Assembly: GCA_027382625.1 (NCBI GenBank)
Contig: JAJKFJ010021608.1
Location: 1-64,000, forward strand
Length of the DNA stretch: 64,000 nt
Source: Tetmemena sp. SeJ-2015
Lineage: Eukaryota; Ciliophora; Spirotrichea; Sporadotrichida; Oxytrichidae
Reading direction: 5' to 3'
A program made the position numbers and the translations under genes. Within the stretch, counting starts at the first letter, position 1, and the number at the start of each line of letters is the position of its first letter. Shown in pieces: positions 1 through 64,000 of this stretch. The notes beneath the pieces are model-generated. The model saw nothing but the letters and a program-made list of their open reading frames with translations. It was not told where the DNA came from and ran no database searches.

Positions 1-215
1 GCGAGGGATTAGTCCCCGGCTGGCACTCTAAACTTTTTTTGGATGGAGTTTGATTTTGGGAAAACGGCTATTCTACTGAAAGGGGGTGACTAATCATACC
101 CTTGAGTCAAAATGAAACTGAGATAGGATGGATCATGTAGTTTATTTTTGAGAAAATTTCGCGTTTGACTCGCATTGATTTATAAGTATTTAAAATAAAA
201 AATTAATTTAATAAA
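1..215 (+). repeat. dispersed repeat, copy 1
   Basis: This stretch aligns with 6556-6770 in the same orientation. Both begin GGCACTCT, run through a shared GATGGAGTT segment, and share GTCAAAATGAAACTGAGAT, GGATGGATCATGTAG and TTTCGCGTTTGACTCGCAT. The first 100 bases have longer homopolymer runs than the second copy, which may be sequence error at the contig end. The second copy lies inside an eliminated sequence, so the repeat may be germline-limited. Confidence 0.8.
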
Positions 216-1018
216 ACTTATTTTCACTTTCTTATCAAAGGGTTTTGATGTCAAATGTTCAAGCAACTTTAAGATCTATTATACTTCATATTAATAATGA
301 TGATGTTTATTTTTAGTAGCTTCCACATGAAGAGAAGCCTTCTCCTTCGAAATAAATGGGACATTCTTCTATTTTTTACAAATAAAACAGAGTTTCCATC
401 AATATTTAAACCTTACTATTAGTCTTTTCAACTAGAAATTTAATATTCAATCCTTTAAGAATGGTTTTACTCGAGACTAAACAATTTAAGTATTTTTTAT
501 TAAAATAATTCAGATTCTTTAGTATTTATACTTATCACTTTTTTTCGTCTTTCTTGATTGAATTTCCTTTATCAGATATAGTATCAAGGAATCAAATATT
601 TATTTTTTGCGTATAGAACTTTTCCGATTCTTTATTAATCTTTGATTTAAATTCGATGCTATTAACATTAAATTTAGATATTAATATTTTTTTTAATGAG
701 ATGATGTTTTTATACAATATTTGAATAGTTGATGGAAATATACAATAAATCAAATAGTCTTTAAAGCATTAAAATATTGCAAGCAATGAATTTAAGTTCA
801 TTAACGGAATATCAGAGTATTAATAAGGCTTCTTCTTAATATAGTTGGAATTTTAATTAAAATCGGTGATTGGCAAAAATAATAAATGGAAAGTTGCAAA
901 ATGGTGACAGTTGAAATCGTAGATTCACTACCAGGTATGCAGCTTGTTCGAAAGGTTATTAAAAATTAATATGAGTTTCTCCTTTAATCATCTCCACAGC
1001 ACCTCTCAGCAGCGAGAT

Positions 1019-1530
1019 ATGATGCTCACATTTGTCTTCTTCCTCATCTTCTAGCTATTTAAAACTTGTGTCGCTTATAACTCTTGACTAAGCGCTCACA
1101 TAAATGTTACAAGGATGAAAAGATCTTAGAATTTAATGCTGAATCGAATGGTGTAAAAATTATTCAAATTGGAGACACTTCAACTGCTGCTGATTTATTC
1201 CATTTTAATTTAATATCTAATTTAATTCTCTTTTTTATTAAATTCTCAGCTATATTGCTTTATAATTTATATATTTAACTAGTAATTAAATAATAGATTA
1301 TAATTATAAGAAGAATTAGATGATCGTTACTATATTTATAATGAAAATTTTACATGGTAAAAGTCCTAATGATCTTGTAGTAACAATAAGCAAGTTATTT
1401 TCTCAAAATCCTATCTATATAGAGAATTTATTTTGTCTCAATTTAATCCAACATTTTCAAAAAGTATCATCATCTAAAGTCATACAGCAAATTATTATAG
1501 CATATGGAACTTTCCCGTAAAATTTTAGTA
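1019..1530 (+). CDS. possible secreted-protein gene fragment, interrupted
   Basis: An ATG pair at 1019-1024 opens a short hydrophobic leader (MMLTFVFFLIF then a QLFKTCVAYNS stretch), which looks like a signal peptide, before a TGA at 1085. Another frame continues from 1084 (CYKDEKILEFNAESNGVK) into very AT-rich DNA, and a third coding-like piece lies at 1340-1520 (KSPNDLVVTISKLFSQNP). This would fit MDSs separated by IESs, but I could not identify the pointers. No family is recognised. The three pieces may not belong to one gene. Confidence 0.3.
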
Positions 1531-1641
1531 TTAAATCTAACATTTTAAAAAAATATTGATGGGAAAGAAGAAGTGAACCTCCTCAATTTTTTGAGACAAA
1601 ATCGCACATATTGGCCAAGGGGCAAGGTTTCCTTCCGTCCT

Positions 1642-1662
1642 CCCCCCCCCCCCCCCCCCCCC
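1642..1662 (+). repeat. poly-C tract (21 C)
   Basis: A run of about 21 cytosines stands in AT-rich DNA with no gene on either side. Its exact length is likely to be unreliable. Confidence 0.9.
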
Positions 1663-2057
1663 TTCCTTCAAATATTATAGGATAAAATTTTAGGGGATAC
1701 TAAGAAGCCAGAGGTTTCTTAGTAAAAATTATAAGCTCGAGAAGTTAAAACATTAACATTTAAATTAATAAAGAAAAAAACTAGTTTTTTAATATTTCAA
1801 GATTAGAAATTCTATTCCTTATATGTAACAAATTATTTTTTTTTTAGGAATAAGGAAAAATACTTTTTTTTTTAAATTTAAAATATATTTTTACAAAATT
1901 ATTGTCTCCTAAAAAATTTTTCAAAATTAAATAAATAATTTTTATTTATTTAACTTAAATAAAAATACAACATTAAAAAAAGCATAATTATTTAAAATTA
2001 AATTTAATAACAAATTTGGAATAAATTTATTTTTGCGATTCAAGAAAAAGCAAATTT

Positions 2058-2081
2058 TTGATTAATCCAAAAATTTTTATT
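2058..2081 (+). other. IES, pointer TTGATT (24 bp)
   Basis: TTGATT occurs at 2058-2063 and 2082-2087. An IES of the same length with the same pointer lies at the matching place in copy B (10055), with different internal sequence. Confidence 0.75.
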
Positions 2082-2431
2082 TTGATTAGAAAATGGATAT
2101 GTATGGAGCTCCTATCGCTCTTTAATATAAAAATCGCAAAATACAAAACCTTTTGGGAGGTCTCACAACCATATTTGAATTATAAAAATTAAATATGTTT
2201 CGAAATTTGATTTTAGCCTTCTTGGGGCCTCCCGGTAGATGTTTATGAAAAAAGAGTATTTATAACAATAAATTTTAAATTTAATATATTATATATTAAA
2301 GTAGTATAAACAAAAAGACTTTTTATAAGGATATTTTACAGACAACTCTAAAAAAATTTAATTAAAAGTTAAGGAATTAATTACCCCTAACGGGCATATA
2401 ATACTTAAAAACGATTTTTTAAAATAATTCA

Positions 2432-2660
2432 CAGGCGTAACCCTTGATCATTTGCCACGTCACCCCGAAAGCCCATCGTCAGTTAAATTGGATGAGCACT
2501 ACCTCCCTTTATGAGATGGAGGAGGACCTACGTGGTCTTGCCAATCTAGCTCATATGTCGCCTGAAATCCCCCGGGTTTCCCAAGGGGCCCCAAAAAAAC
2601 CCCAAAACCAATCTGATCAGGCGCGGAACGGGGGAAAAAATAGCAACCGGTACTTACCTT
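2432..2660 (+). other. GC-rich insert in paralogue A
   Basis: About 230 bases of much higher GC than the surroundings interrupt paralogue A where copy B continues without a break. It has an open frame (start HVTPKAHRQLNW, then EEDLRGLANLAHMS) and near 2589-2609 a C4-A7-C4-A4 run resembling the C4A4 telomere repeat of this ciliate group. I do not recognise the protein. It could be a mobile-element fragment; homopolymer runs also raise the chance of sequence error. Confidence 0.5.
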
Positions 2661-5304
2661 AAAATAAACTTAAATCCTCAACCCTTTGAGTTCAGTCTTT
2701 AGCTGTATGGGGTGACGACTCCGAACCATTTTATCAAACATTCTAGATACTACGACTAAAAAAATAAATTATATTTTTAATGTAAAAGTTACCAAACTCT
2801 GTAAGTTATGACTCAAATGGATAAAGGTGTAAAAATACTTTTTTATTTAAAAGGGCAAAATTAATTTAAAAAAAAGATAAATTATTTTTAAGCACACGCT
2901 TCGGAGGAAATACTGAAGTTATTGAAAATATGGGATTGTAGGCTTACATCTGTCCGAAAGATATGAATGTCGACATCTATGGATCCTAGACTGGAAATTC
3001 AAGTTAGTATGCTCTAGCTGTTACTCCTTGTGATAATCAGACTCTTGCTGAAATTATTTTTAGATAAGGGGTATGACTTCAATTGCTCGACTCAGGAGGA
3101 CATTAATTTTATCTTCGATCGAAGCGTAGCCAGTTCATTTAAATTTAGTTAAAATTATCTATATAAATAAATTTAATTAATCTTTGTCTTTTTGTAATTA
3201 TTTGTTGATGCTATTTTTAATTATAGTGAGTGTTATGATTATGACAAGTTAAAATAAATCTAAAGCGAATAAATTGTTTAGTTACTTTGATGCATTTGAA
3301 ATGTAAAAGTCTCCTATAAAATATCTGTACTCTACTTACATTTATTCGATGGCGAGTGAGCTAGCGGCAGCTTAAGACATAATGATTTAAGAGAATACTG
3401 TTATCGCACAAGACATACATGTTATACTATGATTTATCATCTTATATTTTAGACTCTTGGTTCTGGTCATTTATTGGGAGTTCAAGTTACGTCTATACAG
3501 ATCTCGTTAAAGGTGCGTTTTATGGAGGAACTGTAAAACCTGGGCTGTTTCCTCAGTTTGGAATTTATTTCATGATATCACCCTATCAGGATGTAGTCAC
3601 CAGAACTGTAAAGACGTTTATGGACTGTATATTATTAAAATATATTCGAATTGAATTTATTTATAGAAAGGATATGAATGCAGGATAGTGGTTAAGAATA
3701 ATGGATAAAAAAAATAAGAATCTCTTAATTTAAAAATTCTTAATTTCCTAATCCACCTACCTGAATTTTATAGTTTTCCATATGCCAGAGTTCGAATGTC
3801 TGTAGAGGTACTTAGAGTTAACGTTTTTTATACTTAAAAATTATTGAATAAACTAGAAATTATCATAGGCATTAAGAAAAGGAACCTTAAATTAATAATT
3901 GATAACTTCATAAATTACATCAAGATAAAGTTAATCAATCTTGTTGAGAAGTTATGATAGAAATAGAAATTAAAATTAGAAATTTTGAAATTAAAAAGAA
4001 TGATTGACTGAAACTTAAAGTTATAAATGGATTGTTTCGATTAATGGGTTTAATATCTATAATTAATTTCTGTTACCTAAGCCTTGATATAGTTCATTAT
4101 ATTGATTGGTTGTGAATAATATAAACCTTCTGTAATCTAAATATATTCTAGCTATAAATCTACATTATACATTTAAAATAACTCTGACTGGAGGGCTTGC
4201 AAGTGTATTAGCTATAATTGCAAAATACTCGATAAATAAGCTGTAAATCCTATTTCTAAAGGAGTCGCTAATAAGACATCTATTTAAAGTGACAAATGCC
4301 ACTCAATTGCCAAAGCCCTTGAATAAAAAATAGTCTCTTCAAGTAAAGAGTGCATTTAAAAACTTCATCTTACCTTTTTATAGTTTTTTATATATTTAAT
4401 TGCAAAATCCCTAAAAGTAAATAATTAACATTTTCCAGACATGACTCTTTCAGTCAATAATTCAGAAAATAAAACAGTCTCAAATATATAAAATTCTATA
4501 AAGCCTTAAGGCAATAAAATAAGTTCTTCAAAGAATAAGTTTTAGGGCAATTAACTATTTGAGGGTGGTGAAACTGATCCATCCATAGAGGGCATACTTA
4601 TTAGAGATTTTAAAAATTCAAAAACTTCAAATAATCGCTCTCAAAAATTATAACTATTAAAAATAATTTATCATTAAATTAAATTTGATTTAATATCATT
4701 CAGAGTTTATTAAATAATAAATTACAAATATATTTATAATTATTTTAAATATAATAATGCTAAAATGGAAAGAATTTTCTTATATCATATTAAACTGCTG
4801 AATAAAAGTTTATTGTGAAAAACTATTACTTAAGTGAATTAACTTAAAAATATAGAAAAGATAAATAGGCGGTTTATTGAATAAACTAAGCCAATAAAAA
4901 AACATTCATATTAAAAATAAAAATGAGCAGCTTTTTTAAAGATAATCTTTTTAGGCTTCATATTATTCAATTTTCATAATAATGTCATTTCTTTCATTTT
5001 ATTATAAGTTTGAATTTTTTAAAAACGTAAAATAATTTGTAAATGCAACTTAAAACAATAGAAAGCAGTAGAGAGTATGTATTTAAGGCATTTTGAAAGA
5101 AATTTAAATTTCTAAAGATTTTATTTACGAAAATTTGTGATCTTCTAGTTAGAGGCTTAATTTTGTTTCATCCTTCAGAGTTGCAAGAAGAAACTTAAAT
5201 AATAGTTTGTGGATGGAGAAAGAGAAAAATAAGAATGTGAAAGTATAATTAAGCTTTTAAATATCTCAAAATCTTATTAGTTTTCTTTAATTAAAATAAT
5301 TTAT

Positions 5305-5905
5305 GTCCAATTTTGAGAAATGGAGATTATATGTATGAAAATCAGTCTTATCAATCGTGTATGCCTTCTTCGCTTCCTTTGTCTTGTGTACGCTGAGGTT
5401 GTCAACGAGTAGAACGATCTCACCGTCTGTGATCTTCTCTCTGAGCTTCTTAAGGAACGCAACATACTGCTCTCGCTTGATAGAGCGAGGATGAAGGACA
5501 TAAGCTTCTAAGCCTGAGTCTTCGCTGATTCCTGCAAGTAACGCACTTGTAGTTATATTTACTTTCTACTCGTAAACTTCTATGTTATCGTGCTTCTTGT
5601 ACAACTCTTCTTCATGAAGGTGTTGTGTGTGAACACAGCTTCGTCAGCACATACAAACTTCACGCTATCCCTCTCACACCTGAGCAGGTAAATATATTTC
5701 AGATTATTATAATAAAATGGCTTAGTGAAGTCTATAACGCGCTTCACTCGATTCACAGTTTTGTACGTTATGCCATTTCAACGATAGATGTTTGCTACAG
5801 TCTACGGAGAGATCTTGAGATAAGGAAACTATCTATGGAAGATCTTCGCGCGCTACTCAAAACTGAAGTGCGCTTAGTGGCGAAGAGTTTGAGGATCGAT
5901 CAATC
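5305..5905 (-). pseudogene. truncated Tc1/IS630-type DDE transposase
   Basis: On the minus strand, with TAG read as Gln and one frameshift near 5625, the protein shows a helix-rich start (TVANIYR, GITYKTVNRVKR), the first catalytic Asp in VKFVCADEAVFTH (about 5640) and the second in VLLVDNLSVHKT (about 5400). The C-terminal block with the third acidic residue is missing; the frame degrades after about 5330. This arrangement is typical of Tc1/mariner-type transposases, the superfamily that includes the germline-limited TBE elements of Oxytricha. It uses the ciliate code and has base composition close to the host. It is truncated and probably inactive. Confidence 0.75.
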
Positions 5906-5934
5906 ATAATAATTAATTAAGGGAATTAAGGGCT

Positions 5935-6415
5935 CCCGGCATAAATAAGATAGGCCGTGACGTCAATGATATTGCTGTGACGCACTTATCTGACGCACAC
6001 AAACCTATCAGCCGAATAGGGATATTAAACACGTGGCACCCCGCCACTCCACTTCTGAGCAGAAGTCCCCGGCCTTCTGCATTCCATCCAAAAAACTTAA
6101 AAGGAGAAAAAATCGGTAGCTTCGGACCGAGAGCAAGTGTTTGCTCAATAGCGTCTGGCTTCGCTGTCCAGCTGCATGACAGAGTGTTTGCCCATAGTTT
6201 CTCGTCCCTCCACGCCTACAAGGATTGGGAGGGTGAGTGGGAACCACTCACCTTTGATTATCTCTCCAGTGAGCAGCTCATCCACCTTCCCCAGGGCTTC
6301 GGCTGCCATTATCCCTTGCCTCTTTTAAGCACTCACCCATCAGCCAATGGAATACCAAACCAAAAAGCCTTCAGGGAAAGGACGACAGGTGCCTAGTGCC
6401 GGCCGTGTGCGTCCT
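5935..6415. other. GC-rich block with terminal 9 bp inverted repeat
   Basis: This block inside the large IES has clearly higher GC than its flanks. GACGCACAC at 5992-6000 is inverted as GTGTGCGTC at 6405-6413, and TGACGCAC is repeated directly at 5977 and 5991. A 139-codon frame (5977-6396, +) and an overlapping minus frame exist, but neither resembles a known protein. It may be a small non-autonomous element. Confidence 0.45.
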
Positions 6416-6555
6416 GAATTTTAACTTTCTAATTTAATAGTGAGGATCAATCAAATATTGATGTGCAAATCTTGAAACTTAGAAGTGCGATGAGGAACAG
6501 CTGCAACTCCTAACTTTCTCATCTGCAAAGCAACTTTCAAATGCGAGAGTATAGT

Positions 6556-6770
6556 GTGGCACTCTCAACATTTTTGCGATGGAGTTGATGTTGAGAACTG
6601 GCTATTACTACTGATAAGGGTGACTACATCAATACCTTAGAGTCAAAATGAAACTGAGATAGGATGGATCATGTAGTTATTTTTGAGTAATTTCGCGTTT
6701 GACTCGCATAATTATCAGTATTAATAAAAATGTTAATTATACACAACTTATTTTCACTTTCTTATCATGA
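6556..6770 (+). repeat. dispersed repeat, copy 2
   Basis: Second copy of the repeat at 1-215, located inside the 2.3 kb IES downstream of the GC-rich block. Confidence 0.8.
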
Positions 6771-7836
6771 GTGGTCTGAAAATAATGTTAAAAAAAGTTT
6801 AATTTAATATTTTGATATATTTCGAACTGGCTGCAGATCTGCTAGGGGTGTTTTAAATCTTTCAATTGACAAGAAATATTTATTGTTTTAACCAATATCT
6901 GATTTTCAAATAATTTTTCAACTATATAATCAAAGAGATCAAAAGTTAGTCACCACAAAGAAATTAATATAAGAAATATCATCAAGAGAAAAAGCTAGAT
7001 TTGATCTAGCTCTCAATAAGCTTAAACATTTTTTGCCTTGCTATTTCAGATTTTTCAAAAGACCAACTGAAAAACAACTAAAATAGGATTATCTCATTTC
7101 TATTGTTAATATTAAATAATTATATTCAGACTAAGTTAAATACTAAAAATGCAATAAGTCAGAGGAAATGGTAAATGAATAGCTAGATATTGTCAAAGTT
7201 AAATAAAATTTAAATAATTAAAAAGTAAAAGTTTTGAAAACTCTTAGTGACTCAAGATATATTTATTTTGAAAGAGTTTTGGTGGATCTGCTTTTGAAAG
7301 AGAGATAAAAAATGCTTTTAGCTTTTACAAAGGACAAAATCATATTTAATTTGTAAATCATAAACACCAATATCCCATAAATAGATAAGATTGCTAAAAT
7401 CAAAGATAATAAGAAGTAGAATTAAATTTTAATATTTTTAAGTTGCTCTCACAATCCTTTAAGCTTGAAAAGTAAGAGAAAGAAGTAGGTTTGGGGAAAT
7501 CGATTAAAGACTTAGCAAATTTTGCAGAAAATGAGCTCTTAGACTATTATATTTTATCGTCTTGTGCAAGAATTGACACTAGACTAAAATCTTTTGAGTA
7601 GAATTTCTTATAAAAAACGAGGAGATCAAGTAGTTAAATATTCGGAGCAAGACTCTCAAGATTTAAACACTGACCCATTTTATAGCCAAGAAGTTCAAAA
7701 ATAAAATAGTCAGATTAATAAGAAATCTAAGAAGAAAAAAGAGATTAACAAGAAAAATAAGAAAAACAAGAAATTCTATTCTGATTTAAATGTTCTTAGC
7801 TAGAGGGAAAAGAATCCTAATGAAATTTCATCATGA

Positions 7837-10027
7837 TAAAGAATATTATTTTTATTCTTTCCACGTCATTTAATTTTGTTCTTTTGAAAACATCACAAAT
7901 AAATTAATTAAAATAATAAAATATTTTATATAAATTAAATTAGATTTACAATTAATGGAATATCATTATTTGGATTCAAAGATATTTTATAATTGACTCG
8001 TATAGGTGGGTGACTACAAATATGGAAAAGATAAGAATAGATGATCGAGAAAAGCATTTAGGAATCAAAATTAGCACAAGGAAGTAGTTTAAACAGTAGA
8101 ATGCGAGATTGATTTAAAATTCATTTTCGTTTATTAAATTATTCAGAAATGGAAGAGAGGACAAATAAGAATAAAGATATCATATCGTTCAGTCTAAGAT
8201 CTTTATTCTTCTTGATTTCTATCTAATTAAAGTAAACATGTTTTAATTGATAATAATTCAGGGAACTAATATTATGTTTAACACTAATTTTGCAAATTTA
8301 AGGTTGCAATTTTTGGGAAATCGGGTTGATAAGACAATCAAATTAATAAGTAAGAAAGTTCTTCATGATTACAAACATAAAGTTCTACTTTATGCATAAG
8401 CTAAAACAACTGAGTAGGTGCATTCATGATGACATAGAGATTACAAAAATGGTTAGTCTTTAATTCAAAAATGCGATCTTTTAAACATGTTCATTAGAGA
8501 AAAGATAATAGAGTTGTGAGAGAAAGGATAGGTTTAAAAATAATCAACAGGACTCTCTCAACATAAAGTTATTAAAACAGATTAAATACTTCGTGGTAAA
8601 TTTTCGCAAATACGAATCAGAAAAGTGTGCATGCAAAAATTAAAAGAATTTATTTCAATGGATTTTGCTATCATCTATTCTTATCCTTCCCATAATTCAC
8701 ATCCTAGGAAGATGGTTCTTCTGTAATATTATTCTTTTTGCTGAATGAAGACTTGTTTTTGTTTTAATAAGATAGTCTACTCAATAATTATAAATTATTT
8801 ATTTGAAAATGTAGAGCACTAATTTTAAATATCATTAAATCTTAATAAACACCTACTTCTCTTTATTAAATAATCATTTCGTATTTCTAAGATTATAATA
8901 TCTAGTATATATTAATTATATTGATGCACAAAATAATAAAATCTTCCAATATTTACTAATTTAATCTGAAAGTCTAATAGTCAAAATAACTTTCCAAAAT
9001 TGATTTAATTTAATGAATTTTACTTTAATTAAACTAATTTCACTTTTAAATAATCCAACTAAGAATAGAAAACATTTCAAAGTGACACATAGCAAAAGGG
9101 TTACATTATAAAATTTGAGACTCTCTATACAATTGTTAATGGGCCTCGTTGATTAATTTATAATTAAAAAAATCAATACTATATTGCAATACTTAATACA
9201 CTTAGAATAGCTAAACAAATCTAGACTTTTTAAACTATTTGTGACTGGATTCTTAAATTCTTTATAATTTTGGTAAACTATTTGGATAGCTCTTTTAACA
9301 TTCAATTTAGATATTCTATTTTATATATTAGATCAAGAAAAGTAAAAGGATAAATTTATTAGAGTAATGTTTTTAAGTAGAAAAGTTTAATAAATTTATT
9401 TAATAAAATAAATAAGACAAAATAATATAGATTAAAAAATAAATATTTAGAATACAATTTATTCATGGGAACACCTAATCCTTAGTAAAACTGAATAATT
9501 AAATTGCTTAAAAGATAAAATCAGAAATATTTATTTAAGATTAAGATTAAATAATTTAAGTTTGAAAAGAATCAATAAAACTCCTTTCTTAAGAAAAAGA
9601 GAAGTAACGAATAAGAGGATAATGCTATTTTTAGGCACATAAAGAAGGGCAAAAAGTCAAATAAATCTACTTTGCCTTCATCGTATAAATTAATTATAAT
9701 CAAACCTTTGATAGGTTCAATCATTTCAAATGAATCAAAGAATATTAAGGTGTATTTTTTTAAAAGAATTTTATTTTTAATTTAACATTTCTACTTAAAT
9801 ATAGTTTATCCAAAAATATGTCCTGTCTAAATTATCTTATCATTTTAATTAAAAATCTTTAAATTAGCTTTTATGATCTAAATCTTAAATTTAATTGCAC
9901 TTGCAGATAACAAATATAAGTACTATAAAATATTAGGGATTATAAACTTCTTGATAGACACTTTGTAAAACTAAATAAAACTTGTTATAACTAAAAGAAA
10001 TGTGAAAGCTTTGGTATTTAATTTTTA
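7837..10027. other. AT-rich spacer
   Basis: About 2.2 kb, very AT-rich. Near 7985-8020 it resembles the DNA after copy B (13130, shared ATTTTATAATT, ACTCGTA), so the duplication reached past the gene end. I see no credible coding segment beyond that. Confidence 0.6.
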
Positions 10028-12898
10028 ATGCAATTCAAAAAGAGAGTAAAGTCCTTGATTCATTAAAATTAATGAATTTTGATTAGAGAAATGGATATGT
10101 ATGGAGCTCCTATCGCTCTACAGTACAAAAATAAGTAAAACTACAAAACCTTAAATAATTTAATTTAATGTATTAACTTTGGTGGGAGGTCTGACTACCA
10201 TATTTAAATTAGAGCATTTAATTAATGATTATTCTTCAGAAGTTTAATCTTCGCTTTCTTGATGTACTCTCTAGTAGATGTCTATGACAAAAAGAGTAGC
10301 AAAAAATTTCAAATTAAATCTTATAGATACTTAATTAGCATTAACAGAAAGACTTTTTATAAGGACGCGTTTACAGATAACTCCAGAATAAATTTAAACC
10401 TACAGACGTTCGATGTTGCAGTGACCTTCATGCTATTTGGAATCAACAACACAGAGCCTATTTTATCAAACATTCTCCGTTACTATAACATAAAGAAAAA
10501 CTAATTATTCTAATTTATAAAGTGGTATCAAACGTTGGTAAGTTACGGCTCAAACGGATAAATGGTAACAAATTGAACTTTTTTCGACTCAAAAAAGTGT
10601 GACAGCAAATTAATGCTTAAATTATGATAAAATCTTTAAGCACTCGCTTCGGAGGAAATATTGAAGTCATAGAAAATATGGGACTAGAGGCTTACATCTG
10701 TCCGATAGACATTAATGTTGACATTTATGGATCATAGACCGGAAATTCAAGCTAGTACGCTCTGGTAGTAACTCCTTGTGAAAATCAGACTCTATTAGAT
10801 ATAAAATAATAAATAATTTTGAAGATAAGGGGTATGATTTCAAGTGCGCAACTCAAGATGATATCAATTTCATCTTTGATCGTAGTGTAGCCAGTTGAAT
10901 AATTCAAAAAAATTGGAAACTATATAGGTCAATATATCTTATTTATATTGTCTATAATAAATTATTCGTAAATAAAACTTTTAAAAGTGAGTGTTGTCGT
11001 CATGACAAGTTATAAACAATTTATTTAAACTTATTGAAAAGTTATTTTGATGCTTTTGAAATGAAGAAGTCTCCTATAAAATAGCTATACACTACTTATA
11101 TATATTCAATGGCTAGTGAATTGGCAGGAGCATAAGATATAATGGTTCAAGAGAATACTGTTATTGCACAAGACATGAATTAAGTTTACGATTTATGATT
11201 TTAATTTAGACTCTTGGTTTTGGTCTTTGGTAGGCAGTTCAAACTTTATCTACACAGATATAGTGAAGGGGCGTTTTATGGAGGAACTGTAAAACCTGGA
11301 TTAGTTTCCTCAGTTTGGAATTTATTTCATGATATCACCCTATTAGGATGTAGTCACCAGAACTGTTAAGACGTTTATGGACTGTATATTATAAAAATGA
11401 ATGTATTTTTATTATAGAAATTGCATTTGTAATTTAAAATAACTCTGACAGGAGGGCTTGCAAGTGTTTTAGCTATAATAGCGAAGTACACGATAAGCAA
11501 GCTATAAATACTTTTTCTTAAGGAATCGCTAATAAAGCATCTATTTAAAGTGACAACTGCTAAGCATTAATCAAAGCTTTCATTTCAAGCACAAGCTGCA
11601 TATAAAAATAAATATATGAATAATAATATGTTATTATTTAAATTTGCAGATTCTCTGAAAGTGTCAAATTTCTTAAATCCTGATATGTCTATTTCTCTAA
11701 ATGAATCAGATATTAAGCCTGACCCAAATCTAATAAAAACTATTAAGCCTTAAAGAAGTAAGTTTTACTCTGATAAGTAAAAGAAGCAAACGAGAGTGCT
11801 CTTGGAGGGAGGTGAATCTGAGCAAAGCATAGAGGGCCTATTCATAAGGGACTCTTTGAATTCAAGAAACCAAAATAATCATCAAAAAGATCAAAAGTCA
11901 GTCACTGCAAAGAAATTAATAAAAGAAATCACTTCAAGAGAGTAAGCTAGATTTCATCTCGCTCTTAACAAACTAAAGCATTTTTTGCCTTGCTATTTCA
12001 GATTTTTCAAAAGACCATCTGATAAACAACTTAAATAGGATTATCTCATTTCTATTCTAAAATTTAAATAATTATATTTGACTAATAAATACTAAAAATG
12101 CAATAAGTCAGAGGATATGGTAAATGAATCACTAGATATAGTCAAAGTTAAATATAAAATTTAAAATTTCAAATATTAAAAAGTTTTGAAGACTCTTAGT
12201 GACTCAAGATAAACATATGATAATTATATTTTAAAGAGTTCTGGTGAATCTTCTTTTGAAAGAGAGGTAAAAGGTGCTGTTTGCATTTACAAAAGACAAA
12301 ATCATATTTTATTTTAAATCATAAACACCAATATCCCAAAAATTGATCAGATTGCTAATAAAGATAATAAGAAGTTAAATTATATTTTCATATTTTTAAA
12401 GTTACTGTCGTAAACCATTAAGCTTGGAAAGCAAGAGAAGGAAGTAAGCTTGGAAAAGTCAATTAAAGACTTAGCAAATTTTGCAGAATGTGAGATCCTA
12501 GACTATTAAATTTAAATTATCATCTTGCTCAAGAATTAATACTAGATTAGAAGCTTTTGAGTAGATTTTCTTTAAATAAAGTAACAGAAAATGAATTTAA
12601 AGTTAAATAAACTGTCAAAAATTTTCAAAATCTAAACTAAAACAGTATTTCTAACCAAGAAGTTCTTTTATAAAATAGTCAGACTAATGTCAAATCTCAG
12701 AAGAAAAGATAAATTCACAAGAAAAACAAGAAATTCACTTCTGAATTAAATATTCTCAGTGCAAGGAAAAATAGAAATTCTATGAGTCTTTCTTTATTAT
12801 CAACAAACACTATTTTATTATCTATTTAATTATTTTTTCTCCATTTCTCACGATAAAAATAAGCTGCATCTATTTAGGTGAAAGAAAATTATAAATGA
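10028..12898 (+). CDS. membrane protein paralogue B
   Basis: The start ATG at 10028 gives MQFKKRVKSLIREMDMYGAP once a 24 bp IES is removed. Further IESs at 10151 and 10208 restore the frame into VGGLTTIFKL and a first membrane segment (FFRSLIFAFLMYSLVDVY). A Cys-containing loop follows (YICPIDINVDIYGS, TPCENQTL, KCATQDDINFIFDRSV), then a WFWSLVGSS segment, SPYQDVVTRTVKTFMDC, a second membrane segment (GGLASVLAIIAKYTI) and a long basic tail (NKKNKKFTSELN). No family is known to me. The topology suggests a two- or multi-membrane-span protein with a Cys-rich outer loop. The end is approximate. Confidence 0.6.
10055..10078 (+). other. IES, pointer TTGATT (24 bp)
   Basis: TTGATT at 10055-10060 and 10079-10084. 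Excision joins AAGTCC-TTGATT-AGAGAAATGG and aligns the protein start with its paralogues. Confidence 0.85.
10151..10172 (+). other. IES, pointer TTAA (22 bp)
   Basis: TTAA at 10151-10154 and 10173-10176. Excision shifts the frame into VGGLTTIFKL, matching copy A. Confidence 0.7.
10208..10227 (+). other. IES, pointer ATTA (20 bp)
   Basis: ATTA at 10208-10211 and 10228-10231. Excision removes an in-frame TGA and gives TIFKLFFRSLIFAFLM, matching copy C. Confidence 0.75.
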
Positions 12899-13000
12899 AT
12901 GAAATATTAATTTATTGAATTAAATCAAACTTAAAATTAAAAAAACTCTATTTAAAAACATTATCTAAAGCAATATTGTAAAATTGAAGAAGGAATTCTC

Positions 13001-15770
13001 ATGTAAGTAACTCAAAGTTTTTAAAATATAAGAAAAAGAGAATAAATGAGCTAATTTATTTAATTCTCTTAATTCTTGTTTTAAACTAACTCAATATCTA
13101 CTTTATCTTGAAATCTAAATCATATTTTATAATTTACTCGTAAGGATGGTTGAATGCAAATAAACCAAACCCGAGGAAGATGATAATCAAATAATTTTGA
13201 AATATTCCGTTGACCATTATAGCTACTTTGCAATATATAAAGAAGCTAACCCATGGGCATAAAATCATCATTGAAACTTCAGTGTTGATGTTTTGTTTTC
13301 TTTTGAATTATCTCTATGTTTATGTAGCCTTTTCGATCAATTAAAGTAGCTTTGAAAATTGACAGGACTGCAACTGGATTTTAAGATTTTTTGGATTTAT
13401 AAATGCAATTTACATTTTTATATATATGATGGGGCCTCTATGAAAATCTACAGAACTTTTCATAGCAAGCGCATAAGCCATAGCTCCTCTGAGTCCTCCA
13501 AGCCACATCACTGATTGGAATTTCTTAGTGACTACAGTTTGATTCCTAGATTTATTGACTAGCCATGTCACGATTGAGATGCATTAATTGCCCTATTGTT
13601 ACAGTTAGTGGGAGTAGATAGGGACCCATTTACTCTGTGATATAGTAGAGTATTCTAGAAGATGAAAACGAGTGTCTCTGCAGTTTAGGCAACTGTTTCA
13701 TATCCTGTTTTAAGTACATTTCTGGCTGAGTTTGATATATTTGGTTAAGCGTAGTAGGAGAGAAATATTACTGCAAGTTATGTTATAGCTACTATACCTG
13801 AAAACTCAAATCCTTCTGCCACTAAGTAGCTAAATTTTATTCATACAGAGAGGCTTTTCGATCTCAAACTTATATCATAAGAGTGCTGATGATATTCCTA
13901 TAAACAGAGAGCCTAGTAGAATAAATACAATTTATTGAAAGAATTATCAAGAAAGATTTTGCAGACAACCTCAAATTTATAATTGGAGTATGAGTAATCA
14001 CGCTTAGTAGATTCGTGAACAGTGCTATACATAATTTTTATCACTATATTTAAACATGACAATTGATATGGCATCATTAAAAATGCTTTCTCCGAAGATG
14101 AGTATATAAAGAGTAATGTCTACCTCCATTTCTTTGAAAATAAAGCTTATAAATGCTATGCAACTGGATCTGTTGATGATATAAGAGCTCCGAATGCTAA
14201 ACTCTCATGAACTGAAAAGCTTGGAGATATTGATGGAAACTAACCCATTAGATAAAACATCGCACTTGATGAAAGGATTGCAATAAATGTTCCCAAAAAT
14301 GCATAGAGCAGTATACTTCCTATATTCTTAATCAAAATTTAGATGCTAAATTTAATTCTTGAAGAAGGGTTTCTTTTTAATGTTGAACCCTGACTCAAAA
14401 ATAATTGGTGGGAGCAGCAAGAGCATGAACAAGCGAACAAAATTAAATTAATTAAATATGTCCATTAAATGGTTTGAAAGATTTGTCATATAAGTTTCCT
14501 AGCCAAGCATCTTTAGGGAGAAGCCTTATTATGATTCTTGGAGATACTTGTGGTGCTTTTTCTTCAGATAATGACCACCCATAATTGAGATCATCATTAG
14601 AGCTAGGAGGATGAGTATCCAAACTATACTCTTAATTATATACTCAAGATATAAAAATTAATTCAGGAGCTTAATGTTAAAGTATAAAATATTTTAAGTT
14701 GCTTATTCAAACTCTAATAGCACAGTATTTCACGAAATGAATATAGGCGAAAAGTATTTTTACTCTAGGACCCTGAATTTATTCTTGAAGTTTATACAGC
14801 AATTCTTCTTTTTCTTTTAAGTTCTATGTATATCAGAAGAAAAATAGGTTTAAATATAGGTGCTTTAAATTTGCTTTGTAATAATTTTATGAAACCCCTA
14901 TAAGAAAGTTAGGAATAAATTTATTGTAATATTTAGGAAGGACTCATTTCATCTGAATTGGCATTTTCATTGCTGTCGACACTGACAATGTCAGCATTTC
15001 TTCTATAAGATTTGATTAAGAAATGAATTTCTTACTTTTGGAATACATCAAGTCTTGTTAAAATTGCTCTTTAATTTTATATTTAATTGGGTGAAGACTA
15101 GATCCAACCAACAAAATTGAAGCTTAAGAATAGAGGAGAGTCACCAAAAGCATGATGGGGCCTGTAAACATAAATTATAATTAAATACGACTTCCAGAGA
15201 GTGTTGTATATTTGAGAAAAAAAGTTTTGATTGAGATGTTGAGATATCTAGCTATTCCTAGGTTGATTACAGTTATTGGAAAAATATGAGTTTCATAAAT
15301 TTTAGATCTCTAAAGCAGCATCTTATTCACTCTTAAAACTCTTAGCTTGTCTTTTTAAAATATAAGCTGTAAAGAGTGCTATTTCTTTGTCTATGAATTA
15401 ATTTATAAAACTATAAAGACAATAGCATCTCGTTGGAGTATGATTATAATCATTGGTTTAATTAATTTTGCATATCAATAAAATGCATTTTAAATAAAAT
15501 AAGATTGAGGGAGAAGCCAGCAATCATCCCAACTAGAGTTGTTAAGCCTGATTCTACTAGAATAATTTTTATTTTTGAAAACTTGGGATGAGTATCTCAG
15601 TGCTTAGTTCCATCTAAAATAAGAAAGAGCTTTTAACTATTGGCAAAGAATATTTTTCTTACTGTATCCTCTTCAGATCGGCTCATTTATTGGAGCTCTC
15701 CTTTTCCATAGTAGTGTGAAAAGTGATCTTTATGGCTGGTCGTCTCAGTTTTATTTTTCTATTGAGGCAT
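13001..15770 (-). CDS. Na+/H+ exchanger (SLC9/CPA1 type)
   Basis: The minus-strand start MPQQKNKTETTSHKDH lies at 15770. Landmark motifs of plasma-membrane or organellar Na+/H+ exchangers appear in order: IILVESGLTTLVGMIAGF (membrane segment, about 15530), LLLPPIIFESGFN (about 14390), GALISSTDPVA and FGESIFNDAISIV (the ion-binding Asp region, 14080-14200), and GLRGAMAYALAMKSS (about 13470). These proteins exchange Na+ (or K+) for H+ across a membrane to control pH and volume. The sequence is broken by several AT-rich IESs I did not resolve. Part of the region upstream of LLPPIIF is hard to read. The TGA at 12999-13001 is the first in-frame stop and may extend too far; the family call is secure. 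Confidence 0.85.
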
Positions 15771-15945
15771 TTCAAGTATAATAATTTAATTTTTTTGAAT
15801 AAAGTTAGCTCATTTTACAAATTTAAAATTTTCTAAATTTATATTTCCATAGAATTTAGCTATAGATTTTGCTTCAATCTCATCCTATTATTAAATTAAG
15901 TAACTTCAAAGCAAATTTGTAATTAATTCATAAATAATAAAAGGA

Positions 15946-18047
15946 ATGGACTTGCTAAGAAGTAATGTTGTGTTGGTTTTAAACAGATGTTTTAGACTCT
16001 TCAGAATTTTCGAATTTGGAAAATAGACAACTCACTAACAACCAAAATAATCCAAGGGAGAGCTAAGTCCCAGGAATTTAAGTGCAAGCAATCAGTAGTT
16101 TTACTCAGAATTCAGCTGGAGGAGGAGGTTTGGGAAGTGGGAGGCAGAACAACAGCCCAGCTTAGAGGGGAAGTTAGTTGAGTAATAACATCAGAATAAC
16201 TGATGGAAGCAACCATCCTTTGCATTCTATATAGCCAGAGGGATGGAATAACATCCCTATTTGTTTAGTCAAGGCTATCAAGTTATAATTTAAATTAATG
16301 CATTATAATAAAGATGATGATTGATAACATAGTCAATATAGACAATAGACTCAAACAAGTCAATGTTAACATGGACTAATAAAAAAAGAAGGACTTTGCT
16401 ACTATTCAGAGACTCGAGAAGGACTTTCATAAAAAAGAGGAAACGCTTCAGCAGGGAATCGATCGAATTGAAAATGGACTCTCTCAGTAATTTACTAAAT
16501 AGTTGTAAGATCTTGAGCAATAAGTTATGAATCATCGAGAGCGAGTAGAATAGATTGGTGAGACAGCTCATTGAACTTTGGACTAGGTAAATGCTAAGTT
16601 GAAAAACATAGATGACTCTGATAAGCTAAAAAACTGGCTGCTTTTGGTTTTAGACTCTTAAATTTCCTCCGCTAAATCTGAGATAAGGCAAATGATTTAT
16701 ACCGTTGAGGATGATTTCTTCAGATTCCAGCAGTAATTTTAAATTCCGGGAGTACTTGGAGGTAATGATCCCACATTTGAGACTGTTAGGGAATTCTTGA
16801 ATGATTACTACAACTAGAATAAGAAAAACTAGGTCGAAATTCAAAAGAAAATTACAGAAATAGAGAGAGTATAAATTGAAAAGTTAGAGGACAAGGTCTA
16901 CAAATTGAATAAAAATTTTGATGAATACTTGGCTTAAAATAAAACAAAAGAAGATGCTTTAAAGTCAAAGCTAGAGGATGAGGGTAATAAGTAGTCGCAA
17001 TTTCTAAACAGTAAGAATGAAGAACTTTAATTTTTATAGATTTGAGAGAAAGCTTAGAAATAGCTAATAGAGAACAAAAATCTGCTGATGAATGGATTGA
17101 GTAAGCGAAAGTGGAGATCTAAATGATAAACGCTAATCTAAATGCAAAGGACTCTATTTACAAAGATATCTAAAAGTATTAATCCCTTTAAATAATATAT
17201 CTTTAGGGAGCTTAATCTGCAAAGATCAGAGCAACTAGATTTAAAAAATGGTGTATAGTCTACAGGAAAAGACATTCACTAGTTCAAGGTGTACTTCTAA
17301 AAATAAATCGATATCATAACTCGTCATATCACTAATAACAAAAAGGGAGGAGGAATTAGTGCAGGAGGGTCAACTTATTCTGGCTAGGATGATATGCCAC
17401 TCTCAAAAAGGATTGCAGAGTTGGAATGAGCCTTAGATAACGCAGGGATAACTTAGAGATCAGATGGACATAATACAAACAGAAAAGATGTAAACGTCTC
17501 TAATTTAGCAAGTTAGCGAAGTCAACATGATATGCAGAGGAGAATAGAAATGTTAGAAAAGCAAGCAAAGACTCTCCTTAAGAGAACAGAGATTATGTAT
17601 AACGAGCTTAGAAGCAATACAGCGATCATCAACAGAATGAAATCTTAGCACTCAAGACTTTCCTAGGGATCTCATGAAGATGAAAAGTATGGAAACTTAA
17701 ATCACCCCTTAGTCATTCAGATCAAATCTTAAAGGTGACATGAAAGTTAGTAACTCAAATTATTTTATATTTTAAACTCTAAAAGAGATTTCAGCTAATC
17801 TAGCTTTCAACTTCATCAAAAAAATAGTGGGTTTGGAGAGGTGAATTTCTTCGATGACGGAGATACTCCAAAAAGCATGCTTTTGTCAGCCTCCAAGAGA
17901 AAGTAAATGTCGATGATTGAAGGATTGATGGATGGGGACATAGATGAGGATGACTTAATGAAATCAAATGCGATGGGTATTTTCTCACCAATAAGCAAGT
18001 TTGCTAATAAAAAAAGCAGTCACGATGATATTTAATTAGTATTTTGA
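15946..18047 (+). CDS. coiled-coil protein
   Basis: ATG at 15946 opens a 16-base exon joined across a 25 nt intron to give MDLLRNVLDSSEFSNLE. A disordered Gly/Ser/Gln region follows (GGGGLGSGRQNNSPAQ), then a long charged helical region rich in Lys, Glu and Gln (HKKEETLQQGIDRIENGLSQ, EIERVQIEKLEDKVYKLN, RRIEMLEKQAKTLLKRTE) typical of coiled coils. The C-terminus contains FFDDGDTPKSMLLSASKRK and ends at TGA 18045. Frame changes near 17040 and 17200 mark small unresolved IESs. TAA/TAG occur many times as Gln. A cytoskeletal role is possible, but no family is recognised. Confidence 0.75.
15962..15986 (+). other. 25 nt intron
   Basis: GTAATG...TAAACAG; splicing joins AGA-A to AT-GTT and extends the open frame to an upstream ATG. 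There is no flanking direct repeat, so an intron is more likely than an IES. Confidence 0.6.
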
Positions 18048-18237
18048 AAGTGACAGCTCGAAGCCATTGCCTTAAGTTTAGCAAGAGCAAAAATAAAATA
18101 CCGAAAATTGGGTGATAAATTCAAGAAAATATATATTGTTTGTTTATAATCCATTTAAGATACATATAAGGACCTATTAAAATTTAATAAAGCTTTAAGA
18201 AAAGATTAACTAGAAGAGAGAGGAAGAATAACTCAAT

Positions 18238-19658
18238 ATGGTTGAGGAGATACCTCTGGATAAGCCAGAAAAGTAGATTTTATAAGAGATGGGATTAAAT
18301 AAACAGAAGCTAAGTAATGCTTAGAAGAGAATCACTTTAGAAGATGCTCTTGGAAATGTGGATGAGAATCCTCTCAAACTTGCTTTGGACAAAGGGTTTT
18401 AAAAAAGGGGGAAGCGAAACCAAGTCTTTATAATTTCAAAAGGCAATCTGCAGATGATACTGTGTACGGATCAGCAGCAGATAGTGTCTCAAATAGACAA
18501 CAGTTGCAGCAAAGGTTTGGAAACTCAATCACAGATATTCACTAATAAGAGAATACATCGCACTAAACTGGCACACCATATGAAAATGCTTCAAAAAAGC
18601 AAATGCCTTCTAGCATGAAAAATAATGAAAAAAGCAGATTATCGTAAACAGTAGTAACCTCTCCAACATCAGGTCGCATGAACCTAAATAAATATGTAAA
18701 AGGGGCAATAACTCCTAAGGGAGGAGACTATCAGAGCTAAACATTAACCCCACACAACTAAACTGCTCAAAATAATATTCGAATTAAAGGCAAAATCTAA
18801 GATCAAGAAAATCATAGAGCCAAATCGTAAATTGCTAAACTCAATTTAAGTTAGCTAGACAACAAAAATAATAAGATTCAAAATATATAATTCTCTCGAG
18901 ATACTACGACTCCTCCCCCTTAAGGATTAATGTCGGGCTTCGACTAAAGTTTCGCTTAAAATTCTTCTCAAACAGCTTCTCATGGAATGGGAGGAAGGCC
19001 TCTTTACACTATAAAAGAATAGAGCTTAGAATAATTAAATGCAAGGTAGGATTAAAGCTTACAATAGAACTCAATAAATTTTGGACTGCAGTAAAAGCCT
19101 AACTCAGCTGCATAGTAATCTTAAAATTTGATTGATTCTCAATTTCTACCTGCAATTGATAACAGTAGCAAGTAACCCATACCAAGTGAGGAGCTCCAAA
19201 AAATATAATCTCAAATAAGCTCTTCAAAGTAACTGTTAGAGAAAAGAAGACTGGGAAGCAGTAACTAGCTTACACATAGTGGAGGAATGAATGTTAATGG
19301 TCTACCTAATTCAACATAGCTAATTAATGTTGCAAACCTAAATTTTAGTGGGACGACAATTTCTTAACCATAGGGTATAACTCTCAACAACGATATGATA
19401 ATGGGACCTAATTTCAGTTAGTAAAATCACTCTAAAAATAGAGGAGGACTAAATATAACCATGAATTTGAGACCTGGCAATAACATACTCGATAATATTT
19501 AAGGAACAATTCGAAATCAGTCTAACAGAGGAAGATAAGGCGCAAATACAGCATTAGGCAACGAAAGAATAAAAAATGTCATGGTTCCATTAGAAGTAAA
19601 ATTTGAAAATTTTGAATCTAATGCTCAAGTGGCAAGAATAAACAATCATAAATTTTGA
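18238..19658 (+). CDS. Q/N/S-rich low-complexity protein
   Basis: ATG at 18238 gives MVEEIPLDKPEKQILQEMGL. At about 18400 an A6-G5 run coincides with a one-base frame change, which could be an indel error or a tiny IES; beyond it the frame is open for about 1.2 kb to TGA 19656, with many TAA/TAG codons as Gln (LQQRFGNSITDIHQQ, SRDTTTPPPQGLMSGFDQ). The protein is dominated by Ser, Asn and Gln and has no recognisable domain. It lies 190 bases after the coiled-coil gene on the same strand. Function unknown. Confidence 0.7.
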
Positions 19659-19942
19659 GTGAGATGAATTTATTTTTTGTCATTCTATAATATGAAATAC
19701 ATTGATTAGCTTATTAAATAGTGGGATAAAATAACTTATGAAATTATATAATCTAATGCTTTAATTTATAGCCTAAAAATTCTTAAATAAATAGGCATGT
19801 TAAATAATAAGTTCATTTACTGAGGATAATTATAAAAGCTAATCTTGATTTGAGAAGAACTCTTTAATAAGATATTTATTAAGCTACTCCTATAAACTTA
19901 AAATTACTTTAGGTAAAGTGAAAGCCTTCCAAACAAGAGAAA

Positions 19943-22900
19943 ATGAGGTTCAGAGATAAAATAAGAGGTTGGGTTTAAAGTGCGGATATGTATGGGGCTC
20001 CTATCTCACTCATCTATAAAGGCAAACACACTTATCAAACAATTTAGTATACTTATTTTTAAGTTTGTTATCAAACAGTGTTTGGAGGAGTGGTGACAAT
20101 TTATTTATAAATTTATCTGCGCAGTCTTATATTGGGATTCATTTTCTACTCCTTGTTAGATGTATTCAATAAAAAAGCAAACATTTTTAAAATAATATTG
20201 ATAATAGAATATGTTTTTAAATAAACATAAATAGAAGAACTTTTTACAGAGACTCTTTTGTTGAGTCTGAGAAAGTGGACCTTAACTTATAAAGCTTCGA
20301 CGTCGCTGTAAACTTCATGATAACTGGTTTCGAAGACCCCTCCTTTGTGATAGAAAATATGGAGCGATATTTTAAAGTTGACTGGTTCTAAGCCAAAGTC
20401 AGTTACGACAAAGAAGGACAAATGATTATGGAAAATGTTGACTTAGGAACCCAATTCTGCAATAAATTTATTAGCTTAAATTAGAATAGCTCTAGATTTG
20501 GAGGAGACAAGAATTTTATAGAATAAATGAGTGTTAGTCAATATTTGTGCCCTGAGAACTTAGATATGCAGGTTTATGGCTCACAAACAGGAAACTCAAG
20601 TCAGCTTTTTCTTAATGTAGTTCCTTGTAGCAATAAGACATTGGCAGAGCAAGGAAAAAATTTCACATGCGCAACTGAAGAACAAATTTTGGGAGTATTT
20701 GATAAGACACTAGCCACTCTTATAGTTATGACCAGCTAAATAAAATATTGAGAATAGAATTGCATTCATAATTAAATCAAAATATACTTTGACGCATTTG
20801 AATTGTAAAAATCACCAATCAAGCCACTTTATTCTACTCTCATCTTTCATAATTTGATTTATTATGAGTTAATAATAAGCTTTAAGCTGATATTTAAATT
20901 CAATAAATAATCTATTCAATGTCAGGATAGCTAGGCTGTGGTTAAGATATCTATATTTCCAAGAACACCGTACAAACATAAGACTCTTTTTATTTATTTC
21001 TTGGTTTTGGTCAATGATTAAGAATAAGTATTGTAAAGTTAGGAAGATAATTAAAAAGTTTATTCTTATATTAGAATTAAGAATAATTTGCTGATCTATA
21101 GAAATTTAAAGCAGTTTTTATTTATATAAAAAACTTACCTTTTTAATTTCAATTACTAATTTTAAATGTCTTTTGATATATCATAATATAAAAAGCTCAC
21201 TCCACGAAAACTATCTAGAATAATATAAATAAGCGAATAAGCGAATAAGTTGATTTAATATGTTTTGTGATATGATTTTTTAAGATTGCAAAGTTTCTTT
21301 TTTAATTAGGAATTTAAATTAAAAGCGAAAACTTTAGTTCAAAGGCTGTTTTTAACTGGTCTGACCTGCAATTCTTAAATGCTTATAATGATTAGAATAT
21401 TATACTTATCTGGAGATTGTGAGAGGACCAAGTTATGGCGGCACTCTTAAGCTAGGTATTATTGACCACCTGTCAATATATTTTATGATTTCCTCTCACT
21501 AGGATTTTTACACCCGAACTGTTAAAACCTTCCTAGACTGCATTTCACTTGCTTTAAAATATAAATGAGCTGGAGGATTGGCAAGTGTATTAGCTATCAT
21601 TGCTAAATTTACTATCACTAAAATATCTGAACAGTGCTTTCATGAGCAACTCCTCAAAAAGATATTTAGAATTGTCACGAGCAGACCTGATCAACTAATT
21701 ACATTTACGAATCCGCAATTCAAGATTATTAACTATAATTCTATATCTTTTGAATTAAAGACAAGCAGAAGTTTACTAGAATCAGCTCAGAAACAAATAT
21801 ATCTCATTTTTGTATTGCTCATAGATAAAAAATTAAATGCCAAGAAAACTTAGAAAAAATTTGGTTAAAATTTAAAATTGGAAATTCCATTATAAAACAT
21901 GAGGCATCTGGTAATTTAATTAATATAATGTTTAATGTTAACATAATTAAATGCCCTCAATAATTGTTATCTAAAATTTGAATCCTAAAAAGTCAATTCT
22001 TTTTTTTATATCTCATTTATTTAACTATATTTTAATCTTTTTTTCATTTAAATTCTGGCTTTGAAAATCATATCACTGTAATTTAACAAATTAAAGTGTT
22101 CAAACTCATTTCTGAGTTATATCAAACCTTAAAATAATCTAAAATTATATTTAATATATTTATTTTACACGGAAAATATATTGTCATAAAGAGATAGCCA
22201 CAAGTGATTTTATAAATATATTTTTCAAAATCAATAACGTTTTTTAATTAAAAAAATATTTAATTTTACTTTATCTAAAATAAAACAGCATACTAAACCA
22301 AATATTATCTATCTAAATAAAATATATGATGTTATTTAAACATTTGTTATTTTTAAATTGGGTTTATCATGTCAACCTCAAAGGAAAAGATAAATGAGAA
22401 TGACTCCATGGCATCTTTAAGTAGGCAAGTGCAGAAAAAGACTAAATTAAGAGATAAAATTTTATATGAAGGTGGCCAAACCGAAAATCATAAATCTACT
22501 AAAAAGCAAAGAAAATAGAAAACTAAACTTAGTAAGAGCAGAAACTATAAATTCAATCATTGATTTTCGGCCTTAGAATATGCAAAGAGACTTGAGCATT
22601 TAAAATAATTATATGCAACCACCATTTCTTAATAAAAACTAAAACATCAAGAAACCAAATAAAATGATTAAGCAATTAATAGAGAAGATGTCACCAGAAT
22701 AGAGGTCTTTTAGAAATCATTTGACTATAATAAATTTAATAATATTTTAAGACGATTCTCAGAGTTTCATGAGTATTAGTAGCAGCTACAAACTTTAAAG
22801 CAACGATAAACAACATGATAAGTAACCTCAAAAATAATCTACTCACTTAGTCTTTGACATTCCGTTTTCTTCGAGAAGAGGGGACGCTTTTATTTATTTA

Positions 22901-23660
22901 TCTATTTTCTTCATCAGCTCGTAGCTGAGAATAAAGTTTAATTTTATTTTAGCTTATAAAAAACAAAAGCTTCCTTTAATACAAATTAGGAAGCCAGATC
23001 AGTGTACGACACTCTTTTTAAAAGAGTAAGACCAACAGATTTAGGGTATGCTAAAAACAGAGTAAAGAAGCTTTTGTGCAGCATGTTTGTCTATTCTCGA
23101 AATGTTACTTTCCTAGATAAAAAAGACATTTAAATGCTTAATAATTATTTTGAACCAGGCACGCTATAAAATAGAAAAATCTCTGGACATCGTTAAAGTT
23201 TATTTAATCTATAAATAAAGTATTGTAGGGAGTAAATCGCTCTAAGATACTTTCATAGTTGCTACTCACTGAAAGACATAGGAGATTGTTATCTTACACG
23301 CGTTCAAATTTAATAAACCTTCCAAACTAGAAACCTCATTAAATAAATGGATCTCTATCTCTTAGCAAGTCAGATTTTTATAATAAATTTACTTAAATAA
23401 AAAAAAAAATAGATTAAATATATGAGAATAAAGACCTCAATTACACTAGTGCACTCAAAAGATCAGTTAGAGATGTCATATCCAATTCTTAAACTTCTCA
23501 TATAATTTATAAGCTCCAAATAATTAAGTATTTTTGGAGGAGCTACTTATCTGTGGAATTTCAATAAAATCTCATCCTATAGTAATTTACGATATTATCA
23601 GAAATAAAATATAGTTTGCAAAGCTTATTTTAAAATAAAAATGGCTTTAGAATTGGTTGA
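19943..23660 (+). CDS. membrane protein paralogue C
   Basis: ATG at 19943 gives MRFRDKIRGWVQSADMYGAP. After removal of a 36 bp IES the frame reads GKHTYQTVFGGVVTIYL then LRSLILGFIFYSLLDVF (membrane segment 1), DLNLQSFDVAVNFMITGFED, SRFGGDKNF, a loop with Cys (YLCPENLDMQVYGSQTGNSS, VPCSNKTLAEQGKNFTCAT), and GGLASVLAIIAKFTITK (membrane segment 2, 21570). About 500 AT-rich bases (21855-22368), probably IES, precede a tail (22369 onward, RDKILYEGGQTENHKSTKKQ) that aligns with the EGGES segment of B. The segment 22960-23660 is coding-like, but its membership in this gene and the exact end are uncertain. It lacks the TTGATT IES seen in A and B. Confidence 0.6.
20032..20067 (+). other. IES, pointer TTATCAAACA (36 bp)
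   Basis: A 10 bp direct repeat TTATCAAACA at 20032-20041 and 20068-20077 flanks AT-rich DNA. Excision gives THTYQTVFGG-like sequence matching the paralogues. Confidence 0.85.
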
Positions 23661-24766
23661 AAATTGAAATAAAATTTGCTTAAGATAATACTTTTTCATT
23701 TTATTAGGGAACTATAAGACCTTGATATCTTCGATAATATCTCATTTAATGTAAACAATGAATTTATAATATGAATATTGGCCTAAATTTCAATGATATT
23801 TTTAAATATAAAACGCATAATTAATTATTAAAAACATTTTGATCAGTCTTATTGAAGGTTCAAATAATTTATTCGGTTATGAGGAAATTAGATGTTTTTT
23901 GTATTTAAAATACATTTAATGATTTACTATCGAGAAAGGTATCTCTTCTTAATTTTAAAATAATATCCTTGTAGATATATAATTTTTTAGCTAACTTAAA
24001 TTAAAAAGTATTTTAGACTCTTCTTACTTTTAATTTTAAGTGCCACTAAATGAAATAGAAAGTGAAATATTATCATGAAATGATAAAAAAAAGATATATT
24101 GCAATTTAAAAAGGCTAATCACCAACATTTTGAATCAAAGGTTGTCCCCTCTTTCTTGATAATTACAAGGCTCTACTTTAAGCTGTAAATTAACTAGTCA
24201 AATAAAATTATTTGTTCTGTACATTTTAAACCACACTTTTCTTAAACTAGAATATTTTTATTAATTTTTTATTTTAAAGCAATATTGCATTTTATTGGCC
24301 TACTAATTGCTTTATTAAATTTCTAAATAAATAATTTCTCAAGTAGATGAGGGATTAGTATGAAAATATTTAATAAATCTTTATAGAGGAACTACTTAAG
24401 CTATTGGAACTAGATTTTTTAATATTTTTATTTGGGTTGAATACTTTCCATATAATAACGAGATCTCTATATTCAATTATAATTAATACTTGGCCTATTT
24501 TATTTAAAACATTAGTGCTTAAATTGATAAATTATTTGTCTTAAGAAGAATTATAAACTAAAAGTGGAAATAATGAGATATTTGAAATGTTAAATTTAAA
24601 ATCGGAATTTCATTACAATTTAAAGATTTATCTCTTAAAAGAATATTATAACGATGAAACGAGCAAACTCCTCATTTTTTATTTTGATTTATGGATAAGA
24701 GGAACAAGACTATGATTCTTATTTTAAGATATTTTAAATTCTTAAAGCCTTGAGTGAAAAAAAAGA
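23661..24766. other. AT-rich spacer
   Basis: No coding segment I can support. It has short AT-rich frames on both strands and resembles 5' and 3' flanks plus eliminated DNA. Confidence 0.5.
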
Positions 24767-26670
24767 ATGAACGTGGAAGCACAAGCTCTTCAAAAAGTTT
24801 AAGAGTATTGACAAGTATGGAGCTCAAATTCACTTCACTTACTATGAATTTATTTTTACAAAGGCAAGAGTAGTTATAAGACAAGTTTGGGGGCATTCTT
24901 CACACTTGTAACTAGGATTTTAGTGTTATTTGTTATATGCTATGAAAGCTACCTTCTCTATACTAAGAAGTTTCCAATCACCTTTAAAAACAATTTTTAT
25001 ACTTTACGAAAGAATATTTGCTATCTGCAAACAGCGGCTCGCAAGACTTTACTAAAATGGGATTTGACTTCGCTTTTAAAGTTAATTAGGATTAACTATC
25101 CAACTAAATTGGGTCTTTTTCACTGCAAGAAATTGTACAGACCACCAATGATTCATCAAATTAAATGTTAAGTTTAGCGATTAAATAAAGTTTAATTCTT
25201 CAAAGCAAGTTTAAGAAAATATTCAAGGTTTTTAAAAATGTAATCAAACACCCCAAAAATCCTTTTCTAACATAGGAACAGAAGAAAGATAAAGTTTCTC
25301 CTTAGATGACTACTACTGCATTAATAACTCTAGTTTGAAAGTTTAGGGGAGAAGAGGAGTTAGCGATAGATTCTTTTTTAAATTATTGTTAATAATGATA
25401 TTCTCGCACTATGAATTGAAGTTTTCGAGTTGTAGAAACGATAGTACTTATCTTAACGGGACAGTAACTTGCTAATCCTAAGCAAAAATATAGGCTGCCA
25501 TCCAGAATATGTCTCTCTCTATCCTGTATGTCAACAGTAACTTCCGTAAGATATTTTATGCTTTTATTCTACTTCAACTTTGATACTCAGAGCTAGAGTC
25601 CTTAGCAATATTACATTGACGACACTCTCTCAGAAATAAATCTAGACCCAACGAGATCGAAAAGTGTAGTTATGTCTCTATAGCCTGCGAGCTCCCTCAT
25701 TTATGACAATATAGTTTGGTTTTGGGAATACAAATCATAGAAATTCATGAGAGTTGATAAGAAAATATACAAATAGTTTTAATTGATGATGTTTCAGTTT
25801 CTGAAAGAACTATAAATTCTAACACAGTGGATTTGTTCATTATATTTAGATTTTATTTTCACGATGAAAATCCAACTCTCAAGAAAGAATGTTCAATTCG
25901 GAATCGTTATAGATAATTTGATAGTGACTTTGGAAAAAATTGGAGGACTGAAAGGACTTATTTTTTCCATTGGTCTGATTATAGTAAGCTACTTCCAAGA
26001 GCGGCTTTTTAAGAGTTCATTTTTCAGATAAGTATACTAAGTGAAATAAAATCAAACTGAAAGAAAATATACAGAAGATGATGTCAATAACTCTATTTAA
26101 GTAAAAAGTTATATATTTCTCTCGGGCCACAATAAAAATAGAAGATTCTACTAACATGGACCGAATGTCATCTGCGATGGATCTAGATTCACCTGCAAGT
26201 TAATCTCCTTAAATAAACGAGACTCCTCAAGATCTAATATCTAGAATGAGTGGTGCTGCAAAATTATCTCTACGGGATATTAACTCCATTTTTAACGAGA
26301 TTTTGACCAGAAGAAGATTCTCTTATGGAACAATCAACATTTTTCACTCTTACAATAGAGAATTATATTTTTCACTACCTCTATAAATGCCTCTGCTTCA
26401 GAAAAAAGAGTATTTTGAAGAAGTAAAATGAGCTACAAGATCATTTTTACTTTCACAAAGCTAATAAAAAGCTCGAGAAGGAACTTGATATCATAAATCT
26501 TGTAAGGTCTGTGAGAAAACTTAGACTTCTACTTAAATATTAAAATCACTTTAAATTAATCTAGCCAAGGTTATCCTATCTCAAAGAAGCAGGATTTTGC
26601 TACGATTTTAGAGGAAAAATGTACTAGAATCAATGAGCTCGTCATCAGACTCAGACGATCACCACTATGA
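24767..26670 (+). CDS. membrane protein paralogue D
   Basis: This is the most diverged member of the family. WKHKLFKKFKSIDKYGAQIH is followed, after a 17 bp IES, by FTYKGKSSYKTSLGAFFTLV and a membrane segment (TRILVLFVICYESYLLY). Later come SEINLDPTRSKSVVMSLQ, NIVWFWEYKSQ, a second membrane segment (GGLKGLIFSIGLIIVSYF) and a tail (EEKCTRINELVIRLRR) matching CARIDTRLKSFEQ in copy A; TGA at 26668. The start codon is uncertain because an in-frame TGA sits just before WKHKL. It shares the position and orientation of the other copies in a loose direct array. Confidence 0.6.
24839..24855 (+). other. IES, pointer TTAC (17 bp)
   Basis: TTAC at 24839-24842 and 24856-24859; excision restores FTYKGKSSYKT, aligned with IYKGKHTYQT in copy C. 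Confidence 0.75.
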
Positions 26671-26749
26671 TACACTTAAACTCATAGATAGCAAGAACAA
26701 ATTGAAGTTTTAAATTTAGCTTAAATTGATAAAAGCCTCAACGAAATAG

Positions 26750-26910
26750 AAAGTAAAAAAAAATTAATTTTTCTAAAGGTATAAAAAATTAAAACTTTTT
26801 TGGGTTTCGATGAATCCTTTTAAAGGAAATTTTTTTAAAGGGTTGGGAAAGTAAAAAGAAAAGGGTAAAATTGAAAGGGGTTTTTAAAGCCCCCTTATAC
26901 ATGAGATTCA
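26750..26910. other. homopolymer-rich stretch, possible low-quality sequence
   Basis: A-, T- and G-runs are unusually long and numerous here compared with the rest of the window. There is no gene. It may be a poorly resolved consensus. Confidence 0.4.
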
Positions 26911-26924
26911 TTTATTTGATTCAA

Positions 26925-27720
26925 CTCTTAATACTCTCCATCTAATTAGAGTGAGAAAAGGTCTGTTCCAAAACTAACTCAGCCGCCCTTAAATTTGAAA
27001 AGCAGGATGATCAGGGCTAGTGATACATTTATCATAATATCCTAATTTTTATACTAATCTAGACCGTAACCAAAGTTTCGAAAATTTTTAGATTACAGAC
27101 ATGCACAGCAAATCCTTAAAGCGAGTTGAGAGGGTCACCATTGGAAATGAAAATGAGTCAAAGAGTTGGGAACAAGGCTTAGAAGAGATAGAAAATTTTG
27201 ATAGTTGTTTACATAGAGGAAACACAGTCATTAAAAACGATGAGGGCCAAGACAGCAGAATGAATAACCTAGGATTTTCAGAGGTGTTTGAAACTAGAGA
27301 AAATATTTTTTAGAAGATTAATAAAAATTTTCAATTTTAAAGGAGTTATAAAAAATGATATCTATTTTTAAGAGCAAATCCCTTTAATTAATTTTTAGAG
27401 ACTTAGAAAGTCCAGGACTGTCGAAAGAGCATGATTTTAAGCATGCAACTAGTGCAAAGAGATTGTTTAATAAATAGCTTTCTCAAACTGTGAAGATATC
27501 GAAGCAGAGCTCTCTCTAAAGTATTTCAGGTTAGGCAAAAGTACAATAAGCAGCAAAGTCTAAATACTCAAAGCCTGTGAGTAGAGTAGATAGCCAGAGC
27601 GTTGACCTAAATGAAAGTGATTCTGTGAGCAGCCAAAGAAACCATGTGGTCTTTATTTAACAGTAGAATTAGAATGGAGAGCAAGTATAATCAGAAAAAA
27701 ATGAGTAGACTCCCTAATGA
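26925..27720 (+). CDS. hypothetical charged protein
   Basis: A coding-like segment (KRSVPKLTQPPLNLKSRMIR) is followed by AT-rich DNA and an open frame from ATG 27101 (MHSKSLKRVERVTIGNENES, CLHRGNTVIKNDEGQDSR). After another AT-rich interruption near 27350 it continues in a new frame (SPGLSKEHDFKHATSAKRLF, SRVDSQSVDLNESDSVSS) to TGA 27718. At least two unresolved IESs are implied. The protein is polar and probably disordered; I recognise no domain. It could be one gene or two neighbouring fragments. Confidence 0.45.
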
Positions 27721-27831
27721 ACATATTTTAATTTCTTCAATTCAATTTTTGTTTGACATTTAAATCCTATATTTATATAAGTTTAATAATTCAGTTGATA
27801 GTTTGTGAAAACAGAAAAGAATATTATAAAA

Positions 27832-30800
27832 ATGAGAAGGAAGTTTAGTTTTAATAATCTCTCATCAAAAGACAACAGTCACGACGAGAGTGCTGAACTC
27901 ATTACAAAAGATCCCAACAGAGCAAATAAATAAGGAAAGACATAAAAGAAAAAGACGGAGGTCTTTGATTACTCTTCAGAAGATGAGGCGGGTTATACAT
28001 TTGGAAGTCCTGGAAGTCAGTAAAAGCAACTCATAAATACTCTCATCACAATAGAACTAAATTAATTTTACTTTTAAGAACCACCCAGATCAGCTTTTTA
28101 GTTTAACTGAGATCATGATGAAAGGTAAATTATTTAAATAAGAATTCTCTTTGCTTGATTTAGTTGCACCAAAAATTATATTGAAATCATTCTCCGAGCT
28201 AATCTAAATTTTGTAGTCATGATTTTGGAATGATGGATGAGTTCAACATGCTTGAAGATTTGGAAAAGCAAACTGAAAAATCAGAGCTTCACTTCGTTAA
28301 AAGACAGGGAACTCAATTGAGTGTGGGATGACATGGTGGTGAGAAGCAAAGGGGAAATTTTTTGGACTCTTAAAGTGATGGCCAAAGACCTTCAAGTGCT
28401 TATAACTTCGGCCTAGTGAACAACTAATCCTTTGATAAACTAGCAGGATATGTGAACAATCCTCAAGACCCAAGCATCAGACAGATTAATTTGTATTATT
28501 TATAGATACTGGACGACTACAATCCAGAAAGCTAAGAGATAGTAATGAGTGATTTAAGGAACTCCAAAGATTTCTACATCAAGAAATATGCCGACGCCAT
28601 CTATTTTGGTGAGTGCTAGAGATCTGGTTAACATATTATAAGCTATGAATTATTTTTTATTTGGTTAGGGTAAGCTTTCAAGAGAAGGAAAAGGAATCAT
28701 GAAATATCAGAACGGAAGAGTTTATGAGGGTGAGTGGGCCAATGATCAAAGACATGGAAGAGGCTACGAGAGATATCCAACTGGAAATATTTACTAAGGA
28801 GAATTCCGGTGTGGTAAAGCTTGCGGAATGGGTTAATATTCTTGGGTTTAATCTGGTGAAATATATGACGGCGAGTGGCTGAAAGGAGTGAGACATGGAA
28901 TGGGTACTTGGCGTAGGAAATAAGCTGATTCTAAAACTGGAAAGTTTGACTCTTATGTAGGCAGTTAATATCTTTTTTTTATTTGTTGTTGAGTTGGAAA
29001 CATGGAAAAGCAGATGGATATGGTGTGCATACTTGGAGTAATGGTGACTAGTATGAGGGGGAATGGAAGATGTGCATGAAGCACGGCAAAGGAACTGATC
29101 TATTTGCGAATGGTGACACTTATCATGGTTTCTATGTTGATGGTAAACCGCAAGGAGTTGGCAAATATACTTGGTCCAACGGAAATTATAGTGTGTTGTG
29201 AATTAATAAACGGGTAATAAGCAGATCTAAAGGTATCTCCATCTAATTATTTTTCATCATAAATATGCAATTATATTTTAGTAAATGTCTTTTCAATTTA
29301 TAAAGAAAATTCTTATAAAAAGATAGACACATTTTAACTGCATTATATAAAGAATCTCACATAAACATAATAAATCATAAATCATGGATATCAATTAAAT
29401 TAAGACTTATATTATGAAGGAGAATTCAGGAAAGGTCTAAAGTATGGAAAGGGAAAATGGAAGAAATTTATAACTGTGCCTTCAACTCTGAAGAACAATA
29501 TAGATCAACTCTAAAACATGCTCAAGACAAATTTTCTCTACTATGAAGGGGATTACTACAAGGATAAAAAGCATGGGCAAGGTCACTTTATTTGGCCCTC
29601 AGGAAATTTTTATAAGGGCTCCTACAAAGATGACGAGAGAGATGGGTATGGAGAGATGCACTGGACAGATGGAACTTGCTACAAAGGTATGTGGCTCAGA
29701 GGGAACTAGCATGGGCAAGGAGTTATGATATTGCCAGACGGCGTAATGAAAGAAGGCTATTTTGAGAATAACATATTCATTGGTGTATTGAACAGAGAAG
29801 CTCTAATGGAGCAAGCACCTGAGGGCAATAGGTGAAGGGCAGTGTCTTCATTCAAAGAAAAAAGGAAAACCCTTGAAAAGGTAAATGAAGAGTAGAAAAA
29901 TCAAGCGGAGAGTGACAAAGGAGTTGATGATGGTGATGTCAGGAATACTCTTAAGGAGAAGTATAAGAACATTAATCTAAGAGGATCAAGTATGGGAGGC
30001 ATTTAAAGTCTTGAAAAGCTCAGATCTAGGAGTTAGAATTTAAAACTTCAAAACGAGCAAGCCCAAAGATAAAAGCAAGAGCAAACTAATGATATTACCC
30101 AAAATTAAAGCATCTAATCTGAAGAAACTAAGAGAAAGGGATCAAGAAGACAGAGCAAAGACTTTAAAAATTAAAGCTTAAAAGAAAATTAGATGCAAGA
30201 GTAAAATGGTGTAGCTGCTCCTATAATGCAAGAGCCTAAAATAATTGCTAATAGCAAAAGTAGGCAGACTTTATAAACTGTTCAATCGGAGCAAAATTTG
30301 GTAAAAAACAAATAGTAAGTGAAAGTACTTAATGAATTGACTAAAGAAGTGGAAGAAATATTAGGGAAGAATCCACTCAAGTATTTTGACAATAGCAAGC
30401 AAAAGGGTTCAAAGTTGAGCAATTAATCTTTGAATAATATGGTATAGAGCTCAAACCAAATTCCTACTTATAAAAGAAGCAACTAACCTCCTTAGGTTCA
30501 AAATGATCTTATTAGCTCCTATAATAAAATGTATCATTTTAATGAGAAATTAAATTATAGATAAGTATTGAGAATGTTAATACTAGCTCTTATTTGAACA
30601 TGCATTGATATTTAATTTAATTATTATACATTTATTGCACAGACAATTTTCGAACAATAGAGTTTTATAAACTACTGCTAAAAAGCCCACCAGAGTTGAT
30701 TCTGAGAGCTCAATCTATTAAAATTAAATTGATTCCTATTTCCTTCTATATCTTAACAAACGATTCAAAGACTCTTCAATGGTTAAGACCCTCGTCATCT

Positions 30801-31947
30801 CATGCCAGTCTGCGAGGCTAAACTTAGAAATTGATTTCATCAAGACCACTAAGCGCAAATAAAGTAGAAATAATAGAGAGTGAATCTGCCCTCAAGTCAT
30901 TGATAAATTCTAGCAGTGGCTACCTTAAAACTTAGCAATTATTTATAGTTAAGCAAGAGACAGCAAAATAATAGTCAAGATTAACTAGCAACCAAATGTC
31001 ATTGAATCATCAGTTTGCATAACAAAGATTACAACTATCTTAAAGCTCCTCCCGCTTGAGTGGAATTAATTAAAAGGCTCTGAATAATTCTTAGGTTCTA
31101 TAGGGGCAATAAACTCAGCAAATCCTCATTTAAAATAACCAGTATCTTAATCCTTAATTATATTAAATATATTATATCTTTTGTTTAAATTGCACACTAT
31201 TTAGAATCCACTAACTGCGTCACAATTGAACTTCTATAACAACATCCCGATCTCATCCCAGACACAGCAATCTTTCACATCTAACGCTTCTTCTCAGAAA
31301 TAATTACAGCAGGCTCATGCATAGCATTTGCACTCACTGCAGAAAAAGCTTTAAAGAACAGGGTCTGCTAGAAGTAACAGCTCCAACAGATAAAGTCAGG
31401 GACAAAATGGGAACTTCTAGAGCCAAATGTAGTTCTAATCTCAAAATAATCTTTTATTAAATATTTAATCTCAAGCAAATACAATATAATCAGTTGGAAA
31501 TAGGTCCACTAAAGATTTCTAGAGTCCTGAACCAGCCTAGAAAACTCTTAATTCTGGTGATAAAATTGTTCAATGATTTTAATATTTTAATATCTGGAGA
31601 TACGACTGAGAGAGCTGGTGGAATGGCCAAAACTGCTTCTTCTGGATTCATGACAAAAGGAGGTGCCTCTACTGGTAACTTAATGGGATATAATAAGAAT
31701 ATTGCTATAAATCATTTCAGAGTGGGCATTTCATATTTCTCATATATTTTAATAGAGTATACTCAAAATGATTAAAATTGTGAACATAAATAAAAACGCC
31801 ACCGAAAAATAAGGAAGCGCTTCCAGGAGAAACAGCAGACTACAGATAAGCAGTCGCATCAGTTAAAGAAGAAATAGCAACACTCGAATTTCAATTACGG
31901 GTTCGGGTTAAACCTCTCATAGGAAATAATCAAGGGAAAATAACTGA
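27832..31947 (+). CDS. MORN-repeat protein with Q-rich tail
   Basis: ATG at 27832 gives MRRKFSFNNLSSKDNSHDE. After a polar N-terminus, 28,600-29,730 encodes about eleven MORN repeats (for example YEGEWANDQRHGRG, YDGEWLKGVRHGMG, YEGEWKMCMKHGKG, YKGSYKDDERDGYG); three IESs fall inside the array and each excision produces an exact repeat. MORN arrays bind lipids or act as scaffolds at membranes and cytoskeleton. A coiled, Gln-rich C-terminus follows (EEQKNQAESDKG, QTHSQ-rich stretches) to SHRKQSRENN and TGA 31945. In-frame TGA codons at 28329 and 29833, and frame changes after 30560, imply further small IESs or introns that I did not place. Confidence 0.8.
28605..28659 (+). other. IES, pointer TTTGGT (55 bp)
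   Basis: TTTGGT at 28605-28610 and 28660-28665; excision gives AIYFGQGKLSREGKG, the first MORN unit. Confidence 0.85.
28963..28991 (+). other. IES, pointer AGTT (29 bp)
   Basis: AGTT at 28963-28966 and 28992-28995; excision gives SYVGSWKHGKADGYG. Confidence 0.85.
29185..29410 (+). other. IES, pointer ATTAT (226 bp)
   Basis: ATTAT at 29185-29189 and 29411-29415; excision turns WSNGNYSVL-stop into WSNGNYEGEFRKGLKYG, an exact MORN consensus. Confidence 0.85.
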
Positions 31948-32172
31948 AAATATTATCAATAATAGTGTTCACCATACTGAACTTAGTAAATTAATTTTAG
32001 AATCTAAGCTTATCAAGATAATAAAGAAGTTTCCTTTAGCTTTATTGGTTAGATTTTCTATAAATTAGAATAAATAAAATGAGGATTCAACTACCAAAGA
32101 GTTAGAAAAGGATTCAAGTATTTTTTAAACTTCAAATTCCAAATTTTTGGAGAGAGATAGACTAAAATATCT

Positions 32173-32604
32173 ATGAAAAAGAATTAAGCGAAAGGAGCTG
32201 ATAAGAAGCAAGAAAAATAGAAAAATTCTCACAAGAGAACTCATTAGAATAGTGAAGAGCTAGCAAGAGTTTAGGAAACGGAGGACATGAGTGAACTTAT
32301 TGAGCTAAGTAGGAGTGACGACTGCTTTGTAAGAGTAAAAGCTGCCTAGCAAATGTGTCCATGCCGAATCCAAAAAGACTATGAAGAGTTCTGGGATCGC
32401 TTATTTGAACTAGCTCAAGATGAAGACGATAAAGTTCGGTATTAAGTCTTGCATAACATGTGTGATGGCTCTCCAGAGGGCTATGAAGATAAAGTTATAG
32501 AGTGCCTTGAAATATTCAACAGAGATCCCGATAAAGAGATAAGAAGGAAGGCTCACAAAGTGATGGGGTCCTATCTTAGAACTGGAAAATGGAACGTTCT
32601 TTGA
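32173..32604 (+). CDS. small HEAT-repeat-like protein
   Basis: An uninterrupted 144-codon frame runs from ATG 32173 to TGA 32602 with TAA/TAG as Gln (MKKNQAKGADKKQEKQKNSH). After a basic N-terminus of about 45 residues, two helical pairs fit HEAT-type repeats: SDDCFVRVKAAQQMCPCRIQ, DEDDKVRYQVLHNMCDGSP and DPDKEIRRKAHKVMGSYLR. Such repeats form protein-binding solenoids. No specific orthologue is recognised. It is one of few genes here with no IES. Confidence 0.75.
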
Positions 32605-33037
32605 TTTTCCAAGAATCGCTGGGAAACTTTAGATAGAGAATAAAATTTTTAGCTTTTGATTGAAAAGACTGTTGATCTATTTCATGTAATTGTATCAATT
32701 ATTAATGGATAATTGTCTATCTCACATTTAAGTTGGGTGTCTAAACAAATTAATTTGCCTAAGTATTTTTCTCTATATTACTTGCTTAAATCTACTTCCA
32801 AAAAAACTAATCGCTGCTAATAATAACCAGGTCATTAAAAATCTAGTTCAATTAATAAAATTTGCTGTAATTTCTCTGAAATGCTTTATATTTAGAAAAA
32901 GATTTTCAGATTTAATGGAAACCCATCCCTTAATTCTCATATTTATCTTTCTTAGATACTTTTATATTGCGCATTTCAAAAAACACTTTCTATAATCAAT
33001 ATAGCTAGAATATTGTCTTTTCAATAAAACTATAACA
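32605..33037. other. AT-rich spacer
   Basis: No gene seen. It presumably holds the 3' and 5' untranslated regions of its neighbours. Confidence 0.5.
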
Positions 33038-34449
33038 ATGGAAACCTCACCTCAATCAATTTCTCTGCAAAATTCAATGGCTTAAATACCTGGAAACTAG
33101 ACAGATCGAAGATTAATTTTATTGTTCTATAAGAATTAATGAAGATTGAACCAAAAGAATTTGAACTAGAGTAACATAAAAAGTGCTGCATTTAACATCC
33201 TAGGACCTAGCACATAGTAACAAAATCATGAATTTCAAAAAGTTAGCAATCCCAATAAGTCTGGTGAAAATAGCTTTTCGATGGGGCTAAATCAGAACTT
33301 GTAAAACTAATCACTCGGCGGCTCGACCAATTTAGACGACTACAGTTACAGTAACAATTTCTCGCTTGAGTTTAGTTCAGGAAGCCCATATAGCAGTGGA
33401 GGCGGTCTAGGCTCTAATTCTAACAAGCAATCCCTCAATACAAGTACACTAATGCATATAATGTATTTAAGTTTGAAACTGCCTCACTAAAGCATGATGA
33501 TTCAACCTAGCAATAACATCTATGGCCTAAATGAAGATCTCAGTTATCGAAATAATGCTATAGGTGGCGGACCTGCAATCCAAAAAATAATGCCAACTAT
33601 CAATAGCGACGTCTAATAGGCTTATCAAATATAAGGAGCAGTAACTTCGAGTCAAAATTTGATGAATAACTCTAACTATAATTATCAGACCAGTAACTTT
33701 GGACAAACTTTGCCTCCATAGAGAGATTTTTCTGTGGACAGATTAAATGCAAGGCCTTAAATTTCCTCCTCAGGCGGATATGGTGGATCAAGCAGCAATG
33801 AAAATCTCAACAAAAGTCAAATAAATGCTGGCTCAAATTCTCAAGTAACTTCTCCTTATATTTCTTACCGTGAAGGAGCTCACTAAATCAAGAATCATGG
33901 GGCTGCTATGCTGAAGAATCATATTGGAGTAAGTTCAAATTTGATTCTTCTCAATCAGGGAGCTACGAAGGCAAGTGTGACGGGAGGAATCGCAATTCCT
34001 AACAGCATAAATCAACTCTAGTCAAAGAGAATTTTCCAAGAAAACAACCTTATCTCTAGCCCTTTGACTTTTAATATAGAATATATAGTGTAGCTAATTT
34101 TTAGAATCCTTTGTAAAATTAAGGTCTTGGAGGAGGACATAAGAAAAGCAACTTTTTAGATGACATAAAACCAATAAGTTTAGATTAAAAAGCAGGATAA
34201 GCACCGAACTAAGGTTCCCTTAACACCACATTCACATCTCCAACCTTATAAAACTAAAAGATCAAAATCAATATATTAATTTATGGTTTATTGATCTCTA
34301 GCATTAACGATCTTAATTCTATAAATAACTCTAGTATTTAACTACGCAACGGAAATGGATTCAAAGGAGGCTTGGGTGATCGCTAGCTATAGAGCTAAGT
34401 GAATCGAGAGCTGGATGATTTCTTGCGAGATGATTTCAGGAAGCTTTGA
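33038..34449 (+). CDS. N/Q/S/G-rich low-complexity protein
   Basis: ATG at 33038 gives METSPQSISLQNSMAQIPGN. The frame is long and full of Gly, Ser, Asn and Gln (GSPYSSGGGLGSNSNKQSLN, SSSGGYGGSSSNENLNKSQ), with frame changes near 34080 and 34260 where AT-rich DNA intervenes, and ends RELDDFLRDDFRKL and TGA 34447. It is probably intrinsically disordered. No known domain. Confidence 0.65.
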
Positions 34450-34692
34450 ATCATAAATATAAAGTTATTAGATTTAGTTTAGTAGAAATATTTTGCAGAT
34501 TGAATATAATGAATTCATATAAGTTGCATTTTAAACTCTCTTGTAATTCATCTTATGTGAAAGTCGATTTCTGGCGAAAATTTAGGCGTAATAATGAATT
34601 AACCATACATTTCAAGTGCTTTTAAGCAACGAACTTTTATTAAATCATAAAAATATAGTAAAAATGAACTAAAGTTAAAACCCTTATCTTAC

Positions 34693-35224
34693 ATGGAAGG
34701 ATTCCACGCAGTAACTCCAAAATTAGATTGCCCTCACTGTACAAGCGACAACATTATAATTCTTTTAGAATAAGAAACATTTTGGACATGGATGAATTTA
34801 TGAGTGATGACGCTCCAAAAGTACACGATGGATGTAGAGATTGCGGAATAAATGGAGAAGTGTGGCTTTGCCTTGCTTGTAAGGAAGTGCTATGCAGCAG
34901 ATACGTGAACTCTCACATGCTTGCCCACTTCAATAAAACTGACTCTGATGGCAATGCTCACCCTATCTGTCAAAAAATTATATATGATTAATATTATCTG
35001 CTTCTCATTTGCGGATTTCTCATACTGGTGCAATCTATGCAATGAGTATATTGAACACCAGCTGTTACAGCACAAGAAAATCTACTACGAGTAGAAATTT
35101 TATTCTTTTTATGATCATAAAATTTGGATAGGCAACAGAGACTAGAGAAGTTTTGCACATCATTAAATCCAGCAAACACTAAGATGTAATTGACGAGGGA
35201 GATGAGAATAATGATGAAGATTGA
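34693..35224 (+). CDS. ZnF-UBP domain protein
   Basis: ATG 34693 to TGA 35222. Removing three IESs (26, 31 and 25 bp) leaves exactly 450 bases, 149 residues plus stop, in one frame. The protein starts MEGFHAVTPKLDCPHC and contains a ubiquitin C-terminus-binding zinc finger of the USP/HDAC6 type: CRDCG, EVWLCLACKEVLCSRY, NSHMLAHF, HPICFSFADFSYWCNLCNEY. The conserved W, RY and C/H ligands are present. The acidic tail ends DEGDENNDED. Such domains bind free ubiquitin tails; here it stands alone, without a protease or deacetylase domain. The Cys pair CPHC near the N-terminus may add a further zinc ligand set. Confidence 0.9.
34750..34775 (+). other. IES, pointer AACATT (26 bp)
   Basis: AACATT at 34750-34755 and 34776-34781; excision gives CTSDNILDMDEFMSDD. 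Confidence 0.9.
34964..34994 (+). other. IES, pointer TATCTG (31 bp)
   Basis: TATCTG at 34964-34969 and 34995-35000; excision gives HPICFSFADFSYWC, completing the zinc finger. Confidence 0.92.
35095..35119 (+). other. IES, pointer AAATTT (25 bp)
   Basis: AAATTT at 35095-35100 and 35120-35125; excision gives YEQKFGQATETREVLH. Confidence 0.9.
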
Positions 35225-35739
35225 AAATATATCAGCTTAAAATAAGAGATTATCCTAAATGAAACATTTATTTAATTTTAGAATCTTTTAATACAAATGA
35301 TTGAATTGAACAAATGAAAAAAACCAAAGTAGGAATTCAATTCCATAAATATTCCAAACCCAAAGTTTAAGGGGCAAAGTTATTCTTATTTATATTATAC
35401 TTAGAATTTAAGTATAAATTATAATTATATAATTAAATGTGATTTATGTATTTAACACATTATTAATACTTTTTTGGAAATAAATAGGAAATTCACTGCC
35501 GAGTTTTAAAAATAAATTATTAAATATGACAAAAAATTAATGATTTCTATTCTGTATTCAATATGGGATTTTATTAACCTTGAAAATATAGTAAATATAA
35601 TTTACAGCTTATTTTATTACTTAAGCTATTTAAATCAATAATTTCTTTCTTAATTTAAAGTTGAATTTGCCAATAATTAGGGGAAAATTGGATTATTGGT
35701 CCCTATTATGATATTAATTTGTAAACTTTTAAATGTAAA

Positions 35740-36050
35740 ATCTGATAAAGCTAGAGGAGGGCGATAGCTACTCTTCGTAAAATTAAATTTAATAATGCTC
35801 CTCGTTTTCACAAACAATATCCTATAATAATGACCAGAAAATAATCTAGAACATACCTTAAGAGCGGAGTTTTTATGAAAAGAGCAAAGAGGATCTTAGG
35901 TAATTTTAAGAGATGGAATAATTATCAGCTCAAGATAATAATTAAAGTTATGTGATGTATGATGATAGTTTCTAAAGAAATCAGTTTCTCAGATATTCAT
36001 AGTTTAAAATTATTAACATTTAATATAGCCTTATCATCTCATTAAATAGT
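35740..36050 (+). CDS. orphan coding fragment
   Basis: Between the ZnF-UBP gene and the next gene, 35830-36000 has good coding character with the Gln code (QERSFYEKSKEDLRQFQEM, NQSYVMYDDSFQRNQFLR), flanked by AT-rich DNA. It could be an upstream MDS of the 36.2 kb gene or an MDS of a scrambled gene elsewhere. The rest of 35225-36172 shows nothing clear. Confidence 0.4.
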
Positions 36051-36172
36051 ATATGAGCTTAATAATCACTTTCTTTCCTTTATTTGGCATATCCTCCTTA
36101 TTCACTCTAATCCTTTCAAATATCTAACAAAATTTCCTTTTTCATTTTTATCAAAATTACTTCAAACAAAAG

Positions 36173-39100
36173 TATGGATTCATATCAAAATTTCCAAATG
36201 CGAGACAATAAAAGAAAAGCTTTCATAGAATCATACTTAGATTTAATATGTTTTAACTAGGTTTTAGACAATCTATTAAAATATATTATTTTATTCCCAT
36301 TTTTAATATTCATAGTTAGAGAGGTGAGAACTCTCCGAGGATTTTCTAAGTGGCCAAAATTGTGAAAATGTTTCTCAAAGCCAACTCTTAATTCAACAAA
36401 GCTAAGCACTTGATATGATCTAAGATTAAAACTAGCTATGATAGATGAAGAAAGAATTCAGGAAGAAGAGCTTTCTCATGCTGAGCAAGAAGGCAACTCT
36501 TAAAGTGTGAGATCGGAGTAAGAAGAGAGATCTGTTACTCTCCTTCCTCATCAAATTATGGCAAATGCTTAACCTCAAAGAATTACGTCTTCGGCAAATA
36601 AATTTAGAGTAAGCGTTAGGTGGCACGAAAATGACGATAGATTCATGCTAATGCTAGACCCATACTCATTCTAGGATATTCCTCACTTGATTCGATGCAT
36701 TTGCGCATCTAGAGATATCAGAATGCCTAGCAAAAATGAGATTAATAAGGATCGATCTCTCCAACTGCATTTGATACTAGAGCCTGACAACATCATCTAA
36801 GATTTAGAATAGATTGAGAAAGACGACTAGCTGTGGATTACAAGTCTTGCCAGTCTCAGAGCTAATAACAATAGATGGGCTAACATCGGATATCACGTTA
36901 ACACTTTCGAATCCAATGTTGCATAATAATACCTCAAGCATTTACTTCGAGTTAAATTCAACAAAAATCCCGAGGAGTAAACAGCTATAGAATCTATTCT
37001 AACATTTTATGGAGAGGAAATAGCATAACTTGGAAAATCTTTGCTTGAGTCAAGGACTTAGATAAATTTTATGGATGATTTCTTTGACGACAAGTTCGAT
37101 GAAAATATGCAAGAAGATGAACATTAGACTTTGAGCGACTGCAGTGAGTAGAATGAATCAAGAGGGTATGAGACTTTGATTGAGGAACTAGAATACTATA
37201 ACCGTGATTTACTAAACACTCAAATCAATAACAGAATAGCAAATTCAAACTTGCCTTTATTAATACCCCTAGTTCACTCACCAACATAGATTCAGTAAGA
37301 TGCAACTGAAACTCGAACTTCCACTCCATATAGTATCTAATTCTGTAATAGACTTGCCTAAAACAGGAATACTCTATCTATATTACCACATTTGAGGCCA
37401 CCTTAAAGTTTTGAACATCCGCTCCATCAACAAACTTAGCCACATTTTAGTAATGAGAACATGGAAAACTAAGCAAACGCCATACCTTAGAATTAAAACC
37501 CAACTCCTTTAAAATAACTTATTTTTTAATCTCCTTAAGTAAGTATGGCACCTCCCTTACCAGTACGCATGCCTCTCAGAGATAATAAGAACACCACTTA
37601 CTATGAGAGCAATTGTATTGAAGAGATGTATATTGCCACTCAAGGGCTCCCGGATTGGTAGGCGATTTTTCAAGCTCTAAACGAAATAGCAGTGAGAAAT
37701 AACTTCAGAATGTATAAGCACTCTGATCTTTGCAAGTTGTAAAAGAAAACTCAGAAGCTTGTATTGTTTTGCCATCACTATTAATATCACAGATGCCCAT
37801 TTACTATGATATATGAGAAGCCATGCAAAGAATTTGTAATGAAAGATGGAATACTAAGTGGGATTGGCTAATAAATTTGGTTTAGAATTAAAGGAAATGA
37901 ATTAATTTTTTTCCTTCTGGATATCATAATTGATAGCAAATTAATAGGTAATTTTATGGATGTAAAAATAAACTTTGGATTAACAGTTTAAACTTATGAT
38001 TAATTTTTTTTTAACTCAAGGATAATTTCTTAAGATACAGATAATAGCTAAAATAGTTTTATTGAAGTAAAAAGTGAAATGAAAAAATGTCTTAAAGTTT
38101 TCTAACCTCTCTAGAAAATGCTTATCATATATAAGTAATAAATAGGGGACATATGTTTAAATACTCTAGCTTATTTAATTAAATTGGCTAATATAATCTG
38201 CATAAATATAGGCCCGAACACAACCACAGTCTTCTTGTTCCCTTGGCTAACTCACGTGAACTTCACCCTTAGAGTAAGCAAACAGTTAAATGTTATGAAA
38301 AGTTTTTTGATATAGGGAATATCAAAAAGGAAGAGAGCCCAAATGCAACTCATGAAGAGACATGTCCATAAGCCGAATAGCAAACAGCAGCCATGAATTG
38401 GCAAGGAAACGATACATTCGCTAACTACTCACCCAGTCGTCCTTAGACAGCATTGCAATCCTGTGTCAAAAATGATCATTGCCAGATTATAAATCAACAA
38501 TAGACATCGAATCATGTCACTAACTTTTAAAATTCTCAAAGCTTCAATTCTTACCATACTCCGTTGCTGCTGAATCAGTCTCGCTAGAGTAGCACGTATT
38601 ATCAACCTCCCGATGAAAACTCAAATCATTCTCTCATATCCTAAAACATCTAAGTTAATTGCTTACCGAATTTGGTCAAAGAACAAGATCAAGAGATAGA
38701 GAACGAGCAATATCCCAGATAGAATGGGTTTCTTTATCCTTAGCTTTAAAACTACAACTAATCAGGATATGAGGAAGGAGATGGAGGTGGCGGGTTTGAA
38801 CTTGCAGACTTGACTATCAACAACTATCAACTCGGTATTCTAAAGCCAAATGCTCTTAAGAGATACAACTGTGCAGGGGATGTTTATACAAATTAGACAG
38901 CTCTTCGTCAAGAAGATGGGTAGAATGGAGGGATGTTATCAGCTATTTATTCACAAGGGTTGGGATAAGCAATTTAAAATGACTAGGCTTTAGGATTGGG
39001 AGCAGTTGCTTTTGTAAATCAAAGCCAAAGTCAAATAGACGAGGAGCAAAATTGCAGGTTTGATAGATATACCCGAGTGTCTGGTTCATTAACAAGCTAC

Positions 39101-39403
39101 CAACCTCAAATAAAAAATTTGCAGCAAAAATAGGAATAAAGAGAACCACCTACTTTTCAAAAGCAAGAGCAGGACTCAGGTGGAAGGAAGAGAGGCTAGA
39201 ATTCAGTGTTAAATCTAGGAGTTGCAGATAAGAAAAGTAAACAAAGTGGAAAATCATACAAACAAGACTAAAGTTCGTAGCAGCAACAATAAGAATAGTA
39301 ACCTTATTAAGATATGTTTGCCCAAATGTATGGATTTGATTAAAAACAGCCAAGTTATTAAGGCTTAATGGCAGCATGTGTCAATTTTCAAAGTCAAGAC
39401 TGA
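36173..39403 (+). CDS. Q-rich protein with possible FAR1/FLYWCH-like zinc motif
   Basis: A first ATG at 36173 (MDSYQNFQMRDNKRKAFIES) is separated by an AT-rich gap from the main frame beginning near 36438 (MIDEERIQEEELSHAEQEG). Midway, VLFCHHYQYHRCPFTMIYEK (two Cys about 8 apart, near 37780) and, after about 300 AT-rich bases, EHNHSLLVPLANSRE (38216) recall the C..C..H-x-H zinc fold of FAR1, FLYWCH and WRKY-GCM1 proteins, which bind DNA and often derive from MULE transposases. A long Gln/Asn-rich C-terminus ends CVNFQSQD and TGA 39401. The join across 37880-38215 was not resolved, so the domain call is tentative. Confidence 0.6.
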
Positions 39404-39607
39404 TGATATGCTTCATTCAGGACTTTAATTAATTAGTTAAAGACTATATTCAATTATAATCGATCTTTGAATTGTGTATTATTCTCTATATTCATTTGAT
39501 TCAATTCCTTAAGGTAGGCTAGAATCTATCCAAAACTTCATTCACAAATCAAAATATAAGATTAGCATCTCAAAAGCAGAGCAAAAGATAAAAGTTCATG
39601 GAGAAAA

Positions 39608-39696
39608 TCAAGTGTAGAAGATTTGAAGAGTTTTCTTGTACTCCTTGCGGCAGATAGGACACTCTTTGTAGTCTGCGTGTCTCAAGTTGTAGTGAT
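39608..39696 (-). CDS. scrambled RING-finger gene: last MDS (inverted)
   Basis: Read on the minus strand, this segment begins with the pointer ATCACTACAA (39696-39687) and encodes NLRHADYKECPICRKEYKK then TLQIFYT and TGA at 39610-39608. The same 10 bp ends the middle part of the gene at 46234-46243 on the plus strand. Joining them gives VYCKECEDHYNLRHADYKEC followed by PIC, completing the last Cys pair of a C3HC4 RING finger. The segment is about 6.5 kb away and in opposite orientation. Confidence 0.9.
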
Positions 39697-39750
39697 TGCA
39701 TAATTACTTCATTTCGTAAATTTTATTATAGATCTCCTAAAATAAAATTC

Positions 39751-39830
39751 GTAGCACTTGAGAGTGGGTTTACCTGACTGGAGGTCGTAGATCCATCGAT
39801 GACCTTTATTGCATATTTTTTTAATAATTT
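39751..39830 (-). CDS. scrambled RING-finger gene: early MDS (inverted)
   Basis: Minus-strand segment ending in TGCTAC (39756-39751), the pointer that opens the middle part at 45511-45516. Joined, it reads IKVIDGSTTSSQVNPLSSAT then ISHSSVVGVGGNVDQQ in one frame. A start codon in this frame was not found, so an earlier MDS is probably still missing. About 54 bases of AT-rich DNA separate it from the last MDS. Confidence 0.7.
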
Positions 39831-39865
39831 TATATTCAGAATTAATTTAACAGAAGCTAAATAAA

Positions 39866-42800
39866 ATGAAAAAGGCTCCAGAGCTAGCTAGGTAAAATCT
39901 GTATGTTTTCAACATACAGTCCAATCCGTAAAACAAGAGACTTACCAAGAATGACTCTCTAGGAAGCTCATTTCAAGATCCTTTGATGAACGTTCAAGTT
40001 AGGCAAACTAGCACCACTTTCAAAAAACCAATAAAAGCAAGAAAACAGAGGAAGTAATTCAAGAAGGAGGATTCTCTGATATCTCAAAAAGAAGGTTATG
40101 ATGTTAAATTAATATCATGATTTGAATTCTGATATTTATGATACTGATTAGTAAGAATAACAGTACTTGAATGAGTCTATTCTTTAATATGGGATTGAAC
40201 TTCCTTCTGGGTTTGCTTAAGGAAGAAGAAAGTCTAGATTCTAGCTTGGAGGAGTATCTAATGCAGTGGAGCACTTAGATTTAGTAAGGGTAAGAAAATC
40301 AGTTGAGGAGGAAGCTCAGTAGCTTGTGGTGGATCATTTGAAACGGCAAGGTTTATCTCAAAGAGGGCAGAGAAATGATGATATAGTCAAGTAAGTATAG
40401 ATTTTTCAACAAACATTTTCACATTATTTAAGATGAAGTTATTTACTCTAAATCTAGTGAGTTGAAGGAGAAAGTGAAAAGAGTCAAAGAGAAATACGAA
40501 ATCAGATTAGCGATACAGCTCCAAGATGCAAAGACCTAGTTTGATGTATTCTAATTCAGCTACTTAAACTTTTGTAGGTTAAAATGAAAGAGAAAGAAAA
40601 AATGTTGATGAATCAGTTTAATGCAGAGCTTGATCTACTAAAACTGCAGCACGATAAGCAAATTACTATAATTAGAGCTAAGGAGAAGACGATAAGGCGA
40701 CTTGTAGGCATATTAATAAAACAGGAGAGTGAGATTGAAAAGGAATTCAAGATGTATGAAAGGCTGAGAACCAATTTTAACAAAAACAATCAGCTTAACC
40801 AGCTTATCAATCAATCTTTGTTTTAGATCTATGAAGAATGGAACATTAGAGTAAAGTGATACAGGCTATGGGGCAAAGGAATTAGAGGATATCGTGGACA
40901 GAATTGGAATGGAGGTGGAAGAGCTTCATGAACGAGATGAGCACTACTAGCGAGAGATGGAGAGTATGAGCAAGCTGTCAAAGGACTGCATTAAGAATGC
41001 AGATCATTATAGATTGATGTGCGAAGAGGCCTAAAAGTCAGAAAATGCAGCCATTCAAAGACTAGAAGAGTTCAAGTAAAACTTAATTGATTAAGTACCA
41101 ATAATTAGGTACATTTAATAATTATAGCAAGAGTATAATAGGTAGATTGAGATGAGAGCCAATAACGAAAGGGAAAGAGAAAACCTAAAACTCATGGCAG
41201 AAAACATGAAGCAAGATCTCAGTCAGGAAATTAATTTATTATGATAAATGATGCTGAAGGAGGTCATAATCAAGCAACAATAGGAGTAGATTGAAGCTTA
41301 CAAATAGCAAATGAGATAGGCAATAAACATCATGAATGTATTAATTATAATAGTTTTAGAAAGTGCCAAGATTAATGGATTAGGCTTCTAAAAGACTCAA
41401 TTACAACAAAGTTGAATACATAAAGCGCCAACCTAGAGATTATCATAATTATTTTAAGATACTTTGAGAATTCCTAAAGTAATTCCCCTGATAAAACTAA
41501 CAAGAATCTCTCAGAAGCCATTGGGAAATAGTATATTTAATTTTATGAATAAGATGGCTCACTGACATTTTCGAATGCTCACTTATAAAATCTGCTTGTA
41601 AAAAGCAATAACAAGCAATAAAACTCTTAAACGAGAAATAGCAATGAGTTCAACAGCATTAGCATTGACTAAGATAACAATTCTAGCATGTGGTTGAACA
41701 ATAAATTCCCATAAGATTTGGAGTCTGTGGAGGTTGAACTTTTGAAAAGACCTTAGACTTCCATTAATTTTAATAGAAACTAAAATACAGCAAACAATTT
41801 ATCAACAAATGAAGAGTTAAAAATAATTTAAAACTAGAACTCGGAGCAATAAAGAGTAACGCAAATGCTTTCTCGTACTCTCAAAAACTCTGGAAGAAAT
41901 TAATTACCTGTTTTAATTTTTGAATAAGAAATAGATTTGAGATATTGAAGGGAAAGCATAATGCTTTTAATGAGATGAGAAGAAGCTCGATGAATGATGG
42001 AAATACAGGCTTGGATTAGAAAAACATGAGCCATCTTTCATTAGAGTCCTTTAATATCTTTAAGTCACAGTAGTCTTCTTCTCAACCTGGGTCTTTGATT
42101 AGAATAAATGATAAGCACAGTAAAATAATTTCAAGCCTGATCTAAAGCCGAAGGAAAGTATCAAAATAGTTGGAAAATTAGCTGGGAAGAACCAGAAACG
42201 TAGATATCAATCAAAAGAACTTAGTAAACACAAATATCTTCATTCAGGAAGACTAGACCCTAGAAAACAAGAAATGGGATCAAATTTTAAAGTTAAATTT
42301 TAATGTAAATCAACCTCAAAAGTTAGATCAAAATTTTATGATACCTCAAGCCAAAAGTAGAGGAAGATAACCCAGACATCATAGTATAATATTTTATTAG
42401 AATTTCATTATAGATACAACACTACGCAGGACATTAGAGTCTATCAATCCAATTTATAAGATTCTATCAACAAATTAAATCTGGAATAAGCAAATCTAAA
42501 ATAAGCTGCTCAAGAGGAATAGAACTCATAGTTAGAAATGAGAGATGTTCAGATCGAGTCAAAGGAAATCCTGGACTAGTATAATGTTGACATAGGAAAT
42601 TAAAGTAACAATCATTCTGCTCTTTTAATTCAACAAAAAGACTCTCCCTAATTCGACTGGTTATAACAGGTTAATAGAATGGGTATGAATGCAATTAAGT
42701 TTAAACCACAAAGTTTAATTTATCATTAATTAATTTTGCAATACTAAAGAGATAGCCTTAAAAATGGAGATACTATAATAGAGGGCTAAAGTAATTCCCT

Positions 42801-43023
42801 TTATCAATTCTAAATAAACTGCTTCAACATGAAACTTAATAGCAGACTAAGGAAGAACATGCAATAGAATGGCCTTAAATTTAAGCTATAAACTCAGAAA
42901 CTATAAGCTTTTGAACCAAGAAGAAGTAGTTTAGGGAGCAGTTTAAAGGTATCTAATAGAAATTTTGAGAGATAGTTTTTGCTATCCACTCAAGAATTCA
43001 AATCGTCTAACGATAAACCTTGA
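39866..43023 (+). CDS. coiled-coil protein
   Basis: ATG 39866 (MKKAPELARQNLYVFNIQSN) to TGA 43021. Removing IESs at 40377, 40814 and 41228 and a 32 nt intron at 40546 gives a continuous helical region: ELKEKVKRVKEKYEIRLAIQ, EKEKMLMNQFNAELDLLKLQ, ELEDIVDRIGMEVEELHERD, KEVIIKQQQEQIEAYKQQMR. The rest is polar, Asn/Gln/Ser-rich sequence with some unresolved frame changes, ending STQEFKSSNDKP. It is probably a structural or cytoskeletal coiled coil; no named family. It converges on the CHHC gene with one base between the two stop codons and sits inside the scrambled RING locus. Confidence 0.8.
40377..40431 (+). other. IES, pointer GATGA (55 bp)
   Basis: GATGA at 40377-40381 and 40432-40436; excision gives RGQRNDEVIYSKSSELKE. 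Confidence 0.85.
40546..40577 (+). other. 32 nt intron
   Basis: GTATTC...TTGTAG; splicing gives TQFDVKMKEKEKMLM. It has canonical GT-AG ends and no pointer longer than GT. Confidence 0.7.
40814..40826 (+). other. 13 bp IES, pointer ATCT
   Basis: ATCT at 40814-40817 and 40827-40830; excision gives LINQSMKNGTLEQSDTGYG. Confidence 0.75.
41228..41245 (+). other. 18 bp IES, pointer AAAT
   Basis: AAAT at 41228-41231 and 41246-41249; excision removes an in-frame TGA and gives DLSQEMMLKEVIIKQQQ. Confidence 0.8.
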
Positions 43024-43024
43024 A

Positions 43025-45341
43025 TCAGGAATAATTTCCTAGATTATTTAAATCTTTTCTACTATATAATTTCGATATTGAATTCCTAATATCTTGACAA
43101 TTTTTTCTAGCAGCTTCTTTGAGAAGAGACTCAGTTTTCTCTAGCCTTTCCTTGAGTTGAGCATACTCTGCGTCCTTTTGCTTGAGTTGCTTGTTGGCTT
43201 GGTTGAGAATTTCTTTGCACCTAGCGATCTCAAGTTCTTTCTCATTTACCTTGGACGAAAGCTAGTCTTGCTTTTAGGTTAGGGTGTTGAACTTGGTGGT
43301 GATGATCTTTAGTTGAAGCTCTCCTTGCTCTCTCTGCTTCTCAATATCCTTGCACTTGTTCTCACTAACTAAGTACATTTACACTATTTAGAAAAGAACT
43401 GCATAGTTTTCCTCAGATTCTTTGAGTTTAGCTTTAATTCTCCTTACTTCTTGGTCCAAATAAAGCCTATGCATTTCAAATGAAAATGAGATATTTAAAG
43501 AGGAGTAGTTTAGTTAATCTTGCCTTTCTGTTCTCTGATGGTTCTATCTCTGTCGTACAAGTTAACATTCTATTTAAAAGTTCTTATCAGTGTCCTCAAG
43601 CAGTCTTGTCCTTTCTTCCAAGTGAGACTTGAGATCTAGATTTACTCTCTGCATCTCTTGGCAAGCTCTCTTCAATCCTGACTCGTCTAGATCTGTCATG
43701 TCAAGAACAGGCAAACTCAAATTGCTTGCTGAGCTTGCTGTTCCATTTCTGGGCATCGTAGAAACAAAAGGCATCATATTTTCATAAAGAAATTATAAAG
43801 GTGAGTCAGAAGTGCTCTCCCTCTCATTTGAAGGCAGAGACAACTTTTCCTTTGCCATGATGATTGAGAAGTCATACTCATCTCCCAAGTAGTTGCAGAG
43901 CTTAGGAGTATGGCGGGAAAGCAAAAACAGAACAACATGAGTTTACTCCTTTTCCTCTTAGGTGAGTCCATACATGTGATCACCCAACACATTGTTCATT
44001 CCAATCAATTAAAGATGTTATAACTCTTTAATTTATCACAGGAGCTGCACTGGTTTCTTCATCAGGATTCAGAACTCTTGATCTGAGTTGGTCCAGCATT
44101 TGCAAACTGAACTGCTTCGAGAATTTTTCATCCTCTTCTTCAAAGATCTTCAACTTGAAAATTGTATTCTCTTAGATGTATTCCTGAGTTAACTATGTAT
44201 TTCATAAATCAAAAAATTAATAGTTCTCTCCAAATCTTCCAGATCCAAGCCAGCAATCTTCAAGAATTAGTCGACAGTGATATACTCCTGAATGTTAAAC
44301 TCAAACAAGTTGCTAAATCAATGATTAAGATTGCGAAAAATTATAACTAATTTCCTTCAATATGAGTGACTTACTTCAAAAAAGTTTTTCTGTTGGCTAT
44401 AGAGAGCGCAAAAATCTCCTCGTCATCCTACTTTATGAGCATCTTAGTTATGTCCTCATTTGCACTTCGAGTGACATTTTCCCAGAGTTCTTCAGTTTGC
44501 TGTTTCATCTCTTCCTCGCTTCGAGGTTTCTCCTCTTCTGGGTTCATGTTTGGGTTTTCGAAAGTCTTGTACATCTTGAACTTGAACTACAATTGAATGA
44601 AGATATCATTGGTATAATTTGACAATATTAAATAAAGAACTGCTCGTGAGAGCTCTGAATTTGAGCAGCAGTTCCGCCAATGAATGGCTCGTTCATGCAG
44701 TACTTGTAGGTGAGATGAGGCATGCTTTGAGAGTCTGGGGTGTTGGTTGACAAGCCAAGCTCAACCTGCTGCTAGTTCTTAGCTTTCTTCACAATAAATA
44801 ACAACTCTTCTACTGTACTACTTGTGAAATCCAGCTTTTGTTTCTGCTGAATATCTGATGCGTCTTTTGAGCTTGAACCTCAAAGCTGGTTCTATCAGGG
44901 CAAACTTCCTCATGGTTTTCCCTCTCAACTACTGACTTGAAGAGGTGGTTCACGTTGTACTTGCAGTAAGCACAAAAAGGAGTGCGCATCTCAGCCTGCT
45001 CCTAGATTCTGGCTAAGTCTTCTTTGAGGTTGGGATCCAGCAGACTTTGCTAGTTGTCAGCAACTCCAGCTTCTAACTTTGGCTTGAGTTCACAGCTATA
45101 TGCTCATGATAATTAGCAGAAGAACTTACGTTTGCTCATGGACAACTAGCTTCAAAGGGTTTATGAAAATGTGCATGGAGTTGTATTGGCACTTGTACAC
45201 AATTTTACCTCTGCGATCTCCGCACCTTCCAATGTGAAATGAGAGCTTTCTATTGTCAGGCAATTTGTGATAAGCGTTGAAGGGGCATATGAAATCAGCC
45301 TTAGGAGCTGGAGGGTTCATTGAGGATGCAGCAGTACTCAT
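43025..45341 (-). CDS. triple CHHC zinc-finger (GTSF1/U11-48K type) coiled-coil protein
   Basis: ATG 45341 (MSTAASSMNPPAPKADFICP). Three zinc fingers share the spacing C-x5-H-x10-H-x3-C: residues 19-40 (C19, H25, H36, C40), 51-72 (C51, H57, H68, C72) and a third near residue 110 (CKYNVNHLFK then H-EEV-C). The last Cys of finger 2 is created by splicing a 34 nt intron. CHHC fingers of this kind bind RNA in GTSF1/Asterix (Piwi cofactors) and U11-48K (minor spliceosome), usually with nine residues between the His. A long region follows (EEIFALSIANRKTFL, EYITVDQFLKIAGLDLEDLE), then a coiled coil (QEQGELQLKI-type, KEILNQANKQLKQKDAEYAQ) to TGA 43027. At least five IESs and two introns were resolved. 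The domain pairing is unusual; a role with small RNAs is only a suggestion. Confidence 0.85.
43559..43577 (-). other. IES, pointer AACTT (19 bp)
   Basis: On the minus strand AACTT flanks both sides (plus-strand AAGTT at 43559-43563 and 43578-43582); excision gives DTDKNLYDRDRTIREQKG. Confidence 0.85.
44004..44034 (-). other. IES, pointer TGAT (31 bp)
   Basis: Plus-strand ATCA at 44004-44007 and 44035-44038; excision gives SAAPVIGMNNVLGDHMYG. Confidence 0.85.
44163..44176 (-). other. 14 bp IES, pointer AATACA
   Basis: Plus-strand TGTATT at 44163-44168 and 44177-44182; excision gives IHSQLRNTIFKLKIFEEED. Confidence 0.75.
44313..44374 (-). other. 62 nt intron
   Basis: Minus strand GTAAGT...GATTTAG; splicing gives IANRKTFLNNLFEFNIQEY. 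Confidence 0.75.
44584..44636 (-). other. IES, pointer AGTTC (53 bp)
   Basis: Plus-strand GAACT at 44584-44588 and 44637-44641; excision gives QSSHEQFKFKMYKTFENPN. Confidence 0.85.
44870..44883 (-). other. 14 bp IES, pointer AGCT
   Basis: AGCT at 44870-44873 and 44884-44887; excision gives VCPDRTSSKDASDIQQKQK. Confidence 0.8.
45096..45129 (-). other. 34 nt intron
   Basis: Minus strand GTAAGT...ATATAG; splicing gives VVHEQTCELKPKLEAG and supplies the final zinc ligand of finger 2. Confidence 0.85.
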
Positions 45342-45510
45342 TCTATCTCAAAAGAAATCTGCAAAATTATTCAATGAATAGAGGTTTTTGAGGTTGCAAC
45401 AATAATAAGTATCTACTTACCAAAATAAATTAGAAAACTTGAAATCAATTAATTATAATTCTTGATCTGTAAATAATCTTGAAAGGGAAATTATTAGTTA
45501 TTCTTGAAGC

Positions 45511-46243
45511 TGCTACAATATCTCATTCTTCAGTAGTTGGAGTTGGAGGGAATGTTGATCAACAAGGCTTAACAAAGCTTATTCTTGATGCTTTGACAAC
45601 TACTCAACTCTAAATTCCAAACTCTTCTTCAGATTATCCTTTATAATGAGTATTAAATTTAAAATGAATAGATCAAAGACAGGCCTCTTCTGCAAGCAAA
45701 GACTAGGCTGAGCATGTTTCAGATTCTGAAATGGAAGATGATGGAGAGATTTTAGGAGATGAGATTGACATGAGAAAAGTGCAGCAGAACAAACTACAGC
45801 AAAAGGCTAAGCAACTTATTTCAGCAAACTCACTTGAAACTCAACCAAGCAAGAAAGAAGAGACTAGTGGAGGTATCCATCAAAGAAAGATGTGGGAGCT
45901 CTTGCCAGTAAGTATGCCAACCTCTTTGAGAAAAGTACCATCAAGGTCATCTATATTTACTTTAATCGATCACGTTTTCTTATTACAATTTCTCAAGTGC
46001 TACTCCAAGTTTCGGAGCCTTAGCTCAACAACAGATCTTTGGGTTAGACGCTCAACCTTCGAACCTAGATTCTCAAGTAGCACAAAAGCCCTAGCTTACT
46101 GGAGTAGCTCCATCTACTATTTCAGGGGCTGAAACCATTCCAGACGATATGCTGTGCGTGAGCTGCATGGACAAGAGAAAAGAAGTGATGATAATGTCTT
46201 GCAAGCACTTGGTGTACTGCAAAGAATGCGAGGATCACTACAA
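45511..46243 (+). CDS. scrambled RING-finger gene: middle MDSs
   Basis: Bounded by pointers TGCTAC (45511-45516) and ATCACTACAA (46234-46243), whose partners lie inverted at 39751 and 39687. With three conventional IESs removed the frame reads LTKLILDALTTTQLQIPNSS, EMEDDGEILGDEIDMRKVQQ, GALASKYANLFEKSATPSFG, then the RING core CVSCMDKRKEVMIMSCKHLV and YCKEC. The final CPIC comes from the inverted MDS. RING fingers of this C3HC4 type are usually C-terminal in ubiquitin ligases that recruit an E2 enzyme. The N-terminus remains incomplete. Confidence 0.9.
45631..45669 (+). other. IES, pointer AGAT (39 bp)
   Basis: AGAT at 45631-45634 and 45670-45673; excision removes two in-frame TGA codons and gives IPNSSSDQRQASSASKDQ. 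Confidence 0.85.
45869..45894 (+). other. IES, pointer GGAG (26 bp)
   Basis: GGAG at 45869-45872 and 45895-45898; excision gives KEETSGALASKYANLFEK. Confidence 0.8.
45933..45994 (+). other. IES, pointer AAGT (62 bp)
   Basis: AAGT at 45933-45936 and 45995-45998; excision gives NLFEKSATPSFGALAQQQ. Confidence 0.85.
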
Positions 46244-46391
46244 AATAACAATTCTATATACAATTTTAAACCTTGAATGAGACTGATTCCTCTCTCAATA
46301 AATTACTTTCTTAAAATAATTGGCTTTAATTCTTGCTAGGCTTCTGAATTTTATTGCTCTATTTTAATTATAAGTTACCATTTCTTCTATA

Positions 46392-49300
46392 ATGAGTCAT
46401 GCATACATTTATCTTATTTTATAATGCTGTTGATACTGGCTAGAACAAAAAACCATCTCTTAAAAAAGTGTCTAATAAAATAAACCCGCTTAAAGAAATG
46501 AAAGAATCCCTTAATTTCAGCCCAACATCTAAAGATCAGTTGTCCTATCCAGTTTCACCCTCTTATGGGAGTCCCTTAAACAGGATCACTCAAGAGAGTG
46601 TAGGTCGCTAAAATGCTGACAGTGCTACTAGATCCAAACCTAATTTGACTACTGAGAGAATTAATTCTGAATCATAAGCAAAGCCAAGGAGCAACCACAG
46701 TCTAGTCAAAAAGTTTGTTCTCATTAAAAGAAAAACCAAAAATGAGAGACAGTCGGTAAGAATGTTTGAGCCCTTCGCTTAAATAATGTATTATATTGTA
46801 ATAAATGATTTGTGATGTGCTTGGTTAAAATTGTTGAATAAACTGCTATTTTAAGTTTTAAAGGGCTAATTTCTTGTTTATAGATGTTTGTAGATGTAGA
46901 GTAAATGAAAAAGCTGAAGGAGATCAGAAGAGAGAAGATATCTAATTTCATTTAGGAGTATGAACAGTCTAAAGTCGTGAAACTCTAAACGCAAGACATA
47001 ATTGACGGCATTCACAGAAAACAAAGAGACTAGACTGAGTTAGAAGTCAATATGCGTAATTTTATTATTGTATAAATATTGTGACATCTCGGATTCTGCT
47101 GAAGAAGGATCAATACGCAGAGTACAAGCGAGACGTGAAGCTAAAAATGCTGAAGGATGAGATGCGAAGAAGAGAGGACGCAATCATCAAGAAGTATCAG
47201 ACAGATTAGTACGAGTAACTAATAAGCGACAAAGAGAAAGAGTATTTAGACGAAATTCGATACAAGATAGAGGATGAATAGCAAAATGAAGATAACAAAT
47301 ACTCTGAGTAGTCACTTGAATTGCAACTCAAAAAGGCTGGATAGGAGCCCAAAAGCGATATCCTCGATCTGGCTATAAGATAAGGAATTAAGATTCGATT
47401 AGACAGTAAAACTTCTAAAAAACAGGTATCTTTAAATAAAAGTCAATATAGATTACTATTAAAGATAGCGAGTACATTGTTGGTGTTTGCAATATTTTTC
47501 TTTTAAATAACGATAGCTATGCTTATCTAAACTATAAGAGGAAAAACTTTCTTCGTAAAAAGGACAAAGAACAAAAAGAGATAGTAGAGCGTGTAGAGAG
47601 ACATATCAACATGAAAAAGGAGGAGAATACCAGGAAGTTCAGATCACAAATGCAAAGGAGAAATGCTCTTCAGTCGAATTTAGCAACCAATAGAACTAAA
47701 TAAAGCCACCCAATTAATTTGAGTCCTAATCCTTTCTAATCATTCAGCTCAAGTAGGGAGCTCAGCTAAAAGCAATAAAATGAAGAGAACAGAGACAAAT
47801 AAGCAAGTCACTTAAGCGGCTTCATTCTATTAGAAGATACTTTAAAAATAAAGGCAGTTTATTTTTAAGATGAAGTTAGGCAGCAAGACTAAGAGGTGGA
47901 AGATGTTATTTTTAAATCAAGTTTCAATAAGAAATCTCAAATTCAGTTGGAAGAAGTTACTTAAAATTTCTCACAAGAATAGAATTCTGAAATTGTGGAA
48001 GAGGATGAATCTCCCCAAGCAAAGAGGCTAAATGCTATTGGCAGGTAGCAAGTCCTTAGCTCTTAAGGAGTTAAGCCAACATAGTTCAGAATCAACATAT
48101 AGAGGCCAATGACTAATTTTACCTCTGGCATTAATAGACAGAGACAAGCAAATTAAGATATGAGTTTTACTTTAATTACCAAGGAGTATTTTCAAACTCG
48201 AACTTAAACAATAGGCAATTGAACCAGTCTCAAAATGACACCAAGACTTAGAGTTTTGGTGTTATGATGTCTGGTTTGAGATAATCAGCAGAGTTAAATG
48301 ATAAAACTACTTTGGCAAGTACAAAGTAAAATCTAATTCAATCCACTATTCAAAATCAGCAGACTCCTTCTAACATCACTTACTCCTGTTTAAGGGCAGT
48401 ATCTTAGTAGAAGCACAGAGTCAATAACTTCTCACAGTAATCCTTCAATATAGAGAAAATGGTAAGACCGAAGACTAAGATCCATTCCAGGCCCTTGAAT
48501 TAGAACTTAAGCTTTTTAGAGCTAGCGAAATTCAATCAAGTAAATCAGAACTCAGACTATGCAGCCACTCCACTCATTGATAAGACTAAATAGTTCTCAA
48601 GTTTAACTGGTTTTATTTTTAAGCTTCATCTACGGAAATACTGTATAGCAATTGGCTGAAGTGCATGCGAGACCTAAAACTCGTGATAACTCTTCGAATT
48701 CGACACAGTTTGGAAGGTTTAGAAAGCAAATGCTTGATCGGATTAGAAACAAGGAAAATATTTAGAAATCTTTGTTAGAGTAAAAGGAGGCGTTTAATCT
48801 ATAGGCAAGTCCTGGGGTATTTCTTGATAGACCTTTTACTTAAGCGAGGACAACGAGAAACAAGGATTCAAATTATAATAAAAAGAATTCTCAAGCTTTG
48901 TTTAAAATGATTAAGCAGCAATCTTTGGTAACTTTTTATTGTTAGATGAGAGAAACTCCAAGTAAAGCCCAATTGGATATTCAACAAGACTAAAAATGCA
49001 ATAGCAAAGCCAATAAGCTAACCTCCCTCGCTTTACTTAATCACAGATCCTTTTAGGTGCTTCTCACTTTAATTTAGATTATAATTGCTTATTCTTCTCC
49101 CAAAGAGAGAAATGATTATAGCACTTAATAGTAATAATATTCGAGTGGGAGCATTTCACTTTAGAAGCGAATGAAGAGTTAGCTTTAAGATCTTAGGCGA
49201 AATTGCAACTCAGTTTTATAGAAGCAGCGACTTGACACAGAAAGAATAAACGATGTGTATAATGATCTGAAAGAGATACAAAATTAAACTGGGTTTAGAT

Positions 49301-50226
49301 AAAACAAGAACCTTAATGCAAGCTTTCGAAAGCATAATAAGGCGGAGTAAGAGCTGTAGTCCTTTGATAACTAGAATAAGATGATGATGAGTGACGTTTC
49401 ACAAGAGTTCGACACTATGCTGGTGTCTCCTACTTAGTAAATGTTTTCAAAGTCCATTCGTAAATATCCTTAAGTGTTGGAAATGATGCCTTCATCGAAT
49501 CCTAGCGCAAAATATGAGCAACTTATTACCATATTTATTGGAGATATATTTGAACTTGTGAAGCAGGAGGACTTAAGATCAAAGAGATTCTAGGAAGCGG
49601 AGAATCAGCTAGCAGGTATAGATCTCTTAGATGCTCTGAGGCCCAATACAATGACCAGTATGCTCAACTACAAGTTATTGGATAATTTGTTTGTTCATTG
49701 AATCTTGAAGTTTGAAGAGCTGACTGACGTAAAACTGGATGGAGTAGTAATTGAGGGAGAATACAGATAGGGAATAAATGACCCGAGCAGAGTAGCAGCT
49801 TAGTGGGAGAGAGCCAAAGGAATCAAGAAAATAGTTGGAAGGAAAGCCATCATAGATGAATATGTCAAGAGAGTCCAAAACATGAAGAACAACAACTTCA
49901 ATTTATCATAAAAATGTTAAATTAGAAAAATATAATTTGATAGGAGCTACTATCGAAAATAGAGAATGAATTATCACCTTATAGATTTCTTAAATAAACA
50001 ATAAACTTAAAGATAGTTCAATTAATTCACAAATGATTTAAAATTCTTTATCGAAGCATATTCAGCTATCAAAGATTTAAATCAATCTTTTCAATTTATT
50101 ATCTGCATTTCAAATTAAAAAGAATCTTAATAATTATTAACATAATATAAGTTAGGACTCATTAGTTTTGGTGTGTGTGTTTAATTTTTTTATCTTTATT
50201 TTTAATAATTTTTTTAATGGAATTGA
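46392..50226 (+). CDS. large charged, Q-rich protein
   Basis: ATG 46392 gives, after a 25 bp IES, MSHAVDTGQNKKPSLKKVSN. Charged helical stretches follow (KKLKEIRREKISNFIQEYEQ, KLKMLKDEMRRREDAIIKKY, KEYLDEIRYKIEDEQQ), then long Ser/Asn/Gln-rich sequence and a more ordered end (KYEQLITIFIGDIFELVKQE, KLDGVVIEGEYRQGINDPS). Frame changes near 47050, 47410, 48230 and 48620 mark unresolved IESs or introns. The frame stays open to TGA 50224, but AT content rises sharply after about 49910, so the true end may be earlier. No family is recognised. Confidence 0.65.
46399..46423 (+). other. IES, pointer ATGC (25 bp)
   Basis: ATGC at 46399-46402 and 46424-46427; excision joins the start codon to the main frame (MSHAVDTGQNKK). 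Confidence 0.75.
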
Positions 50227-50349
50227 AGTCCCATCGATACCGTTCTAAACAGGAGTCAGTTGTTTTAGAATTATCTCTAATTCAATTTAGGCCAAGACTT
50301 TATCTTCATAGAAGTTTTATCTTCAAATAACTTCCAATTTTGCTAGGCC

Positions 50350-52245
50350 ATGGACTAGATTAAGCATCTTCTAATAAAGACAGAAGTTGTGGATGCGTTC
50401 TCAAATCCTTCACAAAGACTCTAATCAAATCATGCAGATGCACTTTTAACTCGCTTTCCAAAGAAGAACTTTCAATAAGATTTCGACAAAGGGTTGACAA
50501 TTAGACATCATAAGCCACTTATCAAAGACTGCTTTCAGGACATTAAAGAAAGAATTAAAGATCTTGAAGCCAAGAGCTCCAGGAGAAATCCAAAACTATA
50601 ACCCACTAATGCTTACGGCTTCAACACTGAGTCTTTAATAAGTGTTTAATCTTATTTATGAAGGATCATAGGAAGACAATAAGAGAAAAGATCTCATTAT
50701 AACTCCAAGCTAAGCCTACAACAATACACAGAAACTTAAACCAATATCCTCAAGACAGAAGACAAAGCATGGCAGATGCTTCCATTTACAGAAATAGGAC
50801 TTTTGAAAATAATCACTACTCATAAAAGCAAGGTAATCATTACAGATAGAGATCCTCATTCGATGAGTATGAGGAAGACCTTGCAATGTGCAAGAGCAAG
50901 ACCAATATCAACCCAGATTCTAAAGTGATTTAGCTCTCTCAGTCAATCGATGGCAGACTTAGAGAACATAGAAATAGTAGCCAGTTATCAAAGAAAAGCA
51001 GACGTCATTTATAAATTGTGAACTTAATAAAACATACATTATAATCATGAGGAAGTATCTAGCTCGTAGCAGAGACGATAGATAGAGTGGGAAAAAGCCA
51101 TGAAGCAGATGGAGTTACCTGAAATAATAGACAGTTCAAGATAGAATCTGTAGCTATTTCATGAGTACCATGAGAGCGTTATGAAAAAGAGCCACTTAAC
51201 CGAATTGAAGTAGTTTCTATCTCAAAGAAGAATTTAAAGGCAGTAGACGATAGTCAAAAGACTCGAATCTAACAGAGAACGTTACTAGAGAAGTAGCTCT
51301 AAAAATAAGGTTTAAGATTTTCTATCTCAGTCCTAATCAATTTTGGCCAATGAGCTTGATAACTCATAACTATAGATAAGACCTCATGAAAAATCTTCGT
51401 ACTTTCCTGCTGTATAACTAGAAAGTTCTCGATTTTTAGATTCAAGCAGATAGCTAGAATCAACTGACCAAATTTTTGCTTAGAACAGTCAGAGTTAATT
51501 AAGAGATAGTACATCGCTATCTCCTTTTAGAAATTAACTTGACCAGTCGATTGTAAATCTGAAAATGGCTAGAGGGGCAGGAATGGATTCTTAGCTTTTA
51601 AAAAGCTTAGGTTAAAATGTACCTTCTAAATTTAGGGTTATCTAGAATGACTAAAATATCAGATCAAATGAAAAGCTACAAGTTCTTAATAAATCTAGCA
51701 ATGAAAGCATAGTTGCTAAACTTTTGAATAGGATTAATCGATCAGAACTTAAGAATTCTGTTGTAATTAATTCAAAACTGCAAGAAGAGGTCTACGAATA
51801 GAAATTACCAGTTTAGAATAAGGTGGAGTTATCTCGGAACTTCTCCCTGTTTAATACAAATGGAAGTTTGAAATCTATGAATGTAGAATAACCAAAAGGT
51901 ATAGCTTAATAAAAAAAATATGATTTAATAGGTAATTCAAAGTAAGAATTGACGATGAGTTAATAGGAAGGGTTCTTTTTAACTAACATAAATGAAGCCA
52001 CAATAGAGACTGATAGAAAACTTCTCAATTAAACAAAAGAGGAGAAGAAATTAGAGAGCAATAGAAAATAAAACAAAATAGATATCCATAGTTCAAATTT
52101 TCAGTTACAGAAACCCTCTTCTAAAGATTTAAAGACAAATAAAGCCAGTAATTTTGAACCCTATAATGACCAAAGCAAATAGTTACCTTCATTACATCGA
52201 AAATATTTCTCTAATTATAATTAAAATTTAATTAACAATAAGTGA
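50350..52245 (+). CDS. hypothetical Q/S-rich protein
   Basis: ATG 50350 (MDQIKHLLIKTEVVDAFSNP) to TGA 52243. The first 100 residues look ordered (FPKKNFQQDFDKGLTIRHHK). The middle needs frame changes near 50650 and 50750 and contains SFDEYEEDLAMCKSKTNINP. A resolved IES at 51009 leads into IEWEKAMKQMELPEIIDSSR and ELKQFLSQRRIQRQQTIVKR; the tail is Ser/Asn/Gln-rich. No domain recognised. Confidence 0.65.
51009..51038 (+). other. IES, pointer TTATAA (30 bp)
   Basis: TTATAA at 51009-51014 and 51039-51044; excision removes an in-frame TGA and gives ADVIYNHEEVSSSQQ. Confidence 0.85.
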
Positions 52246-52302
52246 TTGGTATGAAAAATATTTTCCATTACTATACGTTCAGCCCAGATTTTTCAAAAAA
52301 TT

Positions 52303-52700
52303 TCAGTTTGCTTCTGTAAAGCCTTGGCGATCGAGGACGAATCTCTTGTCATCTGTGGTTAAAACTTGGTACTGTAAGCGATTCTTGTAGGTCGAGTATT
52401 GCTAAAAAAATTTGGAAAAAAATGTAATTTTACAGATTTATTAAATCCCACAATTATAGGGAACGTTCTCAATAAACATGCGTATCATGAATAGTTTTTA
52501 AGCCATTCTCTAAAGTTCAGTAAAAATACTAAAAAAAAAGTGGCTGCTTACTAGAAAAGATGGCTTCCTAGCCAGTAGTCAAAAGTCGGGGCTGAAAGGA
52601 TAATACCATTGTATACTTTTAGTTTCGCAGTCGCACTTCTATGTATAAGCTTATGAATTGATGTCTGTAAACATTCAGAAATCTACTGTTCTAGATGAAG
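52303..52700 (-). CDS. small hypothetical protein, interrupted
   Basis: On the minus strand, MFTDINSQAYTQKCDCETKS then IQWYYPFSPDF runs to a TGA near 52590. A frame downstream of it reads IFTELQRMAQKLFMIRMFIE, NVPYNCGIQ, then STYKNRLQYQVLTTDDKRFV and LDRQGFTEAN with TGA at 52305-52303. One or more unresolved IESs presumably join these. The T-rich stretches near 52400 and 52530 may be eliminated. Function unknown; it could be part of a scrambled gene. Confidence 0.45.
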
Positions 52701-52921
52701 ATAAAATGATAAAAATGGTAGACTTCCTTTTTCTTTCACAACTCTTTGGCTCACTATTACATCTTAACTTAAAACTTATCATACAAAACTCTATAAGTTT
52801 TCACGACAAAAAATTATATCTAGAGAGAGATTGATTGGTACAAACTTTTTAATTTAATAGAATAAATTAGTCCAAAATAAGGTAATAATTTGAACTATTA
52901 AGCTTATAAATGATATCAATC

Positions 52922-53248
52922 TTATTCATAATAGTACAACAGAATCGAAAAATCCCCAATTGTGATAGAGAATAATCCTTCGCCTGCTATTACTTTAAAT
53001 TTATAAAGTTGAGAGTTTATTTCTTTAATTATTTCTACTATATTGTAAAGAAAGAGAGAGATAAATTTAATTTCCGAGAGAATCTTAATATTTAGAATAA
53101 TCCCATAATAAAGATATAACCGCAGATTACAAACTACTTTTATTGTTTCGCTATTTATTAATTTAATATTTTTTAACTCCTCTTCTATTGCTCCAGTTAT
53201 ACAAAACATTAATTTGAAACAGACTGATTTGAATGATTTAATGAGCAC
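52922..53248 (-). CDS. AT-rich open frame, doubtful
   Basis: A 108-codon frame with hydrophobic Ile/Leu/Tyr/Phe-rich composition lies immediately upstream of, and slightly overlapping, the start of the plus-strand gene at 53241. Its composition is like AT-rich spacer DNA and no domain is visible. It may be chance. Confidence 0.2.
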   Translation of the reverse strand: MLIKSFKSVCFKLMFCITGAIEEELKNIKLINSETIKVVCNLRLYLYYGIILNIKILSEIKFISLFLYNIVEIIKEINSQLYKFKVIAGEGLFSITIGDFSILLYYYE

Positions 53249-53987
53249 CTCCTCTTAATCAGGGACACCCGATAATTCAAGCTCCCAACATTTTAAAGTT
53301 GCCAGTTTCTAAAATAACTAAGCGCCTCAGCCCCAACGAAGTCCTTAGATAATTTCTAGTATTCAAAAAAACTTGAAGAAGACAACCAGAGCCAGGCATT
53401 AACTCAATCATAGCATGTAAAAAATAAATGACACAGTCGCAAAGTAGATAGAACAAAATAATTTTGAGTTAAGAAGAATTGTGCAGAATAGGACCACGCA
53501 AAGAATGACTTTGGAGATTACTAAGATACTGCGGAAAGGATCTATTCTTAAAGGAAGAGGCAATGGAGTAACTAAGATGCAAGCAAGTTAGGCAAGTGAT
53601 GAGAGTTCTATCGATTACGAATAGTCACCTATTAGCAAGAAGTCTAGGGGAAATAGAAGCCTCAAATCTCCTCTTAAGTCTCCACTTAAATCTCCTTTGA
53701 AGTTCAATCAATACATATTAAATATTATGCATTATTTATATCATGCAGAAGATGATTTTACTAATTATATTGACGATTTGCACAGTGGAAAATCCTAAAA
53801 CTTCTCTCCTAAATTGAAGCAAGACCCTGGCTAAGAATTTAGAAACAGTGTTATGAAGGCTAGGCTATAAGGAGGAGTTCTAACAACAACTTCGAAATAG
53901 TATAAGTAAGTTGATAAAGTCAAGAGACCAACTCACACTGAGATGCAATTAGATAAGTCTTACTCAATATAAGTGGGGCTTTTGTGA
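53241..53987 (+). CDS. basic Ser/Pro-rich protein with KSPL repeats
   Basis: A 249-codon frame with no internal TGA, from ATG 53241 (MSTSSQSGTPDNSSSQHFK) to TGA 53985; TAA/TAG encode Gln throughout. It contains RRIVQNRTTQRMTLEITKIL and three tandem copies of KSPL (LKSPLKSPLKSPLKF), possible proline-directed phosphorylation sites. The segment QYILNIMHYLYH is AT-rich and might be a short in-frame IES. It is mostly disordered and basic; function unknown. Confidence 0.65.
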
Positions 53988-54107
53988 ATAACCATAGCTT
54001 TGAATTTTTTCTTCATTTGTCTTAAATGTAAATTATAATTAAAGAGGAGAAGGTATGTTTGTATTAATATTTTAGATATAAAGAATTAATTATATCTTGG
54101 AAGTAAA

Positions 54108-57100
54108 ATGCTTTAAGGAGTGATTGGAAAGATAAAAATTGGGAGTATTTTTGTGATGGACCCAACCTTCAAGCCTCAAAAAGAGAGGCCGGAGGAGGAA
54201 GAGTATACCGATGCTAAGATAATGTATTTCCATCCGATATCTACAGATATACACGAGAAACGTAAGCAAGTAGGAATAAGTGAGGGAATAGTTTCCTTCT
54301 TCTTGCCATTCGTACAATATAATGAAGCATATTTTTATTCACTGATAATCAAGAGGCAGTGGAGTGCATTTCCACTTTGAACTTTACTCATGTCATGAAG
54401 CAGGTAGAGACAGACATCTGGCTCAATATAGTCATAACTCATCCAGAAACACTATACGGTCCTAGACAAGACCCGAAGGAAGAGGCAGAAACTATTGCCA
54501 ATAACAAATTCTAAGTCAGTCTCTTCAGAGAAGAGGACTCTAAGATATTCCACAAGTTGCTAGATGTTTATCATAACTAACCTTAAAACTTTTCTGCTGT
54601 TTAAATTTAATTGCTTATGATGGTATACTTCAGATTGTTTCACGGCAATTTTAGAGATCTGTGGAATTAAAATTAGAGGAACTTTGAATCAATTTTAGAG
54701 GACTTTACTAAGAACTTTGAGTATCACTTCTTCAGTAAAGAATTCGAGAAGAATTTTTAAAAGTATAATGATGGATAGAGTTAAATTGAATTTCTTTTGG
54801 AATATCTGCTTCTAAGGATTATTCTATTGCCCCATAGAGAAGAGACAGTTCCTTTAAACTCGTTTATGTAATTATAATATAAAGTAACATTTGAACTCAG
54901 TTACTAGTGAATTCTATGCTGACAGAGTTTGAGGAGTTGTAGCATGCATTAGTCTTCCACGAAGAGTTTTACATATCAAGCACACTCCCTCACTCAGACA
55001 TTTAGACTCTATACTCCTATATCGTAGGATGTGGAGACGCAAGTAGAGAAAAAAAAAGGACTAAAATCTTCACCTACAAAGAATTCGGTAACTCTTATAG
55101 AATAACTCCCAACAATACCAAAAATAAAATGGAATAGATTGAAGAGAGCAAGGGAGAAGAATTCTTCCAAAACGTTAATCATAATGACTTATAGTATAGG
55201 ATCAATTGCGATTAGGGATTATTCTTAATAAATAGATTTTTAAATCGTGACAGGCGACTTTGAAATGGAGTCCCATTCGGTCGCGTATCCACAAAGCGAA
55301 GGTTCAAGGAATTTGACCCGACTCATTCCTCCTCCCTTGCCTTCCCTGCTCACCGCCATCACATAGCTGACATGAACGTGATACCTCTGCTGTAGAGCCG
55401 GCTGCCTCAGCCTAAGACCAAACCTTTACATCATTCCAGGTCTGTAAAGCTGAGGATACGATAATCAATCACCTACAAACATCAGCTCTCCGCCATCTTT
55501 GTACGCTTTGGATCCCTTCACTCAGATGAAAATCCCCGCCTCACCTACCCTCAAGCTACAAACATACTAGGTTTGTATGTAGGAGCAGTCAACAGTATTG
55601 TTTAGCGCTGGCGCAAGGGTGGCGGTGGTGAACAAATCTAAGAGGGGCAGTAAGCGGTTACTCTCTCCCGAAAGTGAGCGCCGCATCACCTAAATCAAGG
55701 CGCTGCATGAGACAGCTCACCTGAGCATTGCTTAGCGTTGTCACTTTCTCCATCATCGCTACAACATCCCGCTCCTCTCTACCTTCTCTCTAAGAAAGAT
55801 TTACATCTGCAACGGGGTCCGATACAGAGCAGCAGGCTAATCATATCGCCGCAAGGAGGACATGGAGCAAGAGGCGCATGGGAAGCAGCAAGAATTCTCA
55901 AAGCCGCTCGCGTGGTGGGTTTTGGAGGGCCGACACATAGTGTATCTCGATGAGTCAACATTCAACGCCAGGCAGTCACCTAAGCGGATATGGCTGACGA
56001 AGTGGAAGAAGGTCCGAATTCCTATTACGTGCGGGAAGTCACTCACTGTAATCGGTGCCATTAGCGAGGCAAGCGGCCTCCTCCACAGCAAGATTCTCGT
56101 CGGCAGCAACAACCTCCACCACTTCCTCGCCTACCTCTCGGAGCTGGGGCCCGGCCTAAAGCCAGGTACTATCATACTCACGGACAACCTCTCCATTCAC
56201 AAGTGCTCGAAGGTACTCGACGCCATTCCAGCCTCCTGCTAACTTGAGTACTTTCCTCCCTACAGCTGCATCCTCAACCCTATCGAGCGCCTGTGGACGT
56301 TGCTCAAGCAAGACTGGCGCCGTCTCACCGTCACGCAGCTGGAGCAGGCCAACTAGCCATCCCCACCCGAGCACATACTAAACAATGCAATTTAGAGTAT
56401 TAACATTTAATAAGTTAAAGCTATCACAAGCTCACACTACCGTACACTCATCTCGTCCAGCGATGCCACTCAGTCTGAATCATTGTTGCTTGTTCTTGAT
56501 CGGGGTTCTCTGCTTGCTATCTTGCGAGTTCACTTGCTGTTGATCTATCTGGTATTTTGATCTTGGCAAGAGCTCTCTCTCTTCCATGCTCACCTTCTCT
56601 CGCTAGATATGCTTCTATATTCTGTGTTTACTGTCCTTCAGCTGCCTCATTCTCAGAGTTGCCTTACCCTTGCTATCAAACCTGAGCCGAAGCGTTTTTC
56701 CTGATTTCTGCGAAGACGTCAAGCCTTCTAAGAAGGAAGGCGGTATCTAGACATTCCGATACAAATTAGCTTTAGTGTATAAGCCTGGGGCTACGTAACC
56801 TTTCTGGAGAATATCTTCCTTAGGAGAGAATGTGGATAGTAATGATAAAATCCATTTCTTATATAGAAGATGAGATTTATCAACATGAGATTCTTGCCCA
56901 TTCTATCAGCCATCGCTTGCAACTTTTAAACCAAGACCTCCATAGTGGGAGGTGAAGGGCTAGGAAGTAATCGGATTTCTCTGAATCGAGGACACCAGGC
57001 AGTTCCATTTTTGACACTCATGATATAATCCTCAGTCACCAACTTGGATTTGAATGAGGGAAGGAAGAACTAATTCCTCAATGCAGCATCGTACATATCA

Positions 57101-57974
57101 TGCTTAGACTTGATGAACTTCGAGAGTAAGCCTAGAGAGGACTTGGAGTCCGCCATTGGAGTATGTGATATAAATTATAAGGGAGAATGAGACTTGCATT
57201 TAAGTTATACTGCTTCCGCAATTTAAAATGATCCTATACTATTAGAAGGAGCAGATGACGCACTAGGAATATCTAACTTCGGAAAGATCAATCAGAAAGT
57301 TAAAAGTATTACTCTAATAAATTTATGCTTTAAGTACTAGAAAAGGAATACAATATTAATGCGACTCAGTTTTTGATTGGGCCGATGTATCCTGTTCACT
57401 CTGAGTAAAAATTCTGCGACGTGTTTTCACCAACAGTCTACCTCAAAAATACTGATGGAGATTTAGAGCCTTACAAACTCTTTGTGTACTAAGGATAGAA
57501 GACTTTGATATGTTTGCTGTTCAAGAATGACCAAGTATTCACTTATGAGTTTTTGGATTCGTTGAACAAGTATCTCGGGCTCCACGTTCCTGTGGTTTCA
57601 TAACAGCTCTTAATTTATTAAAGCTTGACTAGCTGATTTAGAAAGTACTTCAAAAAGAGGACCCTCTAAGATTTGTATACTTCAACTAAATGAACCTTGC
57701 TCTGAAATTTAGCAACCTTATAACTAAGGAGATGTTCACTCCTGAGCTAATTTTAACAATAAACTAGATGCACGAGTCATTTCTATTTATGATATTTGAA
57801 ACAGACCCAGATTGCATGGAGTAGCATATGAATAATCAGTTGTTTTGGCTGGTGGGAATAAGCTCAGCGGGCAGAGAGATTTATCTGATCTTCCCTCCAA
57901 ACTATTCAAGCTCGAAGGTAGACGTAGAAAAGAGAAAGATTGTGGCCTCCTATTTCCAAAACTTATTCATCTGA
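54108..57974 (+). CDS. CCZ1: CCZ1 homologue, split by transposon and nested gene
   Basis: ATG 54108 to TGA 57972. The N-terminal longin-type region reads GSIFVMDPTFKPQKERPEEE, DAKIMYFHPISTDIHEKRKQ and VGISEGIVSFFLPF, then after a 29 bp IES ECISTLNFTHVMKQVETDIW. The C-terminal half (57330-57974) has FLIGPMYPVHSEQKFCDVF, RFVYFNQMNLALKFSNLITK, NNQLFWLVGISSAGREIYLI and ends SYFQNLFI. These match CCZ1, partner of MON1 in the complex that activates Rab7 on late endosomes and vacuoles. The two halves are separated by about 2 kb with a transposon and an opposite-strand gene. Pointers for that large gap were not identified, and the middle (57200-57330) is uncertain. Confidence 0.8.
54327..54355 (+). 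other. IES, pointer GCA (29 bp)
   Basis: GCA at 54327-54329 and 54356-54358; excision gives FVQYNEAVECISTLNFTHV. Confidence 0.7.
55250..56440 (+). mobile_element. GC-rich Tc1/IS630-type transposon
   Basis: About 1.2 kb of distinctly GC-rich DNA inside the CCZ1 locus contains a nearly complete DDE transposase. I could not find terminal inverted repeats or a TA duplication, so the borders are estimated from base composition. Confidence 0.75.
55440..56400 (+). CDS. Tc1/IS630-type DDE transposase
   Basis: The N-terminal part (LTYPQATNILGLYVGAVNSI, QRWRKGGGG) fits a helix-turn-helix DNA-binding domain. After a frame change near 55640 come LLSPESERRITQIKALHETA and KIYICNGVRYRAAG, then the catalytic core: first Asp in HIVYLDESTFNARQ (55938), second in IILTDNLSIHKC (56175), and Glu in LNPIERLWTLLKQDWRRL (56275) after LEYFPPYSC. 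TAA and TAG codons fall at Gln positions (for example ASCQLEYF), so it evolved under the ciliate code despite its high GC. All three catalytic residues are present. One frameshift may inactivate it. Confidence 0.8.
56480..57156 (-). CDS. hypothetical basic protein nested in CCZ1
   Basis: Minus-strand ATG 57156 (MADSKSSLGLLSKFIKSKHD) to TGA 56482-56480. It reads ALRNQFFLPSFKSKLVTEDY, SVKNGTAWCPRFREIRLLPS, then a frame change near 56860 (unresolved IES), YVAPGLYTKANLYRNVQIPP, KTLRLRFDSKGKATLRMRQL and a basic Gln-rich end. About 200 residues. Base composition resembles host genes, not the adjacent GC-rich transposon. It could be a host gene lying in eliminated DNA of CCZ1, or a passenger frame of an element (TBE elements carry a frame of similar size); I cannot decide. 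Confidence 0.65.
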
Positions 57975-58109
57975 GGAAAAGAAGTGCAAGCCATAAATTG
58001 ATTGACTTTAACTTATTATCGCAGTAGTTAAATTTGTGAAGAGTTTTAAAATTAAGCATGAATTATCTAAGGTTATAATATAAATAAGTGATAATTATAA
58101 GAATCAAAC

Positions 58110-58957
58110 ATGCCACCTAAGCAGTTAAAGGGCCCTATCCCAGGCTAGAAAGAGCAGGCAGTCACCCTCAAAGTATTCGGAAATTACTTCGTTCCTGAAA
58201 TGCTTAAAATTAATTGATAATTATCCTTAATACTAAATGCGTACAGTATGCGCTCTGCTGGAGTTGAATGAGATAAGCTACAACTGCGAGACAATCGACA
58301 TCTTCACGAAAGAGGGAAGAGAAGAATACTAAGGATTTAACCCTAGCTAAATGATGCCCACCCTAATTGAGGGCTTTCAAACCATCCTAGCTGACCCACC
58401 TCACCTGTATAAATACATCTGTCGCACCAAGCAAGTGGATGAAAAGTTTTACCCCACTAAGGATATGAATCGTGATAAGAGAAAGCTGATCGACCAGTAC
58501 TTAGAATATATCCAGTGGATGGTGAAGCGCAACACCGATCGCATGGCAAAGCTAAAGATTGAGAAGATACTCCTAGAGAAGAATCTAATTGACAGAGAGG
58601 AAACAGCTTACACCGAGGCAGAGGAGTAGAAAGAAAAGGAGATCTTCTTTAGCATAATCGTCCCCAACTTGGAGCAGCACCTAGATGGAGGAAAGATTTA
58701 CCTGTGTGGATATGACTTTTCAATAGCAGATATTGCCTTCTTTAATGAGCTCATAAACGCAATCGAAGTAATAGAGCAGAATATTGACCCTAAGAAGTTC
58801 AAAAATTGTCAAAAGTTACAATGTAATTATATTTTGATATGAGTTCCCAAATATTGATAAATGGATGAAGAGAATAGAAGATATTGGACCTATCAGAGTT
58901 AATACAATCAAGTTTTAAGACGAGTTGAAGAAACTCTTTGAGAAGATCAGAGGCTGA
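58110..58957 (+). CDS. glutathione S-transferase
   Basis: ATG 58110 to TGA 58955. Removing two IESs (37 and 46 bp) leaves 765 bases, 254 residues plus stop, in one frame. The N-terminal thioredoxin-like domain reads LKVFGNYFVPEMRTVCALLE, EISYNCETIDIF, FNPSQMMPTLIEG (the conserved cis-Pro before TLI). The helical C-terminal domain has LIDQYLEYIQWMVKRNTDRM and YLCGYDFSIADIAFFNELI, the latter matching the conserved N-capping/hydrophobic staple region. GSTs conjugate glutathione to electrophiles. The fold resembles theta-type enzymes; the class is a guess. Confidence 0.88.
58198..58234 (+). other. IES, pointer AAATGC (37 bp)
   Basis: AAATGC at 58198-58203 and 58235-58240; excision gives FVPEMRTVCALLELNE. 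Confidence 0.9.
58796..58841 (+). other. IES, pointer AGTTC (46 bp)
   Basis: AGTTC at 58796-58800 and 58842-58846; excision gives NIDPKKFPNIDKWMKRIED. Confidence 0.9.
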
Positions 58958-59134
58958 GTATTTAGAAGGAAGATTTAATAAAGTGCAGTCAGTCGCGTCA
59001 GAAGTCGATCAAGTATATATAAATATATTTCGAATGAATTTATCACTGATCAAATTAACTCGTTTCAAATTCTTAAGGCATTAAATAAAGAAAGCAAAGT
59101 AAAGGCTATAAATTAGTTATAGAATAAAATTACA

Positions 59135-59744
59135 ATGGCAGACTAGAAGGAGTAATATTTTATGTTTGCTATGATTTTTATAAAAGAGAAAAAGCCTGAA
59201 AAGAAAGTGTTCTTTACAGAGAAGATAAATAGAGTGGTTAGTGATGTGAGAAGCCTGAACAGAGAAGGAAGGTTCAGATACTAAACAGACGCCAAGGCTT
59301 TGATGTGCAGAGGAATTGAGGATTAGGAAGTACAAATTCTAAAATAGGGCTTACAAATCAAATGACTTGTGAATATTTTTTCTAATCGAATCTGGATTCT
59401 TTTACCTGAGTAGAGTATATGTACCTGCAGCCTTGTTTTATCTCTACAAACAGGGTACATTTGAGCACAACTTCTTAAATTGAAAGACTAAATGTGAGTG
59501 TTAGATTTTTGTTATCTCAATCGGAGAGATAAAGAAAGTGGCTAAGGTGGCAATTACGATGCATCTTCTGGATATTCTTGGTCATTACATTTTCAGACGC
59601 TACACCTCCTCAGTGGTAGATAAATATACAGAGATCAACGAGAAGGCTTTCTTGGGTAAACGCAGAGAGATGATGGACGACTACCTTATTCAAAAGGACT
59701 ATCTCAGAACAAAGAAAGACAACCAGGACATCACAAGGTGGTGA
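59135..59744 (+). CDS. hypothetical protein
   Basis: ATG 59135 (MADQKEQ, then KEKKPEKKVFFTEKINRVV after an AT-rich insert) to TGA 59742. It contains REGRFRYQTDAKALMCRGIE, a hydrophobic stretch ESGFFYLSRVYVPAALFYLY and a C-terminus KVAITMHLLDILGHYIFRRY, KTKKDNQDITRW-like. Interruptions near 59160, 59360 and 59480 imply IESs or introns. Two hydrophobic segments suggest a membrane association, perhaps mitochondrial, but no family is recognised. Confidence 0.6.
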
Positions 59745-59874
59745 AACTAAAGTATAAGACATAAATAATTAAGACAGCAAAAGAGCAATTTAAATAAAAG
59801 TATTAGAAAAAAGAGACTAGCTCATCTCTGTTTGTTAAATTTGATGAGATTATTTTCATAACAATTATCATTTC

Positions 59875-62800
59875 TCAAAGTTTCATAGAGGCAAGTCTTT
59901 CATGAAAATATCAGTCTCATTCGTATTGATACACTCATAATCAAAATAGTAGTTATATGTGATTGATTTGAAGTTAATGGTGAGGGCTGAACTTCTTCCC
60001 TCCAAAGTTAGAAAGGTCCTCTCTGAATTCCACTTCCTCAGAATGAGCATTCCTATCTTCATCCTCTAGATGTGCTTCATTTATAGGGAATGATGACTGT
60101 GAAATGTTATTGGATATCTGGAGGTGATGGGAATTGTGCATTTAGACATCCTATGATGAAGTATTGTAATTCTTCTCTGATAATGGAGAGTCCATATCTA
60201 AATAGTTTCAAAATGTAAAGAATTTATTTAATTTGTATCATTGTTATGGCTATGAGGTGGCTGAGGAGGAACGGGCGTAGAGTTGGATTTAGAGAGTGAG
60301 TTCTCTCCCATGTTGATCCCCACATAAATATAATGAGTGTGTAACATTGAAGCCATTTGAAGTGTATAAGTTTTCTTTGATTTTGAGGTCTTAGGAGAAA
60401 GCGCCTGTAATTTTGCTGCTCATTTCATCTACATTTACGCCCACTAGGTCCCTCAAAGGACTGGGACTTCTGCTATCTCTCGTTCTGTTGTTTGCGCCAA
60501 GCATCAAGTTCCCCATCCCACCACCAACTCTTCCTCCATTTAAAAAATATTAAGTTCATCGATTTAATTTGGCTAGGGCTGAGGGATTAAACTTTCTGAC
60601 TCCTCATTGATAGGTTGCTTTTGAGAATGGGAGGAAGTAACAGTATTACTTTTCTGAGTCCTTGAGAGTGGAATGAATAACTTCTTGTTTTAAGATTCAT
60701 AGTATTTAGGCGTGTTTACATAAATAAATAATTATACTTACACACACAAAATAAGGTCAAAATGCAATATGAGCTTTATCATAAACCATTTTTTCCTCAT
60801 CATAAATAGAAATTATCTTAAATAGAGTGATTAGCAGAAACGAGTTATATAATATTCTTAGAGCATGAGTTAAAATTGAGTTCATTTGTATAGTAAATCA
60901 GAAAGCAATTATTAAAAAAAAAATTATTTTATAATAGAAATATAAGAATTTGATGTTTTCTATCAGACGAGAATGCTCATTAGTAATTCCATAATTATCT
61001 GAAGCAGTCAAGAGAGGCTCCTCAAAGATATTCTTGTCCCCATGATGATGTTCACTTGAGTTGATTACTTGTGCTTCATAAGTTACTTGAGTCCTGATGA
61101 TAGGCTTAGAGGGAGACCTTCTTGGAGAAGCTTGCTTTATCTAGGTTGGGCTTCTGTCTTGCTTTACTAAATCCTCAAGCATAGGTATGAAACCACTCTT
61201 TCTAAGCAGTCGAGATATTCTTTTCTCCTCCATTCTGGAAGGTTTACCTCTATGCCCACACTTCACATAAACAAGATGTCCTTGCTTGATGTTGTTAAAG
61301 TCTGTGAAGTTACAAATATATTGCATATAAAATATTAAGAGGGAAGTTTCCATGCACTCGTTGTCTATCTCTCTAAATTTTAATAAGCTCTTCCCAGCAC
61401 TCAATTTGAAAAGCTAAGAAGTTTACCATGTGCCCTTTTAGAACTTGATTATCTCCAAAGTGAATCACGTTCTTCCTATGCAATAAATTCAGTTAACGCA
61501 TCAAGCATTCCAAAATTTACTGCAACTAAACTAATGTCTAGTCAGAGTGAGTAAACTTCGACCTGTCTATAGTAGAAGACGAATGATGATGAGATCCCTT
61601 AGAATGGGATCTCTCAACTGTAATATCATCTTCATACCCAACTCCGTAGATTTCTAGCACCTTCAAAAATGTTTGAAAATCTTGCAGAGACCTTGGTCTT
61701 GTCACATTAAAGGAAATAATAATTTCATTCAGTATATCTCTCAAAGCTAAGAATTAATAAATATTTTGAGCTATTGTTCCTGCAACTAAGTCATTTATCA
61801 GCAAAACGATCGTGTAAATGATGTAGTGTACCTCCTTGAAATGCTTTAGCTGAGATATTCACTTTCTTATATAGTCTACACTTATTTTATTTTCTAACTT
61901 TTCATTCCTATTGAGCAAGCTGATAGTTGATCCAATGAGTTATCCTCCTTTATCTATTTGGCTGTGTTTCTTGTGAAGAGTAACTCTGGATATGTTTTGA
62001 GATTCTTTGTCCTCTATATCTGCGGCAGTAACATCTGTCTTATTACTGTCTAAATTCTTTACTTTCTAGTTCTCTTCGTCTACCAATACATCATTCTCAA
62101 CTTCATTTATTAAAAGTAAAGCAAAGGTTCAAAATTTATAGAGGGGCTGTGGCTGAAGTCAGTTTCAACTGAATCATCATTGAGCAAATTAACTCTGCTT
62201 ATAATCTCCTATCTCTCTTCCTCTTTCAATCTTCTGCTTAAGCTTTCCTCAATATCATAGAGGGCGCAGAGGCACTGATAAAACCGCCTCCATCTCAGAT
62301 TAGAGTAACTCTTAATGCAGAGTTTTTGAGTCACTCCAACAGCCAGAGAGCTAAAATTTTCAACCACATCATCATTGGGATCGCAGGTTAAAATCTTGAA
62401 ACCTTCGGCTTCTGCAAAATTCTTATCATTAAGAGCTTTCCAATTATAACTTATGAGCCTGAAAACAGCTGCAGTGCATCTACCAGTCATTCTTCTTTAA
62501 CTCAAAATGTCCAGCTCATTAAAAGTTCTGTCGACGATGAGAGATTTCACATATTGAGGAAACTTGTGTGCCAAATGAGTTGAAGCTATGCCACCTATAG
62601 ATCTGCCATACACACCTAGAGGTCCCTTCACTTAGATTTTATTTATTAAAAATTCCACTACTTTCTCTGCATCTAGTTTCGTGTTATAGGGACTAATTCC
62701 AACACAGCATCTTGAAGTCGAAAGACCATAACCTCTATAATTCCAGCACATGACATTCACACCTCTTTTTAAGAAGAAAGTTAGCCAATAGGCATTTGGG

Positions 62801-64000
62801 GAGTTCACCATTTACTCATAAATCAGAGCATTAGGATTACATAATACGTAGGTTGGCTTTTTCAAGTATTCTCCTTTGGGCTCATTCAAGTCGAGTTTTA
62901 TATTTTGTTCGCTTGAGCACGGAAAGAACATGCAGTCTATCTTAGCCCCTCGATAACCTGGGACCATAAAGTGTTGGCCATCAAAATTCTTCTAGAGCAG
63001 TTCCAAGTTTTAGTCCAAGAATCCAAACATCTTTTCATATGAGCAATAGAAACAGCATCTTTTTCGAGAGCCCTTCGCTATGATTTTTTAGAAATGTTCT
63101 GAGAGCTCTCCTATCTCTTCAATAACTTTCTTATTCTCTGGATTTGAAGGAATGGTAGGGAGTTTTTAATGCAAAGCCTTCTCTTGCTGATCTTCGTCCA
63201 AGTATTCCTTATTGTAATAGCTGTAAAGATCTCTGAATCTATCCATATCTATTGGCTGATCATTGAAAGTAATCTTCAGCAACTGCAGTTTCTCTATCAA
63301 AGCTTTCATGCAAACAGTCAACCTAGCTACTGCTGATTTCTTAGAGAATTTTTTCTGATCGAGCAATTTTTAATTTACTTTGGAATAAACACTAAAAAGT
63401 TCTACGACAGTGAACATCTCTAGAAATATCATTATGTATCTATGTAAGCTTACTGGAATTAATATCCGTGATTATCTTTCTCTTGTCCCTTTTGTCAGTC
63501 TCGTTTTTGCTTTCACTGAGAGCTTTAATAAGGAGACTTCTCTCTTCTTGCTCTTCTTTGGCCTCTTCTTTAGATTTCTTTGACTTCCCCTCATTTATCT
63601 AATAAATTAAGATGCATATAAGTCACACACTAATTTTAAGATCTTCTCTTTGAGATAGAAAGCTTCCATAGGTACTTGGCCTGCAAAGATTCTGACTGTC
63701 CTGTGGAGTGCAACGAACATTTTAGAAAACTCAAGGGAGTACCTTGCATTGATCTGAGACTCTATCTTCTCTCGGATGAAGTAATTGGAATAAGGGAACA
63801 GTACCGACCGAAGCAGGTACTTTCCAAACATCAGAAGGCATGTCACATTCACCACCAACAAAAGTGTAATGTAAAGCAGAGGCAGCTAAAAGTGCAGAGA
63901 AAGTGAAATCACAAGCAGGATGTAGCAAATGCAAGACAAAAACACAAGGATCCTAAGGATAAAGAATAAGAGCAAGCCACTGAAGAGCGTGTTATTTTCT
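59875..64000 (-). CDS. alpha/beta hydrolase with long C-terminal extension (partial)
   Basis: Minus strand, entering from beyond the window end and stopping at TGA 59877-59875. The N-terminal part has a possible membrane segment (LLLVVNVTCLLMFGKYLL) and YFIREKIESQINARYSLEFS. The hydrolase core reads GQHFMVPGYRGAKIDCMFFP, VMCWNYRGYGLSTSRCC, the nucleophile elbow YGRSIGGIAS (G-x-S-x-G, about 62.6 kb), LIVDRTF, and FKILTCDPNDDVVENFSSLA near the expected acid. This is typical of ABHD-type serine hydrolases. More than 400 further residues follow (RPRSLQDFQTFLKVLEIYGV, SHSKGSHHHSSSTIDRSK) ending EYFHERLASMKL-like sequence; several IESs interrupt them, and the last part could be a separate gene. Confidence 0.75.

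Follow-up and report, generated by a model that had tools for sequence, protein, structure and literature searches.

The locus considered in the current analysis raises the question of how the pieces of a RING finger gene, which lie on both strands and on two sides of another gene, could be brought into one reading frame, and what protein that frame would encode. The window, that is the whole stretch of 64,000 nucleotides analysed, is micronuclear (germline) DNA of a ciliate of the spirotrich/hypotrich type, and it has been read with TGA as the sole stop (code 6). Judged from its sequence, the locus is very probably the germline precursor of a single somatic gene of 888 codons, comprised of about 13 MDSs that would be joined at pointers, with a tail that is split and partly inverted around one other gene. 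The predicted segments are given below in the order of the reassembled gene.

44884..45341, minus strand: MDS 1, from the ATG, with CHHC zinc fingers 1-3; its 5' limit lies upstream of 45341
45129-45096, minus strand: intron in MDS 1, whose removal completes finger 2 (HEQT followed by C)
44637..44873, minus strand: MDS 2, pointer AGCT to MDS 1
44589..44636: IES between MDS 2 and MDS 3, pointer AGTTC
44222..44588, minus strand: MDS 3, with an intron at 44374-44313
44037..44190, minus strand: MDS 4, pointer AACT
43578..43991, minus strand: MDS 5, pointer TGTG
43496..43563, minus strand: MDS 6, pointer AACTT
43397..43465, minus strand: MDS 7, pointer CTTTA, coiled coil
43108..43370, minus strand: MDS 8, pointer AGTT, coiled coil, terminating in the scrambled pointer GAAGCTGCTA at 43117-43108
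45506..45634, plus strand: MDS 9, beginning with GAAGCTGCTA at 45506-45515
45670..45951, plus strand: MDS 10, pointer AGAT, terminating in the scrambled pointer AAGGTCATC at 45943-45951
39751..39806, minus strand: MDS 11, inverted, from AAGGTCATC at 39806-39798 to TCTCAAGTGCTAC at 39763-39751
45991..46243, plus strand: MDS 12, first part of the RING, from TCTCAAGTGCTAC at 45991-46003 to ATCACTACAA at 46234-46243
39594..39696, minus strand: MDS 13, inverted, end of the RING, from ATCACTACAA at 39696-39687 to the stop TGA at 39610-39608; 39594 is the point where the reading was cut and not a mapped 3' boundary
39866..43023, plus strand: enclosed gene, an ordered chain of open frames, traced by eye and left unassembled, that runs from the ATG at 39866 to a TGA whose last base is 43023

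The germline order is thus -13, -11, the one other gene, -8 to -1, 9, 10 and 12. MDSs 8 to 1 are consecutive on the minus strand and MDSs 9, 10 and 12 lie on the plus strand just beyond them, while MDSs 13 and 11 form an inverted cluster 3.3-3.5 kb past the other end, with the other gene in the gap. The odd/even split is confined to the tail of the gene and the first 8 MDSs are in order. Ordinary IESs separate the remaining neighbours, among them one of 39 bp ahead of MDS 10; the 14-bp IES between MDS 1 and MDS 2 and the 19-bp IES preceding MDS 6 are placed solely by the frame and a small repeat.

The four scrambled boundaries are marked by exact inverted repeats (GAAGCTGCTA, AAGGTCATC, TCTCAAGTGCTAC and ATCACTACAA, of 10, 9, 13 and 10 bp, respectively), each at the ends that would be joined and longer than the ordinary pointers of 4-5 bp. 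The last of them has exactly two copies in the window, at the two sites that the first-pass annotation of this DNA had named. Read from left to right the scrambled pointers form the series abcddcba, which reduces to the return word that defines an odd-even pattern in the relevant section of PMC5940158; folding the germline strand back on itself once would thus bring all four repeat pairs into register together. During development of the macronucleus, inverted recombination at the 9-13-bp pointers would then join the scrambled pieces, excision at the 4-5-bp pointers would remove the ordinary IESs, and the enclosed gene would come out as a separate product. Guidance of rearrangement by RNA has been described for Oxytricha. 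Such guidance may also operate at the RING locus.

The common words by themselves provide modest evidence for the joins. Among 19925 random pairs of 30-bp windows, one of each pair inverted, a common word of at least 9 bp occurs in 86, of at least 10 bp in 24 and of at least 13 bp in none, the four real windows of this size having been set after the pointers were known. In a comparison of 45450-46300 with the inverted 39590-39840, 6 common words reach 9 bp or more, 3 of them pointers and the others 9, 9 and 12 bp long; as many as 6 such words are seen in 6 of 2000 shuffles, and 3 or more words of at least 10 bp in 15 of 2000. For a 12-bp word shared by the left IES and MDS 10 (39743 / 45749), 58 of 1897 equally sized random windows do as well. 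For the pointer between MDS 8 and MDS 9, 402 of 1000 shuffles of 45450-45560 contain a stretch of 10 bp or more that also occurs in 43000-45449.

When one pointer copy is kept at each of the four scrambled joins, and the 8 ordinary IESs and 2 introns are removed, a single open frame is obtained that runs for 888 codons to a TGA, built with the letters of the second haplotype at a one-base difference near 45878. The predicted product of 888 aa has three CHHC zinc fingers, a coiled coil and a C-terminal C3HC4 RING. At the ATCACTACAA join CKECED is followed directly by HYNLRHADYKECPICRKEYKKTLQIFYT and the stop, which would complete the C3HC4 RING, again in agreement with the earlier proposal; the Pfam family PF13920 is matched with 47.5 bits by the tail and 44.7 bits by the whole protein (cut-off 27).

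The part that begins at 45511 had been noted to have no start, and indeed, in the frame leading into 45511, no ATG follows the last stop before that position. The possibility that translation starts just ahead of 45506 has been rejected, as no ATG occurs there in frame and the two haplotypes diverge, an indel included, as far as 45503. The first-pass annotation had placed an inverted, "early" segment 39751-39830 before 45511 by means of the 6-bp word TGCTAC, with a second inverted segment as the end and two complete convergent genes enclosed between them. TGCTAC does occur at both sites; however, words of at least 6 bp are common to 3931 of the 19925 random window pairs, about a fifth. The inverted piece at 39751 has its 9-bp and 13-bp partners elsewhere and therefore fits between 45670-45951 and 45991-46243, so that it ends at 39806 rather than 39830 and would be the eleventh of about 13 MDSs. 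The sequence preceding 45506 would instead come from the piece that ends at 43108, across a join that is spanned by a homolog, and a paralog carries the domains of one supposedly enclosed gene together with the RING in one locus. The order of early inverted piece, middle and inverted end is not supported, and we regard it as extremely unlikely. The odd/even, partly inverted RING gene itself is strengthened by the current analysis, in a larger and differently ordered form that encloses one gene only, on the plus strand, the minus-strand region 45341-43108 being its own 5' two-thirds.

A search of a protein database with the joined tail as query has identified 2 homologs among 580 candidates. 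One of them, P0002 (325 aa), is colinear with residues 494-888 across joins 8/9 and 12/13 (35% identity, 197 bits). Compared with the unjoined germline DNA, P0002 gives 6 matches, of which three lie in the window at 43109-43465 (minus), 46131-46247 (plus) and 39611-39700 (minus); the others are in the second haplotype (contig C4550), in a paralog (C3412) and, as a weak RING match, in C3504. The full protein of 888 aa has no homolog among 8000 candidates scored, a search in which P0001 and P0002 were not included because they are too short for its length filter, and the first 427 residues have none among 3179 candidates.

The paralog in C3412 aligns on one strand and in order with residues 17-141, 178-281, 290-412 and 829-887, one weak out-of-order row (residues 321-354, E 0.80) being taken as chance and left out of this map, as were weak rows in C3504 other than the RING. 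The three fingers of C3412 are spaced as in the RING gene, and an intron occupies the corresponding position. Residues 413-828 are unaligned and two TGA codons fall within the aligned stretches, where the identity is 30-44%, and C3412 is therefore considered a different gene. A second copy of the paralog (C4531) covers residues 16-413 in the same order, and its RING part was not reported when the germline contigs were searched with P0002.

Since a homolog spans the join and a colinear paralog is present in the same genome, the minus-strand region 45341-43108 is assigned to the same gene as the RING tail. The view that these are two genes, brought together by coincidence or by trans-splicing, has nothing direct in its favour beyond the weak common-word statistic of the 8/9 join, whereas in P0002 a single chain carries both coiled coil and RING, and C3412 has fingers and RING in order on one strand; we consider it exceedingly improbable. 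Within the scrambled RING gene, joins 10/11 and 11/12, those of MDS 11, are proposed from the pointers and the frame, and no homolog found in this analysis spans them.

The second haplotype reproduces the head-to-head arrangement over 44370-46243, and the inverted cluster at 39.6-39.8 kb is present in a single haplotype and contig. The latter would be compatible with wrongly joined contigs that mimic an inversion; an artefact of this kind is nevertheless very unlikely, as the head-to-head part recurs in the second contig and an assembly error would not yield exact repeats of 9-13 bp that mark the ends of coding pieces and interleave from both sides. Searched for at a tolerance of 1 mismatch, the joined junctions 8/9 and 12/13 each give 0 matches in the assembly to which the window belongs.

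The haplotypes differ by 1 indel base per 1545 bp of inferred coding MDS and by 33 per 385 bp of presumed IES and flanking sequence, one IES accounting for 25 of them, in a comparison that covers MDSs 1, 2, 9, 10 and 12 and part of MDS 3, with 45342-45399 not classed. Substitutions differ less (11 per 385 bp of IES and flank, 23 per 1545 bp of MDS). The IESs are accordingly more variable than the MDSs, and the IES at 44589..44636 differs strongly between the haplotypes in both sequence and length. These figures bear on whether the germline locus has decayed into a non-functional pseudogene, or the intact product comes from another locus. Such a reading could draw on the one-base break of the frame near 45878 in the haplotype of the window and on the existence of the colinear paralog. 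It is quite improbable, as the second haplotype is open across this stretch, the indels avoid the coding parts covered by both haplotypes, apart from that base the frame stays open through 888 codons and 14 joins, and the paralog, with its 30-44% identity, is a different gene.

With respect to the gap enclosed by the RING gene, the frame chain at about 39866-43023, read by eye, lies inside one gap between MDSs. Neither three pieces of the enclosed gene nor the left neighbour has a Pfam match at E 0.01. In the window as a whole nothing reaches the Rfam gathering scores, ARAGORN (bacterial code) predicts no tRNA, and CCCCAAAACCCC is absent. C4A4 telomere repeats have been observed at 18 places on 3 contigs of the assembly to which the window belongs; as this pattern is identical in reverse, the accompanying control carries no information.

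The N-terminal CHHC fingers of the predicted product resemble those of GTSF1/Asterix and U11-48K proteins, as these are described in parts of PMC9539491 and PMC11724296. Against the Pfam family zf-U11-48K, finger 1 scores between 12.6 and 18.9 bits according to the fragment submitted, under the cut-off of 21.1, and it matches the GTSF1 structure 6x46 with an E-value of 0.013; the fingers were not reported by Pfam in the full protein at E 0.01. The members of the GTSF1 family are small proteins with two tandem CPx4Hx9Hx3C fingers. In contrast, the product described here has three Cx5Hx10Hx3C fingers, with a spacing of x10 and not x9, and an 888-aa chain that includes a RING, as against less than 20 kDa in the same accounts (PMC9539491, PMC11724296). 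In Paramecium, the ubiquitylation of Ptiwi09 depends on Gtsf1 and the recruitment of E3 ligases has been proposed (PMC11724296). It is conceivable, though in our view distinctly unlikely, that the gene and its paralog stand for a ciliate protein type in which GTSF1-like CHHC fingers are combined with a RING in one chain, and that the product is such a ligase, acting in genome rearrangement guided by small RNAs. Were it true, a gene of the descrambling machinery would itself need descrambling before each new somatic nucleus could express it. No ciliate fusion of CHHC/U11-48K fingers with a RING was found in the titles and opening lines of abstracts of the papers matched by a literature search, and such a fusion may already have been described. 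The predicted pairing of fingers of an RNA-binding type with a RING is a combination worth testing in ciliate development.

The RING gene is a new example of a known phenomenon, the scrambled gene, of a kind well described in Oxytricha and Tetmemena. Scrambled odd-even genes with the return word 1234 4321 are reported for Oxytricha trifallax and Tetmemena in sections of PMC5940158 and PMC9797194. As in those genes, the odd and even MDSs form clusters of which one is inverted, one pointer copy would be kept per join, and the scrambled pointers (9-13 bp) are longer than the ordinary ones (4-5 bp). The RING gene also has a paralog, and paralogs are reported more often for scrambled genes in the same sections (PMC5940158, PMC9797194). 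One member of this pair is scrambled and the other is ordered where aligned, within one genome, which offers material on the origin of scrambling. An origin by duplication and decay has been considered for two exchanged MDS/IES pairs, with the pointer bounds as known at that stage, and is not supported: the IES at 45952-45993 is no more similar to the core of MDS 11, nor the IES at 39697-39750 to the core of MDS 12, than shuffled sequences are (213 and 157 of 1000 shuffles, respectively, reach the score), and thus recent duplication and decay are not visible. The rearrangement map could be read from the germline DNA alone, with pointers, frame, second haplotype and colinear paralog serving as cross-checks on one another. 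The locus may further resemble the nested ("Russian doll") loci of Oxytricha outlined in part of PMC5940158, with another gene in one MDS gap and a putative insertion depth of 1; in Table 1 of that paper a depth of 1 is given for 1,163 of 15,811 processed MAC contigs of Oxytricha. It differs from the scrambled genes of Oxytricha and Tetmemena in having only 4 scrambled pointers and in that only the tail is scrambled, the first 8 MDSs being in order.

With the joined tail of the RING gene as query, a protein search has identified two relatives; P0001 (141 aa) matches the RING end, and the other, P0002, has 325 aa. The unjoined genome of the same assembly contains six matches to P0002, three of them inside the window.

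Matches of P0002 in the unjoined genome
43109-43465, minus strand: P0002 residues 28-136
46131-46247, plus strand: RING of P0002
39611-39700, minus strand: RING of P0002
Outside the window: second-haplotype contig C4550, paralog contig C3412 and contig C3504 (weak RING match)

The matches in the window thus assign the minus-strand frames 45341-43108 to the first part of the RING gene. Of the two enclosed genes described in the first-pass annotation, the 'convergent' minus-strand neighbour is therefore the gene's own 5' part, and the other, on the plus strand, stands as a separate gene. From left to right the order is MDS (kept piece) 13 (-), 11 (-), the one other gene (+), MDS 8 to 1 (-) and then 9, 10 and 12 (+), and the pointers, the repeats at the scrambled joins, are ordered a b c d d c b a.

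The repeat at the 8/9 junction is GAAGCTGCTA, at 43117-43108 (-) and 45506-45515 (+). P0002 aligns across this junction over residues 494-888 with 35% identity and 197 bits. The case for this predicted join is carried by the homolog P0002 and the paralog, the pointer being unremarkable by word statistics alone (a word of at least 10 bp turns up in 402 of 1000 shuffles).

Copies of the paralog in the same assembly
C3412:16021-12337, minus strand: three-finger CHHC and RING design, in order as far as aligned
C4531:11483-12920, plus strand: second copy, three-finger CHHC design, in order as far as aligned

The assembled product matches C3412 on a single strand, running down from 15949 to 12337; residues 17-141, 178-281, 290-412 and 829-887 follow one another there in order with 30-44% identity, and residues 413-828 are without alignment. 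The unscrambled order is hence obtained independently of any pointer. The aligned stretches of C3412 contain two TGA codons; the three fingers are spaced as in the RING gene, the third coming after one of these codons, and an intron occupies the same position in finger 2. In C4531 residues 16-413 are matched in the same order, and no RING was reported there when P0002 was searched against the assembly.

The first-pass annotation placed the middle of the RING gene at 45511-46243 (+) and two inverted pieces of it at 39.6-39.8 kb. The repeat ATCACTACAA proposed there is present at 46234-46243 (+) and 39687-39696 (-) with no further copy in the window, and joining at it indeed completes a C3HC4 RING with a Pfam score well above the cut-off. 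The TGCTAC join proposed for the second inverted piece, MDS 11, gives way to longer inverted partners at the ends of the piece, namely AAGGTCATC (45943-45951 / 39806-39798) and TCTCAAGTGCTAC (45991-46003 / 39763-39751). The inverted piece therefore takes the place of a 39-bp stretch between two right-hand pieces, and the product reads TIKV-IDGSTTSSQVNPLSSAT-PSFG with the frame kept. Among 19925 random pairs of 30-bp windows, 3931 have a common word at least as long as TGCTAC, and words of at least 9, 10 and 13 bp are shared by 86, 24 and 0 pairs; because known pointers fixed the position of the four real windows, the counts give a measure of rarity and not a blind test. Comparison of the whole stretches gives 6 common words of at least 9 bp, 3 of which are the pointers (shuffled mean 1.37; 6 of 2000 shuffles reach 6), an excess smaller than in the 30-bp windows.

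A 12-bp inverted repeat links 39732-39743 (-), in the IES (removed piece) between MDS 13 and 11, with 45749-45760 (+), inside MDS 10; a word of this length is found in 58 of 1897 random windows.

Making 4 scrambled joins and removing 8 ordinary IESs (pointers AGCT, AGTTC, AACT, TGTG, AACTT, CTTTA, AGTT and AGAT) and 2 introns gives an open frame of 888 codons from the ATG at 45341 to the TGA at 39610-39608, in which some IES borders, chiefly of the 14-bp and 19-bp IESs, are set by frame and small repeats and may shift. The window's frame is interrupted near 45878 by a single base, either a sequencing error or a true allele, and C4550 is open at that place. This contig (13,736 bp) aligns with window 44370-58155 in two blocks, 97.7% and 98.8% identical, and has the same head-to-head arrangement. 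Over MDS 1, 2, 9, 10, 12 and part of 3, with 58 bp at 45342-45399 unclassed, indel bases between the haplotypes number 1 in 1545 bp of inferred coding stretches (the frame-break base) against 33 in 385 bp of inferred IESs and flanks, 25 of the 33 falling in one IES; substitutions number 23 and 11 respectively. For the left cluster (MDS 13 and 11) no second haplotype is found in the assembly, the sole other match being a 53-bp fragment in C3617.

This fragment (C3617:5108-5160) is an exact copy of window 39594-39646, the last coding piece and 3' flank, and sits within one copy of a multicopy element, 33 bp from an exact 152-bp copy of C2989:96948-97099. A 98.5% similar element copy in C11 has largely different sequence over that stretch, yet 29 bp are common with the RING piece at 90%. 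The C3617 insert has the appearance of filler DNA taken up at a break. Part of the enclosed gene (window 42703-42807) also has a copy of about 100 bp at C2610:13094-13197 (97-99%), and the remainder of the 3.1-kb locus fetched there has no match to the window. Further along, 55454-56560 (+) holds an open frame of 368 aa within a G+C-rich island (46-48%), whose motifs suggest a DDE transposase similar to those of Tc1/mariner elements.

The predicted protein has three Cx5Hx10Hx3C motifs at residues 19, 51 and 115, a spacing seen in none of 2000 protein shuffles. Finger 1 scores 12.6 (142-aa fragment), 18.6 (81 aa) and 18.9 bits (70 aa) against zf-U11-48K, and that of the paralog 19.1, the cut-off being 21.1. 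Among solved structures, GTSF1 (6x46, E 0.013) is the sole match with E up to 10. GTSF1 proteins are described as small and two-fingered (PMC9539491, in part), so the three-finger RING protein is not placed in this family. Ubiquitylation of Ptiwi09 in Paramecium depends on Gtsf1, and E3 recruitment has been proposed (PMC11724296, in part); one may speculate that the RING protein acts in a pathway of this type.

Since the pointer order is palindromic, folding the germline strand once is enough to pair the two copies of each of the four repeats. We infer a mechanism in which such a fold would bring the pointer pairs together, inversion at each scrambled pointer and excision of the rest would yield the RING gene, and the enclosed gene would depart as a separate product. 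The joined 8/9 and 12/13 sequences each have 0 matches in the assembly with at most one mismatch allowed, as is expected of germline DNA before rearrangement. In Oxytricha, pointer joining is guided by long and small RNAs (PMC5940158, in part).

Feng et al. (PMC9797194, in part) report that 13.6% of Tetmemena gene loci need translocation and/or inversion and that scrambled pointers are longer; the RING gene, with pointers of 9-13 bp at scrambled and 4-5 bp at ordinary joins, fits this pattern. They also predict that exchanged IESs often arise from a duplicate of the MDS they are paired with, of which the two exchanged pairs tested give no sign. Braun et al. (PMC5940158) state that MDSs belonging to other chromosomes occur in 1301 of 15,811 MAC contigs and that odd-even patterns of Oxytricha are usually repeated or reversed words. 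The locus is a well-supported new example of a phenomenon already known, with the order, one pointer and one neighbour of the first-pass annotation corrected, and its pointer order is that defined by the same authors as a return word.
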